From assembly GCF_001429065.1 (NCBI RefSeq), contig NZ_LMIB01000019.1, positions 1 through 64,000 of the forward strand: DNA of 64,000 nucleotides. The letters run 5' to 3'. Below are positions 1 to 64,000 of the stretch, piece after piece (within the stretch, counting starts at the first letter, position 1; each line of letters opens with the position of its first letter). The stretch is from Sphingomonas sp. Root710. Its GTDB lineage: Bacteria > Pseudomonadota > Alphaproteobacteria > Sphingomonadales > Sphingomonadaceae. The notes beneath the pieces are model-generated. The model saw nothing but the letters and a program-made list of their open reading frames with translations. It ran no database searches and was not told the origin of the DNA. The translations under genes were made by a program, and so were the position numbers.

Positions 1-40
1 GGGGTGACTACACGAAAGTGGGGGTGACTACACGAAAGTG
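1..40. repeat. Duplicated left terminal inverted repeat of the Tn3 element
   Basis: The 20-bp sequence GGGGTGACTACACGAAAGTG occurs twice head to tail at 1-20 and 21-40. Only the inner copy continues into AGTTTTACGTACGC, which matches the extended right end (GCGTACGTAAAA... at 4336-4347), so the inner copy is the functional-looking terminus and the outer one is a short duplicate or the edge of another copy. Confidence 0.85.
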
Positions 41-109
41 AGTTTTACGTACGCGATATACGAACGAATGCAGTACGATGCGGGGGAAGGCTGCTGCAGG
101 CGCCAGCGC

Positions 110-541
110 TCACCGTAACGCAGAAGGTTTTGCGGGCCAAACGAACGGTAGCGAGCCTAGGATAAAGCCCAAGAACGTTGCCTGAAGCGGCACCGAAAAG
201 CCAAATGCCGGAATGCCTAAGGCTACCAGAGCGTAGGTGTTTGCAGCGACGTCACCGATCATAATAGACGCGGCCAAAACCAATCCTGCCCGTTTGAAAC
301 GCGAAAGAAGTAGCACAATAGCAAGCGCGTCCAAGAATATCAGTGATGTCCAGAATAGTTCGAGTTGAAACGGCCCCCAATCATAGGGCCTCCATCCGTA
401 TGCTACAAAGTCTCGCGCATGATTGAAAAAACCGAACCCAAAGCAGGCTATGTAGATTCCTATGATAACCCGAATGCGTGCGTCTGCGCGGGATCGCGCT
501 GGTGTAACGTGGTGACGGATCTGATCGATATTTGGTGCCAT
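110..541 (-). CDS. Small multi-pass membrane protein, transposon passenger
   Basis: This 143-aa protein is not one I recognise. It is strongly hydrophobic, with about four predicted membrane-spanning stretches (roughly residues 25-42, 60-80, 85-107 and 115-137), separated by short loops, and no obvious catalytic motif. Its ATG lies 2 bp after the resolvase stop, so it is probably co-transcribed with tnpR and carried as cargo by the transposon; the gene ends about 70 bp from the left terminus. It may be an inner-membrane protein of the DoxX/DUF small four-helix kind, but that is only an impression from hydropathy. It has no signal peptide separate from the first helix. Confidence 0.6.
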   Translation of the reverse strand: MAPNIDQIRHHVTPARSRADARIRVIIGIYIACFGFGFFNHARDFVAYGWRPYDWGPFQLELFWTSLIFLDALAIVLLLSRFKRAGLVLAASIMIGDVAANTYALVALGIPAFGFSVPLQATFLGFILGSLPFVWPAKPSALR

Positions 542-543
542 AG

Positions 544-1104
544 CTATTCCGCCGTTGCGCCTTCCAACGCCTTATAAAGGGCGGTTTTCCCGATTTTTAG
601 GCGGGCGGCGGCCTCCCGCACAGTAAGGCCTGCTGCGATGTGCGCCCGGGCCTTGCGCAGCTTGTCGGGAGTGACGACAGGGCGGCGGCCACCCTTGCTG
701 CCGCGCTCGCGCGCGGCTCGCAGACCCGCCTGGGTGCGCTCACGGATCAGATCGCGCTCGAACTGCGCGAGGGAGCCGAAGATGTTGAACACCAGCATTC
801 CCCCCGGCGTGGTGGTGTCGATGTTCTCGGTGAGCGAACGGAACCCGATGCCACGGGATGCCAGTTCGCCGATCTTGTCGATGAGGTGGCTCATCGAGCG
901 GCCGAGCCGATCGAGCTTCCACACGACCAGCGTGTCGCCGGCGCGCAGATAGGCCAGCGCTTCGGCGAGGCCGGGTCTGTCGGTCCTGGCGCCCGAAGCC
1001 TGATCGTCGAAAACACGTTCGCATCCCGCCCGCTTCAGAGCGTCATGCTGGAGCGAGAGCTTCTGGTCGGGGGTGGAGACCCGCGCATAGCCGATCAGCG
1101 CCAT
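544..1104 (-). CDS. tnpR: Serine resolvase TnpR of the Tn3 element
   Basis: This is a site-specific serine recombinase that resolves cointegrates at the res site. The 186-aa protein opens with MALIGYARVST, placing the catalytic serine at residue 10, and shows the family signatures of the resolvase catalytic core (WKLDRLGRS near residue 68 and the ER-containing E helix around residue 120). The C-terminus from about residue 140 is a Hin-like helix-turn-helix (LTVREAAARLKIGKTALYKAL). I start at the ATG at 1104 because the family begins here; the frame is open further upstream but that part is not resolvase-like. It is divergent from tnpA, and the intervening 138 bp hold repeated CGGACA half-sites, so it probably also represses both promoters. 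Confidence 0.93.
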   Translation of the reverse strand: MALIGYARVSTPDQKLSLQHDALKRAGCERVFDDQASGARTDRPGLAEALAYLRAGDTLVVWKLDRLGRSMSHLIDKIGELASRGIGFRSLTENIDTTTPGGMLVFNIFGSLAQFERDLIRERTQAGLRAARERGSKGGRRPVVTPDKLRKARAHIAAGLTVREAAARLKIGKTALYKALEGATAE

Positions 1105-1242
1105 GTGCTGCCCCGAAGTGTCCGTTTTCCCATCATCATGCGATCTTGTCCGAATCGCCATCGAAGGTCCAGAATTAACGGACACATTCCCGGTGGCCGT
1201 CCAACGGACGTCTGACGGACAGCGACATGGAGGGGTTCGACC
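1105..1242. promoter_or_regulatory. Candidate res site and divergent tnpR/tnpA promoters
   Basis: Five TGTCCG/CGGACA-type half-sites lie between the two divergent genes: TGTCCGTT at 1119, TGTCCGAA at 1147, AACGGACA at 1177, AACGGACG at 1203 and GACGGACA at 1215. The first and third are exact inverted copies of each other. Repeated resolvase half-sites in the tnpR-tnpA gap are what Tn3-family res sites look like. The tnpA start is preceded by GGAGGGG at about 1229. Confidence 0.65.
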
Positions 1243-4200
1243 TTGGCAAGAAGACACCTGCTGACCCGCGAGATGCTGGCTGGTCATTATGATCCTTCGC
1301 TCGATGAACGGGAGATCGCCCGCCACTTCACCCTTACCAGGGATGACCTCGATCTGATCGCGTCCCGGCGCGGCGACGCAACCCGCCTCGGCTATGCCAT
1401 GCTGCTCCTCTATCTCCGCTGGCCGGGGCGCGTGCTGGAAGCCGGCGAAGCACCGCCCATGCCGATCCTGGCGTTCGTTGCCCGCCAGTTGAATGTGTCG
1501 CCTATGTCATGGCGCGACTATGCGAGGCGCGACGAAACGCGGCGAACTCACCTCGCCGACCTGTCGCGGCGCTTCGGTCATGTCGTTTTCGGCCGCGCGG
1601 ATTTCTACGCGCTGGTCGCGTTTGCCATGCCTATCGCGCAGACCGTCACCCAGCCCTCGCGGCTTGCCGGCATCGTCATGGATGAGATGCGGCGCCGGCG
1701 ATTGCTGCTACCGCCCGTGACAATTGTCGAGGCGATCGTGCGGCGGGCCCGACAGCAAGCCGGCGATCTGGTCCATGACGTGCTCGCCGGAGATCTCGGC
1801 GAACCTGAACGCGCACGGCTCGATGCCCTGCTGTCGCGCAGGGATGAGAAAAGCGCGACCTGGCTCTCATGGTTGCGCAACCCGCCCCTGTCGCCCGCGT
1901 CGCGCAACGTCCTGCGATTGATCGAACGGCTCGACCACGTTCGTGCCTTGGGCTTCGCGGCGACACGCGCCACGACGATCCCGCAGGCTGCATTCGACCG
2001 GATCGCGGACGAGGCGGCGCGCATCACACCCCAGCATCTGGCGGAACTACCGGACAGACGCCGCCATGCGATCCTTGCCGCAGCCGGCATCCGGCTTGAG
2101 GAAAGCCTGACAGATGCGGTGCTGACGATGATGGACAAGTTGCTTGGCAGCATGATGCGCCGGGCCGAAAACCGCACAAAGGACAAGGCGATCGGCACGA
2201 TCCGATCGCTTCAGGCACAGCTTCGCCTGCTTACCGGCTCGTGCCGGACCCTGCTCGACGCGCGGGCGCGGGGCGTCGATTCCCTTGCCGCCATTGGTTC
2301 GATCGATTGGGAAAGGCTGGGGACGGCGGTCGTGGACGCCGAGCTGTTGATCGCGCCAGAAACGATCGATCGCACAGCCGAACTGATCGAGCGGCAGCGC
2401 TCGCTGCGCTCCGTGATCGGGCCGTTCCTCAACGCCTTCGAGTTTCGCGGCACCGGCGCGGTGCAGGGTTTGCTCGATGCGGTTCGGCTGATCGCTGATA
2501 TCTATCGCATGGGTCGACGGCGACTGCCCGACAAGCCGCCGCTCCGCTTCGTGCCGCCGTCATGGCGCCCGTTCGTGCTGCGCGATGGCGAGGTCGTCCG
2601 CGCTGCCTATGAACTGTGCGTGCTGACACAGTTGCGGGACCGATTGCGCGCCGGCGACATATCGGTGGCGGCAAGCCGTCAGTATCGCGCCTTCGACAGC
2701 TATCTGTTGCCGCCTGCTACCTTCGATGCGATGCGCGCGCGGGGACCGCTGCCACTGGCGATCGACACCGATTTCGACAGCTTCATCGCCGGACGCCGCG
2801 CCAGCCTCGACGCCGCGATCGAACGCGTGACGGTCCTGGCCCGCCAAGGCGAGTTGCCTCAGGTGCGCCTCGACGGCAACGGCCTCGTCATATCGCCACT
2901 CAAGGCCCTCACGCCGCCCGACGCAGAGGATATGCGCCGCGTCGCCTATGAGCGGCTACCACGCGTGAAGATCACCGATCTCCTTCTGGAGGTCGATGGC
3001 TGGACCGGCTTTTCCGAGTGCTTCACCCATCGGCGCTCCGCTCGCGTGGCGGATGACCGCAACGCGCTGCTGACCGTAATCCTGGCAGACGGCATCAATC
3101 TCGGGCTAACGCGCATGGCCGAGACCTGTCAGGGCGCGACGCTGCGCCAGCTCGCCCATCTGCACGACTGGCATATCAGCGAGGCAGCCTATGGCGAAGC
3201 GCTGGGACGGTTGATCGACGTTCACCGCACCGTGCCGCTGTCCGCGCTGTGGGGCGACGGCACCACCTCGTCGAGCGACGGCCAGCTCTTCCATGCGGGC
3301 GGACGAGGCGCCGCGATTGGCGACATCAACGCGCGCAACGGCAACGAGCCCGGGGTCAGCTTCTACACCCACGTCTCGGACCAATATGATCCGTTTGCGA
3401 GCCGAGTGATCGCGGCGACCGCCGGCGAGGCACCCTATGTCCTCGACGGGCTTCTATACCATGCCACCGGCCTGTCGATCGAAGAGCATTATACCGACAC
3501 CGGCGGCGCGTCCGATCATGTGTTCGGCCTGATGCCGTTCTTCGGCTATCGCTTTGCGCCGCGCCTGCGCGACCTGAAGGACCGGCGCCTGCATCTGCTA
3601 CCGGGCCAGGAAGCCGGGCCGCTGCTGGCCGGCATGACCGGCGATCCGGTCGCCATCGGGCATGTCGCCGCCCATTGGAACGAACTGCTACGCCTCACCA
3701 CCTCGATCCGCAGCGGCACCACCACAGCGTCGGCAATGCTGCGCAGATTGTCCGCCTACCCTCGCCAGAACGGACTGGCGCTCGCCCTGCGCGAGGTTGG
3801 GCGGATCGAGCGTTCGATCTTCATGCTCGACTGGCTGCGCGACCTCGACCTGCGCCGACGCACTCAGGCCGGGCTCAACAAGGGCGAGGCTCGCAACGCG
3901 CTCGCCCGCGCGCTCTTCTTCAACCAGCTCGGCGAGCTGCGCGACCGGCGGTTCGAGAACCAGACCTATCGCGCCTCCGGTCTCAATCTGCTCGTGGCTG
4001 CCATCATCCTATGGAACACCCGCTATCTCGAACGGGCGGTCGGGGCGCTGGCGATCCCGGACGACGTCGCGCGCCACATCGCCCCGCTGGGATGGGAGCA
4101 TATCTCGCTCACCGGCGACTATCGCTGGAATGTCGAAAGCCGCCCCGATCCGGGCCAGCTCCGCCCGTTGCGCACGCCTTCATCGCTCTTGGCCGCATGA
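1243..4200 (+). CDS. tnpA: Tn3-family transposase TnpA
   Basis: This is a DDE transposase that carries out replicative transposition by recognising the terminal inverted repeats. The 985-aa length is typical of the family. The N-terminal half has the DUF4158-like DNA-binding region (from MARRHLLTREML), and the C-terminal catalytic part keeps D672 (WGDGTTSSSDGQ), D752 (HYTDTGGASD) and E882 (NKGEARNALARA), with spacing like that of Tn3 TnpA. I chose the TTG at 1243, which sits 8 nt after a GGAGG-type ribosome site. The gene is intact and its last codons lie within the first copy of a 98-bp duplicated right end (4173-4369), so the stop falls just before the terminal repeat. Confidence 0.95.
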   Translation: MARRHLLTREMLAGHYDPSLDEREIARHFTLTRDDLDLIASRRGDATRLGYAMLLLYLRWPGRVLEAGEAPPMPILAFVARQLNVSPMSWRDYARRDETRRTHLADLSRRFGHVVFGRADFYALVAFAMPIAQTVTQPSRLAGIVMDEMRRRRLLLPPVTIVEAIVRRARQQAGDLVHDVLAGDLGEPERARLDALLSRRDEKSATWLSWLRNPPLSPASRNVLRLIERLDHVRALGFAATRATTIPQAAFDRIADEAARITPQHLAELPDRRRHAILAAAGIRLEESLTDAVLTMMDKLLGSMMRRAENRTKDKAIGTIRSLQAQLRLLTGSCRTLLDARARGVDSLAAIGSIDWERLGTAVVDAELLIAPETIDRTAELIERQRSLRSVIGPFLNAFEFRGTGAVQGLLDAVRLIADIYRMGRRRLPDKPPLRFVPPSWRPFVLRDGEVVRAAYELCVLTQLRDRLRAGDISVAASRQYRAFDSYLLPPATFDAMRARGPLPLAIDTDFDSFIAGRRASLDAAIERVTVLARQGELPQVRLDGNGLVISPLKALTPPDAEDMRRVAYERLPRVKITDLLLEVDGWTGFSECFTHRRSARVADDRNALLTVILADGINLGLTRMAETCQGATLRQLAHLHDWHISEAAYGEALGRLIDVHRTVPLSALWGDGTTSSSDGQLFHAGGRGAAIGDINARNGNEPGVSFYTHVSDQYDPFASRVIAATAGEAPYVLDGLLYHATGLSIEEHYTDTGGASDHVFGLMPFFGYRFAPRLRDLKDRRLHLLPGQEAGPLLAGMTGDPVAIGHVAAHWNELLRLTTSIRSGTTTASAMLRRLSAYPRQNGLALALREVGRIERSIFMLDWLRDLDLRRRTQAGLNKGEARNALARALFFNQLGELRDRRFENQTYRASGLNLLVAAIILWNTRYLERAVGALAIPDDVARHIAPLGWEHISLTGDYRWNVESRPDPGQLRPLRTPSSLLAA

Positions 4201-4369
4201 TGGCGCATGCCCGCGTTCACGAGAGGTTCTCTCTTAGCGTACGTAAAATGCACTTTCGTGTAGTGACCCCTCACGCCTTCATCGCTCTTGGCCGCATGAT
4301 GGCGCATGCCCGCGTTCACGAGAGGTTCTCTCTTAGCGTACGTAAAATGCACTTTCGTGTAGTGACCCC
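4173..4369. repeat. 98-bp tandem duplication of the tnpA tail plus right terminal repeat
   Basis: The 98-bp block beginning CACGCCTTCATCGCTCTTGG (end of tnpA) and finishing GTAGTGACCCC (right terminus) occurs at 4173-4270 and again at 4272-4369, separated by one T. The element therefore has two complete right inverted repeats in tandem. The copies appear identical by eye, so the duplication is recent or maintained. Confidence 0.92.
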
Positions 4370-4459
4370 CGCTAGTTTAGCCTTGAATCCGAAACACGAA
4401 GGCATAGCATCAGCCAGCGACCCGAAGGAGTCTCGGTAAGACGTAGACACCTTTCCTTG

Positions 4460-4492
4460 CCCGCCCGTCAAAAGACGGGCGGGTTTTCTTTT
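4460..4492 (+). terminator. Rho-independent terminator
   Basis: A perfect 10-bp stem (CCCGCCCGTC / GACGGGCGGG) with an AAAA loop is followed by TTTTCTTTT. It faces plus-strand transcription, although no plus-strand gene remains upstream other than the transposon, so it may have belonged to a transcript interrupted by the Tn3 insertion. Nothing else recognisable lies in 4370-4598. Confidence 0.85.
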
Positions 4493-4598
4493 CCGATTCC
4501 GCCGGACATTCGCTGGAACGCTAATCCGCGTGATCTGGCGCACTCGGAATTTTCAAACACCGTCACAAATACCTAATTGTGCGCAGCTCAAGATCTAA

Positions 4599-5801
4599 TC
4601 ACCCGATTTTCGCGATCAAGCGGCCGGCGGCACCCTGCTCTGCCGCCAGATTGCGATTATAGGCGAGCGGCATCCGGGGACTCTTCCAGCGTAGCGCATC
4701 CATGATCCCCGCCAGATCCTCGCCGCTCGCAAACAGATCCTGGTTCAAGCCCACCCGCGTCGAATGCGCGCTCACGCCCTTGAGCAACTGCGCCAGATCA
4801 TCGGCGGTGAGGTCGCTCAGCGCGCCCTTGTCGAAGGCGCGCCGGATCATTGCCCGCCAGATCGGCCCGATTGAACCCGGGTGCAACGCCCCCTCTCCCA
4901 CATCATATTCGGTGCGCGCCGGCACCGCCGACTTCGGCAACGTCTTGCGCAGATCCCAGCTTTCGCGGCCAGAAATCGTCTCGATCCGCCGCCCCTTGAC
5001 CGCGGCCCGCGCCTTGTAGCGGCGCACCTGCACCCGGCGAAACAGCGGTCCCTCCTCGATGTCGGCAGCCGCAGTCCAGGCGGCGATCGCCCGCACCGAG
5101 CGCGGGCTGAGGAACGCGGTCGCGCCCTTTCCCTCCTGATCGCCCTTGCTGCGCGAAATCGTCAGCAGCCGCGCCTCGGGATCGATGGCGTCCACAATGT
5201 GCTCGACCTCGACCGCGACCAGCTCGGAGGCGCGCAAGCCCGTGTCGTAGGCGACCGACAGCAAAGCCCGATCCCTGAGCCCCGGCAAATCATCCGCGCA
5301 GGCCTCAAGCAGCCCCCGCACATTAAGCCCCCGGGGTGCGTCCCGCTCGACATTGCGCACCGGCCCCTTGAACCGCAGCGGCCGCGCCTGGGCTTGCGTG
5401 CTGCCCTTCTCCCGGCGGATCGCGCGGAGCCGCAGCTTGACCAGCTCGGCCTGGGTGGGATCCTTGATGTCGAGCAGCTGGTGGATCTTGGCGATCGACG
5501 CCTTGTAGCGACCGAGCGAGGCGGGTTTCGCCCCCTGCCCTGCCCGGGCATCGAGATAGTCGGCGACCGTCTCGGGAGTCGCCGGCAAGGTCACGCGCCC
5601 GTTTCGGCGGCACCAATGGTCGAACGCCTCGATGTCGCTGGCAAGCGCGCGCAGGGAATGCGGCGAGGATGCCGCCTGATAGGCGGCGATCAGCTCGGCG
5701 TTGATCGTGATTGGCGATCGGCAGTTCAGCTTGGTCACCTCCCAGGCGAGGTCGACGGCCTGTCGGCCTCGCCGGCTGCTGATGGGCGCTGGGAGGCTCA
5801 T
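4599..5801 (-). CDS. Tyrosine recombinase/integrase
   Basis: This 400-aa site-specific recombinase is of the phage-integrase type. An N-terminal SAM-like core-binding domain (about residues 35-130) precedes the catalytic domain, where the catalytic set is visible: R190 (TGLRASEL), K219, H346 and R349 (SAHSTRVG), W372 and the nucleophile Y381 (AYNRNL). It is full length. Possible roles are plasmid multimer resolution or integration of an element; no accessory excisionase is next to it. The ATG overlaps the stop of a 40-codon ORF (ATGA), suggesting translational coupling. A palindrome at 5984-6001 lies in the divergent promoter region shared with the next gene. Confidence 0.9.
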   Translation of the reverse strand: MSLPAPISSRRGRQAVDLAWEVTKLNCRSPITINAELIAAYQAASSPHSLRALASDIEAFDHWCRRNGRVTLPATPETVADYLDARAGQGAKPASLGRYKASIAKIHQLLDIKDPTQAELVKLRLRAIRREKGSTQAQARPLRFKGPVRNVERDAPRGLNVRGLLEACADDLPGLRDRALLSVAYDTGLRASELVAVEVEHIVDAIDPEARLLTISRSKGDQEGKGATAFLSPRSVRAIAAWTAAADIEEGPLFRRVQVRRYKARAAVKGRRIETISGRESWDLRKTLPKSAVPARTEYDVGEGALHPGSIGPIWRAMIRRAFDKGALSDLTADDLAQLLKGVSAHSTRVGLNQDLFASGEDLAGIMDALRWKSPRMPLAYNRNLAAEQGAAGRLIAKIG

Positions 5802-5920
5802 CTGGACAGCGCGACAATCTGGTCGAAGCTGTGCGGTTCGACGCCATAGATAGCCTCACGCGTCACGCGCCCATCAAAATCGCTCTGCCATGACCAGAAT
5901 ATCGTCTTTTCAGTGTCCAA
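5798..5920 (-). CDS. 40-aa ORF coupled to the recombinase; resembles the N-terminus of SWQSD (TIR-like) proteins
   Basis: This short ORF starts at a TTG (5920) behind GGAGGGCAGGGCAT and stops in an ATGA overlap with the recombinase start. Its sequence begins MDTEKTIFWSWQSDFDGRV, which looks like the first strand of the SWQSD family of TIR/nucleotide-binding-like proteins, but the rest of such a domain (over 100 aa) is missing. It may be a remnant left by recombination, or a genuine small protein that sets recombinase translation. The overlap and the ribosome-binding site argue that it is translated. Identification of the family is by eye only. Confidence 0.45.
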   Translation of the reverse strand: MDTEKTIFWSWQSDFDGRVTREAIYGVEPHSFDQIVALSR

Positions 5921-5983
5921 ATGCCCTGCCCTCCGCCGGGATGCACATACCCACCTTATAGAAAGGCGTCAAATCCGCTTATA

Positions 5984-6001
5984 TGATAACTACAATTATC
6001 A
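5984..6001. promoter_or_regulatory. Palindrome in the divergent promoter region
   Basis: TGATAA and TTATCA form a 6-bp inverted repeat around CTACAA in an AT-rich stretch between the divergently read recombinase and HTH-protein genes. Such a position suits an operator for one of them, perhaps the HTH protein encoded just to the right. Confidence 0.4.
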
Positions 6002-6064
6002 CATGTTCGTTCACCAACCACCTGAGTAGTTGTGCAGTGTTTTGGCATTCACTACACATCCGGC

Positions 6065-7231
6065 ATGGAGCGCTTCCATCCCCTCGCCGCCGACACCGAC
6101 GTCCCACCCGAGGAGCTCGCCCTCGCGCAAGGCGAATGCGCGCTGGCGCTCGGCCGGCTCGACGGGCTCCTCGCCAGCCTCACCGATATCGAAAAACGGC
6201 TGTTCTGCGTAGGGCTGCTGCGGGAGGTGTTGCTTTCATCCCTGGCGCAAGCGGGATTTGCGGACGCCGAACACCGGTTCAACGCCTGGTTCGCCGGGCT
6301 CGACCGCGGCCCCCAAGAGACACCCCTCACCGGCTGCTCCGCCTATGCCGTGGTCCGCGCCCTGCTCGGCGAACTCAGCCGTCATCCGTGGGAACCGCTC
6401 GCCGATGCCGCGCAGACCATCGCTCTGGCCGCTCGCTTCGGGGCCGACCGCCCGATGCAAGCCGAAGACGCGCTGGCGGAGGAAGCGATCGGCAGGGCGA
6501 TCACGCTAATGAAACAGGCCGGCGCGGATGACGAGACCCCCCTGCCCTTCGCGGGTCTGGCCCGCCTGCACGCGCTGCTGCGCGCCGATCCGCGGTTCGC
6601 GCCGCTGGAGCGCGCGGTGCAAATCCGTTCGTTTGGGAACCGCGCGGTGGCGATCGAGCAGGCCGCCACGCGCACCCCGCTCTGGGCGGTCGATGCCGCG
6701 CTGGGGCGGCTGCTGACCGCGTCCGGCGCGTGGGCCCGCGCCCTCCCCTGCCCCGGCGCGGTGACGGCGCAAACGCTGCAGCCGCAGCTCTGGCCGGGCG
6801 AACGCGCCATGCTGGCGGCCCGCAGCCTCCAGCGCAGCGTGACCCGGCTTGCCGAGCTGGTCGCGCAAGCGCGGCGGCGCGCGGCGCTGATGCGCGAGCA
6901 GTTGGGGCACCTGCGCTCGAGCGCGCGGGCACCGCAGGTGTGGATCCTGCTCGCTGGTTTTGCGCCACTCGGGCTCGATCAGATCACCTGGGCGTTCGGG
7001 ATCAGTCGGCGCGGCACCTATGCGATCGGCGACGCCCTTGTGGCGGCGCGCATGGCACGGCGGGAGACGGTCAAGGGGAAGGCCCTGCTGGTCGTCGAAG
7101 AACCGGGAAGGGATGGGCAGCCGGCGTCTTTGGACCAGGCTACCGCCCTCCCCCATGCGGCTCTTGCCGAGTTCGACGCGGCGATGGGTGAGATCGACCG
7201 GCTGCTCGCCGGCAGTTCTGGCCATCCCTGA
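6065..7231 (+). CDS. Uncharacterised protein with C-terminal helix-turn-helix
   Basis: This gene encodes about 388 aa that I do not recognise with confidence. Most of it is alpha-helical and rich in Ala, Leu and Arg without catalytic motifs. Near residues 300-340 there is a winged-helix-like segment (ILLAGFAPLGLDQITWAFG followed by SRRGTYAIGDALVAARM) that resembles the HTH of plasmid-borne DUF1612/RHE_PE00001-type proteins. The start is uncertain: an ATG at 6065 or a GTG at 6032, neither with a good ribosome site. It reads away from the recombinase and ends about 100 bp before the Xre-RES pair. A DNA-binding regulator is the most cautious reading. Confidence 0.6.
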   Translation: MERFHPLAADTDVPPEELALAQGECALALGRLDGLLASLTDIEKRLFCVGLLREVLLSSLAQAGFADAEHRFNAWFAGLDRGPQETPLTGCSAYAVVRALLGELSRHPWEPLADAAQTIALAARFGADRPMQAEDALAEEAIGRAITLMKQAGADDETPLPFAGLARLHALLRADPRFAPLERAVQIRSFGNRAVAIEQAATRTPLWAVDAALGRLLTASGAWARALPCPGAVTAQTLQPQLWPGERAMLAARSLQRSVTRLAELVAQARRRAALMREQLGHLRSSARAPQVWILLAGFAPLGLDQITWAFGISRRGTYAIGDALVAARMARRETVKGKALLVVEEPGRDGQPASLDQATALPHAALAEFDAAMGEIDRLLAGSSGHP

Positions 7232-7275
7232 CGCGGCATCGCGCGCATTCGGCGTGTATGAAAACTGATCTCTTC

Positions 7276-7303
7276 TTGACGTTATGTACAGATATCATAC
7301 ATA
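7276..7303 (+). promoter_or_regulatory. Promoter and operator of the Xre-RES pair
   Basis: TTGACG (7276-7281) and TACATA (7298-7303) are spaced by 16 bp as -35 and -10 elements. They overlap an inverted repeat TATGTA / TACATA (7284-7289 and 7298-7303), and a related TGTATGA lies upstream at about 7255. This arrangement fits autorepression by the Xre-type antitoxin. AAGGAG at 7314-7319 serves the ATG at 7328. Confidence 0.6.
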
Positions 7304-7327
7304 GACAGAGAAAGAAGGAGATGGCCA

Positions 7328-7726
7328 ATGGCCACAACTGCCCATTCCGGCGTCCCCGCCAAAGCGCCCAGCCGCAAGGATCTGAGCGGTCCGGCGCTGC
7401 GCACCTTTTTCCGCATTGCCGACGCCTGGGACCTCAAGGAAGCCGAGCAGATGAAGCTTCTCGGGCTCGACAGCCGCTCGACCTTCCAGACCTGGAAGCG
7501 CGGCGCGGTCGCGGCGATTCCCAAGGATGCGCTGGAGCGCATCTCCTATGTCATGGGGATCTACAAGGGGCTGAAGATGCTCCTGCCCCGTACCGCCAAC
7601 GAATGGGTACGCAAACCCAATGAGGCGCCGCTGTTCGCCGGACGCCCGGCGATCGAGCGGATGGCCTCGGGCAATGTCGCCGATCTCTACGTGGTGCGTC
7701 AATATATCGACGCGCAGCGCGGCTGA
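7328..7726 (+). CDS. Xre/MbcA/ParS-family antitoxin of a type II toxin-antitoxin pair
   Basis: This 132-aa protein pairs with the RES toxin immediately downstream. The N-terminal two thirds form the Xre-like HTH region (from about residue 20, including DSRSTFQTWKRG), and the C-terminus is the MbcA/ParS/Xre toxin-binding domain: the family pattern NEW...P...LFAGRPAIERMASG...DLYVVRQYID is plain from residue 90 on. It neutralises the toxin and represses the operon by binding the palindrome in the promoter. Its TGA overlaps the toxin ATG by one base (TGATG), a normal coupling for such pairs. Start supported by AAGGAG 8 nt upstream. Confidence 0.9.
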   Translation: MATTAHSGVPAKAPSRKDLSGPALRTFFRIADAWDLKEAEQMKLLGLDSRSTFQTWKRGAVAAIPKDALERISYVMGIYKGLKMLLPRTANEWVRKPNEAPLFAGRPAIERMASGNVADLYVVRQYIDAQRG

Positions 7727-8409
7727 TGGATGCCATTGCGACGACGCAAGTGCGGTGGCAACCGTGCTACCGGATCGTCGCAAGCCGGTTCCCGCCCATA
7801 TCGCTGTTTGAGGATGTCGCGGATCCGGCCGACCTGGAAGCGGTCTATGCGATCGAGGCGATGACCAACGACCGGCTTCGCGACGAGGTCGGGGACCTCG
7901 CCCTCGTCCCACCGGAGGACCGCGTATCGGGACCCGGAACATCGGCGATCATGGCAGCGTTCACCCACCTAAATCCCGATGGCAGCCGGTTCTGTGACGG
8001 CAGTTTCGGGCTGTTCTACGCTGCCAGCACCATCGAGACTGCGGTTGCCGAGACGCGCCATCACCGAACCCGCTTCATGGCGTACACCCACGAACCGGCG
8101 CAGGAACTCGACATGCGCGTCTACGCGGTCGACCTGGACGCCATGCTCCACGATATTCGCGGCCTGCGCGATGAACGCCCTGCTCTCTACGCCCCGGACA
8201 GCTATGCCGCCGGCCAGGCGCTTGGCCGGCACCTGCGTGAGCAAGGTTCGGATGGCATCGTGTACCAAAGCGTGCGCGACGCCGACGGCGAGTGCGCCGC
8301 GGTGTTCCGCCCTCGCCTACTCGCCAACAGCCGACAGGAGCGGCACCTGTGCTACGTTTGGGATGGCCGGGCGATTGTCACCGTCTACGAGAAGAAGACA
8401 TTCGCCTAA
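7726..8409 (+). CDS. RES-domain toxin (NAD-degrading)
   Basis: RES toxins deplete NAD+ by glycohydrolysis or phosphorolysis and so stop growth; on plasmids the pair kills plasmid-free segregants. The 227-aa protein has the three residues that name the family: R16 (CYRIVASRF), E109 (TAVAETRHH) and S182 (IVYQSVRDADGEC), with the usual FGLFYAAST stretch before the glutamate. The gene is intact and translationally coupled to the antitoxin. Family function is established for characterised RES toxins; the activity here is inferred from the conserved residues. Confidence 0.9.
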   Translation: MDAIATTQVRWQPCYRIVASRFPPISLFEDVADPADLEAVYAIEAMTNDRLRDEVGDLALVPPEDRVSGPGTSAIMAAFTHLNPDGSRFCDGSFGLFYAASTIETAVAETRHHRTRFMAYTHEPAQELDMRVYAVDLDAMLHDIRGLRDERPALYAPDSYAAGQALGRHLREQGSDGIVYQSVRDADGECAAVFRPRLLANSRQERHLCYVWDGRAIVTVYEKKTFA

Positions 8410-8453
8410 AGGTCCTGCGGACAAGCTAACCTTTCGGCCTTGAGTGACGCCTG

Positions 8454-8825
8454 TCAGGAATAGACCCCGGCAGCCATACGATCGAGATCTTCCATGACGA
8501 TATCGATATCGCCATTCGCAACCAATTCCGCGGCCGTTTTCCCAACTCCAGAAATGGGTTGATGCTTGAACCAGATAACCGCCTTGCCTTCTTCGCCTGC
8601 AAGTTCTGCCGCTCGCGTTATAACTCGGGCTATTTCCTCCAGTTTAATCTGCACGGTCGGGGCGGAGGGATACAGAGTCATGGCCTTAGGATCCAGGCGA
8701 GCAACGCGAGCCAAATGCGCCATGGAGAAGCGCAGGCGCTCCGCCAGACGACGGGGCGAGATGATCTCATTCTCGCGAATGTCATCCTGGAAGGCTGCAG
8801 TCATAGGGCAGTCCATATTCAACAT
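8454..8825 (-). CDS. Orphan MbcA/ParS/Xre-type antitoxin-like protein
   Basis: This 123-aa protein has an N-terminal helical DNA-binding-like part (SPRRLAERLRFSMAHLARVA) and a C-terminal DUF2384-type toxin-binding pattern (VIWFKHQPISGVGKTAAELVANGD...DLDRMAAGVYS). No RES toxin lies beside it on its own strand: it is convergent with the complete Xre-RES pair at 7328-8409 and downstream of parB. It could be an orphan left after toxin loss, an anti-addiction factor able to cross-neutralise incoming RES toxins, or a partition-operon regulator. Several ATG codons lie within the first eight codons, so the exact start is unsettled. Confidence 0.75.
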   Translation of the reverse strand: MLNMDCPMTAAFQDDIRENEIISPRRLAERLRFSMAHLARVARLDPKAMTLYPSAPTVQIKLEEIARVITRAAELAGEEGKAVIWFKHQPISGVGKTAAELVANGDIDIVMEDLDRMAAGVYS

Positions 8826-8868
8826 GTGAAGACAAAACTCTCACGTCTCAGAACCGCTGAAGATTGTC

Positions 8869-9885
8869 CTAGCTCCAATGCTGATCGAGCAGCGCTTTCA
8901 ACGCGGCCTCCGCTTCAGCCCGCGTACCACCGGCATGCGGGAGCAAGGTAAGTTTGAGACCCTTACGATCCACCGCCTCCACTTTCAGCAATGGTTTCCC
9001 CCCTTCGGACACGATCGTTTCCGGCTTTCCTGACTTCTTGGGGGATCCTGACCTCTTGGGGGGATCGGCGGCCAGAGCGAGCGCGCGTATGATATCGGGG
9101 ACCGGCATCGGTGCTGCGCGATCGGACTGCACCTGAGCGAGACGTCCCGCCTCGGCGAACACACGCTGCCGCCGATCCTCCGGTTTCAAGAGAGGCTTGA
9201 TCGCGGTGACATGCTTGATCCTGAGATCCTGCGGAAGGGCGAAGGCCGCCATCAGTTCCGCCGGCAGCCGGGCAAGGTCGAGATAGCGGCTGAGCCAGCT
9301 TTCCGTGACATTGATCCGCTCGGCCATCACCTTCTGGCGCCCCTCATAATAGGCGTCGAGCGCGCGCAGATAGTCGCGCGCGCGCTCCAGATCGGTGAGA
9401 TCGTCGCGCGCCCGATTCTCGAGGTCAGCGAGACGGAAGGCCTCCTCGTCGGTAAGGCTACGGATATCGACGAGAAAGCGGAAATCCGGATAGTTGTGGG
9501 CGCGCAGCCAACTGATCGTCCAATGCCGGCGCGCGCCGCAAATCACCTCGAAATCGAAGGCAGGATCGTCCTTCACGCGGCGAACGATGGCGGGCATTTC
9601 TTGCTTGCCCTGCGCCTTGATGCTCTCGATGAGGTCGGCGCACCGCTCCTCATTGAGGAGCGCATATTCGCGGTTATGCCCCGCCCACATTCGGCAGCGC
9701 GCGGGATCGACAAGCTCATGGGTGCGCGAGACGACGCTGCCCGTCGCCAATTCGGCAAGCCGGCTTTCCCGGCCCGCCAGCACGCTCGCACCGATGCCAG
9801 GGCGCCGCGCCGCTGGGGCTTGCGCCCCCGGGTCGATTCCGGCGACCAGATCAGCCGCGAAGTTGGCGTTCTTCTTGCTCATCAT
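8869..9885 (-). CDS. parB: ParB-family partition protein
   Basis: This centromere-binding protein works with the ParA encoded just upstream. In 338 aa it has the ParB/Srx N-terminal domain (about residues 55-155, with the GARRHWTISWLRA box and the ENRARDDLTDLERA stretch), a central HTH (NVTESWLSRYLDLARLP, near residue 197) and a variable C-terminus with Lys/Ser-rich repeats. It is translated 44 bp after parA, and the gap contains the 18-bp palindrome at 9903-9920. The parA-parB-repA cluster on one strand marks this as the maintenance core of the plasmid. Confidence 0.92.
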   Translation of the reverse strand: MMSKKNANFAADLVAGIDPGAQAPAARRPGIGASVLAGRESRLAELATGSVVSRTHELVDPARCRMWAGHNREYALLNEERCADLIESIKAQGKQEMPAIVRRVKDDPAFDFEVICGARRHWTISWLRAHNYPDFRFLVDIRSLTDEEAFRLADLENRARDDLTDLERARDYLRALDAYYEGRQKVMAERINVTESWLSRYLDLARLPAELMAAFALPQDLRIKHVTAIKPLLKPEDRRQRVFAEAGRLAQVQSDRAAPMPVPDIIRALALAADPPKRSGSPKKSGKPETIVSEGGKPLLKVEAVDRKGLKLTLLPHAGGTRAEAEAALKALLDQHWS

Positions 9886-9902
9886 CCACCCCTTCTACCC
9901 GG

Positions 9903-9920
9903 AATTGCACCGGTGCAATT
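9903..9920. promoter_or_regulatory. 18-bp palindrome between parA and parB, candidate parS
   Basis: AATTGCACCGGTGCAATT is a perfect palindrome lying in the 44-bp parA-parB gap. The same 18 bases form the centre of the longer palindrome at 11301-11326 on the other side of parA. Two identical palindromes bracketing parA are best read as ParB binding sites (parS) or as operators for ParA or ParB; the sequence does not match the known repABC parS consensus. Confidence 0.65.
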
Positions 9921-9929
9921 TTGCTCGCA

Positions 9930-11132
9930 TCAGGCGAGTCCCTCCTTGCGAAGCCGCGTCAAATGGCTCGGCCACATCGACCGAATGTCGACCTCGATTT
10001 CACTGTTCACGCCATCAAGATAGGCAAGGCAGCGGTTGCGCACCGTCGAACTGGTGACCGGGCCGTCCAGCTCGTAGACGGTCATCAGCCGCGCCGTTGC
10101 ATTGTCGATTTCGGCCGAATCCTTGAGCGGCGTACGGACGATCGCGTGACCGAAAAGGGTCCGCATCAGGTTCAGCAGTTCCTTCTGCATCGACTTGTTC
10201 TCATCGACCTTGGACGCCACAAAGCGCAGGAACTGCAGCGACGGCGCCAAGCCGCGATCGGCCAGCGTCTCTATGGTCTCATCGAGCATGGCGAGGAAGG
10301 CCGCCGTCGACGAGAAGTCCATCACCGTCGGCGGAACCGGCACCACCAGCGCATTGGCCGCGCGCAGCACCGAAAGCGAGATCGCGCCGAGCGCCGGAGG
10401 CGGATCGAGAACCACCACATCGAACCGATCGGCAATGCTCGCGATGCCTTGCGCCATGCGGTCGATCAGGTTCCCCTGCCCCCGCGCCATGCGCGCTGCG
10501 ATTTCATATTCCGACTGGAACAGCCGCAGATTGGCCGGAACAAGCTCGAGGCCGTCGAAGTGGGTCTTGCGCAGGGCATAGTCGAGCGACTCCATGTCGT
10601 CGTGCCGCAGGAATGGATAGAGCGTGTCCTCCTCGGTCAGGTCGAGGTCGGGCACATAGCCGAATAGCGTGGTTGCCGACGCTTGGCTGTCGCAATCGAT
10701 GAGAGCCACCCGGTAGCCCTTGATCGCGAGATATTGGGCCAGGTGCACCGAAAGAGTCGATTTCCCCACCCCGCCCTTGAAGTTCTGCACCGCGATAACG
10801 CAGCAGGGATCGGTTGCGGCCCGCCAGGGCCGGGTGCCGAACAGTCCGCGCATGTCGTTGAGCTGCGCCAGGGTATAGCCGACACGCCGATTATTCTCGG
10901 TTCGCGGAGGCGGCGGCAAGCGGCCGTCCTTCTCGGCCTCGCGAATGGCCGCCGCGGTTCGGCCGACCAGTTCCGCGGCCTTGCCAATCGGGAACGTCGG
11001 CTCGCGCCGCTCGTCCGCCCGGGCACTCCGCGCGGAGTCGCGGAGCCGCTCGAGGACAGAGCTGGTCCGTTGTGCGAGCGTCGAGACGGACAGCAGGTCC
11101 TGCGTGCCCTCAATGTCGAGTGATGCAGCCAA
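9930..11132 (-). CDS. parA: ParA-family partition ATPase with N-terminal HTH
   Basis: This Walker-type ATPase drives plasmid segregation with ParB and probably autoregulates. An N-terminal region with a MerR-like HTH (PIGKAAELVGRTAAAIREAEKDG) identifies the large type Ia ParA class; the deviant Walker A KGGVGKST follows at about residue 116, then Walker A' (LIDCDSQ) and Walker B (VVVLDPPP). I place the start at the TTG at 11132, which has AAGGGGG 6 nt upstream; a longer in-frame TTG at 11171 has no ribosome site. It lies downstream of repA on the same strand, with a 26-bp palindrome in between. Confidence 0.9.
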   Translation of the reverse strand: MAASLDIEGTQDLLSVSTLAQRTSSVLERLRDSARSARADERREPTFPIGKAAELVGRTAAAIREAEKDGRLPPPPRTENNRRVGYTLAQLNDMRGLFGTRPWRAATDPCCVIAVQNFKGGVGKSTLSVHLAQYLAIKGYRVALIDCDSQASATTLFGYVPDLDLTEEDTLYPFLRHDDMESLDYALRKTHFDGLELVPANLRLFQSEYEIAARMARGQGNLIDRMAQGIASIADRFDVVVLDPPPALGAISLSVLRAANALVVPVPPTVMDFSSTAAFLAMLDETIETLADRGLAPSLQFLRFVASKVDENKSMQKELLNLMRTLFGHAIVRTPLKDSAEIDNATARLMTVYELDGPVTSSTVRNRCLAYLDGVNSEIEVDIRSMWPSHLTRLRKEGLA

Positions 11133-11300
11133 GAGAGGCCCCCTTGCGAAACTAGAGGGGGCATAGCTCAATTTGCACTTTTAGGTCAATCGAAGGCTGA
11201 TTTTCGCAAGTCGGCCCAGCCCGAAGGGCGAAACTTGCCCAATCTGCGCCGCAGACCTTTTGCGCCCCCTCGCAACCTGACCCCTTGGGGGCAGTTCACC

Positions 11301-11326
11301 CCGAAATTGCACCGGTGCAATTTCGG
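11301..11326. promoter_or_regulatory. 26-bp perfect palindrome between repA and parA, candidate parS/operator
   Basis: The arms CCGAAATTGCACC and GGTGCAATTTCGG meet without a spacer to make a 26-bp perfect palindrome that ends 1 bp before the repA stop codon. Its centre is identical to the 18-bp palindrome in the parA-parB gap. It sits about 170 bp upstream of the parA start, where an operator or centromere site would be expected. Confidence 0.7.
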
Positions 11327-11327
11327 C

Positions 11328-12491
11328 TCAGGGGCGCCCGCGTCGTGCCAGGAAACTCTCGCAGAAGCCGGTCCAGGATGCGATCAGCTTGGCGCCCTTG
11401 AGCTTCGCCAGCCTTTCGCCCATCTGCGCGCGATAGGCATCGGCAATGAGATCGATGTCCCAACCGCCGCCAGCCGAACGGCCGATGGCCGCGAGCGTGT
11501 CCGAGCCAAAGCGGATCGTGCCGTTCGGGAAGGTGACCTCCCCTGCCCCAGCCTTATCCTTTGACACCAAGGCCGCCACCGCCGCCTGTGTGACAGCCTC
11601 GACGGCAACGGTCTCCACCTCGTCCTCGCGCCGCGCCTTTCTGCCCGCAGAGTGCCGACCGATCTCATCCACGGTCGCGATTTGGGCCGGAGCATCCTTG
11701 GGCTCAAAGCGGAATTCGATTTCGGTGACAGTTCTGCCCTGGCGGATCTCCCGCCACTCCACGCGAAAATGGGCGAGCTGGTCGATTTCGGCCTTCGCCT
11801 TTTCGAGAACTTTGCGGCGCAGCTGCGCGAAATCCTTGTAGACGTCCGGCGCGATGCCGAGCAGCGCACGCAGCGCCGTCATGTCGCCCTTCCAGAGCGA
11901 CTGGCGCCTATGCAGCCTCAGCGCCCCGATCTCGTACAGCTTGAGCGCATAGGTTGATCGGAAGCCGAGCACCGCCTGGCGGTTCAGGACCGCATAGGTC
12001 TCCGATTCCTGGATCAGCTTTCGGGCTTCGGGCGTGAACTCCCACTCGATCCACCCAGCGTCCGCGCCCTCTTCGTCTTCCGCTTCTTCGCGCGACGACG
12101 AGATAAGCGAAAAGCGCAGCGTCGCCTTCTTGCCGCGCCAGGACTTGTCGTCGACCGCGAAAAGCGTGCGGTGCAATTCCTCAAGCATATCCGAGATGCG
12201 CTCATTGCCCTTGTGGCCGCGGCGAATGTCCGCCTTTCGCATCTTGTGCGGGCGGTCCTCCCAGGCATCACCGCCCGCGGTCAAAATCATCAGCGCAAGC
12301 AAACGCGAAGCAGTCAGGCTAAGCGACTGGCCTTTGACGAACTTGACCTCGACGATGCTGCCGGGCTTGGCGAACTCGTCACCGCCCTTTGCCTGCAGGG
12401 CGGCAGCCACCCGCATCGCCCGTCCCGGAGAAGCGTCATCGCCGGTGGGGGAGGGCGTTACAGCGTGATCTAGGGCTTGCTCGTCATCCAT
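11328..12491 (-). CDS. repA: Rep_3-type plasmid replication initiator
   Basis: This initiator protein would bind the iterons upstream of the gene and open the origin. The 387-aa protein shows the two winged-helix halves of Rep_3-type initiators; the most telling stretch is in the middle, where RSTYALKLYEIGALRLHR leads into a region with MTALRALLGIAPDVYKDF and a helix KVLEKAKAEIDQL, a pattern shared by RepA/RepB-type initiators. About 100 C-terminal residues are less conserved and low in hydrophobics. Six 22-bp iterons lie at 12738-12866 and an inverted pair of iteron cores lies 45-80 bp upstream of the ATG, as expected for initiator autorepression. Confidence 0.88.
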   Translation of the reverse strand: MDDEQALDHAVTPSPTGDDASPGRAMRVAAALQAKGGDEFAKPGSIVEVKFVKGQSLSLTASRLLALMILTAGGDAWEDRPHKMRKADIRRGHKGNERISDMLEELHRTLFAVDDKSWRGKKATLRFSLISSSREEAEDEEGADAGWIEWEFTPEARKLIQESETYAVLNRQAVLGFRSTYALKLYEIGALRLHRRQSLWKGDMTALRALLGIAPDVYKDFAQLRRKVLEKAKAEIDQLAHFRVEWREIRQGRTVTEIEFRFEPKDAPAQIATVDEIGRHSAGRKARREDEVETVAVEAVTQAAVAALVSKDKAGAGEVTFPNGTIRFGSDTLAAIGRSAGGGWDIDLIADAYRAQMGERLAKLKGAKLIASWTGFCESFLARRGRP

Positions 12492-12535
12492 GCCATGAAG
12501 TCTGCGCCGATTCGTCCAGCGTGGGAGAAAATCTG

Positions 12536-12570
12536 CCTGACCTGTCCTTACGCGTCAAGTCAGGGCAGGA
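12536..12570. promoter_or_regulatory. Inverted iteron-core pair in the repA promoter
   Basis: CCTGACC (12536-12542), the exact reverse complement of the iteron core GGTCAGG, faces AGTCAGG (12558-12564) on the other side of a short spacer, just upstream of the repA ATG. In iteron plasmids the initiator dimer represses its own gene through such inverted half-iterons, so this is the likely repA operator. Confidence 0.6.
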
Positions 12571-12737
12571 TAGACACCGGATTCGGCCCCCAAGAGGTCA
12601 GGATGGAACTTCGCTCCGAAGCAGCAAACCATGAGGAAGTGCGGCGAGTCGCGTTTCCAAGCGCCCGGACCCGCGCAAACGGCAGCGCGGACGCCGAAGA
12701 AAGTCCCTGACGAACGCTATGGCGAGCGAATCACTCC

Positions 12738-12866
12738 AGCAGGAAGCTGTCCCCCATACGGTCAGGAAGGCCCCAGCAGGTCAGGTTGCATCCCCCGATC
12801 GGTCAGGGAAGCGCCCCCGGAAGGGCAGGCAAAATCCCCCGTCCGGTCAGGATAAGCTTGCTCAAA
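12738..12866. repeat. Six 22-bp iterons, candidate oriV
   Basis: Units begin at 12738, 12760, 12779, 12801, 12823 and 12845. The common pattern is GGTCAGG followed 6-7 bases later by a run of C (CCCCC) and then a few variable bases. Spacing is 22 bp except for one 19-bp step (12760 to 12779). The first unit (agCAGG) and the fifth (GGGCAGG) are degenerate. A further single GGTCAGG lies at 12596. Regular direct repeats upstream of a Rep_3 gene define an iteron origin. Confidence 0.8.
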
Positions 12867-12891
12867 CCCGCAGAAATGCTGTGCTTTCGGC

Positions 12892-12966
12892 CTCCTGAAT
12901 CTGAATCCTTTTGAATCGGAAAAGCTTCCGCTGCGAGCAGCGGCGTTTTGATTCTTTTTATTTTGA
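12892..12966. other. AT-rich tract and hairpin next to the iterons
   Basis: Immediately beyond the last iteron the composition changes to AT-rich (CTTTTGAATCGG, then GTTTTGATTCTTTTTATTTT at about 12945-12964). A 7-bp hairpin CCGCTGC-GA-GCAGCGG (12928-12943) sits within it. This is where a DNA-unwinding element of the origin would be; the hairpin plus CGTTTT could alternatively act as a plus-strand terminator. I saw no clear DnaA box. Confidence 0.5.
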
Positions 12967-13082
12967 GAAAGAGATCGGCGTCGCGCCTGATGCAATCGTT
13001 CAATCCCCCCGCCTGGAGGGATACGCGAAGTTAGCCGCCTACGATAGGCTGCCGGCCAAATGACCTTGCGCATGGAGGGTGC

Positions 13083-13409
13083 ATGATCAACTTCGCCAAG
13101 TTCGAGATCATCGGCCGGATCGGGGAAATCGACGCGCGGCCGAAAGTCACCCTGCTGTCGGTCTGCGCGAATTATCGCCGCAAGGGTGACGATAACGAAT
13201 GGCAGGAAGACAGCCACTGGAACCGCGTGAGCGTCTTCAGCGAAGGCCAGCGAAAACATATCGCCGACCGGGCTCAAGTCGGGGATCTCGTGCGCATAGC
13301 CGGACGGCTCAAGGACAACTCCTATGAACGCGACGGCGCGACGCACTACACGACCGATCGCATCGTCGAGGAATTCGGGATCCTGGCACCCAAAGGCATG
13401 CCGGGGTGA
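13083..13409 (+). CDS. ssb: Single-stranded DNA-binding protein (short)
   Basis: This 108-aa SSB-fold protein would coat single-stranded plasmid DNA during replication or after conjugative entry. The OB-fold signature is readable from the start (MINFAKFEIIGRIGEI...) through SHWNRVSVFSEGQ and VGDLVRIAGRLKDNSYERDG. It is shorter than chromosomal SSB and has no acidic C-terminal tail ending in PF, so it probably does not recruit the usual host partners. It is the first plus-strand gene next to the origin and is followed at 62 bp by the Toprim gene. A second SSB with a proper tail is at 27832-28239. Confidence 0.88.
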   Translation: MINFAKFEIIGRIGEIDARPKVTLLSVCANYRRKGDDNEWQEDSHWNRVSVFSEGQRKHIADRAQVGDLVRIAGRLKDNSYERDGATHYTTDRIVEEFGILAPKGMPG

Positions 13410-13470
13410 AATACCGGGGAGGGGAGGGCGCAATCAGCAGCGGCGCTCCACCACTTCCGAGGATTAGTCG

Positions 13471-14337
13471 ATGCCCATAGCTGCTCCCCATCGCGCCAAA
13501 GCCATTGTCGAAGCCCTGGGTGGGATCTGGCGCGGTACGCGCGGCGAATGCCGTTGCCCGGCACATGACGACCATGGTCCCAGCCTGTCGGTACGCCTGG
13601 GCGAGCGGGCGATCCTGTTCCACTGCTTTGCCGGCTGCGACACGCGCGATGTTCTGGCTGCTTTGCGCCGGCGCAAACTTCACGATGCGGAGCCGCTCAC
13701 AATGCCGCGCCCGAAGGCGGCCGCGGACCATCGCGCTCTTGCACTTCGCCTATGGAAGGCGAGCCAGCCCATCGCCGGATCTCCAGCGGCCGATTATCTG
13801 GCGGCGCGCGGTCTGCCGCCTCCCTATCCGCGTTGCCTGCGCTACAACCCGCGCACCATCGTCGGGGCCGGTGAGCGCCGCCGGTTCTTTCCGGCGATGA
13901 TCGCCGCGGTCGAGAATGATCTGGGGGTTGTCGCCGTCCAGCGGACCTGCCTCGATCTCGCCGACATCCTGCACAAACCCATGCCAAAGCCGAAGATTGC
14001 CCTTGGCCTTCTCGGCGACGCGGCCATTCGTCTGGCGCCGGCCGGCGAGGAGCTTGGCCTTGCCGAAGGCATCGAGGACGCCCTTTCAGCAATGGCCTGG
14101 TTCGGAACGCCCACCTGGGCGCTGGGCGGGGTCGAACGCCTTGGGCTTGTCGCCATCCCCGAACGGGTCAAGCGTATCATCGTCTATGGCGATCGCGGTG
14201 CCGCCGCTGCCGCCATGCTCAAAAAAGCCCGCCCCCATCTCACAGCCAATGGACGCGAACTGGTGCTCCGGCTGCCGGAACGGCACGCGGACTGGAATGA
14301 TGCTTGGCGTGTCCGCCGGGCCGCCGAGGCGGCCTGA
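13471..14337 (+). CDS. Toprim-domain primase-like protein
   Basis: This 288-aa protein has an N-terminal CHC2-like zinc motif (ECRCPAHDDHGPSLSV...LFHCFAGCDTRDVL, residues 26-62) and a C-terminal Toprim region (LGLAEGIEDALSA at about 195-207 and IIVYGDRGAAAAAM near 235-248), the layout of plasmid and phage primases. It would prime complementary-strand synthesis, which suits a plasmid entering as single strand. The position of the second Toprim acidic pair (DxD) is replaced by YGDRG, so catalytic activity should not be assumed. The leader carries the GGGGAGGG motif at 13416-13428. The next gene, a very large helicase, starts 66 bp downstream. Confidence 0.85.
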   Translation: MPIAAPHRAKAIVEALGGIWRGTRGECRCPAHDDHGPSLSVRLGERAILFHCFAGCDTRDVLAALRRRKLHDAEPLTMPRPKAAADHRALALRLWKASQPIAGSPAADYLAARGLPPPYPRCLRYNPRTIVGAGERRRFFPAMIAAVENDLGVVAVQRTCLDLADILHKPMPKPKIALGLLGDAAIRLAPAGEELGLAEGIEDALSAMAWFGTPTWALGGVERLGLVAIPERVKRIIVYGDRGAAAAAMLKKARPHLTANGRELVLRLPERHADWNDAWRVRRAAEAA

Positions 14338-14403
14338 AAGGGGAGGGAGCCTTCCGGCTGATGACCTGGCGCTGATGCCAGGTGTCAGACCTGGAGATGC
14401 CCC

Positions 14404-17400
14404 ATGGCCACACACCCCCTCGCGCTCACGCTGCCGCTCGATGATCCCGCCCGTACCGCTGCTCAAGGCATAGCCGACCGGCTGTCCGAAGGATGTCCGG
14501 TTGCACGTAACGACCTCCTTGCCGAAATGACCTCCGCTTTCGGTGGCTCGAGCGCCGATGGCCTGTGGTCATTGCGCGACGCCTACGATGTGCTCGAACT
14601 CGCGCAGGTCCTCCATCTGAAGAACGCGACGCTCCCGGCAGATGCGAATGCGCGGCTCGCCCAGCTGATCGCTATGACGGCGGCGCTTCCCACGCAAAGC
14701 GTGCGTAGCGAAACGCAGATCGCGTTCCAGCAATTCTCGACACCGGCGCCGATCGGCTTCCTTGCCGCCAAGGCAGCCGCGATCACGGCACACGATATCG
14801 TGCTCGAGCCCTCGGCCGGGACCGGCCTCCTGGCCGTACACGCCCATCTCGCCGGCGCGCGCCTCCTTCTCAATGATATCGATGCCTGGCGCACGCGTTT
14901 GCTGCGTCACGCCTTTCCCGAAGGCAGGCTGAGCACGCATGATGGCGAACTGATCGACGATATGCTCGATCCGCAACTGGTGCCGAGCGTCGTGCTCCTC
15001 AATCCGCCCTTCTCGCGAAGCCAGGGGCGCGCGCGCGATCGCCATGCCGCGCTTCGCCATTTGCGCTCCGCGCTGTTGCGGCTTGCTCCAGGCGGGCGCT
15101 GCGCCGTTATTCTCCCCGACCGCATCGAGACGGAGGACGCGGATTGGCTGCACGCCACTGCGGGCGCGCATGCCCGGCTGCATCTCGACCTGCCGCCCGA
15201 TGCCTATGCCAAGCACGGCACCGGCCAGGCAGTCCAGCTCATACTCCTCGAAAAGGACGGGGCAGGGGGCTCGGTCCCGCGCCAGACCTGCACGACGCTC
15301 GGCGCTGCGCTTGCGGCCATCGATGCGATGGCGACCCCATGCGCGCCGCAGCCGCAGCCGATCTCCCGCCCCAGCGGATTGTTCCGGGGCCTCACGCGGC
15401 GGACCCGCCCCGTCTGCTCGCGTGCGGCGGTGACCCTGCCCACGACCCGCGCGGTCGCCTATCACCGTCTCGACGCGCCCGCACCCGCGGGCGAACCGCA
15501 AGGGATTTACCTGCCCTATCGGCCGAGCCGTCTGCTGATTGCCGATGCTCGTGAGCACCCAAGCGCGCTGGTCGAATCGCAGGCAATGGGATCGATTGCC
15601 GCACCCCCGGTCGCTTATGAACCCGTGCTGCCGGCCAGGATCCTGGACGACGGCCTGCTCTCGGACGCGCAGCTCGAAACGCTGATCTACGCTGGCGCGG
15701 CGTTCGAGCGCGATCTTCCCGGGCGGTTCATATCCAGCGAGGAGGGTCTTTCGCTGTCGCCGGCAGAGGCCGGTAACGCCTATCGGACCGGCTTTTTCCT
15801 TGGCGATGGCACGGGCGCCGGCAAGGGGCGGCAGGTGGCAGGCGTCATCCTCGACCAGTGGTTGCGTGGCAACCGCCGCCACCTCTGGATATCCAAGAGC
15901 GAGACGCTGGTCGAAGACGCTCGCCGGGACTGGTCGGCGCTTGGCGGCTTGCCGCTCGACATCCAGCATCTCAACCAGTGGAAGCTCGGCACCCCGATCG
16001 CGCTGGGCGATGGGATCCTCTTCCTGACCTATGCCACCCTGCGCTCCAACCGCGGCGACAGGGGCACGCGGCTGCGCCAGCTGATCGAATGGATGGGTGA
16101 GGATTTCAGCGGCGTCATCGTTTTCGACGAGGCGCATGAAATGGCCGGGGTGGCCGGCGGCGAGGGCCGGTTCGGCGCCACGAAAGGGTCCGAGCAGGGC
16201 ATTGCCGGCGTCCGCCTGCAAAATCTCGCTCCGCGCGCCCGGATTCTCTACGCCTCGGCGACGGGCGCCTCGGATGTCAACAATCTTGCCTATGCGACAC
16301 GCCTCGGATTGTGGGGACCGCAGACGGCCTTCGCCGACCGGCGGGCCTTCGTGGAATCCCTGCGCCGAGGCGGCATCGCGGCGATGGAGTTGATCGCCCG
16401 CGACCTCAAAGCGCAGGGCCTCTATGCCGCGCGGGCGCTCAGCTTCGCCGGCGTCGAATATGACATCCTCGAGCATCGGCTCAGCGAAGAACAGATCGCC
16501 GTCTACAATGCCTATGCCGATGCCTGGGCGATCATTCACAACAATCTGCAGGCCGCGCTCGCCGCCACGCGCGTCACCGACGGCTTCAGCGGTGCCACCT
16601 ATAATAGCGGCGCGAAGGCCGCGGCATTGTCGATCTTCGAATCGACCAAGCAACGCTTCTTCGGCCAGATCCTGCTGTCGATGAAGCTGCCCTCGCTGAT
16701 CCCGGCGATCGCCGCCGATCTCGCGCGCGGCGACTGCGCCGTCGTCCAGCTCGTGTCGACCTCGGAAGCGATGCTCGATCGTGCCCTTGCCGACCTGTCC
16801 CCCGAGGAGCGCGCCTGGCTCGATATCGAGCTGTCCCCGCGCGAATTCCTGGTCGATTATCTGACCGCGGCCTTTCCCGTGCGCCAGATGCGCACCTATA
16901 CCGACGATAGCGGCACGGTGCGCTCGGAACCGATGATCGACGAGGCCGGGCAGCCCGTGCTGTGCCGGGAAGCGATGGCCATGCGCGACCAGCTCCTCGA
17001 GCAACTCTGTGCGCTGCCGGTCGTCGGCTCGGCGCTCGATCACATAATCGGGCATTTCGGGACGGAGGCTGTGGCCGAGGTGACGGGCCGCAGCCGGCGG
17101 ATCGTCGTCGATGCCGACGGCCGTCAGCGGATCGAACGGCGCAGCGCGCGCACGAACCTCGCGGAGACCGACATCTTCATGCGCGGCGAAAAGCGCATCC
17201 TGATCTTCTCCGACGCCGGCGGCACGGGGCGGAGTTACCACGCCAGCCTCGACGCGCCCAATCAGAGCCGCCGCATTCACTATCTCCTCGAGCCCGGTTG
17301 GCGCGCGGACGCGGCGATCCAGGGGCTGGGCCGCACGCACCGCACCCACCAAGCCTGCCCGCCCTTGTTTCGGCCCGTTTCCACCGATTGCCGTGGCGAA

Positions 17401-18603
17401 CGGCGGTTCATCTCGACCATCGCCCGGCGCCTCGACAGCCTGGGCGCGCTGACCCGTGGCCAACGCCAGACCGGCGGGCAGGGACTTTTCGACCCCCGCG
17501 ACAATCTGGAGTCCGACTTCGCGCGGGAATCGCTCGACCAGTGGTTTCGCCTGCTGTTCCAGGCAAAACTCCAATCGGTCCACTTCGATCAGTTCCAGGC
17601 GCTCACCGGTTTGAACCTGGCCGGGGAGGGTGGGGGGCTCACCGAGACCTTGCCCACGATCCAGCGGTGGTTGAACCGCATCCTGGCGCTGCGCATCGAC
17701 CTGCAGAACGCGATCTTCGACGAATATCTCGGCTTGATCGAAGCACGGGTGGAAAAGGCACGCGAGGCCGGCACCCTCGATCTTGGCGTCGAAACGATCG
17801 CGGCCGACCGTATTTCGATCCTCGACCGGACGGTGATCCGGCGCGATCCCGTGAGCGGCGCCGAAACCGAGATCCTGCGTATCGAAACCGAGGAGCGATA
17901 TCGGCCGCTGACCCTGGAGCGAGCGCATTGGCTTCTGGCCGACCCGGAAGCGCGCGGGTTGATCAACCCGCGTTCCGGCAAGGCCGCCATTTGCCGGCCG
18001 ACCTTCTCGCTGACGGACGAAGAGGGGCGGACCGTGCGCCGCTATGAGCTGGTGCGGCCGACGCGCACCGAACGGCACCGGCAGGACCTCTTCGCCGAAA
18101 CCCATTGGACCGACGTGGACCGGGCGAGCTTCGACGAAGCCTGGCAGGCCGAATGCGACGCAATGGCGGCGCAGACGCGCACGCAGATCATCTATCTGGT
18201 CACTGGCCTGCTGCTTCCGGTGTGGGGCAAGCTGCCCGACGATCATGTCCAGGTCTGGCGGCTGACGAGCGATGACGGCCAGTCGCTTCTCGGGCGTCTT
18301 ATTCCGGCGCCGCTGGTTGAGCGGATTGCCAGCGCATTCGGCATCGCGGCCCATGTCGAGATCGACCTCGGCGCGCGGGTCGAGCACGTCCGCACCTCGG
18401 GCGAGATCATGCCGATCGGAGCGCTGCGGCTGAAGCGCGCCTTGGTCGCCGGCGATCAACGCCTCGAATTGCTGGACTGGAAGCCCGAGGCGCTGCCGCA
18501 TCTCAAGGCGGCGGGCTGCTTCACCGAGATCATCCAGCACCGCACGCGGCTGTTCGTTCCCCCGAGCCGCGCCCTCGAGATCCTCGCCAGGATCACGGAC
18601 TGA
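14404..18603 (+). CDS. Giant methylase-helicase fusion of the strawberry-notch family
   Basis: This 1399-aa protein joins an N-terminal Rossmann methyltransferase domain (VLEPSAGTG at about residue 133 and an NPPF motif at about 200) to a superfamily 2 helicase core. The helicase has a Walker A variant GDGTGAGKGRQ near 467, a DEAH box (VIVFDEAHEMAG) near 575, and the strawberry-notch C-terminal part with SDAGGTGRSYHA at about 937 and QGLGRTHRTHQ near 973. Such proteins are common on large plasmids and ICEs but their role is unproven; the combination suggests remodelling or methylation of incoming plasmid DNA. It follows the Toprim gene and precedes a large ParB-like gene, each with the same G-rich leader motif. 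An antisense frame across it is open by chance. Confidence 0.88.
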   Translation: MATHPLALTLPLDDPARTAAQGIADRLSEGCPVARNDLLAEMTSAFGGSSADGLWSLRDAYDVLELAQVLHLKNATLPADANARLAQLIAMTAALPTQSVRSETQIAFQQFSTPAPIGFLAAKAAAITAHDIVLEPSAGTGLLAVHAHLAGARLLLNDIDAWRTRLLRHAFPEGRLSTHDGELIDDMLDPQLVPSVVLLNPPFSRSQGRARDRHAALRHLRSALLRLAPGGRCAVILPDRIETEDADWLHATAGAHARLHLDLPPDAYAKHGTGQAVQLILLEKDGAGGSVPRQTCTTLGAALAAIDAMATPCAPQPQPISRPSGLFRGLTRRTRPVCSRAAVTLPTTRAVAYHRLDAPAPAGEPQGIYLPYRPSRLLIADAREHPSALVESQAMGSIAAPPVAYEPVLPARILDDGLLSDAQLETLIYAGAAFERDLPGRFISSEEGLSLSPAEAGNAYRTGFFLGDGTGAGKGRQVAGVILDQWLRGNRRHLWISKSETLVEDARRDWSALGGLPLDIQHLNQWKLGTPIALGDGILFLTYATLRSNRGDRGTRLRQLIEWMGEDFSGVIVFDEAHEMAGVAGGEGRFGATKGSEQGIAGVRLQNLAPRARILYASATGASDVNNLAYATRLGLWGPQTAFADRRAFVESLRRGGIAAMELIARDLKAQGLYAARALSFAGVEYDILEHRLSEEQIAVYNAYADAWAIIHNNLQAALAATRVTDGFSGATYNSGAKAAALSIFESTKQRFFGQILLSMKLPSLIPAIAADLARGDCAVVQLVSTSEAMLDRALADLSPEERAWLDIELSPREFLVDYLTAAFPVRQMRTYTDDSGTVRSEPMIDEAGQPVLCREAMAMRDQLLEQLCALPVVGSALDHIIGHFGTEAVAEVTGRSRRIVVDADGRQRIERRSARTNLAETDIFMRGEKRILIFSDAGGTGRSYHASLDAPNQSRRIHYLLEPGWRADAAIQGLGRTHRTHQACPPLFRPVSTDCRGERRFISTIARRLDSLGALTRGQRQTGGQGLFDPRDNLESDFARESLDQWFRLLFQAKLQSVHFDQFQALTGLNLAGEGGGLTETLPTIQRWLNRILALRIDLQNAIFDEYLGLIEARVEKAREAGTLDLGVETIAADRISILDRTVIRRDPVSGAETEILRIETEERYRPLTLERAHWLLADPEARGLINPRSGKAAICRPTFSLTDEEGRTVRRYELVRPTRTERHRQDLFAETHWTDVDRASFDEAWQAECDAMAAQTRTQIIYLVTGLLLPVWGKLPDDHVQVWRLTSDDGQSLLGRLIPAPLVERIASAFGIAAHVEIDLGARVEHVRTSGEIMPIGALRLKRALVAGDQRLELLDWKPEALPHLKAAGCFTEIIQHRTRLFVPPSRALEILARITD

Positions 18604-18714
18604 CCCGCGGCCGCGCCAAGCGACCGAAGAGAGGGGAGGGGGCCTTCGGCCGGGTGGGCCTGAGTGGCTCAAGCCGGCCGACGAGGTCGGCGCAACCCTC
18701 GAAGGAGACAACCG

Positions 18715-20727
18715 ATGATCCAGTCCGTGAAGGTCAAGAACCTCTCGCTCTCGAAGGACAATGTCCGCAAATCCAATCGCGATGCCGACCTCGACAGCCT
18801 CGCCGACAATATCGCCGCGCATGGCCTGTTGCAGAATCTCGTGGTCACGCCGCTCAAGAAGGCAGGACATTTCACCGTCAAGGCGGGTGGCCGCCGCTTG
18901 CGGGCGCTCCAGCGGCTGATCGATTCAGGTCGGCTTGCCGGGGACCATGAGGTTCAGGTGCTGGTGCTCGAGGATGATGCCGGATCGGCCGAAGCGAGCC
19001 TTGCCGAGAATTTCCACCGCGTCGCGATGAACCCGGCGGATGAGTGCTCGGCTTTCAAGCACTTCCTCGACAAGGGCGCGAGTGCCGAGGATGTGGCGAA
19101 ACGTTTCGGCGTCACGACCCGCTTCGTTGAGCAGCGGGTACGGCTTGCCGAACTGGCTCCTCTCGTATTCGCGGCGCTGGCGGCGGGCGAGATCACGCTG
19201 GGGGTCGCCCAGGCTTATGCCGTCACGCCCGACGTCGATCGCCAGGCGCGCGTGTTCGAGAGCATGAGCCGGTCCTATTATGGCGACAATCCCGACAATA
19301 TCCGCCGTGCGCTCCTCAACGGAACGGTCAAGGCGACCGACGCCAAGGCACGGTTCGTCGGCCGCGAGGCCTATGTCGGCGCGGGCGGCCGGATCGAGCG
19401 CGACCTGTTCGGTGAAGATGTGGATGAGAGCTGGATCGACGTGGAGCTCATCGAGCAGCTGGCCGCCCAGAAGCTTGAAGCGGCCGCGGAAGCGCTCGCT
19501 GCCGAACAGAAGCTGGCGTTCGTGACGCCGGTTCTCGCGACGCATGTGCCCTATGATACGGAGTGCCAGCTCCACGAATATCATCCGCCGCTGCGCGAAT
19601 TGAGCGGGGACGAGCAGGAGCGCGTCGATAGTCTCTCGGATGAGGGCGACGCGCTCATCCGCGAACTTGAGACCGAACTCGAGGACGGCACGCCCGAGGC
19701 CGAGGCGGCTTCGGCGCGTCTCGCCGACATCGAGCGGGAACTCGATACGATCGAGGCGTCGCGCACGATGGTCGATGATGCGATCAAGGACCAGCTGGGC
19801 ACCTTCATCTATCTGGCGCCCGATGGCAGTCCGCGGGTGCACAGCCGCATGTTCAGCGAGCGCGCCATCCGGCAGGCGGGCGAGGATGCAGAACCCGAAG
19901 CACCGTCCGGCAAGGTCGCGGCCTCCCGGCTCAGCGCGACGCTGGTTGACGAACTCGCGACCCAGCGCCGGCAGATCCTGGCGGCCCATGTCGCCTCGGA
20001 TGCCGGGTTCGCGCTCGATCTCACGATATTCCTGATGGCGCACCGGACGGTGTTCGCCAGCAGCTATGTCCGGGACCACTCGACGCTGCAGGCGGCCGCC
20101 GCGAGCTTCCCGATCGTCAGCTTCCGCGATGAAGGCAGCGCGGCGAGCAATGTCCTGACCGAACAGCGCCAGGCGCTCGATGTGAGCTGGGCAGGCGGGA
20201 ACACGCTGTCGTCCCGCTTCGATGCCTTCCGGCAACTGGATGAACAGGCGCGCGCCGATTGGCTCGCCCATGTCCTGGCGCAGACGCTCGAGCCGACACT
20301 CAACGTCGACGATGGCGGGCGCCGCAACGGCTTCCACGATCATCTCGGACGGCTGCTCGACATTGATGTCGCGCAATGGTGGCGGCCCGATGCCCAGAAC
20401 TTTTTCGGGCGGGTGAAGAAGGACGTCATGCTCGAAGCGCTCGACGAGATCGGCGGGCCGGTGCTGCGCGGCCGATACAAGGACGCCAAGAAGGGTGACC
20501 TTGCCAATGCCTGCGCTGCGCTCTGTTCGGGGCAGGGCATCGTTGAGGCCGAAGTCCGGGAAAAGGCGCTCTCCTGGCTGCCGGACGAGATGCGGTTCGG
20601 CGCGATCGAAAAGCCCGAAAGCTTCCGGAGCTATTCCGCTTTCCTCAGCGATGAAGACGACAGCGACGGCGGATCAGGGGAGATCGCCCCCGATGGCGAT
20701 GCTGGCGACCTCGAACAGGCCGCCTGA
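18715..20727 (+). CDS. Large ParB/Spo0J-like protein
   Basis: This 670-aa protein opens with a ParB-like nuclease domain: SKDNVRKSNRDADLDSLADNI, then VKAGGRRLRALQRLI and EASLAENFHRVAMNPADECSAF, followed by an HTH (AEDVAKRFGVTTRFVEQRVRLAELAP) near residue 135. The remaining 450 residues are acidic, with a Glu-rich coiled-coil stretch around 300-350, and are not part of ordinary partition proteins. It is therefore unlikely to be the segregation ParB (that is at 8869-9885); similar proteins sit beside anti-restriction genes on conjugative plasmids. The ATG at 18715 is preceded by GAAGGAGA. A G-rich leader motif is at about 18630. Confidence 0.85.
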   Translation: MIQSVKVKNLSLSKDNVRKSNRDADLDSLADNIAAHGLLQNLVVTPLKKAGHFTVKAGGRRLRALQRLIDSGRLAGDHEVQVLVLEDDAGSAEASLAENFHRVAMNPADECSAFKHFLDKGASAEDVAKRFGVTTRFVEQRVRLAELAPLVFAALAAGEITLGVAQAYAVTPDVDRQARVFESMSRSYYGDNPDNIRRALLNGTVKATDAKARFVGREAYVGAGGRIERDLFGEDVDESWIDVELIEQLAAQKLEAAAEALAAEQKLAFVTPVLATHVPYDTECQLHEYHPPLRELSGDEQERVDSLSDEGDALIRELETELEDGTPEAEAASARLADIERELDTIEASRTMVDDAIKDQLGTFIYLAPDGSPRVHSRMFSERAIRQAGEDAEPEAPSGKVAASRLSATLVDELATQRRQILAAHVASDAGFALDLTIFLMAHRTVFASSYVRDHSTLQAAAASFPIVSFRDEGSAASNVLTEQRQALDVSWAGGNTLSSRFDAFRQLDEQARADWLAHVLAQTLEPTLNVDDGGRRNGFHDHLGRLLDIDVAQWWRPDAQNFFGRVKKDVMLEALDEIGGPVLRGRYKDAKKGDLANACAALCSGQGIVEAEVREKALSWLPDEMRFGAIEKPESFRSYSAFLSDEDDSDGGSGEIAPDGDAGDLEQAA

Positions 20728-20740
20728 GGCCAACGCCTAA

Positions 20741-20770
20741 CGGCGGGCGGCGCTTTCGTGTCGCCCGCCG
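20741..20770. terminator. GC-rich hairpin after the large ParB-like gene
   Basis: CGGCGGGCG (20741-20749) and CGCCCGCCG (20762-20770) form a 9-bp stem 14 bp after the stop codon. There is no U-tract, so it may only attenuate transcription or protect the 3' end. Confidence 0.4.
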
Positions 20771-20819
20771 CCCTTCATCGGCGGCGCTGAGACAGCCGCT
20801 CTTTCGCGGAGTATCCACC

Positions 20820-21743
20820 ATGACCCAATCATCGGGCCGGCCCTCGCCGGCCGAGACCATCACGCGCGCCATCATCGACCGGCTCGAGGCCGGTGTGCGT
20901 CCCTGGGTAAGGCCCTGGCGATCATGCGCCGCGCAAGGGCGCCCTCTGCGGGCCAATGGCGAGCCCTATCGTGGCATGAACACCTTTTGGCTATGGCTGG
21001 CTGCCGAGCAGTGTGGCTATCGGTCGCGCTACTGGATGACCTATCGGCAAGCACAAAGCCTCGGCGGCCACGTCCGCGCCGGTGAGCAGTCGCAATTTGC
21101 GATCTTCTACAAGGCCTATTCGAAGAAGGTCGATTCCTACGAACGTCCGGGTGAGCTCGTCGATGAGCAGCGCCGGGTCATGCGGTCCTATGCGGTCTTC
21201 AATGCCGACCAGATCGACGCACTCCCGGGCGATTTCTATCCCGAAGCCCTCTCCCTCGTCCCGCCGGGCGACCGGCTCGGTCCGCGGGCGGAGCGCTTCG
21301 TCGACCGGCTGCCCGCGCGGCTGCGATGTGGCGGCGATCGTGCTTATTACGATCTGCGCCAGGACGTCATCACCATGCCGCCGATCGAGCAATTCGACAC
21401 GCGCGCCGCCTGGGCAGCCACCATCGCGCATGAGGCCGGCCACTGGACAGGCCATCCAGCCCGGCTTGCCCGATCGTTCGGGAAGCGCTTCGGCGATCAG
21501 GCATATGCGTTCGAGGAGTTGGTCGCCGAACTGACAGCAGCGCTGGTTGGCGCCGATGTGGGTCTCCCAACCACCCATCTCGACGATCACGCGGCTTATA
21601 TCGGCTCCTGGCTCGCCATTTTGCGCAAGGATAATCGCGCATTGCTGACGGCGGCTGCGCGAGCGGAGGAAGCCGCCGGGTTTCTGCTGCGGGCAACCGA
21701 TCTCGCTTGCGAGGATGATCTGGACGAGCAGGCGGCTGCTTGA
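20820..21743 (+). CDS. ardC: ArdC-type anti-restriction protein
   Basis: ArdC proteins protect conjugating DNA from host restriction. The 307-aa protein has the N-terminal ssDNA-binding domain (ETITRAIIDRLEAGVRPWVRPW...YRGMNTFWLWLAAE) and a C-terminal zincin-type metalloprotease domain with the HEAGH motif (ATIAHEAGHWTGHPARL, about residue 203) and the downstream glutamate in YAFEELVAELTAA. Length and order match the family. It is the last gene before the arsenic operon, whose operator begins 26 bp after this stop. Its place in the probable leading region makes biological sense. Confidence 0.92.
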   Translation: MTQSSGRPSPAETITRAIIDRLEAGVRPWVRPWRSCAAQGRPLRANGEPYRGMNTFWLWLAAEQCGYRSRYWMTYRQAQSLGGHVRAGEQSQFAIFYKAYSKKVDSYERPGELVDEQRRVMRSYAVFNADQIDALPGDFYPEALSLVPPGDRLGPRAERFVDRLPARLRCGGDRAYYDLRQDVITMPPIEQFDTRAAWAATIAHEAGHWTGHPARLARSFGKRFGDQAYAFEELVAELTAALVGADVGLPTTHLDDHAAYIGSWLAILRKDNRALLTAAARAEEAAGFLLRATDLACEDDLDEQAAA

Positions 21744-21768
21744 TCTCGCCATGTCGCCGATTGCACCA

Positions 21769-21802
21769 TATCCATATATCCGCTATCGTGGATATATGGA
21801 TA
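21769..21802. promoter_or_regulatory. ArsR operator overlapping the arsR start codon
   Basis: TATCCATATATCC (21769-21781) and GGATATATGGATA (21790-21802) are perfect 13-bp inverted arms around an 8-bp spacer. The arsR ATG (21796) lies inside the right arm. This is where ArsR would bind and shut the operon until arsenite releases it; occupancy would also block the translation start region. Confidence 0.75.
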
Positions 21803-22134
21803 ACGAATCTGTCATCGTCGCGTTGGGCGCGCTTGCCCAAGCCACGCGCCTCGACGCCTTCCGCCTTCTGGTGCGTCACGAACCCGAAGGCCTTCCTGCC
21901 GGCGAGGTCGCCAAGGCGCTGGATGTCCCGCAGAACACGATGTCGGTGCATTTGGCGACCCTGGCGCGTGCCGGCCTGGTCACATCCGAGCGGCGCAGCC
22001 GGATCATCAACTACCGCGCCGATCTCGATGCGCTCCGCTCCGTGATGCTGTTCCTCGTCAAGGACTGCTGTGGTGGCCGGGCCGAGCTCTGCCATCCACT
22101 TGCGGATGAACTGCTTGCCTGTCGTGCTGCCTGA
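21796..22134 (+). CDS. arsR: Arsenic-responsive ArsR-family repressor
   Basis: This 112-aa winged-helix repressor controls the downstream operon. The recognition HTH is in LPAGEVAKALDVPQNTMSVHLATLARAGLV (about residues 33-62), followed by the wing TSERRSRIINYRAD. The C-terminus has the vicinal cysteines KDCCGGRAELC near residues 94-104, the arsenite-sensing arrangement of the C-terminal-cysteine ArsR subclass. I start at the ATG at 21796 rather than an earlier in-frame ATG because the homologous part begins here and the long palindrome then lies at the start. It is followed after 12 bp by arsC. Confidence 0.93.
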   Translation: MDNESVIVALGALAQATRLDAFRLLVRHEPEGLPAGEVAKALDVPQNTMSVHLATLARAGLVTSERRSRIINYRADLDALRSVMLFLVKDCCGGRAELCHPLADELLACRAA

Positions 22135-22146
22135 AAGGACATCAAC

Positions 22147-22684
22147 ATGACTGATCGCCTGTTGAACGTGCTGTTTCTTTGCACGGGCAATTCCGCCCGT
22201 TCCATCATGGCCGAGGCGATCCTCAGCCGTGAAGGGCTAGGCCGTTTCAAATCGTTCAGCGCCGGAAGCCAGCCCAAGGGCGAGGTCCATCCGTTCACCA
22301 TTCATCTCTTGGAGAAGCTGAACTACGACGCAAGCCGGTTCCGCTCGAAGAGTTGGGAAGAGTTTTCCGGCCCCGATGCGCCGTCCTTGGATTTCGTGTT
22401 TACGGTCTGCGACAATGCCGCCAACGAGCTTTGCCCGGTTTGGCCGGGGCAGCCGCTGACCGCCAATTGGGGGGGTGCCCGATCCGGCCGCTATCGAGGA
22501 CAGCGAAACGGTGCAGCACGCGGCCTTCTTCGATACATACAGGATGCTGTTCAATCGCATCTCGCTGTTCACCAACCTGCCGTTCGAAGGCCTCGACAAG
22601 ATGAGTCTACAGAACCGGCTGAACCGGATCGGCAAGGAACAGGGCCGCGCCGACCTCCCAAGCGAAAAGGTGCCTGGTGCATGA
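22147..22684 (+). pseudogene. arsC: LMW-phosphatase-type arsenate reductase, frameshifted
   Basis: The first frame begins MTDRLLNVLFLCTGNSARS with the CX5R phosphatase loop of thioredoxin-coupled arsenate reductases and runs in family style to PLTANWG. At 22469-22475 there are seven G; one fewer would continue in the other frame as NWGVPDPAAIEDSETVQHAAFF and so on to the end (FEGLDKMSLQNRLNRIGKEQ). The frame is therefore broken by +1 just before the family's general-acid aspartate (PDP). As written the product is catalytically dead or fused into a long wrong-frame tail. The stop overlaps the next arsC by ATGA. A sequencing error in the homopolymer is as likely as a real mutation. Confidence 0.85.
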
Positions 22685-23121
22685 GCAATGCCGCAATCGA
22701 TATCGTCATCTATCACAATCCCGAGTGTGGGACGTCGCGCAACACGCTGGCGATGATCCGCAACGCCGGGATCGAGCCGCATGTGATCGAATATCTCAAG
22801 ACGCCGCCCAACCGCCCGCGCCTGGTTTCGCTCATCGCCCGCATGGGCATCAGCGCACGCCAGTTGCTCCGCGAGAAGGGCACGCCCTTCGCCGAGCTGG
22901 GTCTTGCCGATCCGACGTTCAGCGATGACCAGCTCATTGATGCGATGATCGAGCATCCGATCCTCATCAACCGGCCAATCGTTGTGTCGCCGCTCGGCGT
23001 GAAACTCTGCCGTCCATCGGAAGAGGTGCTCGATCTTCTCCCGTCCGCCCAGCGCGGGGCTTTCACCAAGGAAGATGGCGAGCAGGTCATCGACGCCGCC
23101 GGCAAGAGGATCGGGGCGTGA
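22681..23121 (+). CDS. arsC: Glutaredoxin-dependent arsenate reductase
   Basis: This ArsC reduces arsenate to arsenite using glutathione and glutaredoxin, feeding the Acr3 pump. The 146-aa protein has the thioredoxin-fold start IDIVIYHNPECGTSRNTLAMI with the catalytic cysteine at about residue 15 (HNPECGTSR) and the conserved arginines around IEHPILINRPIVVSPLGVKLCRP (near 90-112). It overlaps the frameshifted arsC at its start (ATGA) and the acr3 GTG at its end, so the operon is tightly coupled. Because the other reductase is broken here, this enzyme could carry the whole reduction step. Confidence 0.93.
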   Translation: MSNAAIDIVIYHNPECGTSRNTLAMIRNAGIEPHVIEYLKTPPNRPRLVSLIARMGISARQLLREKGTPFAELGLADPTFSDDQLIDAMIEHPILINRPIVVSPLGVKLCRPSEEVLDLLPSAQRGAFTKEDGEQVIDAAGKRIGA

Positions 23122-24185
23122 ACGCGACCGTTGCGGCACAACCCAAGCCGGCGATCAACAGCTTCGAACGCTATTTGAGCGTCTGGGTGGCGCTCTGCAT
23201 CGCTGTCGGCATCGCGCTCGGCTATTCGCTGCCGAATCTGTTCGCAGCCATCGCATCGGCCGAGATCGCGCGCGTGAACCTGGTCGTGGCTGTGCTGATC
23301 TGGCTGATGATCGTCCCCATGCTGCTCAAGATCGACCTCGGCGCGTTGGGGTCGGTTCGCCAACACTGGAAGGGCGTCGGCGTCACCCTCTTCATCAACT
23401 GGGCGGTGAAGCCCTTTTCAATGGCGCTGCTCGGCACGCTGTTCCTGGGATGGCTCTTCCGGCCGCTGCTGCCGCAGGGCGAGATCAACGCCTATATCGC
23501 CGGGCTCATCCTGCTCGCCGCCGCCCCCTGCACGGCGATGGTGTTCGTCTGGTCGAACCTATGCGACGGCGAGCCGACCTATACGCTGAGCCAGGTGGCG
23601 CTCAACGACGTGATCATGGTCTTCGCCTTCGCACCGCTGGTCGGACTGCTGCTGGGCGTCGCCTCGATCACAGTGCCCTGGGACACGCTGCTCATCTCGG
23701 TCCTGCTCTATATCGTCGTGCCCGTCATCGTCGCGCAGATCATTCGTCGGGCGTTGCTATCGTCAGGCGGGCAGCCGGCGCTGGATCGGCTGCTGGCAAC
23801 GCTTGGGCCGGTGTCGCTGGTTGCGCTGCTGACGACGCTCGTCCTCTTGTTCGGCTTCCAGGGCCCGGCGATCCTGGCTCATCCGCTGGTCATCGCACTG
23901 ATTGCCATTCCCATCCTCATCCAGGTCTACTTCAATGCGGGCCTGGCCTATTGGCTCAGTCGGCGCTTCGGCGTGGCCTGGTGCGTCGCCGCTCCGGCCG
24001 CGCTGATCGGCGCGTCCAATTTCTTCGAGCTCGCGGTTGCAGCCGCGATCAGCCTGTTCGGCCTCAATTCCGGGGCCGCGCTCGCGACCGTGGTGGGCGT
24101 GCTGGTCGAGGTGCCGGTAATGCTGTCTGTCGTCAGCATCGTGAAGAAGACGCGGCCCTGGTACGAGCAACGCGTTCCTGCATGA
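23118..24185 (+). CDS. acr3: Acr3 arsenite efflux permease
   Basis: Acr3 exports arsenite across the inner membrane. The 355-aa protein is almost wholly membrane-embedded, with about ten spans, and carries family motifs such as the cysteine-containing LLAAAPCTAMVFVWSNLCDG (about residues 133-152) and PAALIGASNFFELAVA near 290. It starts at a GTG that overlaps the arsC stop (GTGA) and ends in an ATGA overlap with the acetyltransferase gene. No ArsA ATPase or ArsD is present, so export is presumably driven by the proton gradient. Confidence 0.93.
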   Translation: MNATVAAQPKPAINSFERYLSVWVALCIAVGIALGYSLPNLFAAIASAEIARVNLVVAVLIWLMIVPMLLKIDLGALGSVRQHWKGVGVTLFINWAVKPFSMALLGTLFLGWLFRPLLPQGEINAYIAGLILLAAAPCTAMVFVWSNLCDGEPTYTLSQVALNDVIMVFAFAPLVGLLLGVASITVPWDTLLISVLLYIVVPVIVAQIIRRALLSSGGQPALDRLLATLGPVSLVALLTTLVLLFGFQGPAILAHPLVIALIAIPILIQVYFNAGLAYWLSRRFGVAWCVAAPAALIGASNFFELAVAAAISLFGLNSGAALATVVGVLVEVPVMLSVVSIVKKTRPWYEQRVPA

Positions 24186-24613
24186 TCGCTACACTGCTGG
24201 ATCCCAGGTCGCTTTCCGACCTGATGGCGGAGCTGAGCGCGGCGGGTCTGCCTGCCAGTGATCTCGCCGAGGCGGGACGCCGCTTCTTTCGGTTCGAGGA
24301 TGATGCGGGCATTGTCGGCTATGGCGGGATCGAAGGCGACGGCTCCGACCGCCTGCTGCGCTCGCTGGTCGTGAAGGCCGATCGGCGCGGATGCGGATTG
24401 GGCGGTGCCATTCTCACGGCAGTCGAACGCGCTGCAGCTGATGAGGGCGCGACTAGCCTGTACCTGCTCACCACGACCGCCGAGCCTTTCTTTCGCCGTC
24501 ACGGCTATGAAACAGCCGAACGGACCGACGTTCCTGCCGTCATCGCGCAATCGGCCGAGTTCCGATCGCTATGCCCGGCGAGCGCCGCCCTTTTGTACAA
24601 ATGGATTGCCTGA
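24182..24613 (+). CDS. arsN: GNAT acetyltransferase of the ArsN type
   Basis: This 143-aa GCN5-related acetyltransferase has the acetyl-CoA binding pattern in [37 protein letters not shown] (about residues 62-98) and a closing [16 protein letters not shown] element. In ars operons such proteins (ArsN1/ArsN2) acetylate the organoarsenical antibiotic arsinothricin or a related substrate; assignment here rests on the operon and the fold. It is joined to acr3 by ATGA and to arsH by TGATG, so all the ars genes form one translational chain. Confidence 0.85.
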
Positions 24614-25353
24614 TGTCGCGTCTTCGTATCCTTCCCGAACCCGATCACATGCCCGCGCTGGACCGTGCAATGATCCGGCCCGATCTCGCCGCCGGGCTCG
24701 GCGCGCTTGAGCCGAAACCTCGCATCCTCCTCCTCTACGGCTCGCTGCGCGAGCGGTCGTTCAGTCGCTTCGCGGTCGAGGAAGCGGCCCGGCTGCTCAT
24801 CCTCTTCGGCGCCGAAGTGCGGATCTTCGATCCGGCCGATCTCCCGCTCCCCGACCAGATCAAGGACGATGATCACCCGGCGGTGCATGAGCTTCGCGAG
24901 CATGCGCTCTGGTCCGAAGGCATGGTCTGGTGCAGCCCCGAACGGCACGGCCAGATCACCGGCATCATGAAAGCGCAGATCGACCATTTGCCGCTCGAAT
25001 TCGGCGGCATGCGTCCGACCCAGGGCCGGACCCTGGCCGTCATGCAGGTTTCGGGCGGATCGCAGTCGTTCAACGCAGTCAACACGTTGCGGCTGCTCGG
25101 GCGGTGGATGCGCATGTTCACCATCCCCAACCAGTCGAGCATTGCTATGGCGTTCAAGGAGTTCGACGAGGACGGCCGTCTCAGTGCCTCAAGCTATTAT
25201 GACCGGATCGTCGACGTCATGGAGGAGCTGGTGCGCTTCACGGTGCTGACACGTCGCCATGCCGATCAACTCGTGGACCGCTATTCGGAACGCAAGGCGG
25301 CAGCCGCCAAGCGCGACGCGGCACAAGATCTGGCCTCACGGTCGACGGCCTGA
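24613..25353 (+). CDS. arsH: ArsH NADPH-dependent flavin reductase
   Basis: ArsH oxidises trivalent organoarsenicals, and it belongs to the NADPH-dependent FMN reductase family. The 246-aa protein shows the flavodoxin-like start [22 protein letters not shown] (FMN phosphate loop, about residue 35) and the second FMN-binding segment [25 protein letters not shown] near 105-128, both characteristic of ArsH. I place the start at the ATG overlapping the arsN stop (TGATG). It is the last gene of the operon; about 350 bp of GC-rich leader precede the next plasmid gene. Confidence 0.93.
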
Positions 25354-25700
25354 CGGCCCGGCGCTTGCGATGCGACGCGCTTTCATGCCGTCCTGTGCGC
25401 ATCGGGAGATCGGGTTGCGGGTGCCCTTCTTAAGGTCCTCTGCGCCATGAATGCCTGACGCGACAGGGCCTTCGCGCCTTTCGCCAGAGGATGCGGCACA
25501 TGGGCCATCGCGCTGGCGGCGGCAACCCGAACGCTCCGGCCGTGTTGGCGCGCCGAGGCGCGCCGGCCCGCACCACCCGGACCTTATCGGGTTCCCCTTG
25601 GGCGTTGCCCGGCGGTGCCGCCGCCGCTTTTTCGATGGCCCGGAGGGTGCGCATCCGGCGGGAAGGCCGCCGGCCCTGCGACACGGAAAGGCAATCCCTC
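25354..25700. other. 347-bp gene-poor leader between arsH and the DUF2493 gene
   Basis: No convincing gene. It holds GC-rich hairpins, including two GGCGCGCC blocks at 25547-25554 and 25557-25564, and GGCCGCCGGCC just before the next start. The reading frame of the DUF2493 gene is open upstream but has no family character there. This is probably the left boundary region where the ars operon joined the backbone plus the 5' leader of the next gene. Confidence 0.5.
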
Positions 25701-26642
25701 ATGACCAGCTCCCTTTCAGCAGTGCTCCAAGCACTCGAACTCGGCCATCTCGACCTGACGGGCGACCAACGCACGATGGAAGCGCCGCCACCGGCCGAGG
25801 CGCTCGAACAGACCGTCAGCGCCATCTGGAGCGATCTCTTCGCGCTCTTCCCCTTCACCGCGCTCGAACGCGACATCGAGGATCTGGGCTGGGGCTTCGT
25901 CAATCTCTTCCACCGCGCGGCCGCCAAGAAGCATCAGCTGATCGACCGCCTGACCGACGAGATCCGGCTCCTGCTCGCCGAGCAGGACGGGTCGGAGATC
26001 GCGACCGCCGATCTCGAGGACAAGATCGATCTCGCCCGCAAGGTCGAGCAGTCCGCCCAGGCCTATGAGGGGATGCGCGACACCGCGGCGCGCCACTATC
26101 TGCACGAGACCGGCCGCTCCTGGGTGCCCGCGACCGGCAACCGCATCTCGCTCGGCACGACCGCTGCGATCGTCGATGGCCGGGCCTATTTGCAGGCGCG
26201 GCGCGAGCGGGTGCGCGATGCCAATATGGTCCATGGCACGCCCGTGGTCTTCGCCGGCGGGCGCCTTCGCTTCGCCAGCGACGACGAGGCCAAGCAGTTT
26301 GCCGACAATCTGCTGCGGACCCTCAAGGCCGTGCGCGAGCGTGTGGGCGACATGTATCTCGTCCATGGCGGCGACATGAAGGGCATCGAGCGTCTTGCAG
26401 CATCCTGGGCCGAGCAGAACGGCATCCAGCAGCTGCGGTTCGGCCTTGATCGCAAGCTTGGCGATCGTGCCGGCTTCCGGCGCAACGAGCAGATGCTCTC
26501 GGTCAAGCCGCGCTACGTCATCGCCTTCCAGGGCAACGGCGTCACCGAAAGGCTGGTGATCGAGGCCAAGGCGCGCGGCATCCATGTCGTCGATCGCCGC
26601 GGACCGCTCGGAACGCCGCCGGCGGCTTTATCCCGCGGCTGA
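25701..26642 (+). CDS. DUF2493-domain (SLOG-like) plasmid protein
   Basis: This 313-aa protein has a helical N-terminal half (SAVLQALELGHLDLTG...AAAKKHQLIDRLTDEIRLL) and a C-terminal Rossmann-like DUF2493 domain: VVFAGGRLRFASDDEAKQFADNLLRTLKAVRERVGDMYLVHGGDMKGIERLAASWAEQNG (written in full only to residue positions about 195-255), with the G-rich loop VHGGDMKGIE. This YspA/SLOG fold binds nucleotides or nucleotide-like ligands in relatives. The role on plasmids is not established. The ATG follows GGAAAGG, and a strong terminator with a UUCG loop lies 9 bp after the stop, so this is a single-gene unit. Confidence 0.75.
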   Translation: MTSSLSAVLQALELGHLDLTGDQRTMEAPPPAEALEQTVSAIWSDLFALFPFTALERDIEDLGWGFVNLFHRAAAKKHQLIDRLTDEIRLLLAEQDGSEIATADLEDKIDLARKVEQSAQAYEGMRDTAARHYLHETGRSWVPATGNRISLGTTAAIVDGRAYLQARRERVRDANMVHGTPVVFAGGRLRFASDDEAKQFADNLLRTLKAVRERVGDMYLVHGGDMKGIERLAASWAEQNGIQQLRFGLDRKLGDRAGFRRNEQMLSVKPRYVIAFQGNGVTERLVIEAKARGIHVVDRRGPLGTPPAALSRG

Positions 26643-26650
26643 CCGCCGTG

Positions 26651-26676
26651 CCGGCCGCTTCGGCGGCCGGCTTTTC
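26651..26676 (+). terminator. Rho-independent terminator with UUCG loop
   Basis: GCCGGCCGC (26651-26659), TTCG, GCGGCCGGC (26664-26672), then TTTT. A 9-bp perfect stem with the very stable UUCG tetraloop closes the DUF2493 transcript. Confidence 0.9.
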
Positions 26677-26755
26677 TCAATCTCACGAATGCCGGTGCCG
26701 GAGGGGAGGGGGCGGGGTGGATGCGTCCCTTGTTCCCTTTCGGAGGTTCCGCATC

Positions 26756-27424
26756 ATGTTCATGCCCGATCGCGCCAGTGCGTGCGCGCTCCTTGCCTTC
26801 CGCGCCGCGCATGGCCGCCACTGGAAGGCGAAGCTGCTGTCGTTATGGTCAACGGGCAGCGATGTGGACGAAGCCGATGGCGCTTACTTACGGCATTTGC
26901 GCAACCAGGCCGGTCCCTCCTGGCTCCGCCAGCTGACGCCGCGCCGCTGGCGCGCGATCGAAAGATTGGCGGCGCCCGGCGATCCGGTGCTTGCAGCCGT
27001 GTTTCTTGATCGTGCGCGCGAATTTCATCGCGGCGCGCAGATTGGCGCGCCTATTGCGCTTGCGCCGGCACTGCACTTGCTCGCGATCTCCTGCGAACTG
27101 GGTTTGAAGGCGCATCTTTTGGGTCATGGCTGGACGGACGATGCGCTGGCCCGCGATATCCGTCATGACCTTGTCCGCGCCCTCGACGAGGCGCGGCAGC
27201 TAGGCCTGCCGGCGCCCGGTCGTCCGCTGGCCGATTTCATCAAGAGCCTCGGCCCGGCCTATGCCGTGCATCGGATCGACGCGCTGGTGGCAGGTGGCTA
27301 TGCCTGCGACATCGGCGCCGTGCTTTGCGAGACCGGGCAGCTCCTCGATGCCGTGGCGGCCTGCCTGAGGCCAGCCACGCCAGGCGCCGCCACCTTGCGT
27401 ACCTCCTCTTCCCCCTCCGCGTGA
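26756..27424 (+). CDS. Uncharacterised protein with a HEPN-like C-terminal half
   Basis: This 222-aa protein starts at an ATG behind CGGAGG. The first 60 residues (ALLAFRAAHGRHWKAKLLSLW...LRNQAGPSWL) resemble a short plasmid-specific protein usually found alone. The C-terminal half, from about residue 100 (LHLLAISCELGLKAHLLGHGW...RHDLVRALDEARQLGL), looks like the helical pair of HEPN domains, in which a helix with a conserved LKA faces a helix with H-x-L. The catalytic RX4-6H motif is not obvious. It therefore looks like a fusion of two modules. A G-rich leader motif (GGAGGGGAGGG) lies at about 26699. Function unknown. Confidence 0.65.
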   Translation: MFMPDRASACALLAFRAAHGRHWKAKLLSLWSTGSDVDEADGAYLRHLRNQAGPSWLRQLTPRRWRAIERLAAPGDPVLAAVFLDRAREFHRGAQIGAPIALAPALHLLAISCELGLKAHLLGHGWTDDALARDIRHDLVRALDEARQLGLPAPGRPLADFIKSLGPAYAVHRIDALVAGGYACDIGAVLCETGQLLDAVAACLRPATPGAATLRTSSSPSA

Positions 27425-27831
27425 TCGTGCAACGGACGTCGTGTCGAGCCCGCGAGTGGCCATGCGAAGGATCTACAATCCCGTCCTGCGGCTCAAGGGA
27501 CGGGCAGATAAGGCACGGGCGTAAGGTCCGCGAGATGCCGGACCGGCGTGCTCGGCAAAGCCGGCAATATCGGCGGTTTCGCTGGGTGGGCTCCGGTCAT
27601 GGCCCAAGCGACGCACCGTCCTTCTCCTCATCTGATCCCTAAGCCGGCCGTCCGCCGCATCCAACCCGCGAGCCATCGGGCCGAGTTGCCGTGTGCCACG
27701 GCTGCCCGCACCACCCCTTGTCTCGGGGTTCCCCGGCGCTGCGCTGCCGGTGGATGGGCCGTCCTGTCCGCCTTGGCCGGGGATCAGTCGAAGGGACGGT
27801 CCCTTGGACCCACATCGAAGGAACCCAAGCC
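27425..27831. other. 407-bp leader without a supported gene
   Basis: The stretch is GC-rich and codes for nothing I recognise in any frame. It contains GGGGTTCCCC near 27725 and GGGACGGTCCC near 27793, both small palindromes, and ends with GAAGGAA as the ribosome site of the second ssb. Long GC-rich leaders without genes recur before several genes of this block. Confidence 0.5.
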
Positions 27832-28239
27832 ATGCAGAACCTCGTCATCCTCGCCGGCAATGTCGGTGGCATGCCGGAAACCCGCACCACCCAGGGCGGC
27901 ACCCGCATCACCCATTTCAGCCTCGCCACCTCGCGCCCGAAGCGCGACAGCAACGGCAAGATCCTGCGCGACGACAACAATCGCCGCCTCGAGGACACCG
28001 AATGGCACCGGATCACCTGCTTCAACGGCGTCGGCAAGACGGTCGAGCAATATGTCGACAAGGGCATGAAGGTCATGGTCCGGGGCCGTATCCACTACAC
28101 CCGCTGGACCGACAGCGAGAATATCGAACGCTACGGCGTCGAGATCATCGCCGACGAGGTTACCTTCCTCACCCGCGCCAAGTCGAACGAGAATAGCGGC
28201 GGCGGCAACGAGCCCGAGGACGATGAAATCCCGTTCTGA
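27832..28239 (+). CDS. ssb: Single-stranded DNA-binding protein with acidic tail
   Basis: This 135-aa plasmid SSB carries the full OB fold (MQNLVILAGNVGGMPETRTTQGG, TEWHRITCFNGVGKTVEQYV, KGMKVMVRGRIHYTRW) and the acidic C-terminal tail ending DDEIPF, which in SSBs binds host replication and repair proteins. The start at 27832 is preceded by GAAGGAA; an open frame upstream of it has no SSB character. It is the second SSB in this window and the one likely to interact with host factors. A hairpin terminator follows after 13 bp. Confidence 0.93.
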   Translation: MQNLVILAGNVGGMPETRTTQGGTRITHFSLATSRPKRDSNGKILRDDNNRRLEDTEWHRITCFNGVGKTVEQYVDKGMKVMVRGRIHYTRWTDSENIERYGVEIIADEVTFLTRAKSNENSGGGNEPEDDEIPF

Positions 28240-28252
28240 GGTCGGACAGGGC

Positions 28253-28284
28253 GGCCCGGCGGCATCGCCGCCGGGCCTCTTATC
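28253..28284 (+). terminator. Hairpin terminator after ssb
   Basis: GGCCCGGCGGC (28253-28263), ATC, GCCGCCGGGCC (28267-28277) is a perfect 11-bp stem; the following CTCTTATC is only moderately U-rich. It lies between convergent genes and may serve both. Confidence 0.7.
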
Positions 28285-28314
28285 CTGTTCAGGCGCGGCA
28301 TGGTCCCAAGCGGA

Positions 28315-28749
28315 TCAGCGGGATCGGCATCGCCCCTTGGCATAGCGTTCCCAGCGCAGCACGGTGCCGGTAGCGATCATCGCGCAGCTGAGATCGCCGA
28401 TGCCGGGCGCGCTGCACCAGGCGCCGGTCCGGTTGCCCTTGGCCTCGCCGGTCGAGACGCAGCGCATGGTGGAGCCAGCCACGCGGATATGCCCGGTGGA
28501 TGTCTGGCCGCGCGGTCCGCCAAGCAAGCGCACCAACGCATCGCGGGCGGCCGGGCCACTTGCTCTCGGACAGGGCTGGCCGGGGCGGCAGCTGTTGTCG
28601 ATCTCGCGCGCGGCAATGCCGGCGAGCCGCACATGGGCGCCCTCGCGGCACCAGATCGGGCCATCGCCATCCCAGACGCGCGTCGGTGTGCAGGCGAAGG
28701 TCTGACCATTGGGGACCACGGCGGCGGCAAGCAGGAGCGGGAACAGCAT
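28315..28749 (-). CDS. Thermonuclease-like secreted protein, degenerate
   Basis: This 144-aa protein has an N-terminal signal peptide (MLFPLLLAAAVVPNG) and a short staphylococcal-nuclease-like fold: VWDGDG near residue 26 and VRLAGIAAREID near residue 40 correspond to the DGDT and RLxGIDxPE motifs. The metal-binding aspartate of the second motif is replaced by alanine, and the later half (GNRTGAWCSAPGIG...LRWERYAKG) is cysteine-rich and only loosely similar. It may be an inactive or altered periplasmic nuclease. It is convergent with ssb, which makes it an exception in a mostly plus-strand block. Confidence 0.7.
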   Translation of the reverse strand: MLFPLLLAAAVVPNGQTFACTPTRVWDGDGPIWCREGAHVRLAGIAAREIDNSCRPGQPCPRASGPAARDALVRLLGGPRGQTSTGHIRVAGSTMRCVSTGEAKGNRTGAWCSAPGIGDLSCAMIATGTVLRWERYAKGRCRSR

Positions 28750-29055
28750 CCGGCGGGGCTAACCGACAAGCGGCGGCCTGTCATCCGGACCCCGTTGGAT
28801 GGAGCGGCAGGCAGGGCAAGGGGTGGGGCGCGACATCGGCGGGGACCTGGCCTCCTGGCCGGCGGGTTCGCCCGCTCTCAATCGGCGCGATCCTTGGTCC
28901 ACCCGGTGACCTTTTGCGATCAACCCGCAAGGGGTCCGGTCGCTTCGCTACGGCTTTTTGGGCCTACAGCCGAAAAAGTGATCGCGGCCACCGGCCGGAC
29001 ACATCGGGCGCCTGTCGAGCGGGACGAACCCGCCGGCGCGCAAAGGAGCCTCGAC
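28750..29055. other. 306-bp region without a supported gene
   Basis: The divergent promoter region between the thermonuclease-like gene and a small plus-strand gene. No gene was recognised; near 28950 GGCTTTTT and CGAAAAAG face each other as an imperfect inverted repeat. It ends with AAAGGAG, the ribosome site of the next small gene. Confidence 0.5.
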
Positions 29056-29220
29056 ATGTTCACCGACATCGCAATCGCACGCCGCCATGCCTTCAGCCTC
29101 TCGCGCAGCCTCATGGTGGTCACCTTCGTCATCGCGATCGGGCAGCATTATGGTGTCATCACCGCCGAAGACGCCGACGGCAGCGTCGCCATCGTCACCG
29201 AATTCGATCCCTTTGCCTGA
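29056..29220 (+). CDS. Small protein of unknown function (54 aa)
   Basis: A short gene supported by AAAGGAG at 29041-29047 and by normal codon use. It has one hydrophobic helix (SRSLMVVTFVIAIGQHYGVIT, about residues 16-36) followed by an acidic tail ending EFDPFA. I do not recognise it. It is followed at once by a hairpin, so it is probably its own transcript. Confidence 0.55.
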   Translation: MFTDIAIARRHAFSLSRSLMVVTFVIAIGQHYGVITAEDADGSVAIVTEFDPFA

Positions 29221-29228
29221 CGGCTCGT

Positions 29229-29255
29229 CCGGGAGCCGCTCGGCTCCCGGTTATT
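29229..29255 (+). terminator. Hairpin after the 54-aa gene
   Basis: CCGGGAGCC (29229-29237), GCTC, GGCTCCCGG (29242-29250) then TTATT. A 9-bp perfect stem with a short partial U-tract 8 bp after the stop. Confidence 0.65.
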
Positions 29256-29327
29256 CCCCTCGCTTCGCTCGCGGCTTGCGCCGACGACGAGAACCGATTG
29301 TTCAGATGCCGCGACTATGCTGTGATA

Positions 29328-29849
29328 ATGACGATTGAGGCTGAGATAGCGAATGCCCGCGATGATGCCCTGTGGGCGCGTATCACCCAGGAGGTGAACG
29401 CCTGGCGCGGTGCCTGTCTGCAATGCTTCGCCTCGGTGGAGGTGGCCGTTACCGAGACTTTGCTGCATCTGAGCGCTCAGCCGGGACGAGGACAGTCGGT
29501 GAAGCTGCGGCATTTGGTCGGGCAACGGCTCGATGACCTTGCTGCACTCGTCAATGAGGGCGGCCCCTTTTCCGTGGAGGGAAAGGGTGTCGCGAGCCTG
29601 CTGGCGGAATTTCGGCACCAGGAAGGGCTGCGCACGATGCTCGCCCATGGCCAGGCGAAGCTGACAGTCGAACGGACCAGTCGATGGGCCGCCATCTTTC
29701 GTGTGATCGCGATCCGGGCACGGCAGGCTGATCGTTCGACGCTCGTGATCGAAGAGAACGAGGCGGCGGAGAGGCTTCAGCAGCTCCGTAAGGTATCGCA
29801 GAAATTGTGTTCTGCACTTGGCAATCTGCGACGGGCGGTTGCCGTCTGA
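29328..29849 (+). CDS. Uncharacterised helical protein with an RX4H motif
   Basis: This 173-aa, mostly helical protein starts at an ATG in a more AT-rich patch. I do not recognise it. Around residue 105-112 it reads GLRTMLAHGQ, in which arginine and histidine are separated by four residues, the RX4-6H spacing used by HEPN ribonucleases; the N-terminal helices (VNAWRGACLQCFASVEVAVTETLLHL) would fit the first HEPN helix pair. No antitoxin gene is adjacent. This is a tentative structural guess, and an ordinary helical plasmid protein is equally possible. Confidence 0.55.
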   Translation: MTIEAEIANARDDALWARITQEVNAWRGACLQCFASVEVAVTETLLHLSAQPGRGQSVKLRHLVGQRLDDLAALVNEGGPFSVEGKGVASLLAEFRHQEGLRTMLAHGQAKLTVERTSRWAAIFRVIAIRARQADRSTLVIEENEAAERLQQLRKVSQKLCSALGNLRRAVAV

Positions 29850-29987
29850 AAGTCGGATTTCTCTGCATCTATGCCCTGAGAATGGCGGCTCCGGCGCGGC
29901 CGGACCGGGCTCTAGGCTTCGCCCTGAGCCTTGTGCCAAGTCTCAGCCCATTCGGGTGACGATCCCTGCCGTGGCTGCTCGCACTTC

Positions 29988-30338
29988 TCAACCCTGCGCG
30001 CAAACGATGGCCCGGCCGGTCGCGCCGCGCGCTGGAGGGCAGTTGGCCAGGCCTGCGCGCAGGTGCTCATCGTGCAGCAATATGTGCCAGGGACGGTCAT
30101 GGCCGCGCGCCGCGAGATAATAGGCCGCGCCGTCGCAGCCGACCATGCGGCATCGGGCCTGCCGGTCGATGAGGCTGGCGCCTGCTCCATGGAGCCCGAT
30201 CAGGGCATCGACATCCTCGCGCATCAACCCGCCGCAGCGGCGGCATTGCGATCGGACGAGGATCTGGCGCAGCCGCATCGCCTGGAGTGACGCGGTCCAG
30301 GCCGGGGCAAGGCGGAAGAGAGTGGCGCTGCTCGTCAT
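29988..30338 (-). CDS. Small zinc-ribbon-like protein
   Basis: This 116-aa protein has paired cysteines typical of a zinc ribbon: CRRCGG near residue 32 and, about 30 residues later, CRMVGC, with GAAYYLAARG after them. It ends with an unstructured Ala/Arg-rich tail. Similar short zinc-binding proteins are scattered on alphaproteobacterial plasmids, but I cannot give a function. Strand choice rests on the cysteine pattern and on the ATG at 30338 facing the divergent DUF3768 gene; the opposite frame is less protein-like. Confidence 0.6.
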   Translation of the reverse strand: MTSSATLFRLAPAWTASLQAMRLRQILVRSQCRRCGGLMREDVDALIGLHGAGASLIDRQARCRMVGCDGAAYYLAARGHDRPWHILLHDEHLRAGLANCPPARGATGRAIVCAQG

Positions 30339-30597
30339 AATGAGCGGAGGATAGCGCCGGGCTCTCCGCGGAGCCAGAGGATCGGGACACCGCGATCATC
30401 TCTTCGCGATCCCGCCCGCCAAGACCTTCCTCCTGTCGGCTCGCCTGGCCGGCGCGCGCGCCCGTGCAAGCCCGCTCCGCGCGCTTCTCCACTGCCGTTG
30501 CGACCCTGCGGGTGCTCGGCCGCGCTCTGCCGCCGGCCCTTGGCACGCCTGTCGGAAGGCCCCGGCGGGCGGGGCTGGACAGATCAGGAGCGTTCTC

Positions 30598-30990
30598 ATG
30601 TCCCAATCCTCCCCGAATGCGATGAGCCAGGCCGAGCGGATCGCCCGCGTCGCCGAACTCAATGACGCGCTTCGCCGGTCCATCCATAGCCCGGGCCGCA
30701 ACCAGATCGTGATGACCGCCGGCGTTGCGGCGCTGATCGGCGAGGTCGCCCTGTTCCGCGGCTTTCGCCGACGCGCGGAGATTATCCGGATCGTGCGCGA
30801 CTATGACAGCTTCACGCCCGACAACGATCCGATCGGCGAGCATGATTTCGGCCGCTTCGAGTTCGAGGATGCGATCCTCTACTGGAAGATCGACTATTAT
30901 GACCTCGAGCTCGCCTATGGCTCGGCGGATGCCGCGAACCCCGAGGTCACGACGCGCGTGCTCACCATCCTGCTGGCCGACGAATATTGA
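30598..30990 (+). CDS. DUF3768-family plasmid protein
   Basis: This 130-aa protein has the DUF3768 pattern: ARVAELNDALRRS near the start, then IVMTAGVAALI, and a C-terminal FSEDAIL-like stretch here seen as EHDFGRFEFEDAILYWKIDYYD (about residues 80-101), closing with TRVLTILLADEY. It is found mostly on plasmids and ICEs of alphaproteobacteria; its function is unknown. The start is supported by AGGAG 8 nt upstream. A strong hairpin follows 9 bp after the stop. Confidence 0.82.
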   Translation: MSQSSPNAMSQAERIARVAELNDALRRSIHSPGRNQIVMTAGVAALIGEVALFRGFRRRAEIIRIVRDYDSFTPDNDPIGEHDFGRFEFEDAILYWKIDYYDLELAYGSADAANPEVTTRVLTILLADEY

Positions 30991-30999
30991 TCCGGCGCA

Positions 31000-31025
31000 G
31001 CCATCCCCCCGACCGGGGGGATGGC
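31000..31025. terminator. 11-bp hairpin between DUF3768 gene and next leader
   Basis: GCCATCCCCCC (31000-31010), GACC, GGGGGGATGGC (31015-31025). The stem is perfect but lacks a U-tract. It separates the DUF3768 gene from the palindrome at 31033. Confidence 0.5.
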
Positions 31026-31032
31026 CCGCCCA

Positions 31033-31050
31033 AGTCTGCTTGAGCAGACT
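31033..31050. promoter_or_regulatory. AGTCTGC palindrome, copy 1
   Basis: AGTCTGCT and AGCAGACT are 8-bp inverted arms around TG. The same AGTCTGC/GCAGACT arms recur at 33221-33242 before mobC. The two copies bracket the small membrane gene and the second parAB pair, so they are probably operators for one regulator, perhaps ParB2 or the MobC-like protein. Confidence 0.65.
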
Positions 31051-31182
31051 ATGCGGGCAACGGACGCCGCGTCCGCAAATGTGGGAGGGGAGGGCGCGGG
31101 TCCGAGATGCCGCGCGATTGCGCGTGGCCGGCGCCAGTGGCGCCGTTCGCTTTGCCCTTCACCGGCTCCAAGGAGACCTATC

Positions 31183-31359
31183 ATGGCCGCATATTTCGCC
31201 GCGCATCCCGATCACGCGTTTCTCTTCGCGTTCGGCTGCTTCGCCCTCACCGTCTATCTGTTCCGCTATGTCGGTCCCGGCATTGGCGGTGGCGGCGACT
31301 GGTCCTCGCGCGATCATTATGAGCGCAACCTGCGCGATGGTCCGGACGACTATTGCTGA
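31183..31359 (+). CDS. Small single-span membrane protein (58 aa)
   Basis: A short gene with AAGGAG 8 nt before its ATG. The protein has one membrane span (HAFLFAFGCFALTVYLFRYV, residues about 10-29), then a Gly-rich and charged tail ending DYC. It stops 12 bp before the parA-like gene and is probably co-transcribed with it. The leader carries the G-rich motif GGGAGGGGAGGG at about 31081. Function unknown. Confidence 0.65.
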   Translation: MAAYFAAHPDHAFLFAFGCFALTVYLFRYVGPGIGGGGDWSSRDHYERNLRDGPDDYC

Positions 31360-31371
31360 GGTGCCGCGGTC

Positions 31372-32136
31372 ATGAAGACGATCGTGGTCAGCCTGCTCAA
31401 GGGCGGGGTCGGCAAGACCTTCCTCGCCACCCATCTCGCCTGGTATCTCGCCGAACCGCCTGAGCGCCGCGTCGCCTTCGTCGATCTCGATCCCCAGGGC
31501 AGCTCGACGCGGCGCCTGGGCGGCGAGCGGCAGGGCGGGTTTTCCGCCGACCTGTTCGATCCTGCCGCTGCGCTCAGCGCCGACGGGCAGGCCGGGCTGA
31601 CCGTGCTCGGCGCCGATCCCCGCCTGCAGATGGTCAAGGCGGCGCAGGATGTGCGCGACTTCATCGGGCGCTTCCCGGCGCTCCGCCCGCATTTCGACTA
31701 TTGCGTCATCGACACCGGTCCCAAGTGGGACGAGCTCACGTTGAGCGCGATGGCGGTCGCCGATGCCGTGATCGCCCCGGTGCAGGTTGCCGAGGATTCG
31801 GTCGAATGCGCCAAGATGCTGCTGACCGCGTTGCGCAAGGCCGAGGCCGCGCGCGCCGGCCGCAAGATCGCTTTCCTCGGGCTCCTCCCCTCGATGGTCA
31901 ATCCGTTCGACCGGCGCGAGATGGAGAATGCGGTGAAGCTCGCGCATGCGGTCGGCGAGAAGCTCATGTTCCCGGCCTTCATCAAGGCGCGGCCGACCTA
32001 CAAGCATGCCGCGGAAAATCATCGTCCGGTATGGCAGGAGAACGGCAGCGGCGCCAAGGCGGCGGCCGAGGAGATCCGCGCGGTGCTCGCCGAGATCGAG
32101 CGGCGCATGACAAGCCAGGAGGTCGTGGCCGCCTGA
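31372..32136 (+). CDS. parA: Second ParA-family ATPase
   Basis: This 254-aa ATPase is of the short type without an N-terminal HTH. It has the deviant Walker A LLKGGVGKTF at residue 9, the VDLDPQGSS switch near 41 and a Walker B-like YCVIDTGP near 110. It overlaps its parB partner by one base (TGATG). As the replicon already has a parAB next to repA, this pair may position the conjugation machinery, regulate the transfer genes (as IncC/KorB do on IncP plasmids) or be a second segregation system. It lies immediately upstream of mobC and the relaxase, favouring a transfer-linked role. Confidence 0.9.
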   Translation: MKTIVVSLLKGGVGKTFLATHLAWYLAEPPERRVAFVDLDPQGSSTRRLGGERQGGFSADLFDPAAALSADGQAGLTVLGADPRLQMVKAAQDVRDFIGRFPALRPHFDYCVIDTGPKWDELTLSAMAVADAVIAPVQVAEDSVECAKMLLTALRKAEAARAGRKIAFLGLLPSMVNPFDRREMENAVKLAHAVGEKLMFPAFIKARPTYKHAAENHRPVWQENGSGAKAAAEEIRAVLAEIERRMTSQEVVAA

Positions 32137-33083
32137 TGGGCAAGTTCGACGAGCGCATCGAGGAGTTCGGACTTCTTGTCGGCGACCATGAACGGGCGCG
32201 CCGGGTCGAGGATATCGAACTTGCGCGCATCCTGCCCGACCCCGGCAATCCCCGGCGCAGCTTCGACGATGACGCGCTCGCCGAGCTGGCCGCCTCGATC
32301 GCGTCGCGCGGCGTGCTGCAGCCGATCACGGTCACGCCGCCCGACGCGAAGGGCATGCACCGGATAAGTCTGGGCGAGCGCCGCTTCCGCGCATCGCAGC
32401 TGGCGGGCCTTGCCACGATCCCCGCGATCGTCGTGCCGGTCGGCGAGGGGGTGCAACTGCTGGCCGACCAGATCGTCGAGAACGACCAGCGCGCCAATCT
32501 GTCGTCGGTCGAGCTCGCCCATGCGATCGCCCGGATGCTGAAGGGCGGGATGAACCAGGTCGAGATCGCGGCGGCACTCGGCCGATCCAAGCAGTTCGTC
32601 TCGCTCTATGCCGCCTATGGCGACATGCCGGCCTATCTCAAGGCGGCCCTGCCGTTTGCGCCTATTCGCCTTCTCTATGATCTGCACCGGACGGCGAGGG
32701 ACTACCCTGCCGAGGTCGAGGCATATGTCGCCAGCTGGGGCGACGCCGGCGCAACGCTCGCCGCAGGATCGCGCTTCATCGCCGAACTCAAGCAGACGCA
32801 CCCGGCGCCGGTCCCTCCGCGGGCGCCTGTGGCACAGCCATTGGCCCCCACCGACCGCGATCCGGTTCGATCGGGCCTCACGGACAAACCCTCCGCGCCG
32901 ATCCGATCTCCTAGACTACCGGTCTTGGTCGACGGCTTCCCTGCGTGGCTCCCGCTGGCGCCTTTGGTCACGGTGATTTTCGAGGATGGCCGCGAGCGTG
33001 AAGTCGCTGCCTCGTCGATCGGTCCGACCGGCGAGAGAAGCGAGGCCTTGCCAACAACTGACCCGCCTCCTCCGCGTTCGTAG
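32136..33083 (+). CDS. parB: Second ParB-family protein
   Basis: This 315-aa ParB has the N-terminal nuclease-like domain (LPDPGNPRRSFDDDALAELAASI at about 34-56, SLGERRFRASQLAG near 80) and the HTH segment (QVEIAAALGRSKQFVSLYAAYGDMP, about 135-160), with a C-terminal SH3-like tail (WLPLAPLVTVIFEDGREREVA) as in KorB-type proteins. That tail supports a transcriptional-regulator role, for which the AGTCTGC palindromes on both sides are plausible targets. It is coupled to parA by TGATG and followed by a UUCG-loop terminator. Confidence 0.88.
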   Translation: MGKFDERIEEFGLLVGDHERARRVEDIELARILPDPGNPRRSFDDDALAELAASIASRGVLQPITVTPPDAKGMHRISLGERRFRASQLAGLATIPAIVVPVGEGVQLLADQIVENDQRANLSSVELAHAIARMLKGGMNQVEIAAALGRSKQFVSLYAAYGDMPAYLKAALPFAPIRLLYDLHRTARDYPAEVEAYVASWGDAGATLAAGSRFIAELKQTHPAPVPPRAPVAQPLAPTDRDPVRSGLTDKPSAPIRSPRLPVLVDGFPAWLPLAPLVTVIFEDGREREVAASSIGPTGERSEALPTTDPPPPRS

Positions 33084-33103
33084 TTTATCTTGCACGATGG
33101 TTT

Positions 33104-33133
33104 GGGCCGTACCCTTCGGGGTGCGGCCCTTTT
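33104..33133 (+). terminator. Terminator of the parAB2 transcript
   Basis: An 11-bp stem (GGGCCGTACCC with GGGTGCGGCCC, one T-G wobble) closed by a TTCG loop and followed by TTTT, 20 bp after the parB2 stop. Confidence 0.9.
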
Positions 33134-33220
33134 CGTGTCGATGGGCGGGGGCGGCGCCGAAGGCGCCGCCCCTTGCTGCGGACGATCGATGTTCGAGAGG
33201 GGTTTGCTGGCCGAAGAACA

Positions 33221-33242
33221 ATAGTCTGCCCAAGCAGACTAT
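33221..33242. promoter_or_regulatory. AGTCTGC palindrome, copy 2
   Basis: ATAGTCTGC and GCAGACTAT are perfect 9-bp arms around CCAA, ending just before the mobC coding region. It shares AGTCTGC/GCAGACT with the copy at 31033-31050. Its position over the mobC promoter suggests control of the mobilization genes. Confidence 0.7.
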
Positions 33243-33289
33243 AAGATGAGTTGAGTAAAGGTGAGGGCCGGATAGGCTTGGCGCCGGGG

Positions 33290-33850
33290 ATGTATGACAA
33301 TAGCGTTGGGGACATGCCCGTCCTCACCTTTCGGCTCGACGATGATGTCGCCCAGCGTTTCGCCGCGCTCGCGGCGGTATCGGGCGGCCGCTCGGCGCTG
33401 CTGCGCCGCTTGATCGGTGACGCCTTGGCCATGGAGGCGGGGGAGGGGCATCAGGCGCCGCGCGCCCGCCAGCGCGCAACCTGCCGGGTCGAGGTTCGGC
33501 TGATCCCGGAAGAGATCGCCGCGCTCGACCGCGCGGCGGATGTGCTGGGGATGAAGCGTACCGACTGGATCACCACGTTGCTGGCGCGGCGCTTGCGCGC
33601 AAACGCGCCCTTGCCGCGCGAGGAGCGGGCGGCCGTCGCGCAGGCGTGGCGCGAGCTCAATCGGATCGGGATCAACCTCAACCAGGCGACCCGCGCGCTC
33701 AACGCCTCGGTGATGGTCGAATCCGGCCTCGACGTCGCGCGGGAAGCGGCCAGGGTCGCAAGCTTTAGGTCCGAGATCGTCGATGCGCTCGCCGGTCTCG
33801 GGGCCGCGCTCAAGGGCGATCTTCGCTACTGGGACATGGCCGATGCGTGA
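33290..33850 (+). CDS. mobC: MobC-like relaxosome accessory protein
   Basis: This protein of about 186 aa starts with a ribbon-helix-helix-like segment (MPVLTFRLDDDVAQRFAALAAVSGGRSALLRRLI) and continues with the bacterial mobilization (MobC) pattern: VRLIPEEIAALDRAADVLGMKRTDWITTLLARRL and RELNRIGINLNQATRALN, the last being diagnostic. It would bind oriT and help the relaxase melt it. The start is unclear: TTG 33251, ATG 33290 and ATG 33314 are all in frame and none has a good ribosome site. Its end overlaps the relaxase start by 8 bp. Confidence 0.85.
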   Translation: MYDNSVGDMPVLTFRLDDDVAQRFAALAAVSGGRSALLRRLIGDALAMEAGEGHQAPRARQRATCRVEVRLIPEEIAALDRAADVLGMKRTDWITTLLARRLRANAPLPREERAAVAQAWRELNRIGINLNQATRALNASVMVESGLDVAREAARVASFRSEIVDALAGLGAALKGDLRYWDMADA

Positions 33851-34964
33851 GGAGGAGGGGGTTCTCCCGCTTCCCAGCCTGATGGAGGCCTGGCGGCCGC
33901 CGGCAGGCGGCAAGCGGACCCTGCGCGGCGCCTATGTTCGGATCAAACCGGGCGGAAGCGGGGGCGGGGCCGCCCGGCCGATGTCGATGGGCCAGGCCGA
34001 GGCGCGCGCCAAGCTCGAGCGGATCGTGCGCAAGGCGCCCGAGGTGATGGTGAAGGTCTCCGGCAAGCAATATGGCGCTCATCATGTCGCCGAGCATTTC
34101 GGCTATGTGGCGCGCCACGGGAAGCTCGCCGTCCGATCGAGCGAGGGCGAGATTATCACCGAGCCGGATCGGCTCAAGGCGATCGCTCAGGACTGGGCGA
34201 TGCTCGACGAGGCCATGAACGAACATGGCCGGGAACGGCCGACGTCGATGTCGCTGGTGCTGTCGATGCCCGGGGGATCGACCGACGCCGAGACGCTCCA
34301 TGATGCGGCGCAGGCATTCGCGCGAATCCTGTTCGAGGGGAACCATGCCTATATGCTGGCGCTCCATACCGACACCGATCATCCCCACGTCCATCTGACG
34401 GTGGCGACCGAAGGGGCGGACGGAACCCGCTTCAATCCGCGCAAGGCGGATCTCCATCATATGCGTGAGACCTTCGCGCATGAGCTGCGCGCGCGCGGTG
34501 TCGCGGCGGAAGCGACACCCCGGCGGGCGCGCGGTCATGTCCAGAAGCGCGTGCGGTCAGCCGCGCTCCATCTCGATGCCCGGCTTGGGGCCGAGGGGCG
34601 CAGGCTCAATCTCGCGCAGCTCAACGAACTGCGGGCGCAAAGCTTCGTGCGTGCGGCCGACCAGGAGCGCCGGCCGGAAGATGTCATGGCGCTGGCGCGC
34701 CAGAAGCAGATCCGCGGCGCCTATGCCGAGGCCGCCGTCGCGCTCGCCGCCACCGGAAAACCGGAAGATCGGGCCTTGGGGCAGGAAATCGCCGGCTTTC
34801 TGGCGGCGATGCCGCCGGCGGTGTCGCGGCGGCTCGCGCGCGCACGGGAGATACTGCAATCCGAACGGCCGCCGCAGGAGCGCCGAAACGAGCCGGAGGG
34901 CGTTTCGCCGCCCACAGGTGCGGACGAGGGGCGGCCACCGCCTCACCGGGATCGGGAACGATGA
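33843..34964 (+). CDS. VirD2-like relaxase (MOBP type)
   Basis: This 373-aa protein is the nickase that cuts oriT and pilots the strand through the secretion channel. Motif III is clear, HTDTDHPHVHLTV at about residues 180-192, giving the three-histidine metal site. Candidate nucleophilic tyrosines lie upstream (GAYVRI at about 29 and KQYGAHHVAEHFGYVAR near 78-94). The C-terminus is Arg/Pro-rich and disordered. It is shorter than relaxases with fused helicase or primase parts; a separate LPD7-domain protein next to traG may be the detached C-terminal module. It is coupled to mobC. Confidence 0.9.
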   Translation: MREEEGVLPLPSLMEAWRPPAGGKRTLRGAYVRIKPGGSGGGAARPMSMGQAEARAKLERIVRKAPEVMVKVSGKQYGAHHVAEHFGYVARHGKLAVRSSEGEIITEPDRLKAIAQDWAMLDEAMNEHGRERPTSMSLVLSMPGGSTDAETLHDAAQAFARILFEGNHAYMLALHTDTDHPHVHLTVATEGADGTRFNPRKADLHHMRETFAHELRARGVAAEATPRRARGHVQKRVRSAALHLDARLGAEGRRLNLAQLNELRAQSFVRAADQERRPEDVMALARQKQIRGAYAEAAVALAATGKPEDRALGQEIAGFLAAMPPAVSRRLARAREILQSERPPQERRNEPEGVSPPTGADEGRPPPHRDRER

Positions 34965-35086
34965 TGGCCGGCGCTCCCGCGGGCGGCTTGCCTACCTTGC
35001 CTGTGTGGCCTTGGCATCCTATCTGGATGCGATGCCAAAATATCTTGGAAAATAGCGAATTTAGGCGCTGATACGCGCTTCTAGCT

Positions 35087-35116
35087 TGTTAGAAAAAAGC
35101 GTGCTATTATCTAACA
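35087..35116. promoter_or_regulatory. Operator-like inverted repeat upstream of the AbiE pair
   Basis: TGTTAGA (35087-35093) and TCTAACA (35110-35116) are 7-bp inverted arms in an AT-rich promoter, 17 bp before the GTG start and next to the AGGAG ribosome site. AbiEi-type antitoxins repress their own operon by binding inverted repeats, so this is the likely operator. Confidence 0.65.
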
Positions 35117-35132
35117 GATAGGAGCACAGCCA

Positions 35133-35741
35133 GTGTCTGCGGTAGCCGATCGGATCATGAAGCGCGTGCGCGGCAAGGGCCGCGGCTGGGTGTTCACGCC
35201 CAAGAGCTTCGTCGACTTCGGGACGCGTGGGTCGGTCGACATGGCGCTGTCGCGCCTCGTGACCGCCGGCGACATCCGGCGCATCGGCCGGGGTCTTTAT
35301 GACTATCCGCGCCAGCATGACAAGCTCGGTGCGCTCAGTCCCGATCCCGCCAATGTCGCCAAGGCCCTCTCGACGCAGAGCGGGGACAAGCTCGCACCGT
35401 CGGGCGCGGCGGCGGCGAACAGGCTCGGGCTATCGACCCAGGTTCCCGCCCGGGCCAGCTATGCCACGACCGGCCGCACCCGGGTCAGGCAAGCGGGCGG
35501 GCGCAGCCTGACGCTCAAGCACAGCCGCGCACCGGTGCTCGACAATGCGCCGGACTCGGTCAACGCGGTCGTGCAGGCGCTCGCGCATCTGGGGAAGGAC
35601 AATATCGATAGCGACAAGATCCGGCACTTCGCCGCCCGCCTCGATGATCGCGACATGCGGATGCTCGCCCAGGCCAGGGCCGAGATGCCCGGATGGATGG
35701 GCGACGTCGTCTTAAAGATCGGCGCCGCCCGCAATGGATGA
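35133..35741 (+). CDS. abiEi: AbiEi-like antitoxin (DUF6088 family)
   Basis: This 202-aa protein begins with a winged-helix domain (VADRIMKRVRGKGRGWVFTPKSFVDFGTRGSV...LVTAGDIRRIGRGLYDYPR, positions 4-66), the AbiEi antitoxin N-terminus that acts as autorepressor. The rest (GAAAANRLGLSTQVPARASYATTGRTR...) is the usual AbiEi C-terminal domain. It would neutralise the nucleotidyltransferase encoded next in a type IV-like manner. Start GTG with AGGAG upstream. It overlaps the toxin gene by 8 bp. The pair may stabilise the plasmid and act against phages. Confidence 0.88.
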   Translation: MSAVADRIMKRVRGKGRGWVFTPKSFVDFGTRGSVDMALSRLVTAGDIRRIGRGLYDYPRQHDKLGALSPDPANVAKALSTQSGDKLAPSGAAAANRLGLSTQVPARASYATTGRTRVRQAGGRSLTLKHSRAPVLDNAPDSVNAVVQALAHLGKDNIDSDKIRHFAARLDDRDMRMLAQARAEMPGWMGDVVLKIGAARNG

Positions 35742-36783
35742 GTTCGCACGCAGACCAGCCGAGGATCGGCGCGCCTTTATCGATGAAGCGGCGGCGCGGC
35801 GGGATCTGACGCCGATCATCATCGAGAAGGATTTCTGGGTCTGCTGGACGCTACGCCGCCTCGTCATGTGTCCCGACCTCGCCGGTCACATGACCTTCAA
35901 GGGCGGGACCTCGCTGTCGAAAGCCTATGGGATCATCGCGCGCTTCTCCGAAGATATCGACCTCACCATCAGCCGCGCGGCGCCGCTGCTCAGCGAAGTC
36001 GCCTCGCCGATGGACAGCGACATTACCGGCAAGGAGCGCGAGCGCCGGACCAAGGCGCTCAAGGCGGCGGCACAGGCTTATGTCGCCACGGTCGCCATGC
36101 CGATCCTGGCGCGCGAAATCGAAGTCGCTCTCGGCACGGCCGAGGGCTGGAGCCTGGCGCTCGATCCCGACGACAAGGACCAGCAGACGCTGCTCTTCGT
36201 CTATCCGCGCACCTCGGGTTACGGGCTCGCCTATGGCGAGAATTACGGCGGCGCGGATGAAAGCGGTTACATCAAGCCGCGCATCAAGCTGGAATTTGGC
36301 GCCCGCGGCGACACGGAACCGTTCGCGCTTCGACCGATCTTGCCCTATCTGGCCGAAGACTTTCCCGAGGAACTGCCGGATCCGGTGACCGAGGTGCCGA
36401 CGCTGGCCGTTGCGCGGACCTTCTGGGAAAAGGTCACGATCCTTCATGCGCTCCATCATAACGGCAAGCTGCGCGAGGGCATGTCGCGCCATTATTATGA
36501 CGTGCTGATGCTCGACCAGGCGGGCATCACGAACGAGGCGATGGGGCGGATCGATCTGCTCGAGCAGGTCGTGCACAACAAGAGCCTGATGTTCGCGGAC
36601 AGGTCGGCCTCCTATGACACCGCCGTGGTTGGAACGCTGCGCCTGTCGCCCGATGGCGCGACTTGGGAGAAGCTTGAGCGGGACTATGGCGCGATGTCGG
36701 AGATGTTCATGGCCGCGCCGCCGAAATTCGAGGCGTTGATGAAGGGTCTGGCGGCGATCGAGGGGACGATCAACGGGCGTTGA
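35734..36783 (+). CDS. abiEii: AbiEii-like nucleotidyltransferase toxin
   Basis: This 349-aa DUF1814/AbiEii protein has the nucleotidyltransferase signature MTFKGGTSLSKAYGIIARFSEDIDL at about residues 52-76: GGTSL phosphate-binding turn and the DxD-like SEDIDLT metal ligand. IIEKDFWVCWTLRRL before it is also family-typical. Known AbiEii toxins transfer nucleotides to RNA targets and cause reversible growth arrest. The gene is intact and translationally linked to the antitoxin. It is the last plus-strand gene before the minus-strand defence block, with about 260 bp of AT-rich spacer after it. Confidence 0.9.
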   Translation: MDEFARRPAEDRRAFIDEAAARRDLTPIIIEKDFWVCWTLRRLVMCPDLAGHMTFKGGTSLSKAYGIIARFSEDIDLTISRAAPLLSEVASPMDSDITGKERERRTKALKAAAQAYVATVAMPILAREIEVALGTAEGWSLALDPDDKDQQTLLFVYPRTSGYGLAYGENYGGADESGYIKPRIKLEFGARGDTEPFALRPILPYLAEDFPEELPDPVTEVPTLAVARTFWEKVTILHALHHNGKLREGMSRHYYDVLMLDQAGITNEAMGRIDLLEQVVHNKSLMFADRSASYDTAVVGTLRLSPDGATWEKLERDYGAMSEMFMAAPPKFEALMKGLAAIEGTINGR

Positions 36784-37046
36784 TGCCGGAGACCGCGAAT
36801 GAGCAAGTAATCTAAGTATTTGAAATAGAACGATAAAAGACTGATAATATTTCTTATGTTAAATCAGTGCCAGCATCGCACAAGCGAGTGGCGGCTCACG
36901 CACCGAAGTCTGGCGTCAAAAGCCGAAGGCGCACCGAAAAGCTGCTCGGGCTGCCGAAACCCGACAGGTTGGCAACCAGCTGGGTTTCGTGCCTGCACAA
37001 AGATGGGCTAAATGCGGGACCAATGGAATCGAGCGAGGGAACTTGC

Positions 37047-37250
37047 ATGATCACCGCCAAGCACATCCCTTGGGAGCCGATCGGCACTTTGCCGGAAGAC
37101 CGGAAAGACGGCCGTCGCTTGCTGCTCTGGGAGGTTGACCTCCCTGTGATCGGGCGATGGGATAGCGACCGTGAGGGCTGGGAAAATCCCGAAAGCATGC
37201 ATATCCTGGAAGAAGTCATCTACTGGGCCGACATCACCCCACCCGTGTGA
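37047..37250 (+). CDS. Small DUF551-like protein
   Basis: A 67-aa protein with PWEPIGTLPEDRKDGRRLLLW at the start and VIYWADITPPV at the end, a pattern like the DUF551 family of phages and mobile elements (W-P-I...LP...W...YW). The ATG is preceded by GAGGGA; a longer in-frame GTG start at 36867 exists but the added part has no family character. Upstream (36784-36860) the DNA is AT-rich and promoter-like. Function unknown. Confidence 0.55.
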   Translation: MITAKHIPWEPIGTLPEDRKDGRRLLLWEVDLPVIGRWDSDREGWENPESMHILEEVIYWADITPPV

Positions 37251-37581
37251 TGAGTGGATAGGAAGGGGTTACTTATCGGTATCCGCAGTTCGACTGATTC
37301 AATAGTGCGCCAGCGTCCGGCCGATGCCGATCCGTCTGAACGGCGGCTTGGTCTTAAAGATATCGATGAGATCGAAAGCGCCGAGCGCGAAAGCCGCGAT
37401 GTCGTTGCCGGCCTTCAGGACGATGAGCTCGCCGGCATTGTGTCTCTTCGCGATCATGCTGTTGTTGGGATGAGAGGTGCTGTCTCCCGCGGCGGCTCCG
37501 CTTCGAGCCAAGAGAAAATCTGGCTAAGATCGTGGTCCGTTTAGGCAGCGATCGTCACCATCGGTGGTGCCTCTCCCTTGG
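37251..37581. other. 331-bp region without a confident gene
   Basis: Both strands are open for 70-96 codons here but neither frame is convincing: no ribosome site, and the minus-strand frame (37299-37511) is merely hydrophobic. It lies between convergent genes and marks the right-hand edge of the defence block. Confidence 0.4.
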
Positions 37582-39354
37582 TCATGGCGCGGCCCCGCCC
37601 GCGGGATCTGCTGGAAGCGGGATCACATTGGCCTCGCCGAACAAAGCTGTCACCTTCGCCATCGCGAGCTCGCTTAGAATCTGGGTGAACAACAGCGCCA
37701 ATCGGCGCTTCGGTCTGGAGCACGCGACGTAGAACAGGTTGCGATTGCTCTCGAAGGATTCGACCTTGTCTGCCGGGGGGCCTGGGTCGAGCCGTTCCAG
37801 CATCTGCGCGAAATTATACTTGTTCCAGCCACGGCCGACGATGACGAGCACGTTCTCGAACTCCGCACCCTTCACGCCGTGCTTGGTGGCGAAGGGCGTG
37901 TGACCATCGATGAACGCATCCACCGCCATCAGCTCGGTGTAGGCGACGTCCCGTAGCCTTCGCAGCTGGGCGATCCTCCGAGACTCGCCTTCGACCGGTT
38001 CGGGTCCGGCGTCGGCCAAGCGTTGCTCGCGGTCCAGCACCGCCTCGGGCAGATGCATGTGAGCCTGGCCTTTGATGAGGTCGATGACGGCGCCGATCGT
38101 GCCGGTCGCTCGCAATTGGATAAGCTGTTCGAGAGACTGCGTCCATGCGACCTTGTCGTGATGCCGACGGATGCACGGCCTGCCGGCGCCTAGGCTCTCA
38201 AACATCTCGCCATAGCGCTTCGCCTGAAAGGCCGCGCATGCTGGCTCGAGCTGGTCGGCCAGAAATTTGATGTGGGGGTCTTCTTTCTTGAGCCAGGCAT
38301 CGTTGAACTGGCCATAAATGCTCTGGATGGTCGGATAGCCCTGTTCCTTCGCCAGCACGCTGTGGCTGAGCATCAGGATCTTGGTGCGTTCGACGGCAAA
38401 GTCCCAGCCCTCATCCGACAATCGCTGCTTCAGGTGATCGAGATAGGCGCGTGCCGCCTCGGGGCTCGTGTCGCCAGTCCAGTGACCACCGCCCTGGCCC
38501 GTTCGGCGCTGGCCCGGCCATGCATTCGTGTGAAAGATTCGAGCCTCACCCGGCGCATCCGGGTCGCTGGGGATCTGTTCGAGATCGGGTCGCATGCGAT
38601 TGAGCACCGCGACGATGGGTTCGGCGGATCGGAAATTGGCGTTTTTGTCGATCACCTCGAGTGCTGCGTGCTCGACCGCACCGCATCCCTCACCGTAGAT
38701 CTTCTGCCAATGGTCGCCGAACAGGCCAATGATAGGCCCCGTACCCGTACCTAGGAAATGCTGCTTTAGAGCCTCTACGAAGCCCGCATCGGTGTCCTGA
38801 TATTCGTCAATCAGCAGCACGGGATAGCGCTTCGCTAGCACTAAGCGAAACTTGGGCCGTGCCAGCAGCTCCGTCATCAGCGTCAGCACGTCTTCGTGCT
38901 TCAATGACACCTCGTCTGGCGTCACCCGGGGATAGCCGAGGTCGTAATTGACCTTCCTCGCGCCTAGCCCCCCCACCCCGGCATCGGCGAGACGTTCTCC
39001 CCATCCCGGCAAGTCAGGCACGATCGCGCGGAGCTGGGGCTGAAAGTCCTGCAATACTGACCAACAAAATCCGTGAATGGTCTCCGGCCGAACCGCCGGG
39101 TGGGCCTGAACGCGCGCGATAATCTCATCCTTCGCCACGTTCGTGAACGTGATGCAACCAATCTGTTGGCGCTTACGCACAAGTTCCGTACCGCGAAGTT
39201 CGATCAGGCGGCGCAGCGCCTTTTCTAGGGAATATGTCTTGCCTGCGCCCGCGCCTGCCTCGAGCCGGAAGCTTTGTCCGGCATCGAAGCACGCATAGAC
39301 ACGCTCAAGTGCAAGGCGGCCGGCCGCGTCGGCGGCGGTCTCTTCGTCAGCCAT
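37582..39354 (-). CDS. gajB: UvrD/PcrA-type helicase, GajB-like
   Basis: This protein of about 590 aa is a superfamily 1 helicase. It has Walker A EAGAGAGKTYSL near residue 32, motif II LLIDEYQDTDAGF near 180, motif III GLFGDHWQKIYGEG near 210, and C-terminal KGAEFENVLVIVG and NLFYVACSRPKRRLALL near 480 and 540. It is directly coupled to an OLD-TOPRIM nuclease (8-bp overlap from the ATG at 39354), the gene pair that defines Gabija anti-phage systems, in which GajB assists GajA. It is longer than the roughly 490 aa of the best-known GajB. In-frame TTG 39381 and ATG 39369 are alternative starts. Confidence 0.88.
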   Translation of the reverse strand: MADEETAADAAGRLALERVYACFDAGQSFRLEAGAGAGKTYSLEKALRRLIELRGTELVRKRQQIGCITFTNVAKDEIIARVQAHPAVRPETIHGFCWSVLQDFQPQLRAIVPDLPGWGERLADAGVGGLGARKVNYDLGYPRVTPDEVSLKHEDVLTLMTELLARPKFRLVLAKRYPVLLIDEYQDTDAGFVEALKQHFLGTGTGPIIGLFGDHWQKIYGEGCGAVEHAALEVIDKNANFRSAEPIVAVLNRMRPDLEQIPSDPDAPGEARIFHTNAWPGQRRTGQGGGHWTGDTSPEAARAYLDHLKQRLSDEGWDFAVERTKILMLSHSVLAKEQGYPTIQSIYGQFNDAWLKKEDPHIKFLADQLEPACAAFQAKRYGEMFESLGAGRPCIRRHHDKVAWTQSLEQLIQLRATGTIGAVIDLIKGQAHMHLPEAVLDREQRLADAGPEPVEGESRRIAQLRRLRDVAYTELMAVDAFIDGHTPFATKHGVKGAEFENVLVIVGRGWNKYNFAQMLERLDPGPPADKVESFESNRNLFYVACSRPKRRLALLFTQILSELAMAKVTALFGEANVIPLPADPAGGAAP

Positions 39355-41413
39355 CGACCTGGGCCCCATCAGCCGCGTCAATCACTTCGGCGACCAACTC
39401 GGCGGCGATCGCGTCTGGCCCGAGGGTCGGCGCTGGATTGCCTTGGGCAAGCCACCGCAACCCTTCGCCGATGTAGCGCGGCGTCCGCCACTCGGTGTTT
39501 ACGATCGCATGTTCAAGCGCAAAGCTGGACTTTTTCTGTTCGGCCGCATGCTCATAGGCGAGCGTCGCCTGGTCGCCCTCGCCGAGATCGAAGAGTTCTG
39601 GATTGGCGAGGATGAAGGCATCCTCAAAGCTGCGAGCACATGGACCGCCATCCTGCTCGGGGATCTGATAGGCGAGCCGTCGTCCGCCGTCGGTCTTCTC
39701 CTCGGTCGACTTGTCGAGCAGCTGGGCTGGGCTCACGTCGGGCTCGTACCAGCTTTTGATACAGGCATTGCTGGTGAATGTGCCCTCGGCCACACGAACC
39801 GCCACGCGCTTGTTCTTGGCCCCGGGCGCAACGGAATCGATATCGGTGATGATCAGCGTGCGCAACTCGAGGAACGCCAGCAGGCCGAAGAAGCGATGGG
39901 CGTAGGCGCCGCCGACCTCCATGACAGTGAGGTACTGACTGCTTAGTTGCGGCTCGCCTTGCGCGGCAGCGTCGGTCTTGCGGATCATCGCCGGAAGGAG
40001 AAGGCGTTCAGCGGTTCCTTCGATCAGCACCGCCTTGTCCGCAAAGAAAAGGTCGCAGCGGGATAGCGTGAGATATTGATGAAGAAAATTGCGATCCTCT
40101 TCCGGCGCGCCGCCCATACCCTGCCGGAGATCCTTCACAACTGAGCGCCGGAGGCCCGGGCCGTCGGTAACCGACAGAAAATAGCGGAGGCTCTCGAAGC
40201 GGGCTTCGTTCGCCATGTGGGGCGAGTGGGTGGTGACGACGAACTGGACCGGCCACGGACGGTCGGCGTTCAATTGGGCGACGAACGCGTTGGCGATGTA
40301 CTCCAGCTGGCGTATGAACACCTCCTGCATCTGGGGATGCAGATGCGCCTCGGGCTCCTCGATAAAGATTAGATGCACGCCGGCCGCTGTTGGCGTTCCC
40401 TGGAACTCGCGGAAGAAGCGCAGGAGCTGTAGTAGCATGTAAACGAGGTTGCGCGCGCCGAGGCCATTGTAGGTTTCGGGCAGGGTTACGCCGTTCACGC
40501 CCCGGTAGCGCAGGCGCGTGTGGTTGCTGAGCAGCTTGTCGACGTCGAAGCTGGTCTCTGTCACCAATCCCGGGTCTACAAGGCCAGGATATCCAAACAG
40601 GTCGAACGTGGGCAGCAGTGAGGTCAGCTTGGCGTTAAAACCGATATGCAGATCGCCCTGGATCTGATCGACCGCCTCCTTGAGCTGCTCGGCGGTGCTG
40701 CGTCGCGTTGGATCCAGTTCGTCCGTCAATGCCGATTGGAAGAGCACCTCGACCACCTTGCCGAGCACGTCGCGCTCGCGGAATGTATCGTCATCCAGCC
40801 CGCGCTGGGCATTGATGAAGCCGCCGCCGACGAGCGCGGACAGGATCTTTGGTTCCAGTGTCTTCCGGTTGGTCGGGTCGTTCGGATCGACCGCTTCCAG
40901 CGATCCGGCATAGGCCGAGGCAATGCGATTTCCGAGTTCGCGGTAGAGCCGGGCGCGGTCCGCCTCCGGATCTTCGAGCGGCTCCGTTAAATCAACGAAC
41001 AACGCCTGTAGCGCATTGGCCTTCGGCGCGAACCGGAACTCCAGCCGGGCCTCGTGGCAATCGGGATTCAAGTCGATGATGCACTCGCTAAGCGGCCCAA
41101 GATCGGCCGCATCGACGTCATAGCCGATATCGAGCACGAGCTTGATTGCTGGCAACTGTCCGAGCGTCTCGGACGAATCTTGCTGCGCGCGGAAAGACAC
41201 AAGCGATGTCCAAAAGCATTCGTGACACCCGAGCGAAAAATCTTCGAGGCGGAAACTCAGGGCGCGATCGGACAGCAAGCGCCGGAACAGCTCGGCGATC
41301 GACGTCTTGCCGCTGTTGTTGCGGCCAACGATGAGCGTCGTCTGTTCTTCGAAACCGATCTCCACGTCGCGGAGGAGCCTGAAGTTTTCAATCTTAGCTC
41401 GGTTGATGCGCAT
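39347..41413 (-). CDS. gajA: OLD-family ATPase-TOPRIM nuclease, GajA-like
   Basis: This 688-aa protein has an ABC ATPase half with Walker A VGRNNSGKTSI at 29-39, Walker B LIFIEEPEAHLHP near 350 and the H-loop VVTTHSPHMANEA near 395. The TOPRIM nuclease half has VLIEGTAERLLLP near 462 and IITDIDSVAP near 523. With the adjacent helicase it forms a Gabija-like pair; GajA nicks DNA once nucleotide is depleted. It is about 100 aa longer than the well-studied GajA, largely in the insertion between Walker A and the signature (residues 45-330). The ATG follows GGGGGG-AAA, and TATATA upstream suggests its own promoter. Confidence 0.9.
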   Translation of the reverse strand: MRINRAKIENFRLLRDVEIGFEEQTTLIVGRNNSGKTSIAELFRRLLSDRALSFRLEDFSLGCHECFWTSLVSFRAQQDSSETLGQLPAIKLVLDIGYDVDAADLGPLSECIIDLNPDCHEARLEFRFAPKANALQALFVDLTEPLEDPEADRARLYRELGNRIASAYAGSLEAVDPNDPTNRKTLEPKILSALVGGGFINAQRGLDDDTFRERDVLGKVVEVLFQSALTDELDPTRRSTAEQLKEAVDQIQGDLHIGFNAKLTSLLPTFDLFGYPGLVDPGLVTETSFDVDKLLSNHTRLRYRGVNGVTLPETYNGLGARNLVYMLLQLLRFFREFQGTPTAAGVHLIFIEEPEAHLHPQMQEVFIRQLEYIANAFVAQLNADRPWPVQFVVTTHSPHMANEARFESLRYFLSVTDGPGLRRSVVKDLRQGMGGAPEEDRNFLHQYLTLSRCDLFFADKAVLIEGTAERLLLPAMIRKTDAAAQGEPQLSSQYLTVMEVGGAYAHRFFGLLAFLELRTLIITDIDSVAPGAKNKRVAVRVAEGTFTSNACIKSWYEPDVSPAQLLDKSTEEKTDGGRRLAYQIPEQDGGPCARSFEDAFILANPELFDLGEGDQATLAYEHAAEQKKSSFALEHAIVNTEWRTPRYIGEGLRWLAQGNPAPTLGPDAIAAELVAEVIDAADGAQVDG

Positions 41414-41572
41414 TTTCCCCCCTATTTTGGCGCTATATAACCCGGGCGATGAACCCTAGCGTCAGCGCGCCCGACGCCATCGGCTTGGGCGCCGATCACC
41501 TGGACGTCCGCACGGCGGAACCAAGGATCGGTCCCGAAGATGATCATGGCGCTGTCCTCTAGCCGCATCGCG
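41414..41572 (-). promoter_or_regulatory. Promoter region of the gajA-gajB pair
   Basis: The 159-bp gap after the YhaN-like gene contains, reading on the minus strand, TTATATAG about 20 nt before a GGGGGGAAA ribosome site and the gajA ATG. The AT-rich hexamer could be a -10 element; the -35 is not clear. The gap shows that gajAB may be transcribed separately from yhaON. Confidence 0.4.
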
Positions 41573-44500
41573 TCAAGCGAGCTCGCACTTCGAGTGGAGG
41601 TCGTCACCGACAACGGACTTGGCAATCTCGACAAGGTGGGGATGGTGCGTGAAGAACAGGACCTGCGTGGAACAGGCCACCTCGGCGAGCACCCTGAACC
41701 CCGCTTCGGCGCGCTCGTCGTCGAAGTTCACGAACAAGTCATCGGCGAGAAACGGCAGGTTGACCCCAGCCTTCACCGATTGCTCCAGCGCCGCCAGCCT
41801 AAGGGCGAGGAAGAGCTGGTCGGTGGTGCCCTCGCTCATGGCGCCCACCTCCACCATTGTGCGTCGATCGTCCCTCAGGCCCAGCAGCCGCGGGACGCTT
41901 CCGTCGGCGTCCACTCGTAGCGCGGCATAGCGGCCGGCGGTCAGAATCGAGAACAAATCGCCGGCGCGCAACAGCAACGGATCTTGATGTCTTTCGCGGT
42001 ATTTCTCGATCGCCCACTTCAACGTCAGCGCCTGAGCACGCTTCAGGATGTACTGTTCGGCAAGGACTTCAAGCTCGGCCTTCGCCTGTTCCGCGTCCGA
42101 TGCCGCGTCCACCGCGGCTGTCCCGCCCGCGTCGAGGGCGGTGAAAGCAGATCTGGCGTGGCCATGCGCCGTAGCCGCTGCGGCCACCTCGTCGTTCAAT
42201 TCCCCCAACCGTGCATCCAGCGACGAGACGTGGCTCGCGATTTGGTCAGGATTAGAAGCGGCGACTGCGGCGACGAGTTCGTCCAGCGTGAAGCCGTCCC
42301 CTTCCTCGACGATCCTGCGTTCTATGGCGGCCCGCTCCACCGTCAGCCGGCGCTTCGCGCGCGACCGTTCGATCGCTTCCGATAATTCCGCGCGATCCGT
42401 CGATTTGGTTTCAGCGAGCGCGGGGGCCAGCGCCGCGTCGGCCGTGGCGAGCTTCGCCGAAGCCTCCTCGAACTGATCCGCGCGGCGGCGCGCTTCCTCA
42501 TCCAGCGAATCGATCAGCGTGGCGGCCGACCTGGCCGCCGTGAGGCAATTCCTTAGAGCGCCAAGCCGCGTCGCCGTGTCGCCCGCGGGAACGTTGGAGC
42601 CATCGGACAACTTCTCTACCCGCTCCATGTGATTGCTGGCGTCCCTGCGGATCGTCTCGACCCTCCTGCGCAGGTCTGCCTCTGCCGCGATGGCGCCACG
42701 AAGATCATCGAGTAGTTCCAGAACCGCACCGCAAGTGACGATGTCCAGCTGCAGACCGGCTTCGTCCATTACTTCTCGCCAGGACGTGACGTTCGACGCG
42801 TCCTCATCGTCGAGGCGCTGGTGCCGCCGGTCGAGGGCGGAGGCCTCCGCGGCGATCTGGTCCAACTGTTCTGCGGCAAGACGGCGCTGTTGCGTAAAAT
42901 CCTCGTATTCAGCCCGCTTCCGCTCGGCTGCCGCGAGTACCGGCGTTAACGGTCCGCCGGCGTCCGCAACCTCCAACGCCTGCGCCAGCGCGGCCCGGCA
43001 CCGGTCACGCCGTCCGACAATGGAAGCGAGATCGGCCCGCAACGTCAAGCCATCGCGATGGGCCTCGACCGCCGCGTCCCGCGCCGACCGCCAGGTTAGG
43101 AAACGGGTGGGCTCGAGGGCTGGCAGGCCGGCCGCGGTCAATCGCGCCGCCCATGCCTCCGCTGCTTCTCCATAACGCTTGCGGGCATCTTCAATCCGGC
43201 CCTGCGCTTGTTTGGCCTGAAGATCGTGCGACGCCTTGGACCGCTCGAGCACGGAGAGGCGGCTCGACTCCTCGGCCAGCGAAAAACGGAGGACCATCTT
43301 CTCGTCCACACGGGACACGCTTGTCTCGTAGTCGGCTACGGCCGCTTCTGGAGACCCGAGTGGGGTCCCCGCAAGGACATTCTCACGGATGGGTTGCCAG
43401 CAGTCCTGGCGGCTCAAACGGACCGATGCGATCTCGTCCTCGGACACGACGGTGCCGGTCGCGAGTTGGCCAATCTCCAGCGCAACCTTCTCGGCCTCTT
43501 CGGTCCAGTGCCGGAGCTGCTCCTCTTCACGGCGAACTTGGCCGAGAATTTCGGCCAGTTCGCTACGTGCGGACTCGATCTCCTCGTCGCCCACCTCGGG
43601 TAGCACCAGCAGCTCGTCGATTCCGCCCGTCCACGGCGAAAGGCGGGTGAGCAGGGCGGGCAGCGACGATGCCAACGCTTCGACCCTAAGGCCGGCTCCT
43701 TCGCAACGAGCGTCGGCATCCGATCCGAGCGCGCGTGCGGCGTCGACCGCATCAATGAGCGCCTCGGAAGCCGCGGCGGCCGATGCACCATCGAGCCGGT
43801 CCTGCGCGCGCTTCCTTCGGTCGTCGAGATCGTTCCGGCTCTCGGCGATCTGCCTTCTCGCGGCGGCGTTCTCGCCGTGAGTCCGGGAGAGGTCGCGCAA
43901 CTTTGCCGCCAAAGCGCGTGAAGGTGTGGCGTCCGCGTTGGGTCCCGCTTCGGCCCTCAAACGGCGAGTCAGCGCCTCCGCGACGACGAGCTCCGCCTCG
44001 CGCCGGACTAGATCCTGCGCGGCCTTCGCGACGGCGCCCCCGTCCGCGATGAGCTGGTCGATCTCGTCCGCCTTTTCCAAAAGGGTCGGATCGGCCTCGA
44101 TTTTGTCCCGACGGTTTTCCGCGTCAGCCTTTAGCTGCTCTGCGGTCGACCTCTGGCGCTGGGCCTCCTCGGCCTCGCGGATCACGCGTTCCGCCTCGTC
44201 CTCGCGTTGCACACTGAGATCAACGATGGTTTCGTAGCCGAGCAGGGTCTCGGTCTGCTCGTCGCGCAGCCGTACGAGCGGGGCGAGCCGCCTTACGCGG
44301 TCTGCAGCCCTCAGCTCCGTTTGGACCACGTCGCGGGCGTCTCGAGCCAGATTGAGTGCGGCCTGTGCCTCCAGCATCGCGTTCCGTGCGTCAGACCAGG
44401 ACTTGGGCTTGAGAGCTGCGTCTCGGATCGTCTTGGTGGCTTCGGCGAGCTGGCGGTGCGCGAAGGTAAAGCTGCGTCGCTGGGACGTCGTAGGCGCCCA

Positions 44501-45013
44501 GATGGCATCGGCCTCGCCTTCGAGCTTCTTGAGCTCGTCGGCGACGCCGGTGAGGCCAGAACCCGCGGCGAACAACGTGCGGCCGAGGTCGTTCTTGGCT
44601 TCTACCATTGCCTTGCCTCCCGAGCGCAGGGCATCCTGGTCGAGACTGAAGGAGAGGCTGAAGGTTTCGCGGGTCTGCCCTTTCAGCATCGAGGCAAGGG
44701 GAGCCTCGTCGATCGCTGCGTCATTCGTGTCAAGCAGCGTGCCGGCCGTACCCTTTTTCCGGCGGCACGCGAACGTCCGACTACCGTCCTCCAGTACCGC
44801 ACCGACCCTGAGGAGGATGTAATCGAACATGAAGTTGTACGGCGACCGCTGGGGGAATCCGAAAAGGAGGTCTGACACCGCCGCCAGCGAGGTCGTCTTG
44901 CCGGCTTCGTTCGCCCCATAGATGATGTGGAGGTCGGGGTCGCCGGACCGAAAGTTTAGCTCGCAGTCCGCGAAGCGGCCGTAACGTTCGAGGGAAAGGC
45001 GGGAGAAACGCAT
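41573..45013 (-). CDS. YhaN/SbcC-like AAA ATPase with long coiled coils
   Basis: This 1146-aa protein is of the Rad50/SbcC kind, close to the YhaN family. The N-terminal Walker A is in IIYGANEAGKTTSLAAV (residues 30-46), followed by the RRKKGTAGTLLD type lobe. Residues about 180-990 are Ala/Glu/Arg-rich coiled coil, broken in the middle; I do not see a CxxC zinc hook. The C-terminal lobe has the signature LSEGT-like MSEGTTDQLFLALRLAALE and Walker B PFLADDLFVNFDDERAE with the FFTHHPHL H-loop. It is 2 bp downstream of a YhaO-like nuclease, so the two should form an Mre11/Rad50-like DNA-end processing complex within the defence block. Confidence 0.88.
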   Translation of the reverse strand: MRFSRLSLERYGRFADCELNFRSGDPDLHIIYGANEAGKTTSLAAVSDLLFGFPQRSPYNFMFDYILLRVGAVLEDGSRTFACRRKKGTAGTLLDTNDAAIDEAPLASMLKGQTRETFSLSFSLDQDALRSGGKAMVEAKNDLGRTLFAAGSGLTGVADELKKLEGEADAIWAPTTSQRRSFTFAHRQLAEATKTIRDAALKPKSWSDARNAMLEAQAALNLARDARDVVQTELRAADRVRRLAPLVRLRDEQTETLLGYETIVDLSVQREDEAERVIREAEEAQRQRSTAEQLKADAENRRDKIEADPTLLEKADEIDQLIADGGAVAKAAQDLVRREAELVVAEALTRRLRAEAGPNADATPSRALAAKLRDLSRTHGENAAARRQIAESRNDLDDRRKRAQDRLDGASAAAASEALIDAVDAARALGSDADARCEGAGLRVEALASSLPALLTRLSPWTGGIDELLVLPEVGDEEIESARSELAEILGQVRREEEQLRHWTEEAEKVALEIGQLATGTVVSEDEIASVRLSRQDCWQPIRENVLAGTPLGSPEAAVADYETSVSRVDEKMVLRFSLAEESSRLSVLERSKASHDLQAKQAQGRIEDARKRYGEAAEAWAARLTAAGLPALEPTRFLTWRSARDAAVEAHRDGLTLRADLASIVGRRDRCRAALAQALEVADAGGPLTPVLAAAERKRAEYEDFTQQRRLAAEQLDQIAAEASALDRRHQRLDDEDASNVTSWREVMDEAGLQLDIVTCGAVLELLDDLRGAIAAEADLRRRVETIRRDASNHMERVEKLSDGSNVPAGDTATRLGALRNCLTAARSAATLIDSLDEEARRRADQFEEASAKLATADAALAPALAETKSTDRAELSEAIERSRAKRRLTVERAAIERRIVEEGDGFTLDELVAAVAASNPDQIASHVSSLDARLGELNDEVAAAATAHGHARSAFTALDAGGTAAVDAASDAEQAKAELEVLAEQYILKRAQALTLKWAIEKYRERHQDPLLLRAGDLFSILTAGRYAALRVDADGSVPRLLGLRDDRRTMVEVGAMSEGTTDQLFLALRLAALEQSVKAGVNLPFLADDLFVNFDDERAEAGFRVLAEVACSTQVLFFTHHPHLVEIAKSVVGDDLHSKCELA

Positions 45014-45015
45014 TG

Positions 45016-46269
45016 TCAGGCTTCCGGCGTCAGGCGCGACCGCAACGCCGTTGATGCGGTGCCGAGGATTCCTGCCCAGTCGCCCTGTGCCGCTAACAGA
45101 CGCAATTCACCGTCCTCCGACTCACCGAGCGCGCTCTTCGCCAGAACCATGAAGCGCTCCAGATCCGCCTCAATCGCCGCCGCTAGTCCGAGGTCCGAGG
45201 AGCCCTCGCCGATCAATTCATCGAGATCCTCGCCGAGCACGGCGTGTTGTTCCGTGGTCGGCTCCGACACCAGTACCTTCACCTTCTCGACATGAAGGTC
45301 TGGCGAGATCGACGTGGCGATGGCGCGCACGTCGTCCCGAATGGCCCCAGCCTTGTCGATGAGCGCGCCTGCGCCTGCGAGCTCGCCCCTCAGGCTCACG
45401 CGGACGATCATTGGCCGACCGGAGCCATCGGCGCCGTGGATGCGCGTCAGTTCGGCGCGGATCAGGTCCGGGAGGCCGCCCGGCGATGAGCCGGCGCAAT
45501 CGATGTCGAGGCGGATCCAGCGCACAACGTCCAGATCGATGCGATCAATGGACGAAACCTCGCCATCCACCACCGTCACGATGACTGCACCCTTTGCGCC
45601 CGCCTCGCGTATAGTGCGGCCCTGCACGTTGCCTGGAAAGACGACATAGGGGTTGTCGTTGACGATTTCGAACTCGTGCACATGGCCGAGTGCCCAGTAG
45701 TCGTAGCCCTTCCCGCGTAAATCTTCGACGCCACAGGGCGCGTATTTGGCGTGCCCCGGCCGCCCCGCCAAGGCGGTGTGGAGTACGCCGATGTTGAACG
45801 AGTTCGCTTCTGCGGCCGGATAGGAGAGGACGAGGTTGTCGGTGACGGCCGGCGTGGAAAAGCTCTGGCCGTGCAGCGCCACAGCGAGGTTCGGCAGCCT
45901 GTGGGTTTCGGGACGCCTCGGTCCGAATTGGCGAACGTTTGGCGGCCAAGTCAACGTCCGCGAGATCGCCGAGGCGGCGTCGTGGTTGCCGGCAATAATG
46001 AACGCTGGAATGCCGGCCTGATCGAGACGGCCCATGGCCCGGGCAAAGTAGAGTCCCGTCCCCATATCGCGCCAGTCGCCATCGAATAGATCGCCGGCGA
46101 TGACGACAAAGTCCACCGCCTCGTCGATCGCGCATTGGATGAGGTTGTCAAACGCGGATCGCGTGGCCGACCGGATCTCCTCGACGGGAAGTCCATCGTA
46201 CCGCGATAGGCCATGCAATGGACTGTCCAAATGGATGTCCGCAGCATGCAGGAAGCGGAAACTCGACAC
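45016..46269 (-). CDS. YhaO/SbcD-like metallophosphoesterase nuclease
   Basis: This 417-aa protein is a calcineurin-like nuclease, partner of the YhaN-like ATPase. The metal-binding motifs come in order: LHAADIHLDS (D11, H13), VIAGDLFDG (D60), IAGNHDAAS (N95-H96-D97) and WALGHVHEF near 190. The C-terminal third is the capping domain of YhaO/SbcD proteins. It starts at a GTG 9 nt after GGGGGG, about 90 bp downstream of the methyltransferase-nuclease gene, and its stop is 2 bp before the yhaN ATG. YhaO-YhaN pairs are usually repair proteins; here the setting suggests a defence use. Confidence 0.88.
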   Translation of the reverse strand: MSSFRFLHAADIHLDSPLHGLSRYDGLPVEEIRSATRSAFDNLIQCAIDEAVDFVVIAGDLFDGDWRDMGTGLYFARAMGRLDQAGIPAFIIAGNHDAASAISRTLTWPPNVRQFGPRRPETHRLPNLAVALHGQSFSTPAVTDNLVLSYPAAEANSFNIGVLHTALAGRPGHAKYAPCGVEDLRGKGYDYWALGHVHEFEIVNDNPYVVFPGNVQGRTIREAGAKGAVIVTVVDGEVSSIDRIDLDVVRWIRLDIDCAGSSPGGLPDLIRAELTRIHGADGSGRPMIVRVSLRGELAGAGALIDKAGAIRDDVRAIATSISPDLHVEKVKVLVSEPTTEQHAVLGEDLDELIGEGSSDLGLAAAIEADLERFMVLAKSALGESEDGELRLLAAQGDWAGILGTASTALRSRLTPEA

Positions 46270-46319
46270 GGTGATGTTCCCCCCTGGCAGTCAGTGCCTA
46301 CCGTTTATGAAGATAAGAG

Positions 46320-46348
46320 CGGCAAATGGAGACGTTGGCCATTTGCCG
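46320..46348. terminator. Hairpin between the R-M gene and the YhaO-like gene
   Basis: CGGCAAATG (46320-46328) and CATTTGCCG (46340-46348) form a perfect 9-bp stem with an 11-nt loop, 12 bp after the methyltransferase stop. On the minus strand it is followed by CTCTTATCTT, a weak U-tract, so it may reduce readthrough from the R-M gene into yhaON. Confidence 0.5.
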
Positions 46349-46360
46349 AAGCGCAGCTTC

Positions 46361-49300
46361 TCAGGCCGCATAGCGGCCGTCCTCAAGCTTTCGTACCATC
46401 CCCATTCCTGCAAGCGCATCAAGCACTGGCGCGACTGTAGAGGCGCGTTTCCCTTTGAATGCACGGGCAACATCTTTGGGCGCCAATGGTTTGGCGGACC
46501 GCGCCACGACGCTTGCGACGGCAACCACTTGTTCTGGAAGGGCGCTTGGCCAATCCCGCTCCACCTTCTTTGCCTTGGTGCCTCTGCGAAGTTGCAGGAC
46601 GACTTGGGCCGGCTTCTTTCGGAGGGATTTCGCCTGGAAAGAGGGCCGAACCCACCGGATCTGCCCCGCACGCTCCTCCTCGGCTCGCTCGTCATTCAAA
46701 GCAACAAGCCTGACCAGCATTTCCTCATGTTCCAAGTCGCGCGGCCAACCGTATGCTTCAGCGACAGCCTCATCTATCTGTTGGTGATAATGGCGGATGA
46801 GCGAGACTTCGCCGCGTTCGGCGACGGACCGGTATTTGGGATCAAGAACTCCACCCTTGGCATCTCGCATACGGGCGAGCGTGGTATAAAGTGCTGTCAG
46901 GGTCAGATCCGAATGGCGCGCTAGAACCTTCCGGCGCAACCTGTCCAATTTGCGCGCTGCAATCCGAATCCTCTGCTCCAGTTCCGGCACGCTCGGCGGA
47001 AAGGGAAACGGATCAAAACAGGTTTCATTTTGATAACGCGGATCGTCGCCCGACCCCATCCGCCCGCCCGCACGAAGCGCCCACACGGTGTGCGCTGTGC
47101 TCGAGACCACGCCGAGAACATAGGGGTCGTCGGACGCAATCGCTATAACTGAGCCATCCACGAGACGGCCCGCACTGGGAATAAACTTGAAGAACCTCTC
47201 CGTAGCTGTTTCGCTGGTGACGATGTAGCGCCGGAGACCGCTGATGGCTGCACGAAGCCTCGGTCGAGGTTCTGCGAAGCGCCACCAATTGAGGCGGTAC
47301 TGCTCCCTGTCGTTTTCATCGCGCTCTGGCTTCACATGATCGAACAGGTAGCGGTGCACGCCAGGGAAGCGATCATGCAACTCGTCCTCAGTCTCGATGT
47401 CGAAGAAGTCGAGAGCGTAAGTGTTACTTTGAGACTCAGTCACATCCGTGCCGGCCACAACCAGCGGCATTCGTTCCGGCGGCACGCCATCGGCGATGAA
47501 GCGGGCTCGCTGCTCGGTATTGATTTTGAATCCGTCACCGGACATTTTCACACCCATACGACAGATGTTGCCGTTGGCTCTGAGTGAGGTGGCGCCGGCG
47601 ACGTTGGCGCCGGTAGTCAGATCGATGTTAATCGGCGCAACTTGCTCCTCAAACTCGAGCAGTGTTTCACCTTTTTTGCGCTTCTCCAGTGAAACGCTCG
47701 ACAGCCGTCCTGCGCCTTGTCCGGCAGCAGCCGCAGTCATCGCGATCCGCACCGCAGCGGTTGTTTCCTGATCGTGCCACGGATGGTTCGGAATCGCGAA
47801 GGTCAGGTAGAGTTTGCCACCGCGCTCAGGATCGAGATAGCGGCTAAGCACCGAGCGATTACTCGATTGGGCAATAGTCTTCGTCGTGATGAGACCAAAT
47901 CCTCGAACAGAGCCATTCGCTACCTGCTCGGCACTTCGTGCCCACCAATAGGTCACGAAATCGATCTCGCCAGAAAGGTCGCCGTACACGCTCCGGAGCG
48001 TATCGACGTAGGGCGACCCGAGGCGCTTGCGCATTCGGCGGCATCCGATGAAGGGCGGGTTCCCGATGATGAAGTCTGCCTCCGGCCAGACTTGCCGCCG
48101 CGGATTGACGTACCGATATACCGTTAGCCGACCGGAGTGATCGGGAACGGGTCGCCCGGTCACTGGATGCGGCTTCATCGACGTACCATCCCAGATCGTC
48201 TTTGGCTCGCCGTTCTCCATCTCAGGAAGCTTCTCGTCCCAATCAAGCAGGGCATCGGCTGGGATGATCGTTCTGACATCACGCAAAACGGGGGGCTCGG
48301 GCATCCGATCTTCTCCGTTCACACGAAAATGCCATTGAAGATAGCCAATCCAGAGCACGAGTTGAGCGATCTGTGCAGCCCGAGGATTGATTTCGAGGCC
48401 ATGGAAGTTGGCAGGAGTAATCGTGTGGCTGCCGAGCTCAAGAAGATAGCGCTCATCGCCGAGTGCTTCGAGCAATTCGAGCACCTCTCCTTCCAACTCC
48501 TTAAGTCGCGCAAGCGCGACATAAAGGAAATTGCCCGTTCCGCAGGCCGGGTCTAGAATGACGATGTTTGCGAGCTTGGTGTGAAAGCGTTCGACCTCAA
48601 GACGCGCGGTCTCCTTGTCGCCTGCTTCCGCAGCCAAGGTTGCTGCGGTTCGCGCACCTTCCCAATCAGCGCGCAGGGGTTCCATTACGGTGGGGCCGAC
48701 CAGTCGCTCTACATAGGCGCGCGGAGTGAAATGCGCGCCAAGCTTGGCGCGTTCTTTGGCATTCAGCGCACGCTCAAGCAAGGTTCCGAAAATTGCTGGC
48801 TCGACCTGGCGCCAGTCCGATGCCGCTGCGTCGATGAGGACGTTGATCTCACGCTGATCAAGCGCCAGCGCACTGGCATCCTTAAAGAGGTATCCATTGA
48901 ACTGACGCACAACCTCCCCTGCCTCACCAAGGCCAAACGCAAGGCCACCGGTATCCATCGCCTCCCATAGCTGACTGAGTTGGGGGGCCAGGAGTTCGGG
49001 GCGATCGCGGACTTTTTTCAAGAGCGCGCTGAAACTCGCCTTCGGAATAAGACCAGTGTCCTCCGCGAACATGGTAAAGAGGAGACGCATAAGGAAGGCC
49101 GCCACGCGATCCGGGTCCTGCTCTCGAGCTTCGATACCCTGGGCTAGAACAGCCAGATGATCCGCAATTTTTCGCGTAACCCGTGCCGCCTCGGCCGAGG
49201 GGTCGAGCGACATTGGCATGGTCCAAATTGCCGCCAGGCGCTCCCGGACTGTCTTGTCGCGCAGTTCATCGAGGGTAATTCGATACCGACGACGGTCGGG

Positions 49301-49831
49301 AAATGGCGCATAGCCTTTCCCGTTGCGTTGAAAGTCCGCATAGACGTCGATGCAATATCCAACGTCGCTGACCAGCAGGAAAGGTGGCCAGCCATGTGAG
49401 CGGGGCAAATTCTTAGCGTAGCCCTCCGCTTGACTTGCAGCTCGCTGCATAGCGCCGGTCCATGCAGCGGTGTCTCGACGAGCCATGCCGCGCTTGAAGC
49501 GGTCCTCCGCAGTCTGGCCAAAGAAGTCGCGAAGCGAGTAACCTTGACCAGCGTCGACTGCCGCCAGGTCGGCACTGCTACCTTGCTTAGCCTCTAAGAT
49601 GAAACTGCCACGCTTATAGCAATCAATCCAGCCGTTGGATGTAGCGCCATCAATCTCGGTTTTGATGACATGACGTTCGAAGACGTAATCATTCTGCGCT
49701 GTGTCACTTAGCGTTGGCCGCGGGGCCTCTACGCCGAGCAGTTGACACAGATCGGTTAGAAACAATTGTGTGTTGGCTCGCTCGTTGCCACCTGCGGGTG
49801 CCCACTTCGCAATAAAATCTTCGACGTCCAC
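46361..49831 (-). CDS. MmeI-like restriction-modification enzyme (type IIL, single chain)
   Basis: This 1156-aa protein unites nuclease and adenine methyltransferase. The N-terminal PD-(D/E)xK site reads WID(70)-x9-E(80)-A-K(82), the same spacing as described for MmeI. The helical connector follows, then the gamma-class methylase with motif I ILDPACGTGNFLYVAL near 425 and motif IV IIGNPPFIG near 587, and a target-recognition region (residues about 650-950). MmeI-like enzymes modify one strand and cut about 20 bp away. This protein is over 200 aa longer than MmeI; the extra C-terminus ends in a winged-helix-like segment (LAPKDVARAFKGKRASTVAPVLDALAGMGMV). Start GTG behind a G6 run. Confidence 0.88.
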   Translation of the reverse strand: MDVEDFIAKWAPAGGNERANTQLFLTDLCQLLGVEAPRPTLSDTAQNDYVFERHVIKTEIDGATSNGWIDCYKRGSFILEAKQGSSADLAAVDAGQGYSLRDFFGQTAEDRFKRGMARRDTAAWTGAMQRAASQAEGYAKNLPRSHGWPPFLLVSDVGYCIDVYADFQRNGKGYAPFPDRRRYRITLDELRDKTVRERLAAIWTMPMSLDPSAEAARVTRKIADHLAVLAQGIEAREQDPDRVAAFLMRLLFTMFAEDTGLIPKASFSALLKKVRDRPELLAPQLSQLWEAMDTGGLAFGLGEAGEVVRQFNGYLFKDASALALDQREINVLIDAAASDWRQVEPAIFGTLLERALNAKERAKLGAHFTPRAYVERLVGPTVMEPLRADWEGARTAATLAAEAGDKETARLEVERFHTKLANIVILDPACGTGNFLYVALARLKELEGEVLELLEALGDERYLLELGSHTITPANFHGLEINPRAAQIAQLVLWIGYLQWHFRVNGEDRMPEPPVLRDVRTIIPADALLDWDEKLPEMENGEPKTIWDGTSMKPHPVTGRPVPDHSGRLTVYRYVNPRRQVWPEADFIIGNPPFIGCRRMRKRLGSPYVDTLRSVYGDLSGEIDFVTYWWARSAEQVANGSVRGFGLITTKTIAQSSNRSVLSRYLDPERGGKLYLTFAIPNHPWHDQETTAAVRIAMTAAAAGQGAGRLSSVSLEKRKKGETLLEFEEQVAPINIDLTTGANVAGATSLRANGNICRMGVKMSGDGFKINTEQRARFIADGVPPERMPLVVAGTDVTESQSNTYALDFFDIETEDELHDRFPGVHRYLFDHVKPERDENDREQYRLNWWRFAEPRPRLRAAISGLRRYIVTSETATERFFKFIPSAGRLVDGSVIAIASDDPYVLGVVSSTAHTVWALRAGGRMGSGDDPRYQNETCFDPFPFPPSVPELEQRIRIAARKLDRLRRKVLARHSDLTLTALYTTLARMRDAKGGVLDPKYRSVAERGEVSLIRHYHQQIDEAVAEAYGWPRDLEHEEMLVRLVALNDERAEEERAGQIRWVRPSFQAKSLRKKPAQVVLQLRRGTKAKKVERDWPSALPEQVVAVASVVARSAKPLAPKDVARAFKGKRASTVAPVLDALAGMGMVRKLEDGRYAA

Positions 49832-49910
49832 AGGCCCCCCTTGCTCTGAGTCTTTTGGGGCTCAGGACGATGAGGATCAAGCTATTCCGTGCGAGCGGTT
49901 TCAGTCGCGC

Positions 49911-50795
49911 CTATCGACTGCGAGATCGCTGGATAGGTGGGTGAACCTTAGACGATTCCTGTCGGCCGGACGCGACTTTGACAGGCCCCCGTTCCCGTGT
50001 ATCCCTGACCGTGGCAGGACGAATTTGATGACCCTGTTCGACGTGGTTTCGCAGTTTCGTGGTCGCGACCTTCATAACACGCGAGATCGCTTCGGGATTG
50101 TCGAACAATGCGGTTCGCACGACCGCCTCGATCACTCGCAACTGACTTTGCGCGGCTCGCTCGTTTCTGTCTCCGGGCGCCTCAGGTCGGGATCGCGTCG
50201 GTCGCTCGCGAGCCTGTGACTGACCTCGGCCGGACTCCAGGCTGATTGATGGAACGGCAGCCGGCGCAATACTGTTGCGGCTCTTGTCTCGCCGTAGCCG
50301 ATCCAATTCTTGTAGGTCGCGTTCGTTCGGCCGATATCCTCGTACTTCCAATCCTTGGCGACTGGCCTCGAGCCATGCTGCCCGGCGGAAGGCTTCGCTG
50401 CCAGTAAGATGAACATTCGACCATCCGCGATGCCGGGCGATGGCGACGAGATCACGCACGACCTCCTCACTCTCGCTCGAGGTGACAAGACGCCGCCCTT
50501 GGTCCCGAAATGCAGGCTCTTTTGCCTGCGCCGTCGTGAAGTAGGCCGGTTCGCCCGACCATTTGCCGGTCGACGAAAAGTAGCGCTTTCGCAGGGGCTC
50601 CGGTATGTCGCCGGCAGAAATTGATCGGGGCTCGACCCCTGCCCCCTCCTTGCCTTTGTTAGGGGTGCCGGGATCCTTGGGAATGTCGTCCCGCGTGTCT
50701 TTCCCAGAACGCGGTGCGGACTGACCTTCACCGATTGAAATGGCATTGGCGCGCTTCCTGGCGCCCCGCGAATTCTCGGACTTCTCAGCGGACAT
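49911..50795 (-). CDS. LPD7-domain protein of the transfer region
   Basis: This 294-aa protein contains, at about residues 90-170, the LPD7 pattern: FRDQGRRLVTSSESEEVVRDL, then VAIARHRGWSNVHLTGSEAF, RRAAWLEASRQGLEVRGYRP and a closing NERDLQELDRLR. LPD7 domains are usually fused to the C-terminus of relaxases or TraC-type primases; here the domain stands alone next to the coupling-protein gene, with basic disordered ends. It may complement the short relaxase at 33843-34964 in trans. The ATG overlaps the traG end by 11 bp. Confidence 0.8.
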   Translation of the reverse strand: MSAEKSENSRGARKRANAISIGEGQSAPRSGKDTRDDIPKDPGTPNKGKEGAGVEPRSISAGDIPEPLRKRYFSSTGKWSGEPAYFTTAQAKEPAFRDQGRRLVTSSESEEVVRDLVAIARHRGWSNVHLTGSEAFRRAAWLEASRQGLEVRGYRPNERDLQELDRLRRDKSRNSIAPAAVPSISLESGRGQSQARERPTRSRPEAPGDRNERAAQSQLRVIEAVVRTALFDNPEAISRVMKVATTKLRNHVEQGHQIRPATVRDTRERGPVKVASGRQESSKVHPPIQRSRSR

Positions 50796-52749
50796 GGGCT
50801 GTCCTTTCCTGGATAATGGATGTGGATGGCTGCCCGACCGATGGCAAAAGTGCCCGCTCGACCATCGCCGACACGAACGCGATCGCGGCGGCCTCGTCGC
50901 CCGGGGGCGGCAGTTCGGCCAGGTCGCCCAGAACCAGCATGTCATCCGTGATCTTGGCCGCACCTGCCAGCTCGGCGTCGGTCATTTCCCGCATCACAAT
51001 TTCCTCCTGTATGGTCTCGCCCGAGCTTGTCGCCGGCTGCTGTGGGGCGCCGCTCAGACCGGGTGTACCAGCGCCCTGCCGCGCTGAAGCCGGCGTAGGT
51101 GGGGAAAGCATTGCCGCGATTGGACGGGCGGACGGCACAGGCGGAGCAACCACCCGCCGAGTGAAGCGCGGCATCCGGTAATAGGCGATCTTGCGCCCTC
51201 GAATTGGGGGGATGCCGGCGCGAAGGAGCAGGAGCTCGTTCTTCGGCAGCTGCATGAGCTCTTGCGGCAGCAGGAGCGCGCGGCGCTGATCAGATTCCGA
51301 GATGCTCCGGTTCGCCAGTAGCCCGTGGATGGTACGGCTGCGGGATTTCACGTTCATCGTGAAAAAGCCGAGCCGTTCGGAAAGTTCGTTCGCGACCTTC
51401 AGCTCCTTAGGCGTGAAGACAACCTCGAGGCCGCAATTGGCGATGATCTCGTCGGTGACATCGGGACCGTAGATTGCGCGAAGCTGGGATCGGCTCTGAA
51501 TGACCGGAACCAGGCGCAGGCCATAGCCGGCGACGTAGGAGAAGCCGCTCGCAATCACCGAGGCTTTGCCGAGCCTGGCGAACTCGTCGAGCAGGACCAG
51601 GACCGGGACATTGCTAGCGCCCTCAGGAAGGTCGCGGGTGTTGAGATCCACGAGTTGCTGCAGGAACAGACTGTAGATCGGCGCGATGCGGTCGATATTG
51701 TCAGGCGACACGCCAAGGTAAATCGACATGCGCCGACGCCGCACCTCGCGCAGGTCGAAGTCGCTCTCCGAGGTGGCGGTATCCACCATGGGGTTGAGCC
51801 AGAGATTGAGCCGTGCGGTGATGGTCTGCTTGATCCCGGAAAAGGTGTTGTCCGAGGCCGAGGTGAAATCTTGGATCGCGGACACGCAAGCTTGGCTGAG
51901 GCGCTGGCCCACCCTGCGAGCTTCCTGAAGCGCTGCGGGAAGGTCGCTCTTGGGATCCCCGCTCGTGAGGCGGCGGTATATCTCGCCGATGGTGAAGGGC
52001 AGGCCCGGGTTGGATGCGACCAGGGCGCCGACGCCGACAAAGGCCGCTCGCGCGGCCTCCGCCCAGAAGGGATCGGATCGCTCGGGCGCGGGGAACAGCA
52101 TGCCCGCGATCTTCTGCAGCTCGTTGATGACTTCGGTGTCATCAGTCCGCCTGATGTGCGCCAGGGGGTTGTACCGCGCCGTCCGCCCCTCCGCGTCGAG
52201 CGGATCGAACAGATGCACGGCTTGGCCGGCCCGTGCCCGATAGCCGGCGCTTGCGCCCCAGTTCTCCCGCTTCACGTCGAGCACGATCACCGAATCTGGC
52301 CAGGTCAGCAGATTGGGAATGACGACGCCCACGCCCTTGCCCGCTCGCGTGGGCGCCTCGAGCAGAACATGCTCGCTCCCGCCGAATATCAGGAAACGTC
52401 CAGCCTTGCGGCCGACAACGATGCCGGCAGCGTCGCGAAGGCCCTCCCGCCGGATCTCGCCTTCGCGCGCAAACCGGGCGGTGCCGTGCAATGCCGGCCC
52501 GCGGCGCAGAATCCCGATTGCGAGGAGCCCGACCACAACAGCGCCCGCCAGAGCCCCGCGCTTTAGCCAAAGAATAAGCAGCGGGTCCGCCCGATAGTAC
52601 CACAACCATGCGGGCAAGGCCGTGATGTCGGTGTTCGGGCCGATCTGGCCCATCCCAAAGAGGGCAACTGGCACGGCGATGGCGCAGCACAATAAGGTGC
52701 CGCCGGCAACGGACAGGCCGATGATCCAGAAGTTACGCTGCACCGGCAT
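50785..52749 (-). CDS. virD4: VirD4/TraG-type coupling protein
   Basis: This 654-aa T4SS coupling ATPase brings the relaxosome to the channel. Two membrane spans lie near the N-terminus (about residues 8-30 and 52-72), followed by Walker A LEAPTRAGKGVGVVIPNLL near 135 and DVKRENW, and Walker B VPVLVLLDEFARLGK near 380. The C-terminus after the ATPase core is Pro/Ala-rich and disordered. The start at 52749 gives the family-like MPVQRNFW beginning and a 17-bp overlap with virB11. It ends the VirB operon and precedes the LPD7 gene. Confidence 0.93.
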   Translation of the reverse strand: MPVQRNFWIIGLSVAGGTLLCCAIAVPVALFGMGQIGPNTDITALPAWLWYYRADPLLILWLKRGALAGAVVVGLLAIGILRRGPALHGTARFAREGEIRREGLRDAAGIVVGRKAGRFLIFGGSEHVLLEAPTRAGKGVGVVIPNLLTWPDSVIVLDVKRENWGASAGYRARAGQAVHLFDPLDAEGRTARYNPLAHIRRTDDTEVINELQKIAGMLFPAPERSDPFWAEAARAAFVGVGALVASNPGLPFTIGEIYRRLTSGDPKSDLPAALQEARRVGQRLSQACVSAIQDFTSASDNTFSGIKQTITARLNLWLNPMVDTATSESDFDLREVRRRRMSIYLGVSPDNIDRIAPIYSLFLQQLVDLNTRDLPEGASNVPVLVLLDEFARLGKASVIASGFSYVAGYGLRLVPVIQSRSQLRAIYGPDVTDEIIANCGLEVVFTPKELKVANELSERLGFFTMNVKSRSRTIHGLLANRSISESDQRRALLLPQELMQLPKNELLLLRAGIPPIRGRKIAYYRMPRFTRRVVAPPVPSARPIAAMLSPPTPASARQGAGTPGLSGAPQQPATSSGETIQEEIVMREMTDAELAGAAKITDDMLVLGDLAELPPPGDEAAAIAFVSAMVERALLPSVGQPSTSIIQERTAHVR

Positions 52750-53737
52750 CGCCCACCTTCGGGTGGAAGTAGACCTCTTCGACCTCAAAGCGACCGCCAT
52801 GGCGCCGGGTCTGGACGACCACATCGATGAGCATTCGCAAAAGTCCGCGGATATCATCGCGCGCGAGATCGCGGCCGCCCTCGGATTCCTTGACGAGCAA
52901 TGTCAGCTGCTCGAAGGCGCCCGCCGCAGAGCCAGCATGGACGGTGGTGATCGACCCAGGGTGCCCCGAGTTGACGTTGCGCAGGTAGAAGAAGGCGGTG
53001 CCGTCGCGCAGCTCCTGCAGCAGGATCCGGTCCGGACGCATGCGCAGCGCGCTCTCGAGCAGCTGCTTGGGACCGACCTTCGCACGGCCCTGCCCTTCGC
53101 CCGAATAGACCATGTGAACGACATTGCGATGGGGCACGATGAGTTCGCGCGTGTCCTCGATCGTAAGCAGCCGCTCGTCGGGCGGGATGAGCTGGATAAG
53201 CGCTTTCGCCAAGGTCGTCTTGCCGGACCCGGTCGCCCCGCTGACCAGGATATTCTTGCGCGCGGCGACCGCGACCTTGAAAAAGGCTGGCCAGTCGCCC
53301 GCGTCGCGAAGTGCCACCAACTCGGCGTCGGTTTCGGTAAGGCCCCGGGCGCTCGCGCGCGTCGTGTCAAAGAGGCCAGCGCGTGCGAGCTGGTCGATCG
53401 GCAGGGTTACGGTCGAGGGCTTGCGTATCGTAAAGGACGGGCAGCCGCTCGGCGTCACCGACGGGATCACGATCTGGCAGCGCTCGCCGCCTGGGAGGAC
53501 GGTCGAACAGATCGGCGTCTGCCCATCGATGTCCTGGTGCGTGAAGCTTGCCGCGGCGACGGCGAGCGTTCCAAGCCACTCGCTGTCCAGTTCAGGCAAC
53601 TCATGCCATCGCCACCCCTGCCGGTCCTCGATCCCCGCCTCGCCCGGGCGGTTGATGACGAGCTCGGTTACATCATCCGGCTCCAGCAACGGAAGAAGCG
53701 GTTCGAGATAATGGCGGAGGACGGCGGTATCGCGCAT
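52733..53737 (-). CDS. virB11: VirB11 ATPase
   Basis: This 334-aa hexameric ATPase powers pilus assembly and substrate transfer. It has the N-terminal domain followed by Walker A ILVSGATGSGKTTLAKAL near 163, the Asp box TIEDTRELIVP near 192, Walker B ALRMRPDRILLQELRDGTAFFYL near 228 and the His box GHPGSITTVHAGS near 255. All family motifs are intact. It follows virB10 by 3 bp and overlaps virD4. Confidence 0.95.
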   Translation of the reverse strand: MRDTAVLRHYLEPLLPLLEPDDVTELVINRPGEAGIEDRQGWRWHELPELDSEWLGTLAVAAASFTHQDIDGQTPICSTVLPGGERCQIVIPSVTPSGCPSFTIRKPSTVTLPIDQLARAGLFDTTRASARGLTETDAELVALRDAGDWPAFFKVAVAARKNILVSGATGSGKTTLAKALIQLIPPDERLLTIEDTRELIVPHRNVVHMVYSGEGQGRAKVGPKQLLESALRMRPDRILLQELRDGTAFFYLRNVNSGHPGSITTVHAGSAAGAFEQLTLLVKESEGGRDLARDDIRGLLRMLIDVVVQTRRHGGRFEVEEVYFHPKVGDAGAA

Positions 53738-53740
53738 GGC

Positions 53741-54958
53741 TTACCGCCGCAGCTCCAGATTGTAGACATCGGCGAAGTTGAAGTCCTTGGCGACGAAGAT
53801 ACCGACCTCCTCGCCCTGGTTCTTTTTCAGCACCGGCCGGATGTTGATGTTGTTCTGGAGCGCGATCGCGGCCCCTTCGCTCGGCGCACGCGTGACATTG
53901 TTGAAATTGCCGTTGCCGCTCGATGCGGCCTGCCCGGCAATATAGGCGGCGTCATCGACGAGCGAGAGTAGGAGCGCGCCGCCGAACCGTGCCCAGAAGA
54001 AGCTGTCGACCGCTCCGGCGAGCCCGGCGCGGCCGAGCGCGTCTGACCCAGGCGAGGCAAGGTCGATGCGGACGCCTTGTGGCGTCACCGCCCGGGTCCA
54101 AAGCACAAAGAGGCGGTTCTGCCCCTGTTGGATGCCCCCGCGATACTCGCCGAGTACGCGCGTGCCCTTTTCCATGAGCACGACCCGGCCATTCTCGGAA
54201 TACACGTCCCGTGGAATCAGGCAGGACGTGTATCCAGGCTGTGCGGAATTGATGGCCGTCTGAAGGGTGCAGGGAATCAATGTCCCCGCAGTGATCAGAA
54301 AATTGCGATTGGGGAGCATCGAGGCTCGCGCTTCGCCTACGGCTGAGCTTTGTCGCAGCAAGTCCAGCGCATTGGGCGCACCGCCCTCCGTACTCCCTGG
54401 CGTTCCTGAATTTTCGGTCGGTTGCGCGCTCGAGGCCGCCGCCGGGCCTTGCGAGGTCTCTCCACCGAGATCGCGCCCGCCATAGGCGATGAGTGTCGAC
54501 CGTCGCGCCTGGTCGGCCAGGTTCGGCCGGGCGCCTGACGGGCCGGGCGCTGCACCGGGCTGCATGGCAGGGACGATCTGACCGTCGGGGCCAGGAACCC
54601 CGGCTGCGGGATTGAGCACCGGTGCGTTGGGATCGTTCCCGCCTGCGCCGAGCGGTCTCGGCTGCGGCGCGACCGCCGCGTAATCGACGGTTTCCCGGGC
54701 CACGATATCGCGCCGCTCTTGGGCCGCCCCGCCCGGTGCAGTGAGGTCACGATTGGAGGCCTGTTGGCTCGTTCCGGAATTAACCCACAGGATGCCGAGT
54801 ACCATCGCCGTGCCGGCAAAGATGAGGGCGGTATTACGCTTGGAAGGCGTCATCCCCCCGATCGGCTCGATACCGCGCTCGTGCAGGATCTCGTCTTTTT
54901 CTGGCGTGAGATCGGCGCTCGGCAGAGGGCGCGAAACGGAGGATGGATCTTCAACCAT
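53741..54958 (-). CDS. virB10: VirB10/TrbI core channel protein
   Basis: This 405-aa protein spans the envelope in the T4SS core complex. After a cytoplasmic N-terminus there is one membrane span (NTALIFAGTAMVLGILWV, about 42-59), a long Pro/Gly/Ala-rich periplasmic linker (60-205) and the C-terminal beta-barrel domain starting near residue 215 (LITAGTLIPCTLQTAINSAQPG, VLMEKGTRVLGEYRG). It lies 3 bp after virB9. Family length and domain order are normal. Confidence 0.95.
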   Translation of the reverse strand: MVEDPSSVSRPLPSADLTPEKDEILHERGIEPIGGMTPSKRNTALIFAGTAMVLGILWVNSGTSQQASNRDLTAPGGAAQERRDIVARETVDYAAVAPQPRPLGAGGNDPNAPVLNPAAGVPGPDGQIVPAMQPGAAPGPSGARPNLADQARRSTLIAYGGRDLGGETSQGPAAASSAQPTENSGTPGSTEGGAPNALDLLRQSSAVGEARASMLPNRNFLITAGTLIPCTLQTAINSAQPGYTSCLIPRDVYSENGRVVLMEKGTRVLGEYRGGIQQGQNRLFVLWTRAVTPQGVRIDLASPGSDALGRAGLAGAVDSFFWARFGGALLLSLVDDAAYIAGQAASSGNGNFNNVTRAPSEGAAIALQNNINIRPVLKKNQGEEVGIFVAKDFNFADVYNLELRR

Positions 54959-54961
54959 GGC

Positions 54962-55819
54962 TCATTCCTGCGGATGTGTGATGGTGCGCTCGACATGGGG
55001 CGACCCGGTGTTCGTCCCATGATCGACCCCATAGGGTTCTGGCGCCTGATTATAGATGCACAGCACCTCGCCGCCCCGCCGAAGGCGCAGCTGACGCGCC
55101 ACCAGATGGACGACGACGAATTCGTCACGGACGTCGAAGGGAACCAGCGTCTCAGACCCGTCTGGTCGCACCAGATATATAGCCGGCACCTCGCGGTTCG
55201 CTGGGAAACGCAACACCGTGAACTGCCCGTTATCGGAGACCTCCGACGGCTGAAGCTCGCTGGAGCCCTGCACCTTGTAGTTCATGTTGCGAGGCCCTTC
55301 GACGACCCCATGATCGAGAGCGCCGCGAACGGCCCGGCTCTCCAGGGCAGCCGCCTGCATGGCAATCTGCGCGGCCCTGAGACGCGCGGCGCGGTCTGCA
55401 TCGTCCCTGGGATATCGGAACCGCACCTGAAAATAGGCTTGGCCGTTGCGGCCCGTGATCGGACCGCTGCGAGCGGTCAACTCGAACGCATAGCTGCGCA
55501 ATTCGCCTCCGCGCGACGTGGTGACGATGAGATTGGTCGGTCCGGCACGCTCACGCGGCTTGAGGAACAGGATGTGCCCGGCGACGGCGACCTCCCAAGA
55601 TACGGTGTCGCCCAGCGCGACGTGCTGGATCGTCTCATCGTCGCTCAGGACAATCTGTGTTGCGGTCCGGAACGTGCCGACGATCCGATAGACCTCGGTC
55701 TCTTCATATTCGACGAACTTGACGCGCGGGTCGGACGGACCACCTCGCGGAACTTCGACCGCGTGCGCCGCCGTTACAGGCACCAGCGCGCAAATGATGG
55801 CGGCGGAGAGCGCCCTCAT
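54962..55819 (-). CDS. virB9: VirB9 core protein
   Basis: This 285-aa periplasmic protein combines with VirB7 and VirB10 in the outer-membrane core. A signal peptide (MRALSAAIICALVPVTAAHA) precedes the N-terminal domain (VKFVEYEETEVYRIVGTFRTATQI), and the C-terminal beta-sandwich has the family pattern NMNYKVQGSSELQPSEVSDNGQFTVLRFP near 190. The ATG overlaps the virB8 stop (ATGA). Confidence 0.93.
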   Translation of the reverse strand: MRALSAAIICALVPVTAAHAVEVPRGGPSDPRVKFVEYEETEVYRIVGTFRTATQIVLSDDETIQHVALGDTVSWEVAVAGHILFLKPRERAGPTNLIVTTSRGGELRSYAFELTARSGPITGRNGQAYFQVRFRYPRDDADRAARLRAAQIAMQAAALESRAVRGALDHGVVEGPRNMNYKVQGSSELQPSEVSDNGQFTVLRFPANREVPAIYLVRPDGSETLVPFDVRDEFVVVHLVARQLRLRRGGEVLCIYNQAPEPYGVDHGTNTGSPHVERTITHPQE

Positions 55820-56514
55820 CGGATCACCTCCGGATCGGCACGATAGTTTTCGACCTGGAATCCCAGCGGGTTCCGGTAGCGATCGCCTTCCGCCATGGGC
55901 GCGTTGGCGTAGGCGAACGTGATCGTGGCGATCCAATCGCTGTTCTGGATGTCGGTCTCGGTCTGGACTGTCCGCGTGAACCGGACATTGGCGACGCGAT
56001 CGTTGATGAAGGCGATGTTGCGCACGCGCGCCTGCACAACTGCGTTCTTGCCCCAGACATTTTGGGGACTGGCACCATTGTTGCTACTGTAGAAGCGCGC
56101 CCAGCGCTGCTGTTCGGTCGGCTGCGAGAGGATCGTCACGAACCGAAAATTTTCTTCGGCCGCTGCCGGGATCCAGCTTTCGCGGGTTCTCACATACTGG
56201 GCGAGGAAGTATTTGGTGACCGCCTCATCGTAGCGCATCGGCCGCTGCGTGAGCGCGGTCTGGACATCCACCGCGCCGGTGGTCTGGTTGACGCGAATAA
56301 CATAGGGCACGACAGTCTTGAGAGGCGTCAGAGCCGCAACTGCGAAGATCGAGGCCGCGGCTAGGAGTGAGGCGATGGCCGCGATGCTCCAAGCGATGCG
56401 GGTCGAGCGCAGCGCGTTCCGGATCCTGTCCTGATCCCAGCTTCGTGCGTCCCGGAAATAGCGCTGCAGCCCCGATGCCGGCACCGCCTCCGAGCGGTCA
56501 TCAGCAGCTCGCAT
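55816..56514 (-). CDS. virB8: VirB8 inner-membrane assembly factor
   Basis: This 232-aa bitopic protein nucleates T4SS assembly. It has a short cytoplasmic N-terminus with the family WDQDRIRNALRSTRIAW stretch, one membrane span (about 40-62) and the periplasmic NTF2-like domain with PYVIRVNQTTGAVDV, ALTQRPMRYDEAVTKYFLAQYV and VRFTRTVQTE. I start at the ATG at 56514; the open frame before it encodes the VirB7-like gene in another frame. Confidence 0.93.
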   Translation of the reverse strand: MRAADDRSEAVPASGLQRYFRDARSWDQDRIRNALRSTRIAWSIAAIASLLAAASIFAVAALTPLKTVVPYVIRVNQTTGAVDVQTALTQRPMRYDEAVTKYFLAQYVRTRESWIPAAAEENFRFVTILSQPTEQQRWARFYSSNNGASPQNVWGKNAVVQARVRNIAFINDRVANVRFTRTVQTETDIQNSDWIATITFAYANAPMAEGDRYRNPLGFQVENYRADPEVIR

Positions 56515-56839
56515 AATGCGGTCCCCTTGGTGCGAACGATACTTTGTCTCCGGAAGATGACGCGGAAGGCACGGCGGGCGGTGGGGGTGGATCGCCGTCT
56601 CTTGGATGCGATAGCGGCGGTATGGGCGGCGCAGCTCTCGGCGCCGTGGTCGCAGGCACAGGTGAGCCCGGTAAGACGCTTCCATAGATGTTCACGTCGC
56701 GCAGGTGATGGCCATTGCAAACCGCGAGCTTCTTTGGACCGGATGCACAGCCGACGACGCCGAGCGCAGCCAGAACAACGCCCAGGCAGGTGACGCTACG
56801 GCGGAAGCTAGGCGCGAATATTGGTGAAGAAAAAGCCAT
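56501..56839 (-). CDS. virB7: VirB7-like lipoprotein
   Basis: This 112-aa lipoprotein has a signal peptide ending in the lipobox VVGCASG (cysteine near residue 31) and a short mature part with CNGHHLRDVN and a Pro-rich tail. Its position between virB6 and virB8 and the 14-bp overlap with virB8 are the main grounds for calling it VirB7, the lipoprotein that anchors VirB9; it is longer than the classical VirB7 of about 50 aa. Confidence 0.75.
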   Translation of the reverse strand: MAFSSPIFAPSFRRSVTCLGVVLAALGVVGCASGPKKLAVCNGHHLRDVNIYGSVLPGSPVPATTAPRAAPPIPPLSHPRDGDPPPPPAVPSASSSGDKVSFAPRGPHYASC

Positions 56840-56850
56840 GAGATGCCTCG

Positions 56851-57795
56851 CTACGCCGCTTCGATGGTGCCGCCGCGGTGAGCGGCGCGCTCCAAGTTGC
56901 GGCTGTTGCGCATGACGCGACGCTGTCGGAAGGGAGATGCCATTGTGCCCCAGGCCGTTCCGGCGAAGGCACCCACGCCGGCAGCGGCTCCCCCGGCTAT
57001 TCCCGTTGCAATGGCTGGAGCCTGGAAGAAGAAGATCGTGCCCAAAAATATGTACGCTGCAAACAGGACAGCACCGAAAGCCGTATCCACGACGCCTTCA
57101 GATGCTGCTGTTGCAGCCGCTCCGAGGTCTGTGATCAGGGTCGTGATGGCTATGATTACAGCAAGGAGAACGATATAGTTGAATACTTGCCCCAGCCAGC
57201 CGTGGAAAAAACGCCTCGTTGGCTCGAAGAGAGCTAGGGCGATGAAGATGGGGCCAAGTGCGATAATGATCGCCAACGCAACTTTGGCAAATATAGTAAT
57301 AGCAAATCCAACCGCTGCCGAGAGCCCAGCTAATGCCTTCAGCCCCAGGCTCAGCGCATAGAGGACCAGTTTATATGGGTTAATGTCGCTGTACGTTGCG
57401 GCTTCAGTCTCTATCCGTGCAACTATAGCATCACTTTGAGTGTAATAGTCGTCGAAGGCCTCTCCTACTGTGTCGATCGTCTTACCGGCGAGAGCTTGGG
57501 AGATCGCATCGGGCATTCCGTGGAAGAGCGGCGTCGTGATCCAATCGGAATAGGCGACCGTCGTCGCAGCAACATACAGCAGACAGAGCTTCACCATCCG
57601 ATAGAATAGCTCACCCCATGGTTCGCTGATGATGCCCCGCATCACCATGTAGCCGAACAGGGCGATGTAGATAACCAGCCCGACAGCGAGCGGACCACGG
57701 ACAACCTCTACGACGTTTTGGAGACGCTCGTTGAGGAAAAGATCAAGCTTCCCATCAACGTTCGCGTAAAGTGAATTGAACATGTCCGTGGCCAT
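56851..57795 (-). CDS. virB6: VirB6/TrbL polytopic channel protein
   Basis: This 314-aa inner-membrane protein has six or more spans, with a first one near 33-55 and a cluster between 155 and 275 (AIIIALGPIFIALALFEPTRRFFHGWL is the typical VirB6 region, given here by position about 190-216). It forms part of the translocation path. I start at the ATG at 57795, which has GGAG 7 nt upstream, rather than the TTG at 57807. Codon use in this gene is visibly more AT-rich than its neighbours. Confidence 0.92.
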   Translation of the reverse strand: MATDMFNSLYANVDGKLDLFLNERLQNVVEVVRGPLAVGLVIYIALFGYMVMRGIISEPWGELFYRMVKLCLLYVAATTVAYSDWITTPLFHGMPDAISQALAGKTIDTVGEAFDDYYTQSDAIVARIETEAATYSDINPYKLVLYALSLGLKALAGLSAAVGFAITIFAKVALAIIIALGPIFIALALFEPTRRFFHGWLGQVFNYIVLLAVIIAITTLITDLGAAATAASEGVVDTAFGAVLFAAYIFLGTIFFFQAPAIATGIAGGAAAGVGAFAGTAWGTMASPFRQRRVMRNSRNLERAAHRGGTIEAA

Positions 57796-57816
57796 GCGAA
57801 GCTCCAAGGCGCTGGA

Positions 57817-58035
57817 TTATTTCGAAAGCGACCGCATCTTGTTGTCGAGAATCCGGAGGCTTTCAGCGTTGGAACACTCCTGTTCGTTGGGATGTGATCC
57901 GTCGGCACAGGCCTTGACGAGTCCTCTGAGCTCTTCCGGGTGAGAGGTTAGATAGTCCTTCCCGCGCGGTGCCCGCTCGCATCCTGCGAGCATTCCCGCT
58001 GCGGCAAACCCAAGCAGCAAAGCTCTCGCGGTCAT
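57817..58035 (-). CDS. eexN: EexN-like entry-exclusion lipoprotein
   Basis: This 72-aa lipoprotein has a signal peptide with lipobox LAGCERA and a short mature part with the pattern YLTSHPEELRGLVKACADG...NEQECSNAESL, which matches EexN-type proteins that stop redundant conjugation between cells carrying the same plasmid. Its place between virB5 and virB6 is where such genes lie. It overlaps virB5 by ATGA. The identification is by pattern and context. Confidence 0.75.
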   Translation of the reverse strand: MTARALLLGFAAAGMLAGCERAPRGKDYLTSHPEELRGLVKACADGSHPNEQECSNAESLRILDNKMRSLSK

Positions 58036-58745
58036 TGCGACAAGCTTTCTAGCTTCGTCGCCAGTATCGCTTCGCTTTCGCGCTGTGATCGCAACTGGAC
58101 GTCTGCTTCTTGCCGCATTCGCAGCGCCTGCAATTGCAAGGCGTCGTTCTGGATATGGGCATTCTCGACCCCTACCCTCGCCTGGATATCCATGACCTGC
58201 TTGGCGTCCGAAGCCGTATCCAGCGAGGTTCTCAGTTCTTCGAGCCCGGCGGTACGCTGGGCCGACACGCCATAGGCCGCCTCCGCGATCGCGGCATCGC
58301 GCGCTGCGAGGTCGCCGTTCCGCAAGAGGTTGTCGCGGGAAGCGCGCTCATACGCCGACGCACCTGGTCGCAATTCCGGCAAAGCGATACGGTTGGCGTC
58401 CCGGATACGGGTCGCGGAGCTCCCGAGCGAGCCCAGGCTGGCATTGTCCGACGACATCAGCCGGCTGATGTCACGGGCCTCCCGCGGCAGAAGGTGGCGC
58501 ATGGCATCGGTGGAAAGAGATGATGCGATGCCGTTGACGTCGGTGACCTGGTTGAAGCTGCCATAGAGCTGCTTCGCTTCTGCGATCTGCTCCTTCCCCT
58601 GATCGATCATCGACAGGGTGTTCTTCACCGTGGCCAGCGCCTGCAGATAGCCGGAGCTGTCGTAGACGGGGATACCTTGCGCGACTGCAGGCCCCGCCAT
58701 TCCAAGGGCGATGGCGCCAAGTGCTGCGTATATGCCCTTACCCAT
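58032..58745 (-). CDS. virB5: VirB5/TrbJ pilus-tip protein
   Basis: This 237-aa secreted, helical protein is a minor pilus component. A signal peptide (IYAALGAIALGMAGPAVAQG) is followed by the family-like GIPVYDSSGYLQALATVKNTL and long helices rich in Ala, Gln and Arg with coiled-coil character. It lies 3 bp after virB4. Confidence 0.9.
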   Translation of the reverse strand: MGKGIYAALGAIALGMAGPAVAQGIPVYDSSGYLQALATVKNTLSMIDQGKEQIAEAKQLYGSFNQVTDVNGIASSLSTDAMRHLLPREARDISRLMSSDNASLGSLGSSATRIRDANRIALPELRPGASAYERASRDNLLRNGDLAARDAAIAEAAYGVSAQRTAGLEELRTSLDTASDAKQVMDIQARVGVENAHIQNDALQLQALRMRQEADVQLRSQRESEAILATKLESLSQ

Positions 58746-58748
58746 AGC

Positions 58749-61166
58749 TCATCCTTTCCTGATCGATGCAGACCGACGCTGCTGGTGAAAAAGAGGCAGC
58801 CATTTCGCCGGGTCGTCGCCGACATCAGCGCGAATGGCATCGAGGAGTGTCACGGTTTCCGTGGTGCCCGAGAGCACCGCGAGCTCGTCGGAGAGGCCGC
58901 CCAGGTCCAGTTCCACCACGATCGAGTCATGACCCTGCTTGATGAGGAAGCGGCGAGATTCCGGGTTCAGGTCGTGACGGACGAGCTTGAATTCCGCCTG
59001 GGTCAGGCCCAGCCCGTCGATATAATCCGTTTCACGCCCATAGGGGTTTGGCAGCAGGATCTTGGTCGCGACCTGCTCTATGATACTGTGCGAGATATCC
59101 GAGCGCAGCGCATCGGCCGGGCTCTGCGTGCCGAAAACCAGGAAGGCGTTCTGCTTGCGGTAGGTCTTCAGGCCATCCTGGGCAAAGGCGCGGAAAGCGT
59201 CATCGCCCAGCGCCTTCCAGAACTCATCGATGTCGATCACCAGTCGGCGGCCATCCAGAAGGCCGTCGATGCGATGGAACATGTACATCATGATCGGCGT
59301 GCGAACTTCCGGATTGTCGAGGAAGTCGGTCATGTCGAAGCCGAGGAACGGCGCATCGAGCGACAAAGCATCGATCTCGTTGTCGAACACCCAACCCAGC
59401 GATCCGCCTCGCGACCATTTCTCAAGCCGAGCGCCGATGCCTTCCGGATCGCGCTGGCCGAGCAGCTGGCGCAGGGCCAGAATGGATCGGTTCTCCGGCG
59501 CGAGCCGCCCGAGCGACGCCAAGCCTTCGTCGATCATGCGCTCCTGGGTGACGCCCAGCGTGCTGCCGGGCGGCGTCACCAGCTGCCGGATCAGACGACC
59601 GAGAAAGACGAGGTTGCGCGGCCCATATTCGAGCGCCCGCAGCGGCGCGAAGCCGGTTGGCTCCCCGTTCTTCAGCGTCAGATAGATCCCGCCAGCAGAC
59701 CGCACGTAGATCTCGGCGCCGCGATCCTTGTCGATGAAAATCTGCTGCGCGCCCGTCTTCTCGAGCTGCGCCATCAGGAAGTTCTGAACGACCGTTTTGC
59801 CCGCGCCCGAGGGACCGATGATGAGCGTGTGGCCGAGATCCCCGACATGGAAGTTGAAATAGTAGGGCGATTGCGCGGCCGTTTTCATCAGCGCGATCGC
59901 CGGACCCCAATGATTTCCGCTCGGCCGGCCTGCGGGGTAGGTATGAAAAGGCGCCAATGCGGCGAAATTCCGCGATGTGATTGCCGCCGGCCGCGCCCGC
60001 CACGCGAAATTTCCGGGAAGCTGAGCCCAGAAGGCCGCCTCGAGCGCCGGCCCTTCCCTCGCTGATACCAGGCCAGCATCCGCGAGCGCGGCCCGCGCGG
60101 CCGACAGATTATCGGCGAGTCGCCTCTGGCTCTCGGCAAACACCCCAAGCGAGAAGTGATGTTCGCCAAGGACGAACCGATTGCTTTGAAGATCGTCGGC
60201 GGCGTCTTCAAGGTCGAGCGCCTGGCTTGCTGCCGCGTCCTCGGTCGAAGCCATCTGGTTCTGCCGGCGCCGCAGCCTTTCGGCCGCGCGCGCCTTCCCC
60301 ATGAAGGTGAAGGACTGTGAGACGACGAACGAGAAATCCTGGCCGAGCAGAGCGTTCATCTGACCGGGACGGGTGAGCGCGGGATATTCCCGGATGCCGA
60401 AAATGCCCAGCCAGCGGCTCGCATCATGGGCGCGGATCTCGACCGTCTCGCGTCCGAAGATCACCCGCTCGCCGTAGAGTGCTGATCCAAGATGGCCTCG
60501 GACCAGCGGCACCTTGGCCTTGGCACCCATCATGACCTGCTCGAGCACTTCGAGCGGCCTGGAGAATAGGAGGCCATTTTGCTCATAAAGAGCGAGCCGC
60601 GCGGGGCTGCACCGCCGGAGGAGCTTTTCGATATCGCGCGCCTTCTCCTCGAAGCGGGCCAACTCGTCGGGGTCGACCTCCTCATCGGCCGCCCTGGCTT
60701 TGGCGATGCGCTTGAGGAGAAGCCCGGTCCGATCGGCCGAGCCGACCGCCGGTCGCATGATCAGCGTCAGATAATGCTCGTTGACGAACATGCGCTTGGC
60801 AGTCACCCGCGCGCGATATTTTTCGTCCAGATCGGCCGCGAAGTCCGAGCGGAATTGGCCTTCGGGATAGTCATCGACCGGGCGGCGAACGATGTGGGTC
60901 CAGAGCGCGAGCCGATCGTCGGCAATGTTGCGCCAGGTGCCGTTGAGCTTCTCGTGCCAGTCATTGAGGTGGATCGGATCCGCGGTCTCGAACGCAAGCC
61001 CTTCAAGGCGGAACATCATCATGAGGTCGCCGCTATCGAGCGCGATCACCTCCGATGTCACGTGGCGCGCATAGGGCAGATAGCGACCCGGCTCGGCCTC
61101 TTGCCGCAATATGCGCCACGGCGTCTTGCGCGGCGGGAGCTGGGCAGCCGCGCTAGCCACGCGCAA
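58749..61166 (-). CDS. virB4: VirB4 ATPase
   Basis: This 805-aa ATPase of the T4SS is the largest component and drives pilus biogenesis. The N-terminal CagE/TrbE domain leads to Walker A IIGPSGAGKTVVQNFL near 445 and Walker B RLVIDIDEFWKALGDD near 643, with the downstream RKQNAFLVFGTQSPADA motif. It overlaps virB3 by 14 bp. The start is a TTG at 61166 or a GTG at 61160; both give nearly the same protein. Confidence 0.95.
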   Translation of the reverse strand: MRVASAAAQLPPRKTPWRILRQEAEPGRYLPYARHVTSEVIALDSGDLMMMFRLEGLAFETADPIHLNDWHEKLNGTWRNIADDRLALWTHIVRRPVDDYPEGQFRSDFAADLDEKYRARVTAKRMFVNEHYLTLIMRPAVGSADRTGLLLKRIAKARAADEEVDPDELARFEEKARDIEKLLRRCSPARLALYEQNGLLFSRPLEVLEQVMMGAKAKVPLVRGHLGSALYGERVIFGRETVEIRAHDASRWLGIFGIREYPALTRPGQMNALLGQDFSFVVSQSFTFMGKARAAERLRRRQNQMASTEDAAASQALDLEDAADDLQSNRFVLGEHHFSLGVFAESQRRLADNLSAARAALADAGLVSAREGPALEAAFWAQLPGNFAWRARPAAITSRNFAALAPFHTYPAGRPSGNHWGPAIALMKTAAQSPYYFNFHVGDLGHTLIIGPSGAGKTVVQNFLMAQLEKTGAQQIFIDKDRGAEIYVRSAGGIYLTLKNGEPTGFAPLRALEYGPRNLVFLGRLIRQLVTPPGSTLGVTQERMIDEGLASLGRLAPENRSILALRQLLGQRDPEGIGARLEKWSRGGSLGWVFDNEIDALSLDAPFLGFDMTDFLDNPEVRTPIMMYMFHRIDGLLDGRRLVIDIDEFWKALGDDAFRAFAQDGLKTYRKQNAFLVFGTQSPADALRSDISHSIIEQVATKILLPNPYGRETDYIDGLGLTQAEFKLVRHDLNPESRRFLIKQGHDSIVVELDLGGLSDELAVLSGTTETVTLLDAIRADVGDDPAKWLPLFHQQRRSASIRKG

Positions 61167-61503
61167 AGCCCTTGCGTTTCAGCCCCGCGACCGGGAGCGG
61201 CGAATAGGAACTGCCGCCCCACCAGACGCGGTTCCGGCTTCGCGCCTTGGTCATGGTCCAGAGCCACAGCAGCCGGAAGGCGTTGGCATCGTGCCGCACG
61301 ATGAGCCGTGCGACGGCGAGACAGGCGCCTCCGATGGCGCCGGCATAGAGCGGGTTGCCGCTGACGATCAAAGTGAGACAGGCGGCAAGCGCGATCGGCA
61401 ACGAGGCTTCGAGCGGCACGCCGAGCCACATCGTCGGGCGCGTGACCGCCAGAAACAACGTCTCCTCGCGCAGCCGCTCGTCCAGGGCGGCGCTCTCCTT
61501 CAC
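61153..61503 (-). CDS. virB3: VirB3 membrane protein
   Basis: This protein of about 116 aa has two close membrane spans and the family motif LFLAVTRPTMWLGVPLEAS near the start. I place the start at the GTG at 61503, which overlaps the virB2 stop (GTGA), because the conserved part begins there; a longer frame to 61533 exists. VirB3 works with VirB4 in the inner membrane. Confidence 0.9.
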   Translation of the reverse strand: MKESAALDERLREETLFLAVTRPTMWLGVPLEASLPIALAACLTLIVSGNPLYAGAIGGACLAVARLIVRHDANAFRLLWLWTMTKARSRNRVWWGGSSYSPLPVAGLKRKGFARG

Positions 61504-61838
61504 GCGCCACCCGTGATGGTGTCGACGATCCACTGCGCACTGAAGACGATGAAGATGCCAACGATGACCGTCACCAGAAGGCCGAGGCTGGCGCGCCCGG
61601 TGAAAAACATGAACCCGACGATCACGACCGCGATCACCGCGATGGTCTTGGCGAAAGTCCCGGTGAGCCAGGTCTTGATGTTCTCCGCCATCGACGTGAT
61701 GCCGTCAGCCCCCTGCGCGTGTGCAGGATCGCTCAGCAGCATCGAGACAAGCAGCGCCAATGCCATCACGCCGATGACGCGCAGAAGAAGTCGCGCCCAT
61801 TGGCGCCGTCCGCCCTGATGGGCGGTGATTGCTGTCAT
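61500..61838 (-). CDS. virB2: VirB2 pilin
   Basis: This 112-aa prepilin has a long signal peptide ending near SDPAHA (about residue 40) and two hydrophobic helices separated by a short polar turn (KTIAVIAVVIVGFMFFTG, then LLVTVIVGIFIVFSAQWIVD), as in VirB2/TrbC pilins. It overlaps virB1 by ATGA and virB3 by GTGA. Confidence 0.92.
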   Translation of the reverse strand: MTAITAHQGGRRQWARLLLRVIGVMALALLVSMLLSDPAHAQGADGITSMAENIKTWLTGTFAKTIAVIAVVIVGFMFFTGRASLGLLVTVIVGIFIVFSAQWIVDTITGGA

Positions 61839-62500
61839 GGATGCTGTCCTTTCTGAGATGCGGCCCCGTCGCCAAACACCATGAGCGAGGCCTGGCTCGC
61901 CCTCGCCGCTGTGTTCCACCCGGCTGCGGCCGGTGGCGAAACAGGGGTGTCGGGTGGCGGAGCGAAGGCCGGAGCCGCTGGGGCAACGACCGAGTTTCTG
62001 GTCGCCGGCGCCGTACTCCGGATCAACGGAATGACGGCTGACGCACTGGCATAGACCCTGGCGACATAGCCGTTGCGAAAGCCGCGCCGCCGGTCGCCGG
62101 TATTGTACAGCGAAAGGGCGGTCGCGATCGCATGATCCCGGCTCGGGGCAAGGCGCGCGACCGCCTGGTAGTTGGTCGCGATGACGCGGGCGGCGGCGGC
62201 CAAATTGGAGCAGGGTTCGAACGCATTTTCGACCGAAAGCCCCAGCCAGCCGAGATTGGCGCTGTTAATCTGTCCCAGGCCGAGATCGATGTTGTAGCCT
62301 CGACCAATCAGGCTGCGCGCCGCTGCGATTGCCTGCGCCTTGGTCGCGGGCTTTGGCGCGCGCACGCCGGGACTATTGACCCCGATTGCGAGACTGTTGA
62401 ACCGGCTCTCGGTGTGGACGATCGAAATGAGCGTCTCAGGCGCCACCGTCGGTGCGCAAGCTCCTGCAAGCGAAAGAAGGGTGGCGACATCGAGGATCAT
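61835..62500 (-). CDS. virB1: VirB1 lytic transglycosylase
   Basis: This 221-aa protein opens the peptidoglycan for channel assembly. The lysozyme-like SLT domain is clear: ISIVHTESRFN with the catalytic Glu at about 31, GLGQINSANLGWLG near 75 and ALSLYNTGDRRRGFRNGYVARV near 127. A Pro-rich tail follows. It has an N-terminal hydrophobic start that can serve as a signal. It overlaps the trbM-like gene by ATGA. Confidence 0.93.
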   Translation of the reverse strand: MILDVATLLSLAGACAPTVAPETLISIVHTESRFNSLAIGVNSPGVRAPKPATKAQAIAAARSLIGRGYNIDLGLGQINSANLGWLGLSVENAFEPCSNLAAAARVIATNYQAVARLAPSRDHAIATALSLYNTGDRRRGFRNGYVARVYASASAVIPLIRSTAPATRNSVVAPAAPAFAPPPDTPVSPPAAAGWNTAARASQASLMVFGDGAASQKGQHP

Positions 62501-62838
62501 TGGTCGCCGCCGTCCAGGCGCTCGATGCCGGCCAGCGAGAAGGTCTGGCGGCGGCCATCGTTGAACGTGATGACCACCCGCCGGCGAGCTGTGGAATCGC
62601 GATCATAGACCTTCGTGCGGGCGACGCCGCCGCCGCTACAGCCGGGAAAGGCGCCGCCGGTGGCCAAGCGTTGCCAGAGCTTGGTCATCGGCGCCACGCA
62701 TTGCGCGTATTGGGTCGCGCCACCGGGATTGGAAAGACAGAGGAGAACCTGGCAGCCCAGGTCATTCGCCGCTGCCGGTGCGCTTGGAAGGGCTGTGGCG
62801 AGGGCGAGCATCGCCATGCCGAATATCGCACGTTGCAT
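62497..62838 (-). CDS. TrbM/KikA-like conjugation protein
   Basis: This 113-aa secreted protein has a signal peptide ending SAPAAAND and the cysteine pattern CQVLLCLSNPGG...YAQCVAP...FPGCS that is typical of TrbM/KikA proteins from IncP and IncN-type transfer regions. It is the first gene of the virB operon here, coupled to virB1, and its function in transfer is accessory. Only about 50 bp separate it from the PhyH fragment upstream, where the operon promoter probably lies. Confidence 0.8.
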   Translation of the reverse strand: MQRAIFGMAMLALATALPSAPAAANDLGCQVLLCLSNPGGATQYAQCVAPMTKLWQRLATGGAFPGCSGGGVARTKVYDRDSTARRRVVITFNDGRRQTFSLAGIERLDGGDQ

Positions 62839-62887
62839 CGGGTCTTCCCCCGCGAGAGACAGCTCCCGCGTCGGGAAATGCCGTCAG

Positions 62888-63440
62888 CTATCCGTTGGAT
62901 TTCACCTCTCTTTTGTTCCGACCGCGCTCGATTTCGGCAATCCCCCCAGCCGGGGGGAGTTGATCGGTTTGCTGTCGCAGGAATTCGGACAGAGCGCCTT
63001 CCTGGTCGGGTCGGAGAGCATCGATTGCGGCGAGATGGTCCGGCGGTTCGCCGCCGAGCAGGATGGACGGGCACTGCCCGTCATAATTGCCGAGATTGGG
63101 GCGGTGCTGCTGGTAGCCGACCAGCGCGGCAAGCTCGGGATCGAATGCGCTGGCCACCTCGGGCGGATAGGTCAGCCACTGGTTCTCATAGGGCTTCAGC
63201 CAGCCGAGGCAGTAGCTGACGATGATGCCTCGGCGCACCGCGTTTGATTGATTCGAGCCGGCGCCATGGAGGGTCGATCCCAGAAATATGATCGCCGATC
63301 CCGGATCGGCTTCGATGGCGACCGGCTCCGTGTTGTCGTCACCCTGCCCGCCATTGTGGCTCCCCGGCCAGATCAGCGTTGCCCCATTTTCAGCCTTGAA
63401 CGGCGAAATCGGCCACATCACGTTGACGAGATATTCGAGC
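62888..63440 (-). pseudogene. Phytanoyl-CoA dioxygenase (PhyH)-like gene, 5' part missing
   Basis: The frame encodes the C-terminal part of an Fe(II)/2-oxoglutarate dioxygenase: ENGATLIWPGSHNGGQGDD (double-stranded beta-helix with the second part of the metal site), AIIFLGSTLHGAGSNQSNAVRRGI with a histidine and arginine expected for metal and 2-oxoglutarate binding, then a long tail. The N-terminal half, including the first H-x-D, is absent: upstream of about 63440 the DNA belongs to a luxR gene in another frame. It is therefore a rump, unless expressed from a cryptic start. Confidence 0.75.
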
Positions 63441-63672
63441 TCGGGTCGCTCGCATAGAGACGTCTCGCCTGGAAGCGCTCCACCCAGTCTTGTGGATAGT
63501 CGACGATGTGGACCGAGCGAACCGCAGGCTTCAGGTCGACGTGATGGACCAGGGCATAGTGCCGAAAGCCCATGGCCTTCGTGATTTCGGCCATCAGGTC
63601 CGACAAGGCCGCAGCGTCCTTGATCGCGCCAGCGACAGCGCAAAAATCCTGAACTTGCCCAAGCCCGATCAT
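63418..63672 (-). pseudogene. Truncated LuxR-type regulator, autoinducer-domain fragment
   Basis: The fragment covers the first part of a LuxR autoinducer-binding domain: LSDLMAEITKAMGFRHYALVHH, SVHIVDYPQDWVERFQARRLYASDP. After the conserved DP (about 63442) the sequence changes to the PhyH-like gene in a different frame and the ORF closes at 63418. The remaining ligand-binding domain and the HTH are missing. It starts 16 bp after the preceding luxR stop (ATG 63672; an earlier ATG at 63720 would overlap it). Confidence 0.75.
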
Positions 63673-63688
63673 CACATGGCCGGCGAGA

Positions 63689-64000
63689 TCAGAGCAGCGC
63701 TTCCATGTTGAGATGACCATCGCGAACCGCGCGCAGCACCAGCTGCGTGCGTCGTCGCACGCCATAACGCCTGCGGGCCGATTCAACATATTCGTGCACG
63801 GTGTCGCGGCTGAGGCCGAGGATCTGGCCGATCTCCCAGTCGCTTTTGCCTTGCGCGACGAGTGCGATGCATTCGACCTGTCGTGGGCTGAGCGGGACGC
63901 AGGTCAATGTCTTCGCTGCCGCGCCCAGCAGCTCGCGGGCACGATCATAAGCGACCGAGCCGAGCAGACGCGCGGTCAGTATCTCCTCTGCGCTGAGCGG
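63689..64000 (-). CDS. LuxR-family regulator, C-terminal part (5' end outside window)
   Basis: The window contains the last 103 codons of this gene, open at the right edge. The GerE-type HTH is plain: PLSPRQVECIALVAQGKSDW, then EIGQILGLSRDTVHEYVESARRR and YGVRRRTQLVLRA. Upstream residues (SAEEILTARLLGSVAYDRARELL) look like the linker from an autoinducer-binding domain that would lie beyond 64000. It is oriented toward the virB operon and could control transfer in response to cell density, but no autoinducer synthase is in the window. Confidence 0.85.
   Translation of the reverse strand, partial: PLSAEEILTARLLGSVAYDRARELLGAAAKTLTCVPLSPRQVECIALVAQGKSDWEIGQILGLSRDTVHEYVESARRRYGVRRRTQLVLRAVRDGHLNMEALL

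Follow-up and report, generated by a model that had tools for sequence, protein, structure and literature searches.

Five genes that lie head to tail on the minus strand of a plasmid contig from Sphingomonas sp. Root710 (101,599 bases) raise the question of whether a restriction-methylase, a YhaO-YhaN (YhaON) pair and a Gabija pair make up a single defence system or are separate systems sharing one place. Here, we report that they fall into three modules, distinct from one another and each of a familiar or nearly familiar kind, rather than forming one new machine. The window is the whole stretch of DNA analysed (64,000 nucleotides, positions 1 to 64,000 of the contig), and all coordinates refer to it. 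Five intact ORFs occupy positions 37582-49831 in the order MmeI-like, YhaO, YhaN, GajA, GajB along the minus strand, which bears out the collinear layout in the first-pass annotation; its plasmid setting and its family names (MmeI-like type IIL restriction-modification (R-M), YhaO-YhaN and GajA-GajB) also proved right, the latter by Pfam, PADLOC and motifs:

46361..49831, minus strand: MmeI-like type IIL/IIG single-polypeptide restriction-methylase, 1156 aa, GTG start (PADLOC, Pfam, PDB, motifs)
45016..46269, minus strand: YhaO, Mre11/SbcD-like metallophosphoesterase, 417 aa, GTG start (Pfam, Mre11 match)
41573..45013, minus strand: YhaN, Rad50-like coiled-coil ABC ATPase without CxxC hook, 1146 aa (Pfam, profile, predicted model)
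39347..41413, minus strand: GajA, OLD-type ATPase with TOPRIM nuclease domain, 688 aa (PADLOC, Pfam)
37582..39354, minus strand: GajB, UvrD-like Gabija subunit, 590 aa from the ATG at 39354 (PADLOC; length as in annotated relatives)

Gene spacing divides the block into three units, the MmeI-like gene, YhaO-YhaN and GajA-GajB, with 91 nt between MmeI-like and YhaO, 2 nt between YhaO and YhaN, 159 nt between YhaN and GajA, and an 8 nt overlap of GajA and GajB. Promoter and terminator scans of the block resembled those of shuffled sequence (3 versus 2.4 and 12 versus 10.8, respectively). No integrase is among the five genes.

The first unit is a type IIG REase-MTase by PADLOC (PDLC03627, 1380 bits over residues 1-1156), carries the Pfam domains MmeI_N, MmeI_hel, MmeI_Mtase and MmeI_TRD in that order in one chain, and matches PDB 5hr4 (E 2.7e-41). 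Its nuclease motif (D70-x9-E80-x-K82) and methylase motifs (DPACGTG at 427, NPPF at 591) are intact; these positions agree with the numbered residues of MmeI proper, and the motifs of all five block proteins include presumed catalytic residues. Enzymes of the MmeI family methylate their own site and cleave unmethylated sites a short distance off, as the block enzyme would do. In the last unit, GajA (PADLOC PDLC00063, E 5.1e-283; Pfam OLD-like_TOPRIM, E 1e-15) retains its Walker A at 30 and the motifs LIEG at 463 and TDID at 523, with the TOPRIM motifs present, and GajB (PADLOC PDLC00113, E 5.2e-259) retains Walker A and IDEYQ; the ORF first drawn for GajB (37582-39381) starts at a TTG at 39381 and gives 599 aa. 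Going by family, the GajA-GajB complex would attack linear phage DNA. According to PMC12407980, the substrate of Gabija is linear DNA that is free of RecBCD, and phage end-binding proteins license its action.

The middle unit is a YhaO-YhaN pair as in Bacillus. YhaO matches Pfam Metallophos (E 2.8e-12) and Mre11 1ii7 (E 2.4e-11), with motifs DIH, GDLF, GNHD and GHVH intact, and scores 51.9-52.7 bits against the SbcD model TIGR00619 (cut-off 77.65). YhaN matches Pfam AAA_27 (E 7.8e-74) and, by profile, Rad50 3qku (E 2.6e-7), with GxNEAGK, SEGT, LADD and HH intact; its predicted model aligns to Rad50 4ncj_A (Z 21.6, rmsd 4.5 over 270 residues), giving YhaN a Rad50/SMC-type ABC head, paired with the product of a nuclease gene. 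Cysteine positions in the window YhaN yield no CxxC zinc hook, a feature missing from 35 of 36 aligned YhaN sequences and carried by one homologue. SbcC/Rad50 proteins have a Glu after the Walker B Asp; all 36 YhaN sequences have an Asp. YhaO adjoins YhaN at 70 of 79 loci (the best 79 of 549 relatives), and the pair is a conserved unit that would, judging by fold and motifs, act like Mre11-Rad50 on DNA ends, hairpins and protein-blocked ends. A Lamassu identity seems less likely, the match of YhaN to LmuB being weak (E 9.6e-8, residues 252-625); neither LmuA nor LmuC is among the PADLOC matches listed for the block (at most 25 for each of three proteins). The idea of YhaON as a phage gene was rejected: in 50,697 phage records it found three matches, all short. 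A literature search for YhaN or YhaO as defence found nothing on point, prior mention in one survey (10.1093/nar/gkaa726) being possible; PMC10853773 makes no mention of Mre11, SbcC, Rad50, YhaN or calcineurin.

The surroundings of the block were delimited by blastn of window positions 33000-53000 against 17 plasmid loci. The alignments to L151-L154 break off at 37251-37252 and start again at 49907-49912, enclosing an exchanged segment with the following edges:

35133..35741, plus strand: AbiEi-type antitoxin (DUF6088 in relatives), slot edge (PADLOC PDLC02226, E 2.4e-61; annotation of relatives)
35734..36783, plus strand: AbiEii-type nucleotidyltransferase toxin, slot edge (PADLOC PDLC02289, E 1.7e-96)
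37047..37250, plus strand: small conserved hypothetical ORF ending at the left junction (WP_007683427.1 in pDE1, 1:1 alignment)
37253..49906, no strand: exchanged cargo, the stretch over which sister plasmids depart from the window (blastn)
49911..50963, minus strand: transfer-region gene with an LPD7 domain, at the right edge of the slot (Pfam LPD7, E 1.2e-22)

The AbiEii toxin adjoins the AbiEi antitoxin; this pair just outside the block (35133-36783, plus strand) had been overlooked in the first-pass annotation. In relatives, the LPD7 gene adjoins coupling-protein-type and virB11 genes. Alternative cargo in sister plasmids is mostly of R-M, BREX or Ssp types. Plasmids matching both flanks hold MazG/UDG, type II R-M with an AAA ATPase, or JAB/E2 genes with annotated type I R-M, and more diverged relatives hold Mre11/Rad50-like genes with BREX, with type III R-M, or with Druantia-E-like and DrmMI-like genes. 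In L005, L006, L154, L156 and L160, the labels BREX, type I and type III are those of record annotation, and some of the genes so labelled in L155, L159, L152 and L164 were checked; slot content in L161, L162 and L164 comes from annotation outside the junction alignment, and Tardibacter, R. dicambivorans and TA15, with content inferred from gap size alone, were left out of the slot evidence. At least 80% of the block is present in 4 plasmid records, and the whole block is known from one Sphingobium plasmid lineage, in both cases at ~100% identity. All five genes are unbroken in the window, pDE1, pTK1 and G497; the MmeI-like gene is broken in two of five sister copies, gajA has a one-base gap in one, and two CFD-1 plasmids have lost the block save the last 545 bp of gajB.

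We therefore regard it as very probable that an exchange slot in a family of sphingomonad conjugative plasmids holds the block as its present cargo, made up of three self-contained, stacked modules. The slot would have the relaxase/AbiE end on one side and the LPD7-virD4 transfer genes on the other, and homologous recombination in the conserved flanks would be the probable means of swapping cargo. Each module would add its own layer of defence, and AbiE at the edge of the slot would add a fourth. Dedicated coupling of the modules is unnecessary to explain their arrangement.

It is quite possible, if short of probable, that YhaON serves plasmid or host DNA repair (e.g. of palindromes or conjugation ends) and lies between two defence modules by chance. 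Its relatives are mostly annotated as DNA repair exonuclease, it also stands by itself in a setting of efflux genes, and PfkB and other non-defence proteins are among the most frequent Pfam families near it. The sole host match of the SbcD model is the plasmid YhaO, and of 49 family genomes a single one has a match above the model's cut-off (in a control search, 8 of 14 well-known genomes do); with SbcD so rarely detected, a repair role could be open to YhaON. On the other hand, type III R-M, JetC/D, HerA, MzaE, ThsA/B and PtuA genes adjoin YhaON at several loci, and on plasmids it lies beside BREX-annotated genes, R-M-annotated genes or Shedu-Gabija-AbiE. A scan of mechanically called neighbour ORFs (215 proteins from 55 of the 79 loci, leaving out 24 loci where one side had fewer than 2 such ORFs and 5 proteins longer than 1300 aa) gave 143 defence-model matches from 120 proteins and 73 from 95, against 15 from 127 control ORFs (15 of 20 chosen stretches), a contrast that raw counts overstate because one protein may match many models of one family. 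Distinct names among the matches listed (25 for each neighbour set) number about 15 and 8 for the neighbour sets and 8 for the control, the last mainly generic (RtcR, mad2, mad3, IetA, RTasPolA, Csa3, QatD, MTase_II). The enrichment is not a clean count, and the association of YhaON with defence genes is therefore suggestive only. The neighbour matches listed for 31 loci include a single type III restriction protein and a single methylase of that type, so a general coupling of YhaON to R-M was rejected as a rule.

From these model searches, the host, which has AddA, appears to owe the one Mre11-type DNA-end enzyme that can be recognised in it to the plasmid YhaO. Another Mre11-Rad50-like pair, distinct from YhaO-YhaN, turns up repeatedly in the slot, next to BREX, type III R-M or a DrmMI-like methylase; its Rad50-like gene is on eight plasmids, of which five were read (all but CP041018, CP046254 and NC_020542). 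The pair would belong to a second unit, WYL - helicase-nuclease - Mre11-like - Rad50-like. It is plausible that such plasmid-supplied end-processing complexes act in defence. More doubtful is the wider proposal that sphingomonads mostly lack a recognisable chromosomal SbcCD and that the slots supply Mre11-Rad50-type defence against blocked or hairpin ends, beside restriction and Gabija. Both Rad50-like ATPases have an Asp for the catalytic Glu and no CxxC hook, and on this proposal they would therefore be slow-hydrolysing sensors rather than housekeeping repair enzymes. SbcCD cuts at hairpins and near protein blocks, according to PMC6265447.

How often the modules meet elsewhere bears on any closer cooperation. 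MmeI, GajA, GajB and AbiE are absent around YhaN at all of the best 79 loci of 549 relatives, wherever sequence is present at the locus (39 of the 79 have at least 9 kb on both sides), and several plasmids carry YhaON without close MmeI or Gabija relatives. Among 397 genomes of the family, YhaN occurs in 17 and GajB in 12, the overlap being only three copies of the block (P = 0.32, lineage counted once); GajB is in none of the 14 YhaN genomes outside the plasmid lineage, an outcome of the kind that the first-pass annotation had named as refuting a combined system. Among 226 genomes, MmeI occurs in 25 and YhaN in 5, both only in G000 and G171. A smaller order sample adds one YhaN-GajB co-occurrence, in G196 (P = 0.0035, lineage counted once, two cases). 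YhaON lies near Gabija in G196 and, in gene orders unlike the block, on two plasmids, those of NBWT7 and AAP5. On the latter, p213, an MmeI of 82% identity, YhaO-YhaN and a Gabija of another subfamily share ~21 kb, but their order and orientation differ from those of the block; both plasmids came from searches with block sequences and form a biased sample. At L018, a 1133-aa UvrD-type protein upstream of YhaON fits GajB models (E 5.8e-63) and RTasHel about equally well, and tblastn found no GajA there. Some clustering of these modules is real, given G196 and the two plasmids, and with L018 these cases mean that a combination of some kind may be favoured. In the samples examined, independent replicons do not keep all the modules linked, AAP5 p213 being a partial exception.

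Since all three modules relate by family to DNA ends or breaks, partial synergy is possible among the stacked modules, and YhaON might process MmeI-made ends or interact with Gabija. A stronger form of this idea strikes us as unlikely: that breaks come from MmeI, that YhaON then deals with blocked ends by opening or degrading them, and that Gabija targets linear DNA kept from AddAB, all as separate modules co-selected and covering each other's escape routes. It draws on the activities reported for Gabija and SbcCD, on a host with AddA and without an SbcD match other than the plasmid YhaO, on the second Mre11-Rad50-like pair beside other restriction systems, and on OLD/TOPRIM nucleases being described, in PMC12839542, as backups beside BREX; it is opposed by YhaON loci free of MmeI and Gabija, by the lack of linkage in 397 genomes, and by pSLPG and pSCLO_4, with MmeI disrupted and YhaO, YhaN and GajB intact. 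The first-pass proposal that methylation marks self for the whole block runs into the same two plasmids, with the caveat that G171, the genome matching pSLPG, has other, chromosomal MmeI-like matches (34-41% identical); a common methylation mark is disfavoured because MmeI is broken in two of five sister copies. One integrated five-gene system, although collinear on one strand and unbroken in four records, is highly improbable and was rejected on linkage (0 of 79 loci, 0 of 14 genomes outside the lineage) and on tolerated MmeI loss; its single lineage, the gajA gap and the three spacing units also speak against it.

Related plasmid backbones with interchangeable defence cargos offer a tractable comparative setting, with natural knockouts (broken MmeI, the gajA gap, the deleted block) in a host family where SbcD is rarely detected. 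They let one ask whether plasmid Mre11-Rad50-like pairs defend, repair or both, and whether they alter the targets of Gabija.

Compared with known systems, the GajA-GajB pair is like Gabija in its domains, in the order and overlap of its genes and in the PADLOC models that it matches best, and shows nothing unusual, its neighbours differing between plasmids. Similarly, the block enzyme has all four domains of MmeI-type (type IIL) R-M in order, with PD-(D/E)xK and methylase motifs, but is 1156 aa long versus 919 for the 5hr4 chain. Like YhaO-YhaN, SbcCD and Mre11-Rad50, the middle pair has adjacent Mre11-like and Rad50-like genes and a predicted Rad50/SMC-type head; it differs from SbcCD in a YhaO below the SbcD cut-off and in a YhaN without CxxC and with Asp for Glu after the Walker B Asp. 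Fixed flanks and variable defence cargo are those of defence hotspots or islands of mobile elements, here between relaxase/AbiE and LPD7-virD4 of sphingomonad plasmids, mostly rep_cluster_647, a slot for which a literature search found no earlier description. Finally, PMC12839542 places OLD-TOPRIM nucleases beside methylation-based restriction in BREX, as the block does, whereas the block has type IIL restriction and a full Gabija as separate units.

Between positions 37582 and 49831 the minus strand is filled by five ORFs, all given clear names by profile searches and all with intact motifs, which bears out the five genes that the first-pass annotation had named there. They lie on contig C19 (101,599 bp, in a genome of 4.77 Mb) together with these features:

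1243-4197, plus strand: Tn3 transposase
11331-12491, minus strand: Rep3-type initiator gene of the plasmid
14404-18600, plus strand: Strawberry-notch-type helicase, 1399 aa, with AAA_34 and Helicase_C_4
22147-25350, plus strand: arsenic-resistance-type genes, including a phosphatase + ArsC-domain ORF, a GNAT protein and an FMN reductase
37582-49831 (block), minus strand: full-length MmeI-like type IIL/IIG restriction-methylase
block, minus strand: YhaO, Mre11/SbcD-like
block, minus strand: YhaN, Rad50-like
block, minus strand: GajA and GajB

The Strawberry-notch-type helicase is annotated on related sphingomonad plasmids too. By spacing, the block falls into three units, namely MmeI, YhaO-YhaN (2 nt apart; YhaON) and GajA-GajB (8 nt overlap; GajAB), separated by 91 and 159 nt. 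G+C content is 58.4% for MmeI, 64.0-65.7% for YhaO-YhaN and 61.2-61.7% for GajA-GajB (window, 64.2%); these differences fit separate origins of the modules and prove nothing. An AbiE pair, each gene profile-confirmed, lies just beyond the block on the plus strand.

Flank searches found the same backbone in many sphingomonad plasmids, and window positions 33000-53000 were aligned to 17 plasmid loci. At four loci with other cargo (L151-L154), the match stops at 37251-37252 and restarts at 49907-49912 with sharp edges, the left one immediately beyond a small conserved ORF, the right one where the LPD7 gene ends. Since other cargos lie between the same edges in relatives, the five-gene block is one of several cargos in an exchange slot. 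YBL2 (L151) and C8-2 (L153) carry MazG and uracil-DNA glycosylase genes there, with C1 peptidase, ImmA/IrrE and HTH genes additionally in YBL2; PADLOC gave no match to their MazG protein at E 1e-5, and this cargo is possibly an unknown defence set. The MazG cargo (L151 1494-6696; L153 3291-8492) encodes a MazG_C domain, and the L151 ImmA/IrrE protein has a chagasin-type inhibitor domain. Plasmid pSPHCH01 carries HigA, a type II methylase, an annotated BsuBI/PstI endonuclease and an AAA ATPase, and SC-1 carries a JAB/E2-type gene set with an annotated type I R-M, AbiEii being replaced too.

Relatives that diverge further (flanks at 75-79%) hold helicase-nuclease, Mre11-like and Rad50-like genes in this interval, with WYL genes except in DC-6. 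The Mre11/Rad50-like genes are followed by BREX (BrxC, PglX, PglZ, BrxL) in pTomMM15c, by type III R-M in herbicidovorans (methylase checked), JS3065 and DC-6 (both by annotation), and by a Druantia-E-like helicase and DrmMI-like methylase in pRSMS1. In KK22 the interval is reduced to a short remnant that lacks the Mre11-Rad50-like pair, and B90A has the left flank alone within the stretch compared. By annotation, RW1, AntQ-1 and CL5.1 have AbiE-type genes and other cargo; the CL5.1 slot holds SspC and SspD, and RW1 has a 53% relative of the slot's Rad50-like gene. The AntQ-1 interval contains mostly metabolic genes, which shows that defence genes are not the slot's only cargo.

A recurrent unit of the slot adjoins BREX, type III R-M or Druantia-E-like genes:

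L155, 3921-13614: recurrent unit
L158, 3766-13459: recurrent unit
L159, 17420-27112: recurrent unit

It comprises WYL, NOV_C/DUF3883, HEPN-annotated, RNase_H_2 + AAA_11/12 helicase-nuclease, Mre11-like and Rad50-like genes, the last being 95-100% identical in 8 plasmid records, in 5 of which the gene context was examined. This Rad50-like protein has LDD and no CxxC, and its gene was matched by the window's YhaN in none of the slot loci (tblastn, E 1e-6). The two belong to distinct families that are distantly related, and the WYL/helicase-nuclease/Mre11-like/Rad50-like set may represent a resection-type defence unit not yet described.

Megablast of the block against 72,556 plasmid records matched 9, of which four, all Sphingobium, contain 80% or more of it at ~100% identity:

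pDE1
pTK1
pSLPG
pSCLO_4

Genome G497 has the entire block at 99.96% identity with the five genes unbroken, and two CFD-1 plasmids keep the flank, with the block reduced to the last 545 bp of gajB. A single recent plasmid lineage is thus the only known carrier of all five genes. Two of the five sister copies have a broken MmeI: an IS66 element splits it after codon 764 in pSLPG, and in pSCLO_4, where gajA also has a one-base gap relative to the window, it lacks its first 812 codons and adjoins IS6100. For YhaO, YhaN and GajB, each of the five copies gives a full-length, gap-free alignment; with MmeI broken beside them in two, this argues against methylation as the common self mark that the first-pass annotation had proposed. 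The chromosome of G171, the genome corresponding to pSLPG, has further MmeI-like matches (34-41% identical), one with an in-frame stop, that might make up for the lost methylation.

YhaN relatives were scanned in one genome per species, and the best 79 of 549 loci were kept. YhaO lies directly upstream of YhaN in 70 of these 79; of the other nine, five are truncated where their contig stops and four are not (L061, L064, L071, L080). MmeI, GajA, GajB, AbiEi and AbiEii were found in none of the 79 (tblastn, E 1e-8), 39 of which extend at least 9 kb on each side. Among 397 genomes of the host family, YhaN occurs in 17 and GajB in 12, overlapping in G000, G171 and G497, all carriers of the plasmid block (P = 0.32, plasmid lineage counted once). 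Among 226 genomes of the order (YhaN 5, YhaO 6, MmeI 25, GajA 12, GajB 7), YhaN and MmeI are common to G000 and G171 only, and YhaN and GajB also meet in G196, where GajA and YhaN share a contig (P = 0.0035, lineage counted once, two cases). In G196 (C19 249608-269202; L101, L145), YhaO-YhaN (54% and 40%) has the same orientation as a distant Gabija, and 11 kb separate GajA from YhaN. GajB is present in 2 of 20 genomes examined behind YhaN loci: in G530 its coordinate exceeds the length of the YhaN contig, and in G527 none lies within 100 kb of YhaN by the coordinates of the YhaN scan. The modules are independent in our reading.

Counting against this reading, MmeI, YhaON and Gabija-type modules meet more than once. 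Sphingomonas AAP5 p213 (L147 4278-25502) brings together, within ~21 kb, an 82% identical MmeI, a YhaO-YhaN pair encoded on the other strand whose proteins share 39% and 30% identity with those of the window, and a different Gabija subfamily. A PD-T7-3-like gene, AlkB and a 3'-5' exonuclease are also present there. In Sphingomonas NBWT7 (L008 10417-22515), Shedu, GajA, GajB, AbiEi, AbiEii, YhaO and YhaN follow consecutively on one strand between Tn3 elements, with GajAB 76-77% identical and YhaON distant. Both surfaced in block-sequence searches and were therefore excluded from the linkage test. The suggested gene-neighbourhood check divides: linkage fails in the family, and the order overlap, AAP5 p213 and NBWT7 speak for it. 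In Sphingomonas hominis (L018 2129-8088), a 1133-aa UvrD-type protein upstream of YhaON matches GajB (E 5.8e-63) and RTasHel (E 2.9e-64) models, and GajA is absent by tblastn. A ThiF/E1-E2-type protein is likewise upstream of YhaO-YhaN there.

The two nearest ORFs on each side of YhaON, taken at 55 of the best 79 of 549 loci, include matches to type III R-M, JetC/D, HerA, MzaE, ThsA/ThsB and PtuA, and in a control set of 127 ORFs drawn from these genomes the matches were mostly generic, one being to type II methylases, a contrast that counts of matching models exaggerate. The commonest Pfam families among the neighbours are largely non-defence. On plasmids, YhaON adjoins BREX-annotated genes, R-M-annotated genes or Shedu-Gabija-AbiE, and on others stands alone. 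We read YhaON from these sequences as a mobile pair, frequently but not always in defence islands.

In the window's own genome AddA scores over its cut-off, and the plasmid YhaO is the only match to the SbcD model; by this model, the plasmid gives the host its only recognisable Mre11-like nuclease. Across 49 family genomes, the SbcD model is over cut-off in 1, matches at E 1e-3 in 11 and has no match in 38, and in G000, G238 and G240 the matching gene is a YhaO adjoining YhaN. Of 14 well-known control genomes, Caulobacter not being among those named, 13 matched and 8 were over cut-off, and divergent alphaproteobacterial SbcD may escape the model.

In the literature, Gabija stops circularisation of linear phage DNA untouched by RecBCD (PMC12407980) and was earlier proposed to be released by nucleotide depletion (PMC8136825), and GajB showed no helicase activity (PMC10681800); SbcCD cleaves close to blocked ends and hairpins (PMC6265447), and OLD/TOPRIM nucleases have been described as backups beside BREX (PMC12839542). 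The modules may act as stacked defence layers, each relating to DNA ends. Gene content, motifs, fold class, slot and the independence of the modules are direct observations, and our verdict is that the block is a stack of defence modules within an exchange slot; one combined system, as first proposed, is unsupported, given the lack of MmeI and Gabija matches at the best 79 of 549 YhaN loci, the family P value and the single plasmid lineage. The lead worth pursuing is plasmid-supplied Mre11-Rad50-like complexes.

YhaO matches Mre11/SbcD structures (best E 2.4e-11) and scores below the cut-off of the SbcD model. A single YhaN sequence found no PDB relative, and in a 36-sequence profile both ends matched the Rad50 head (best E 2.6e-7). 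The predicted YhaN structure (27 sequences; mean pLDDT 83, pTM 0.37) suggests an ABC head with two lobes and a long helical middle, aligning with Rad50 4ncj_A at Z 21.6 and 4.5 A over 270 residues (VIA-align). SMC heads score like Rad50, so fold alone cannot separate the two. Walker A, the signature and the Walker B aspartate are invariant in 36/36 YhaN sequences, and CxxC occurs in 1/36. In SbcC/Rad50 a Glu follows the Walker B aspartate, whereas in YhaN this residue is Asp in 36/36. In LmuB of Lamassu, according to a review (PMC10586767), the Walker B glutamate is generally changed to Gln.
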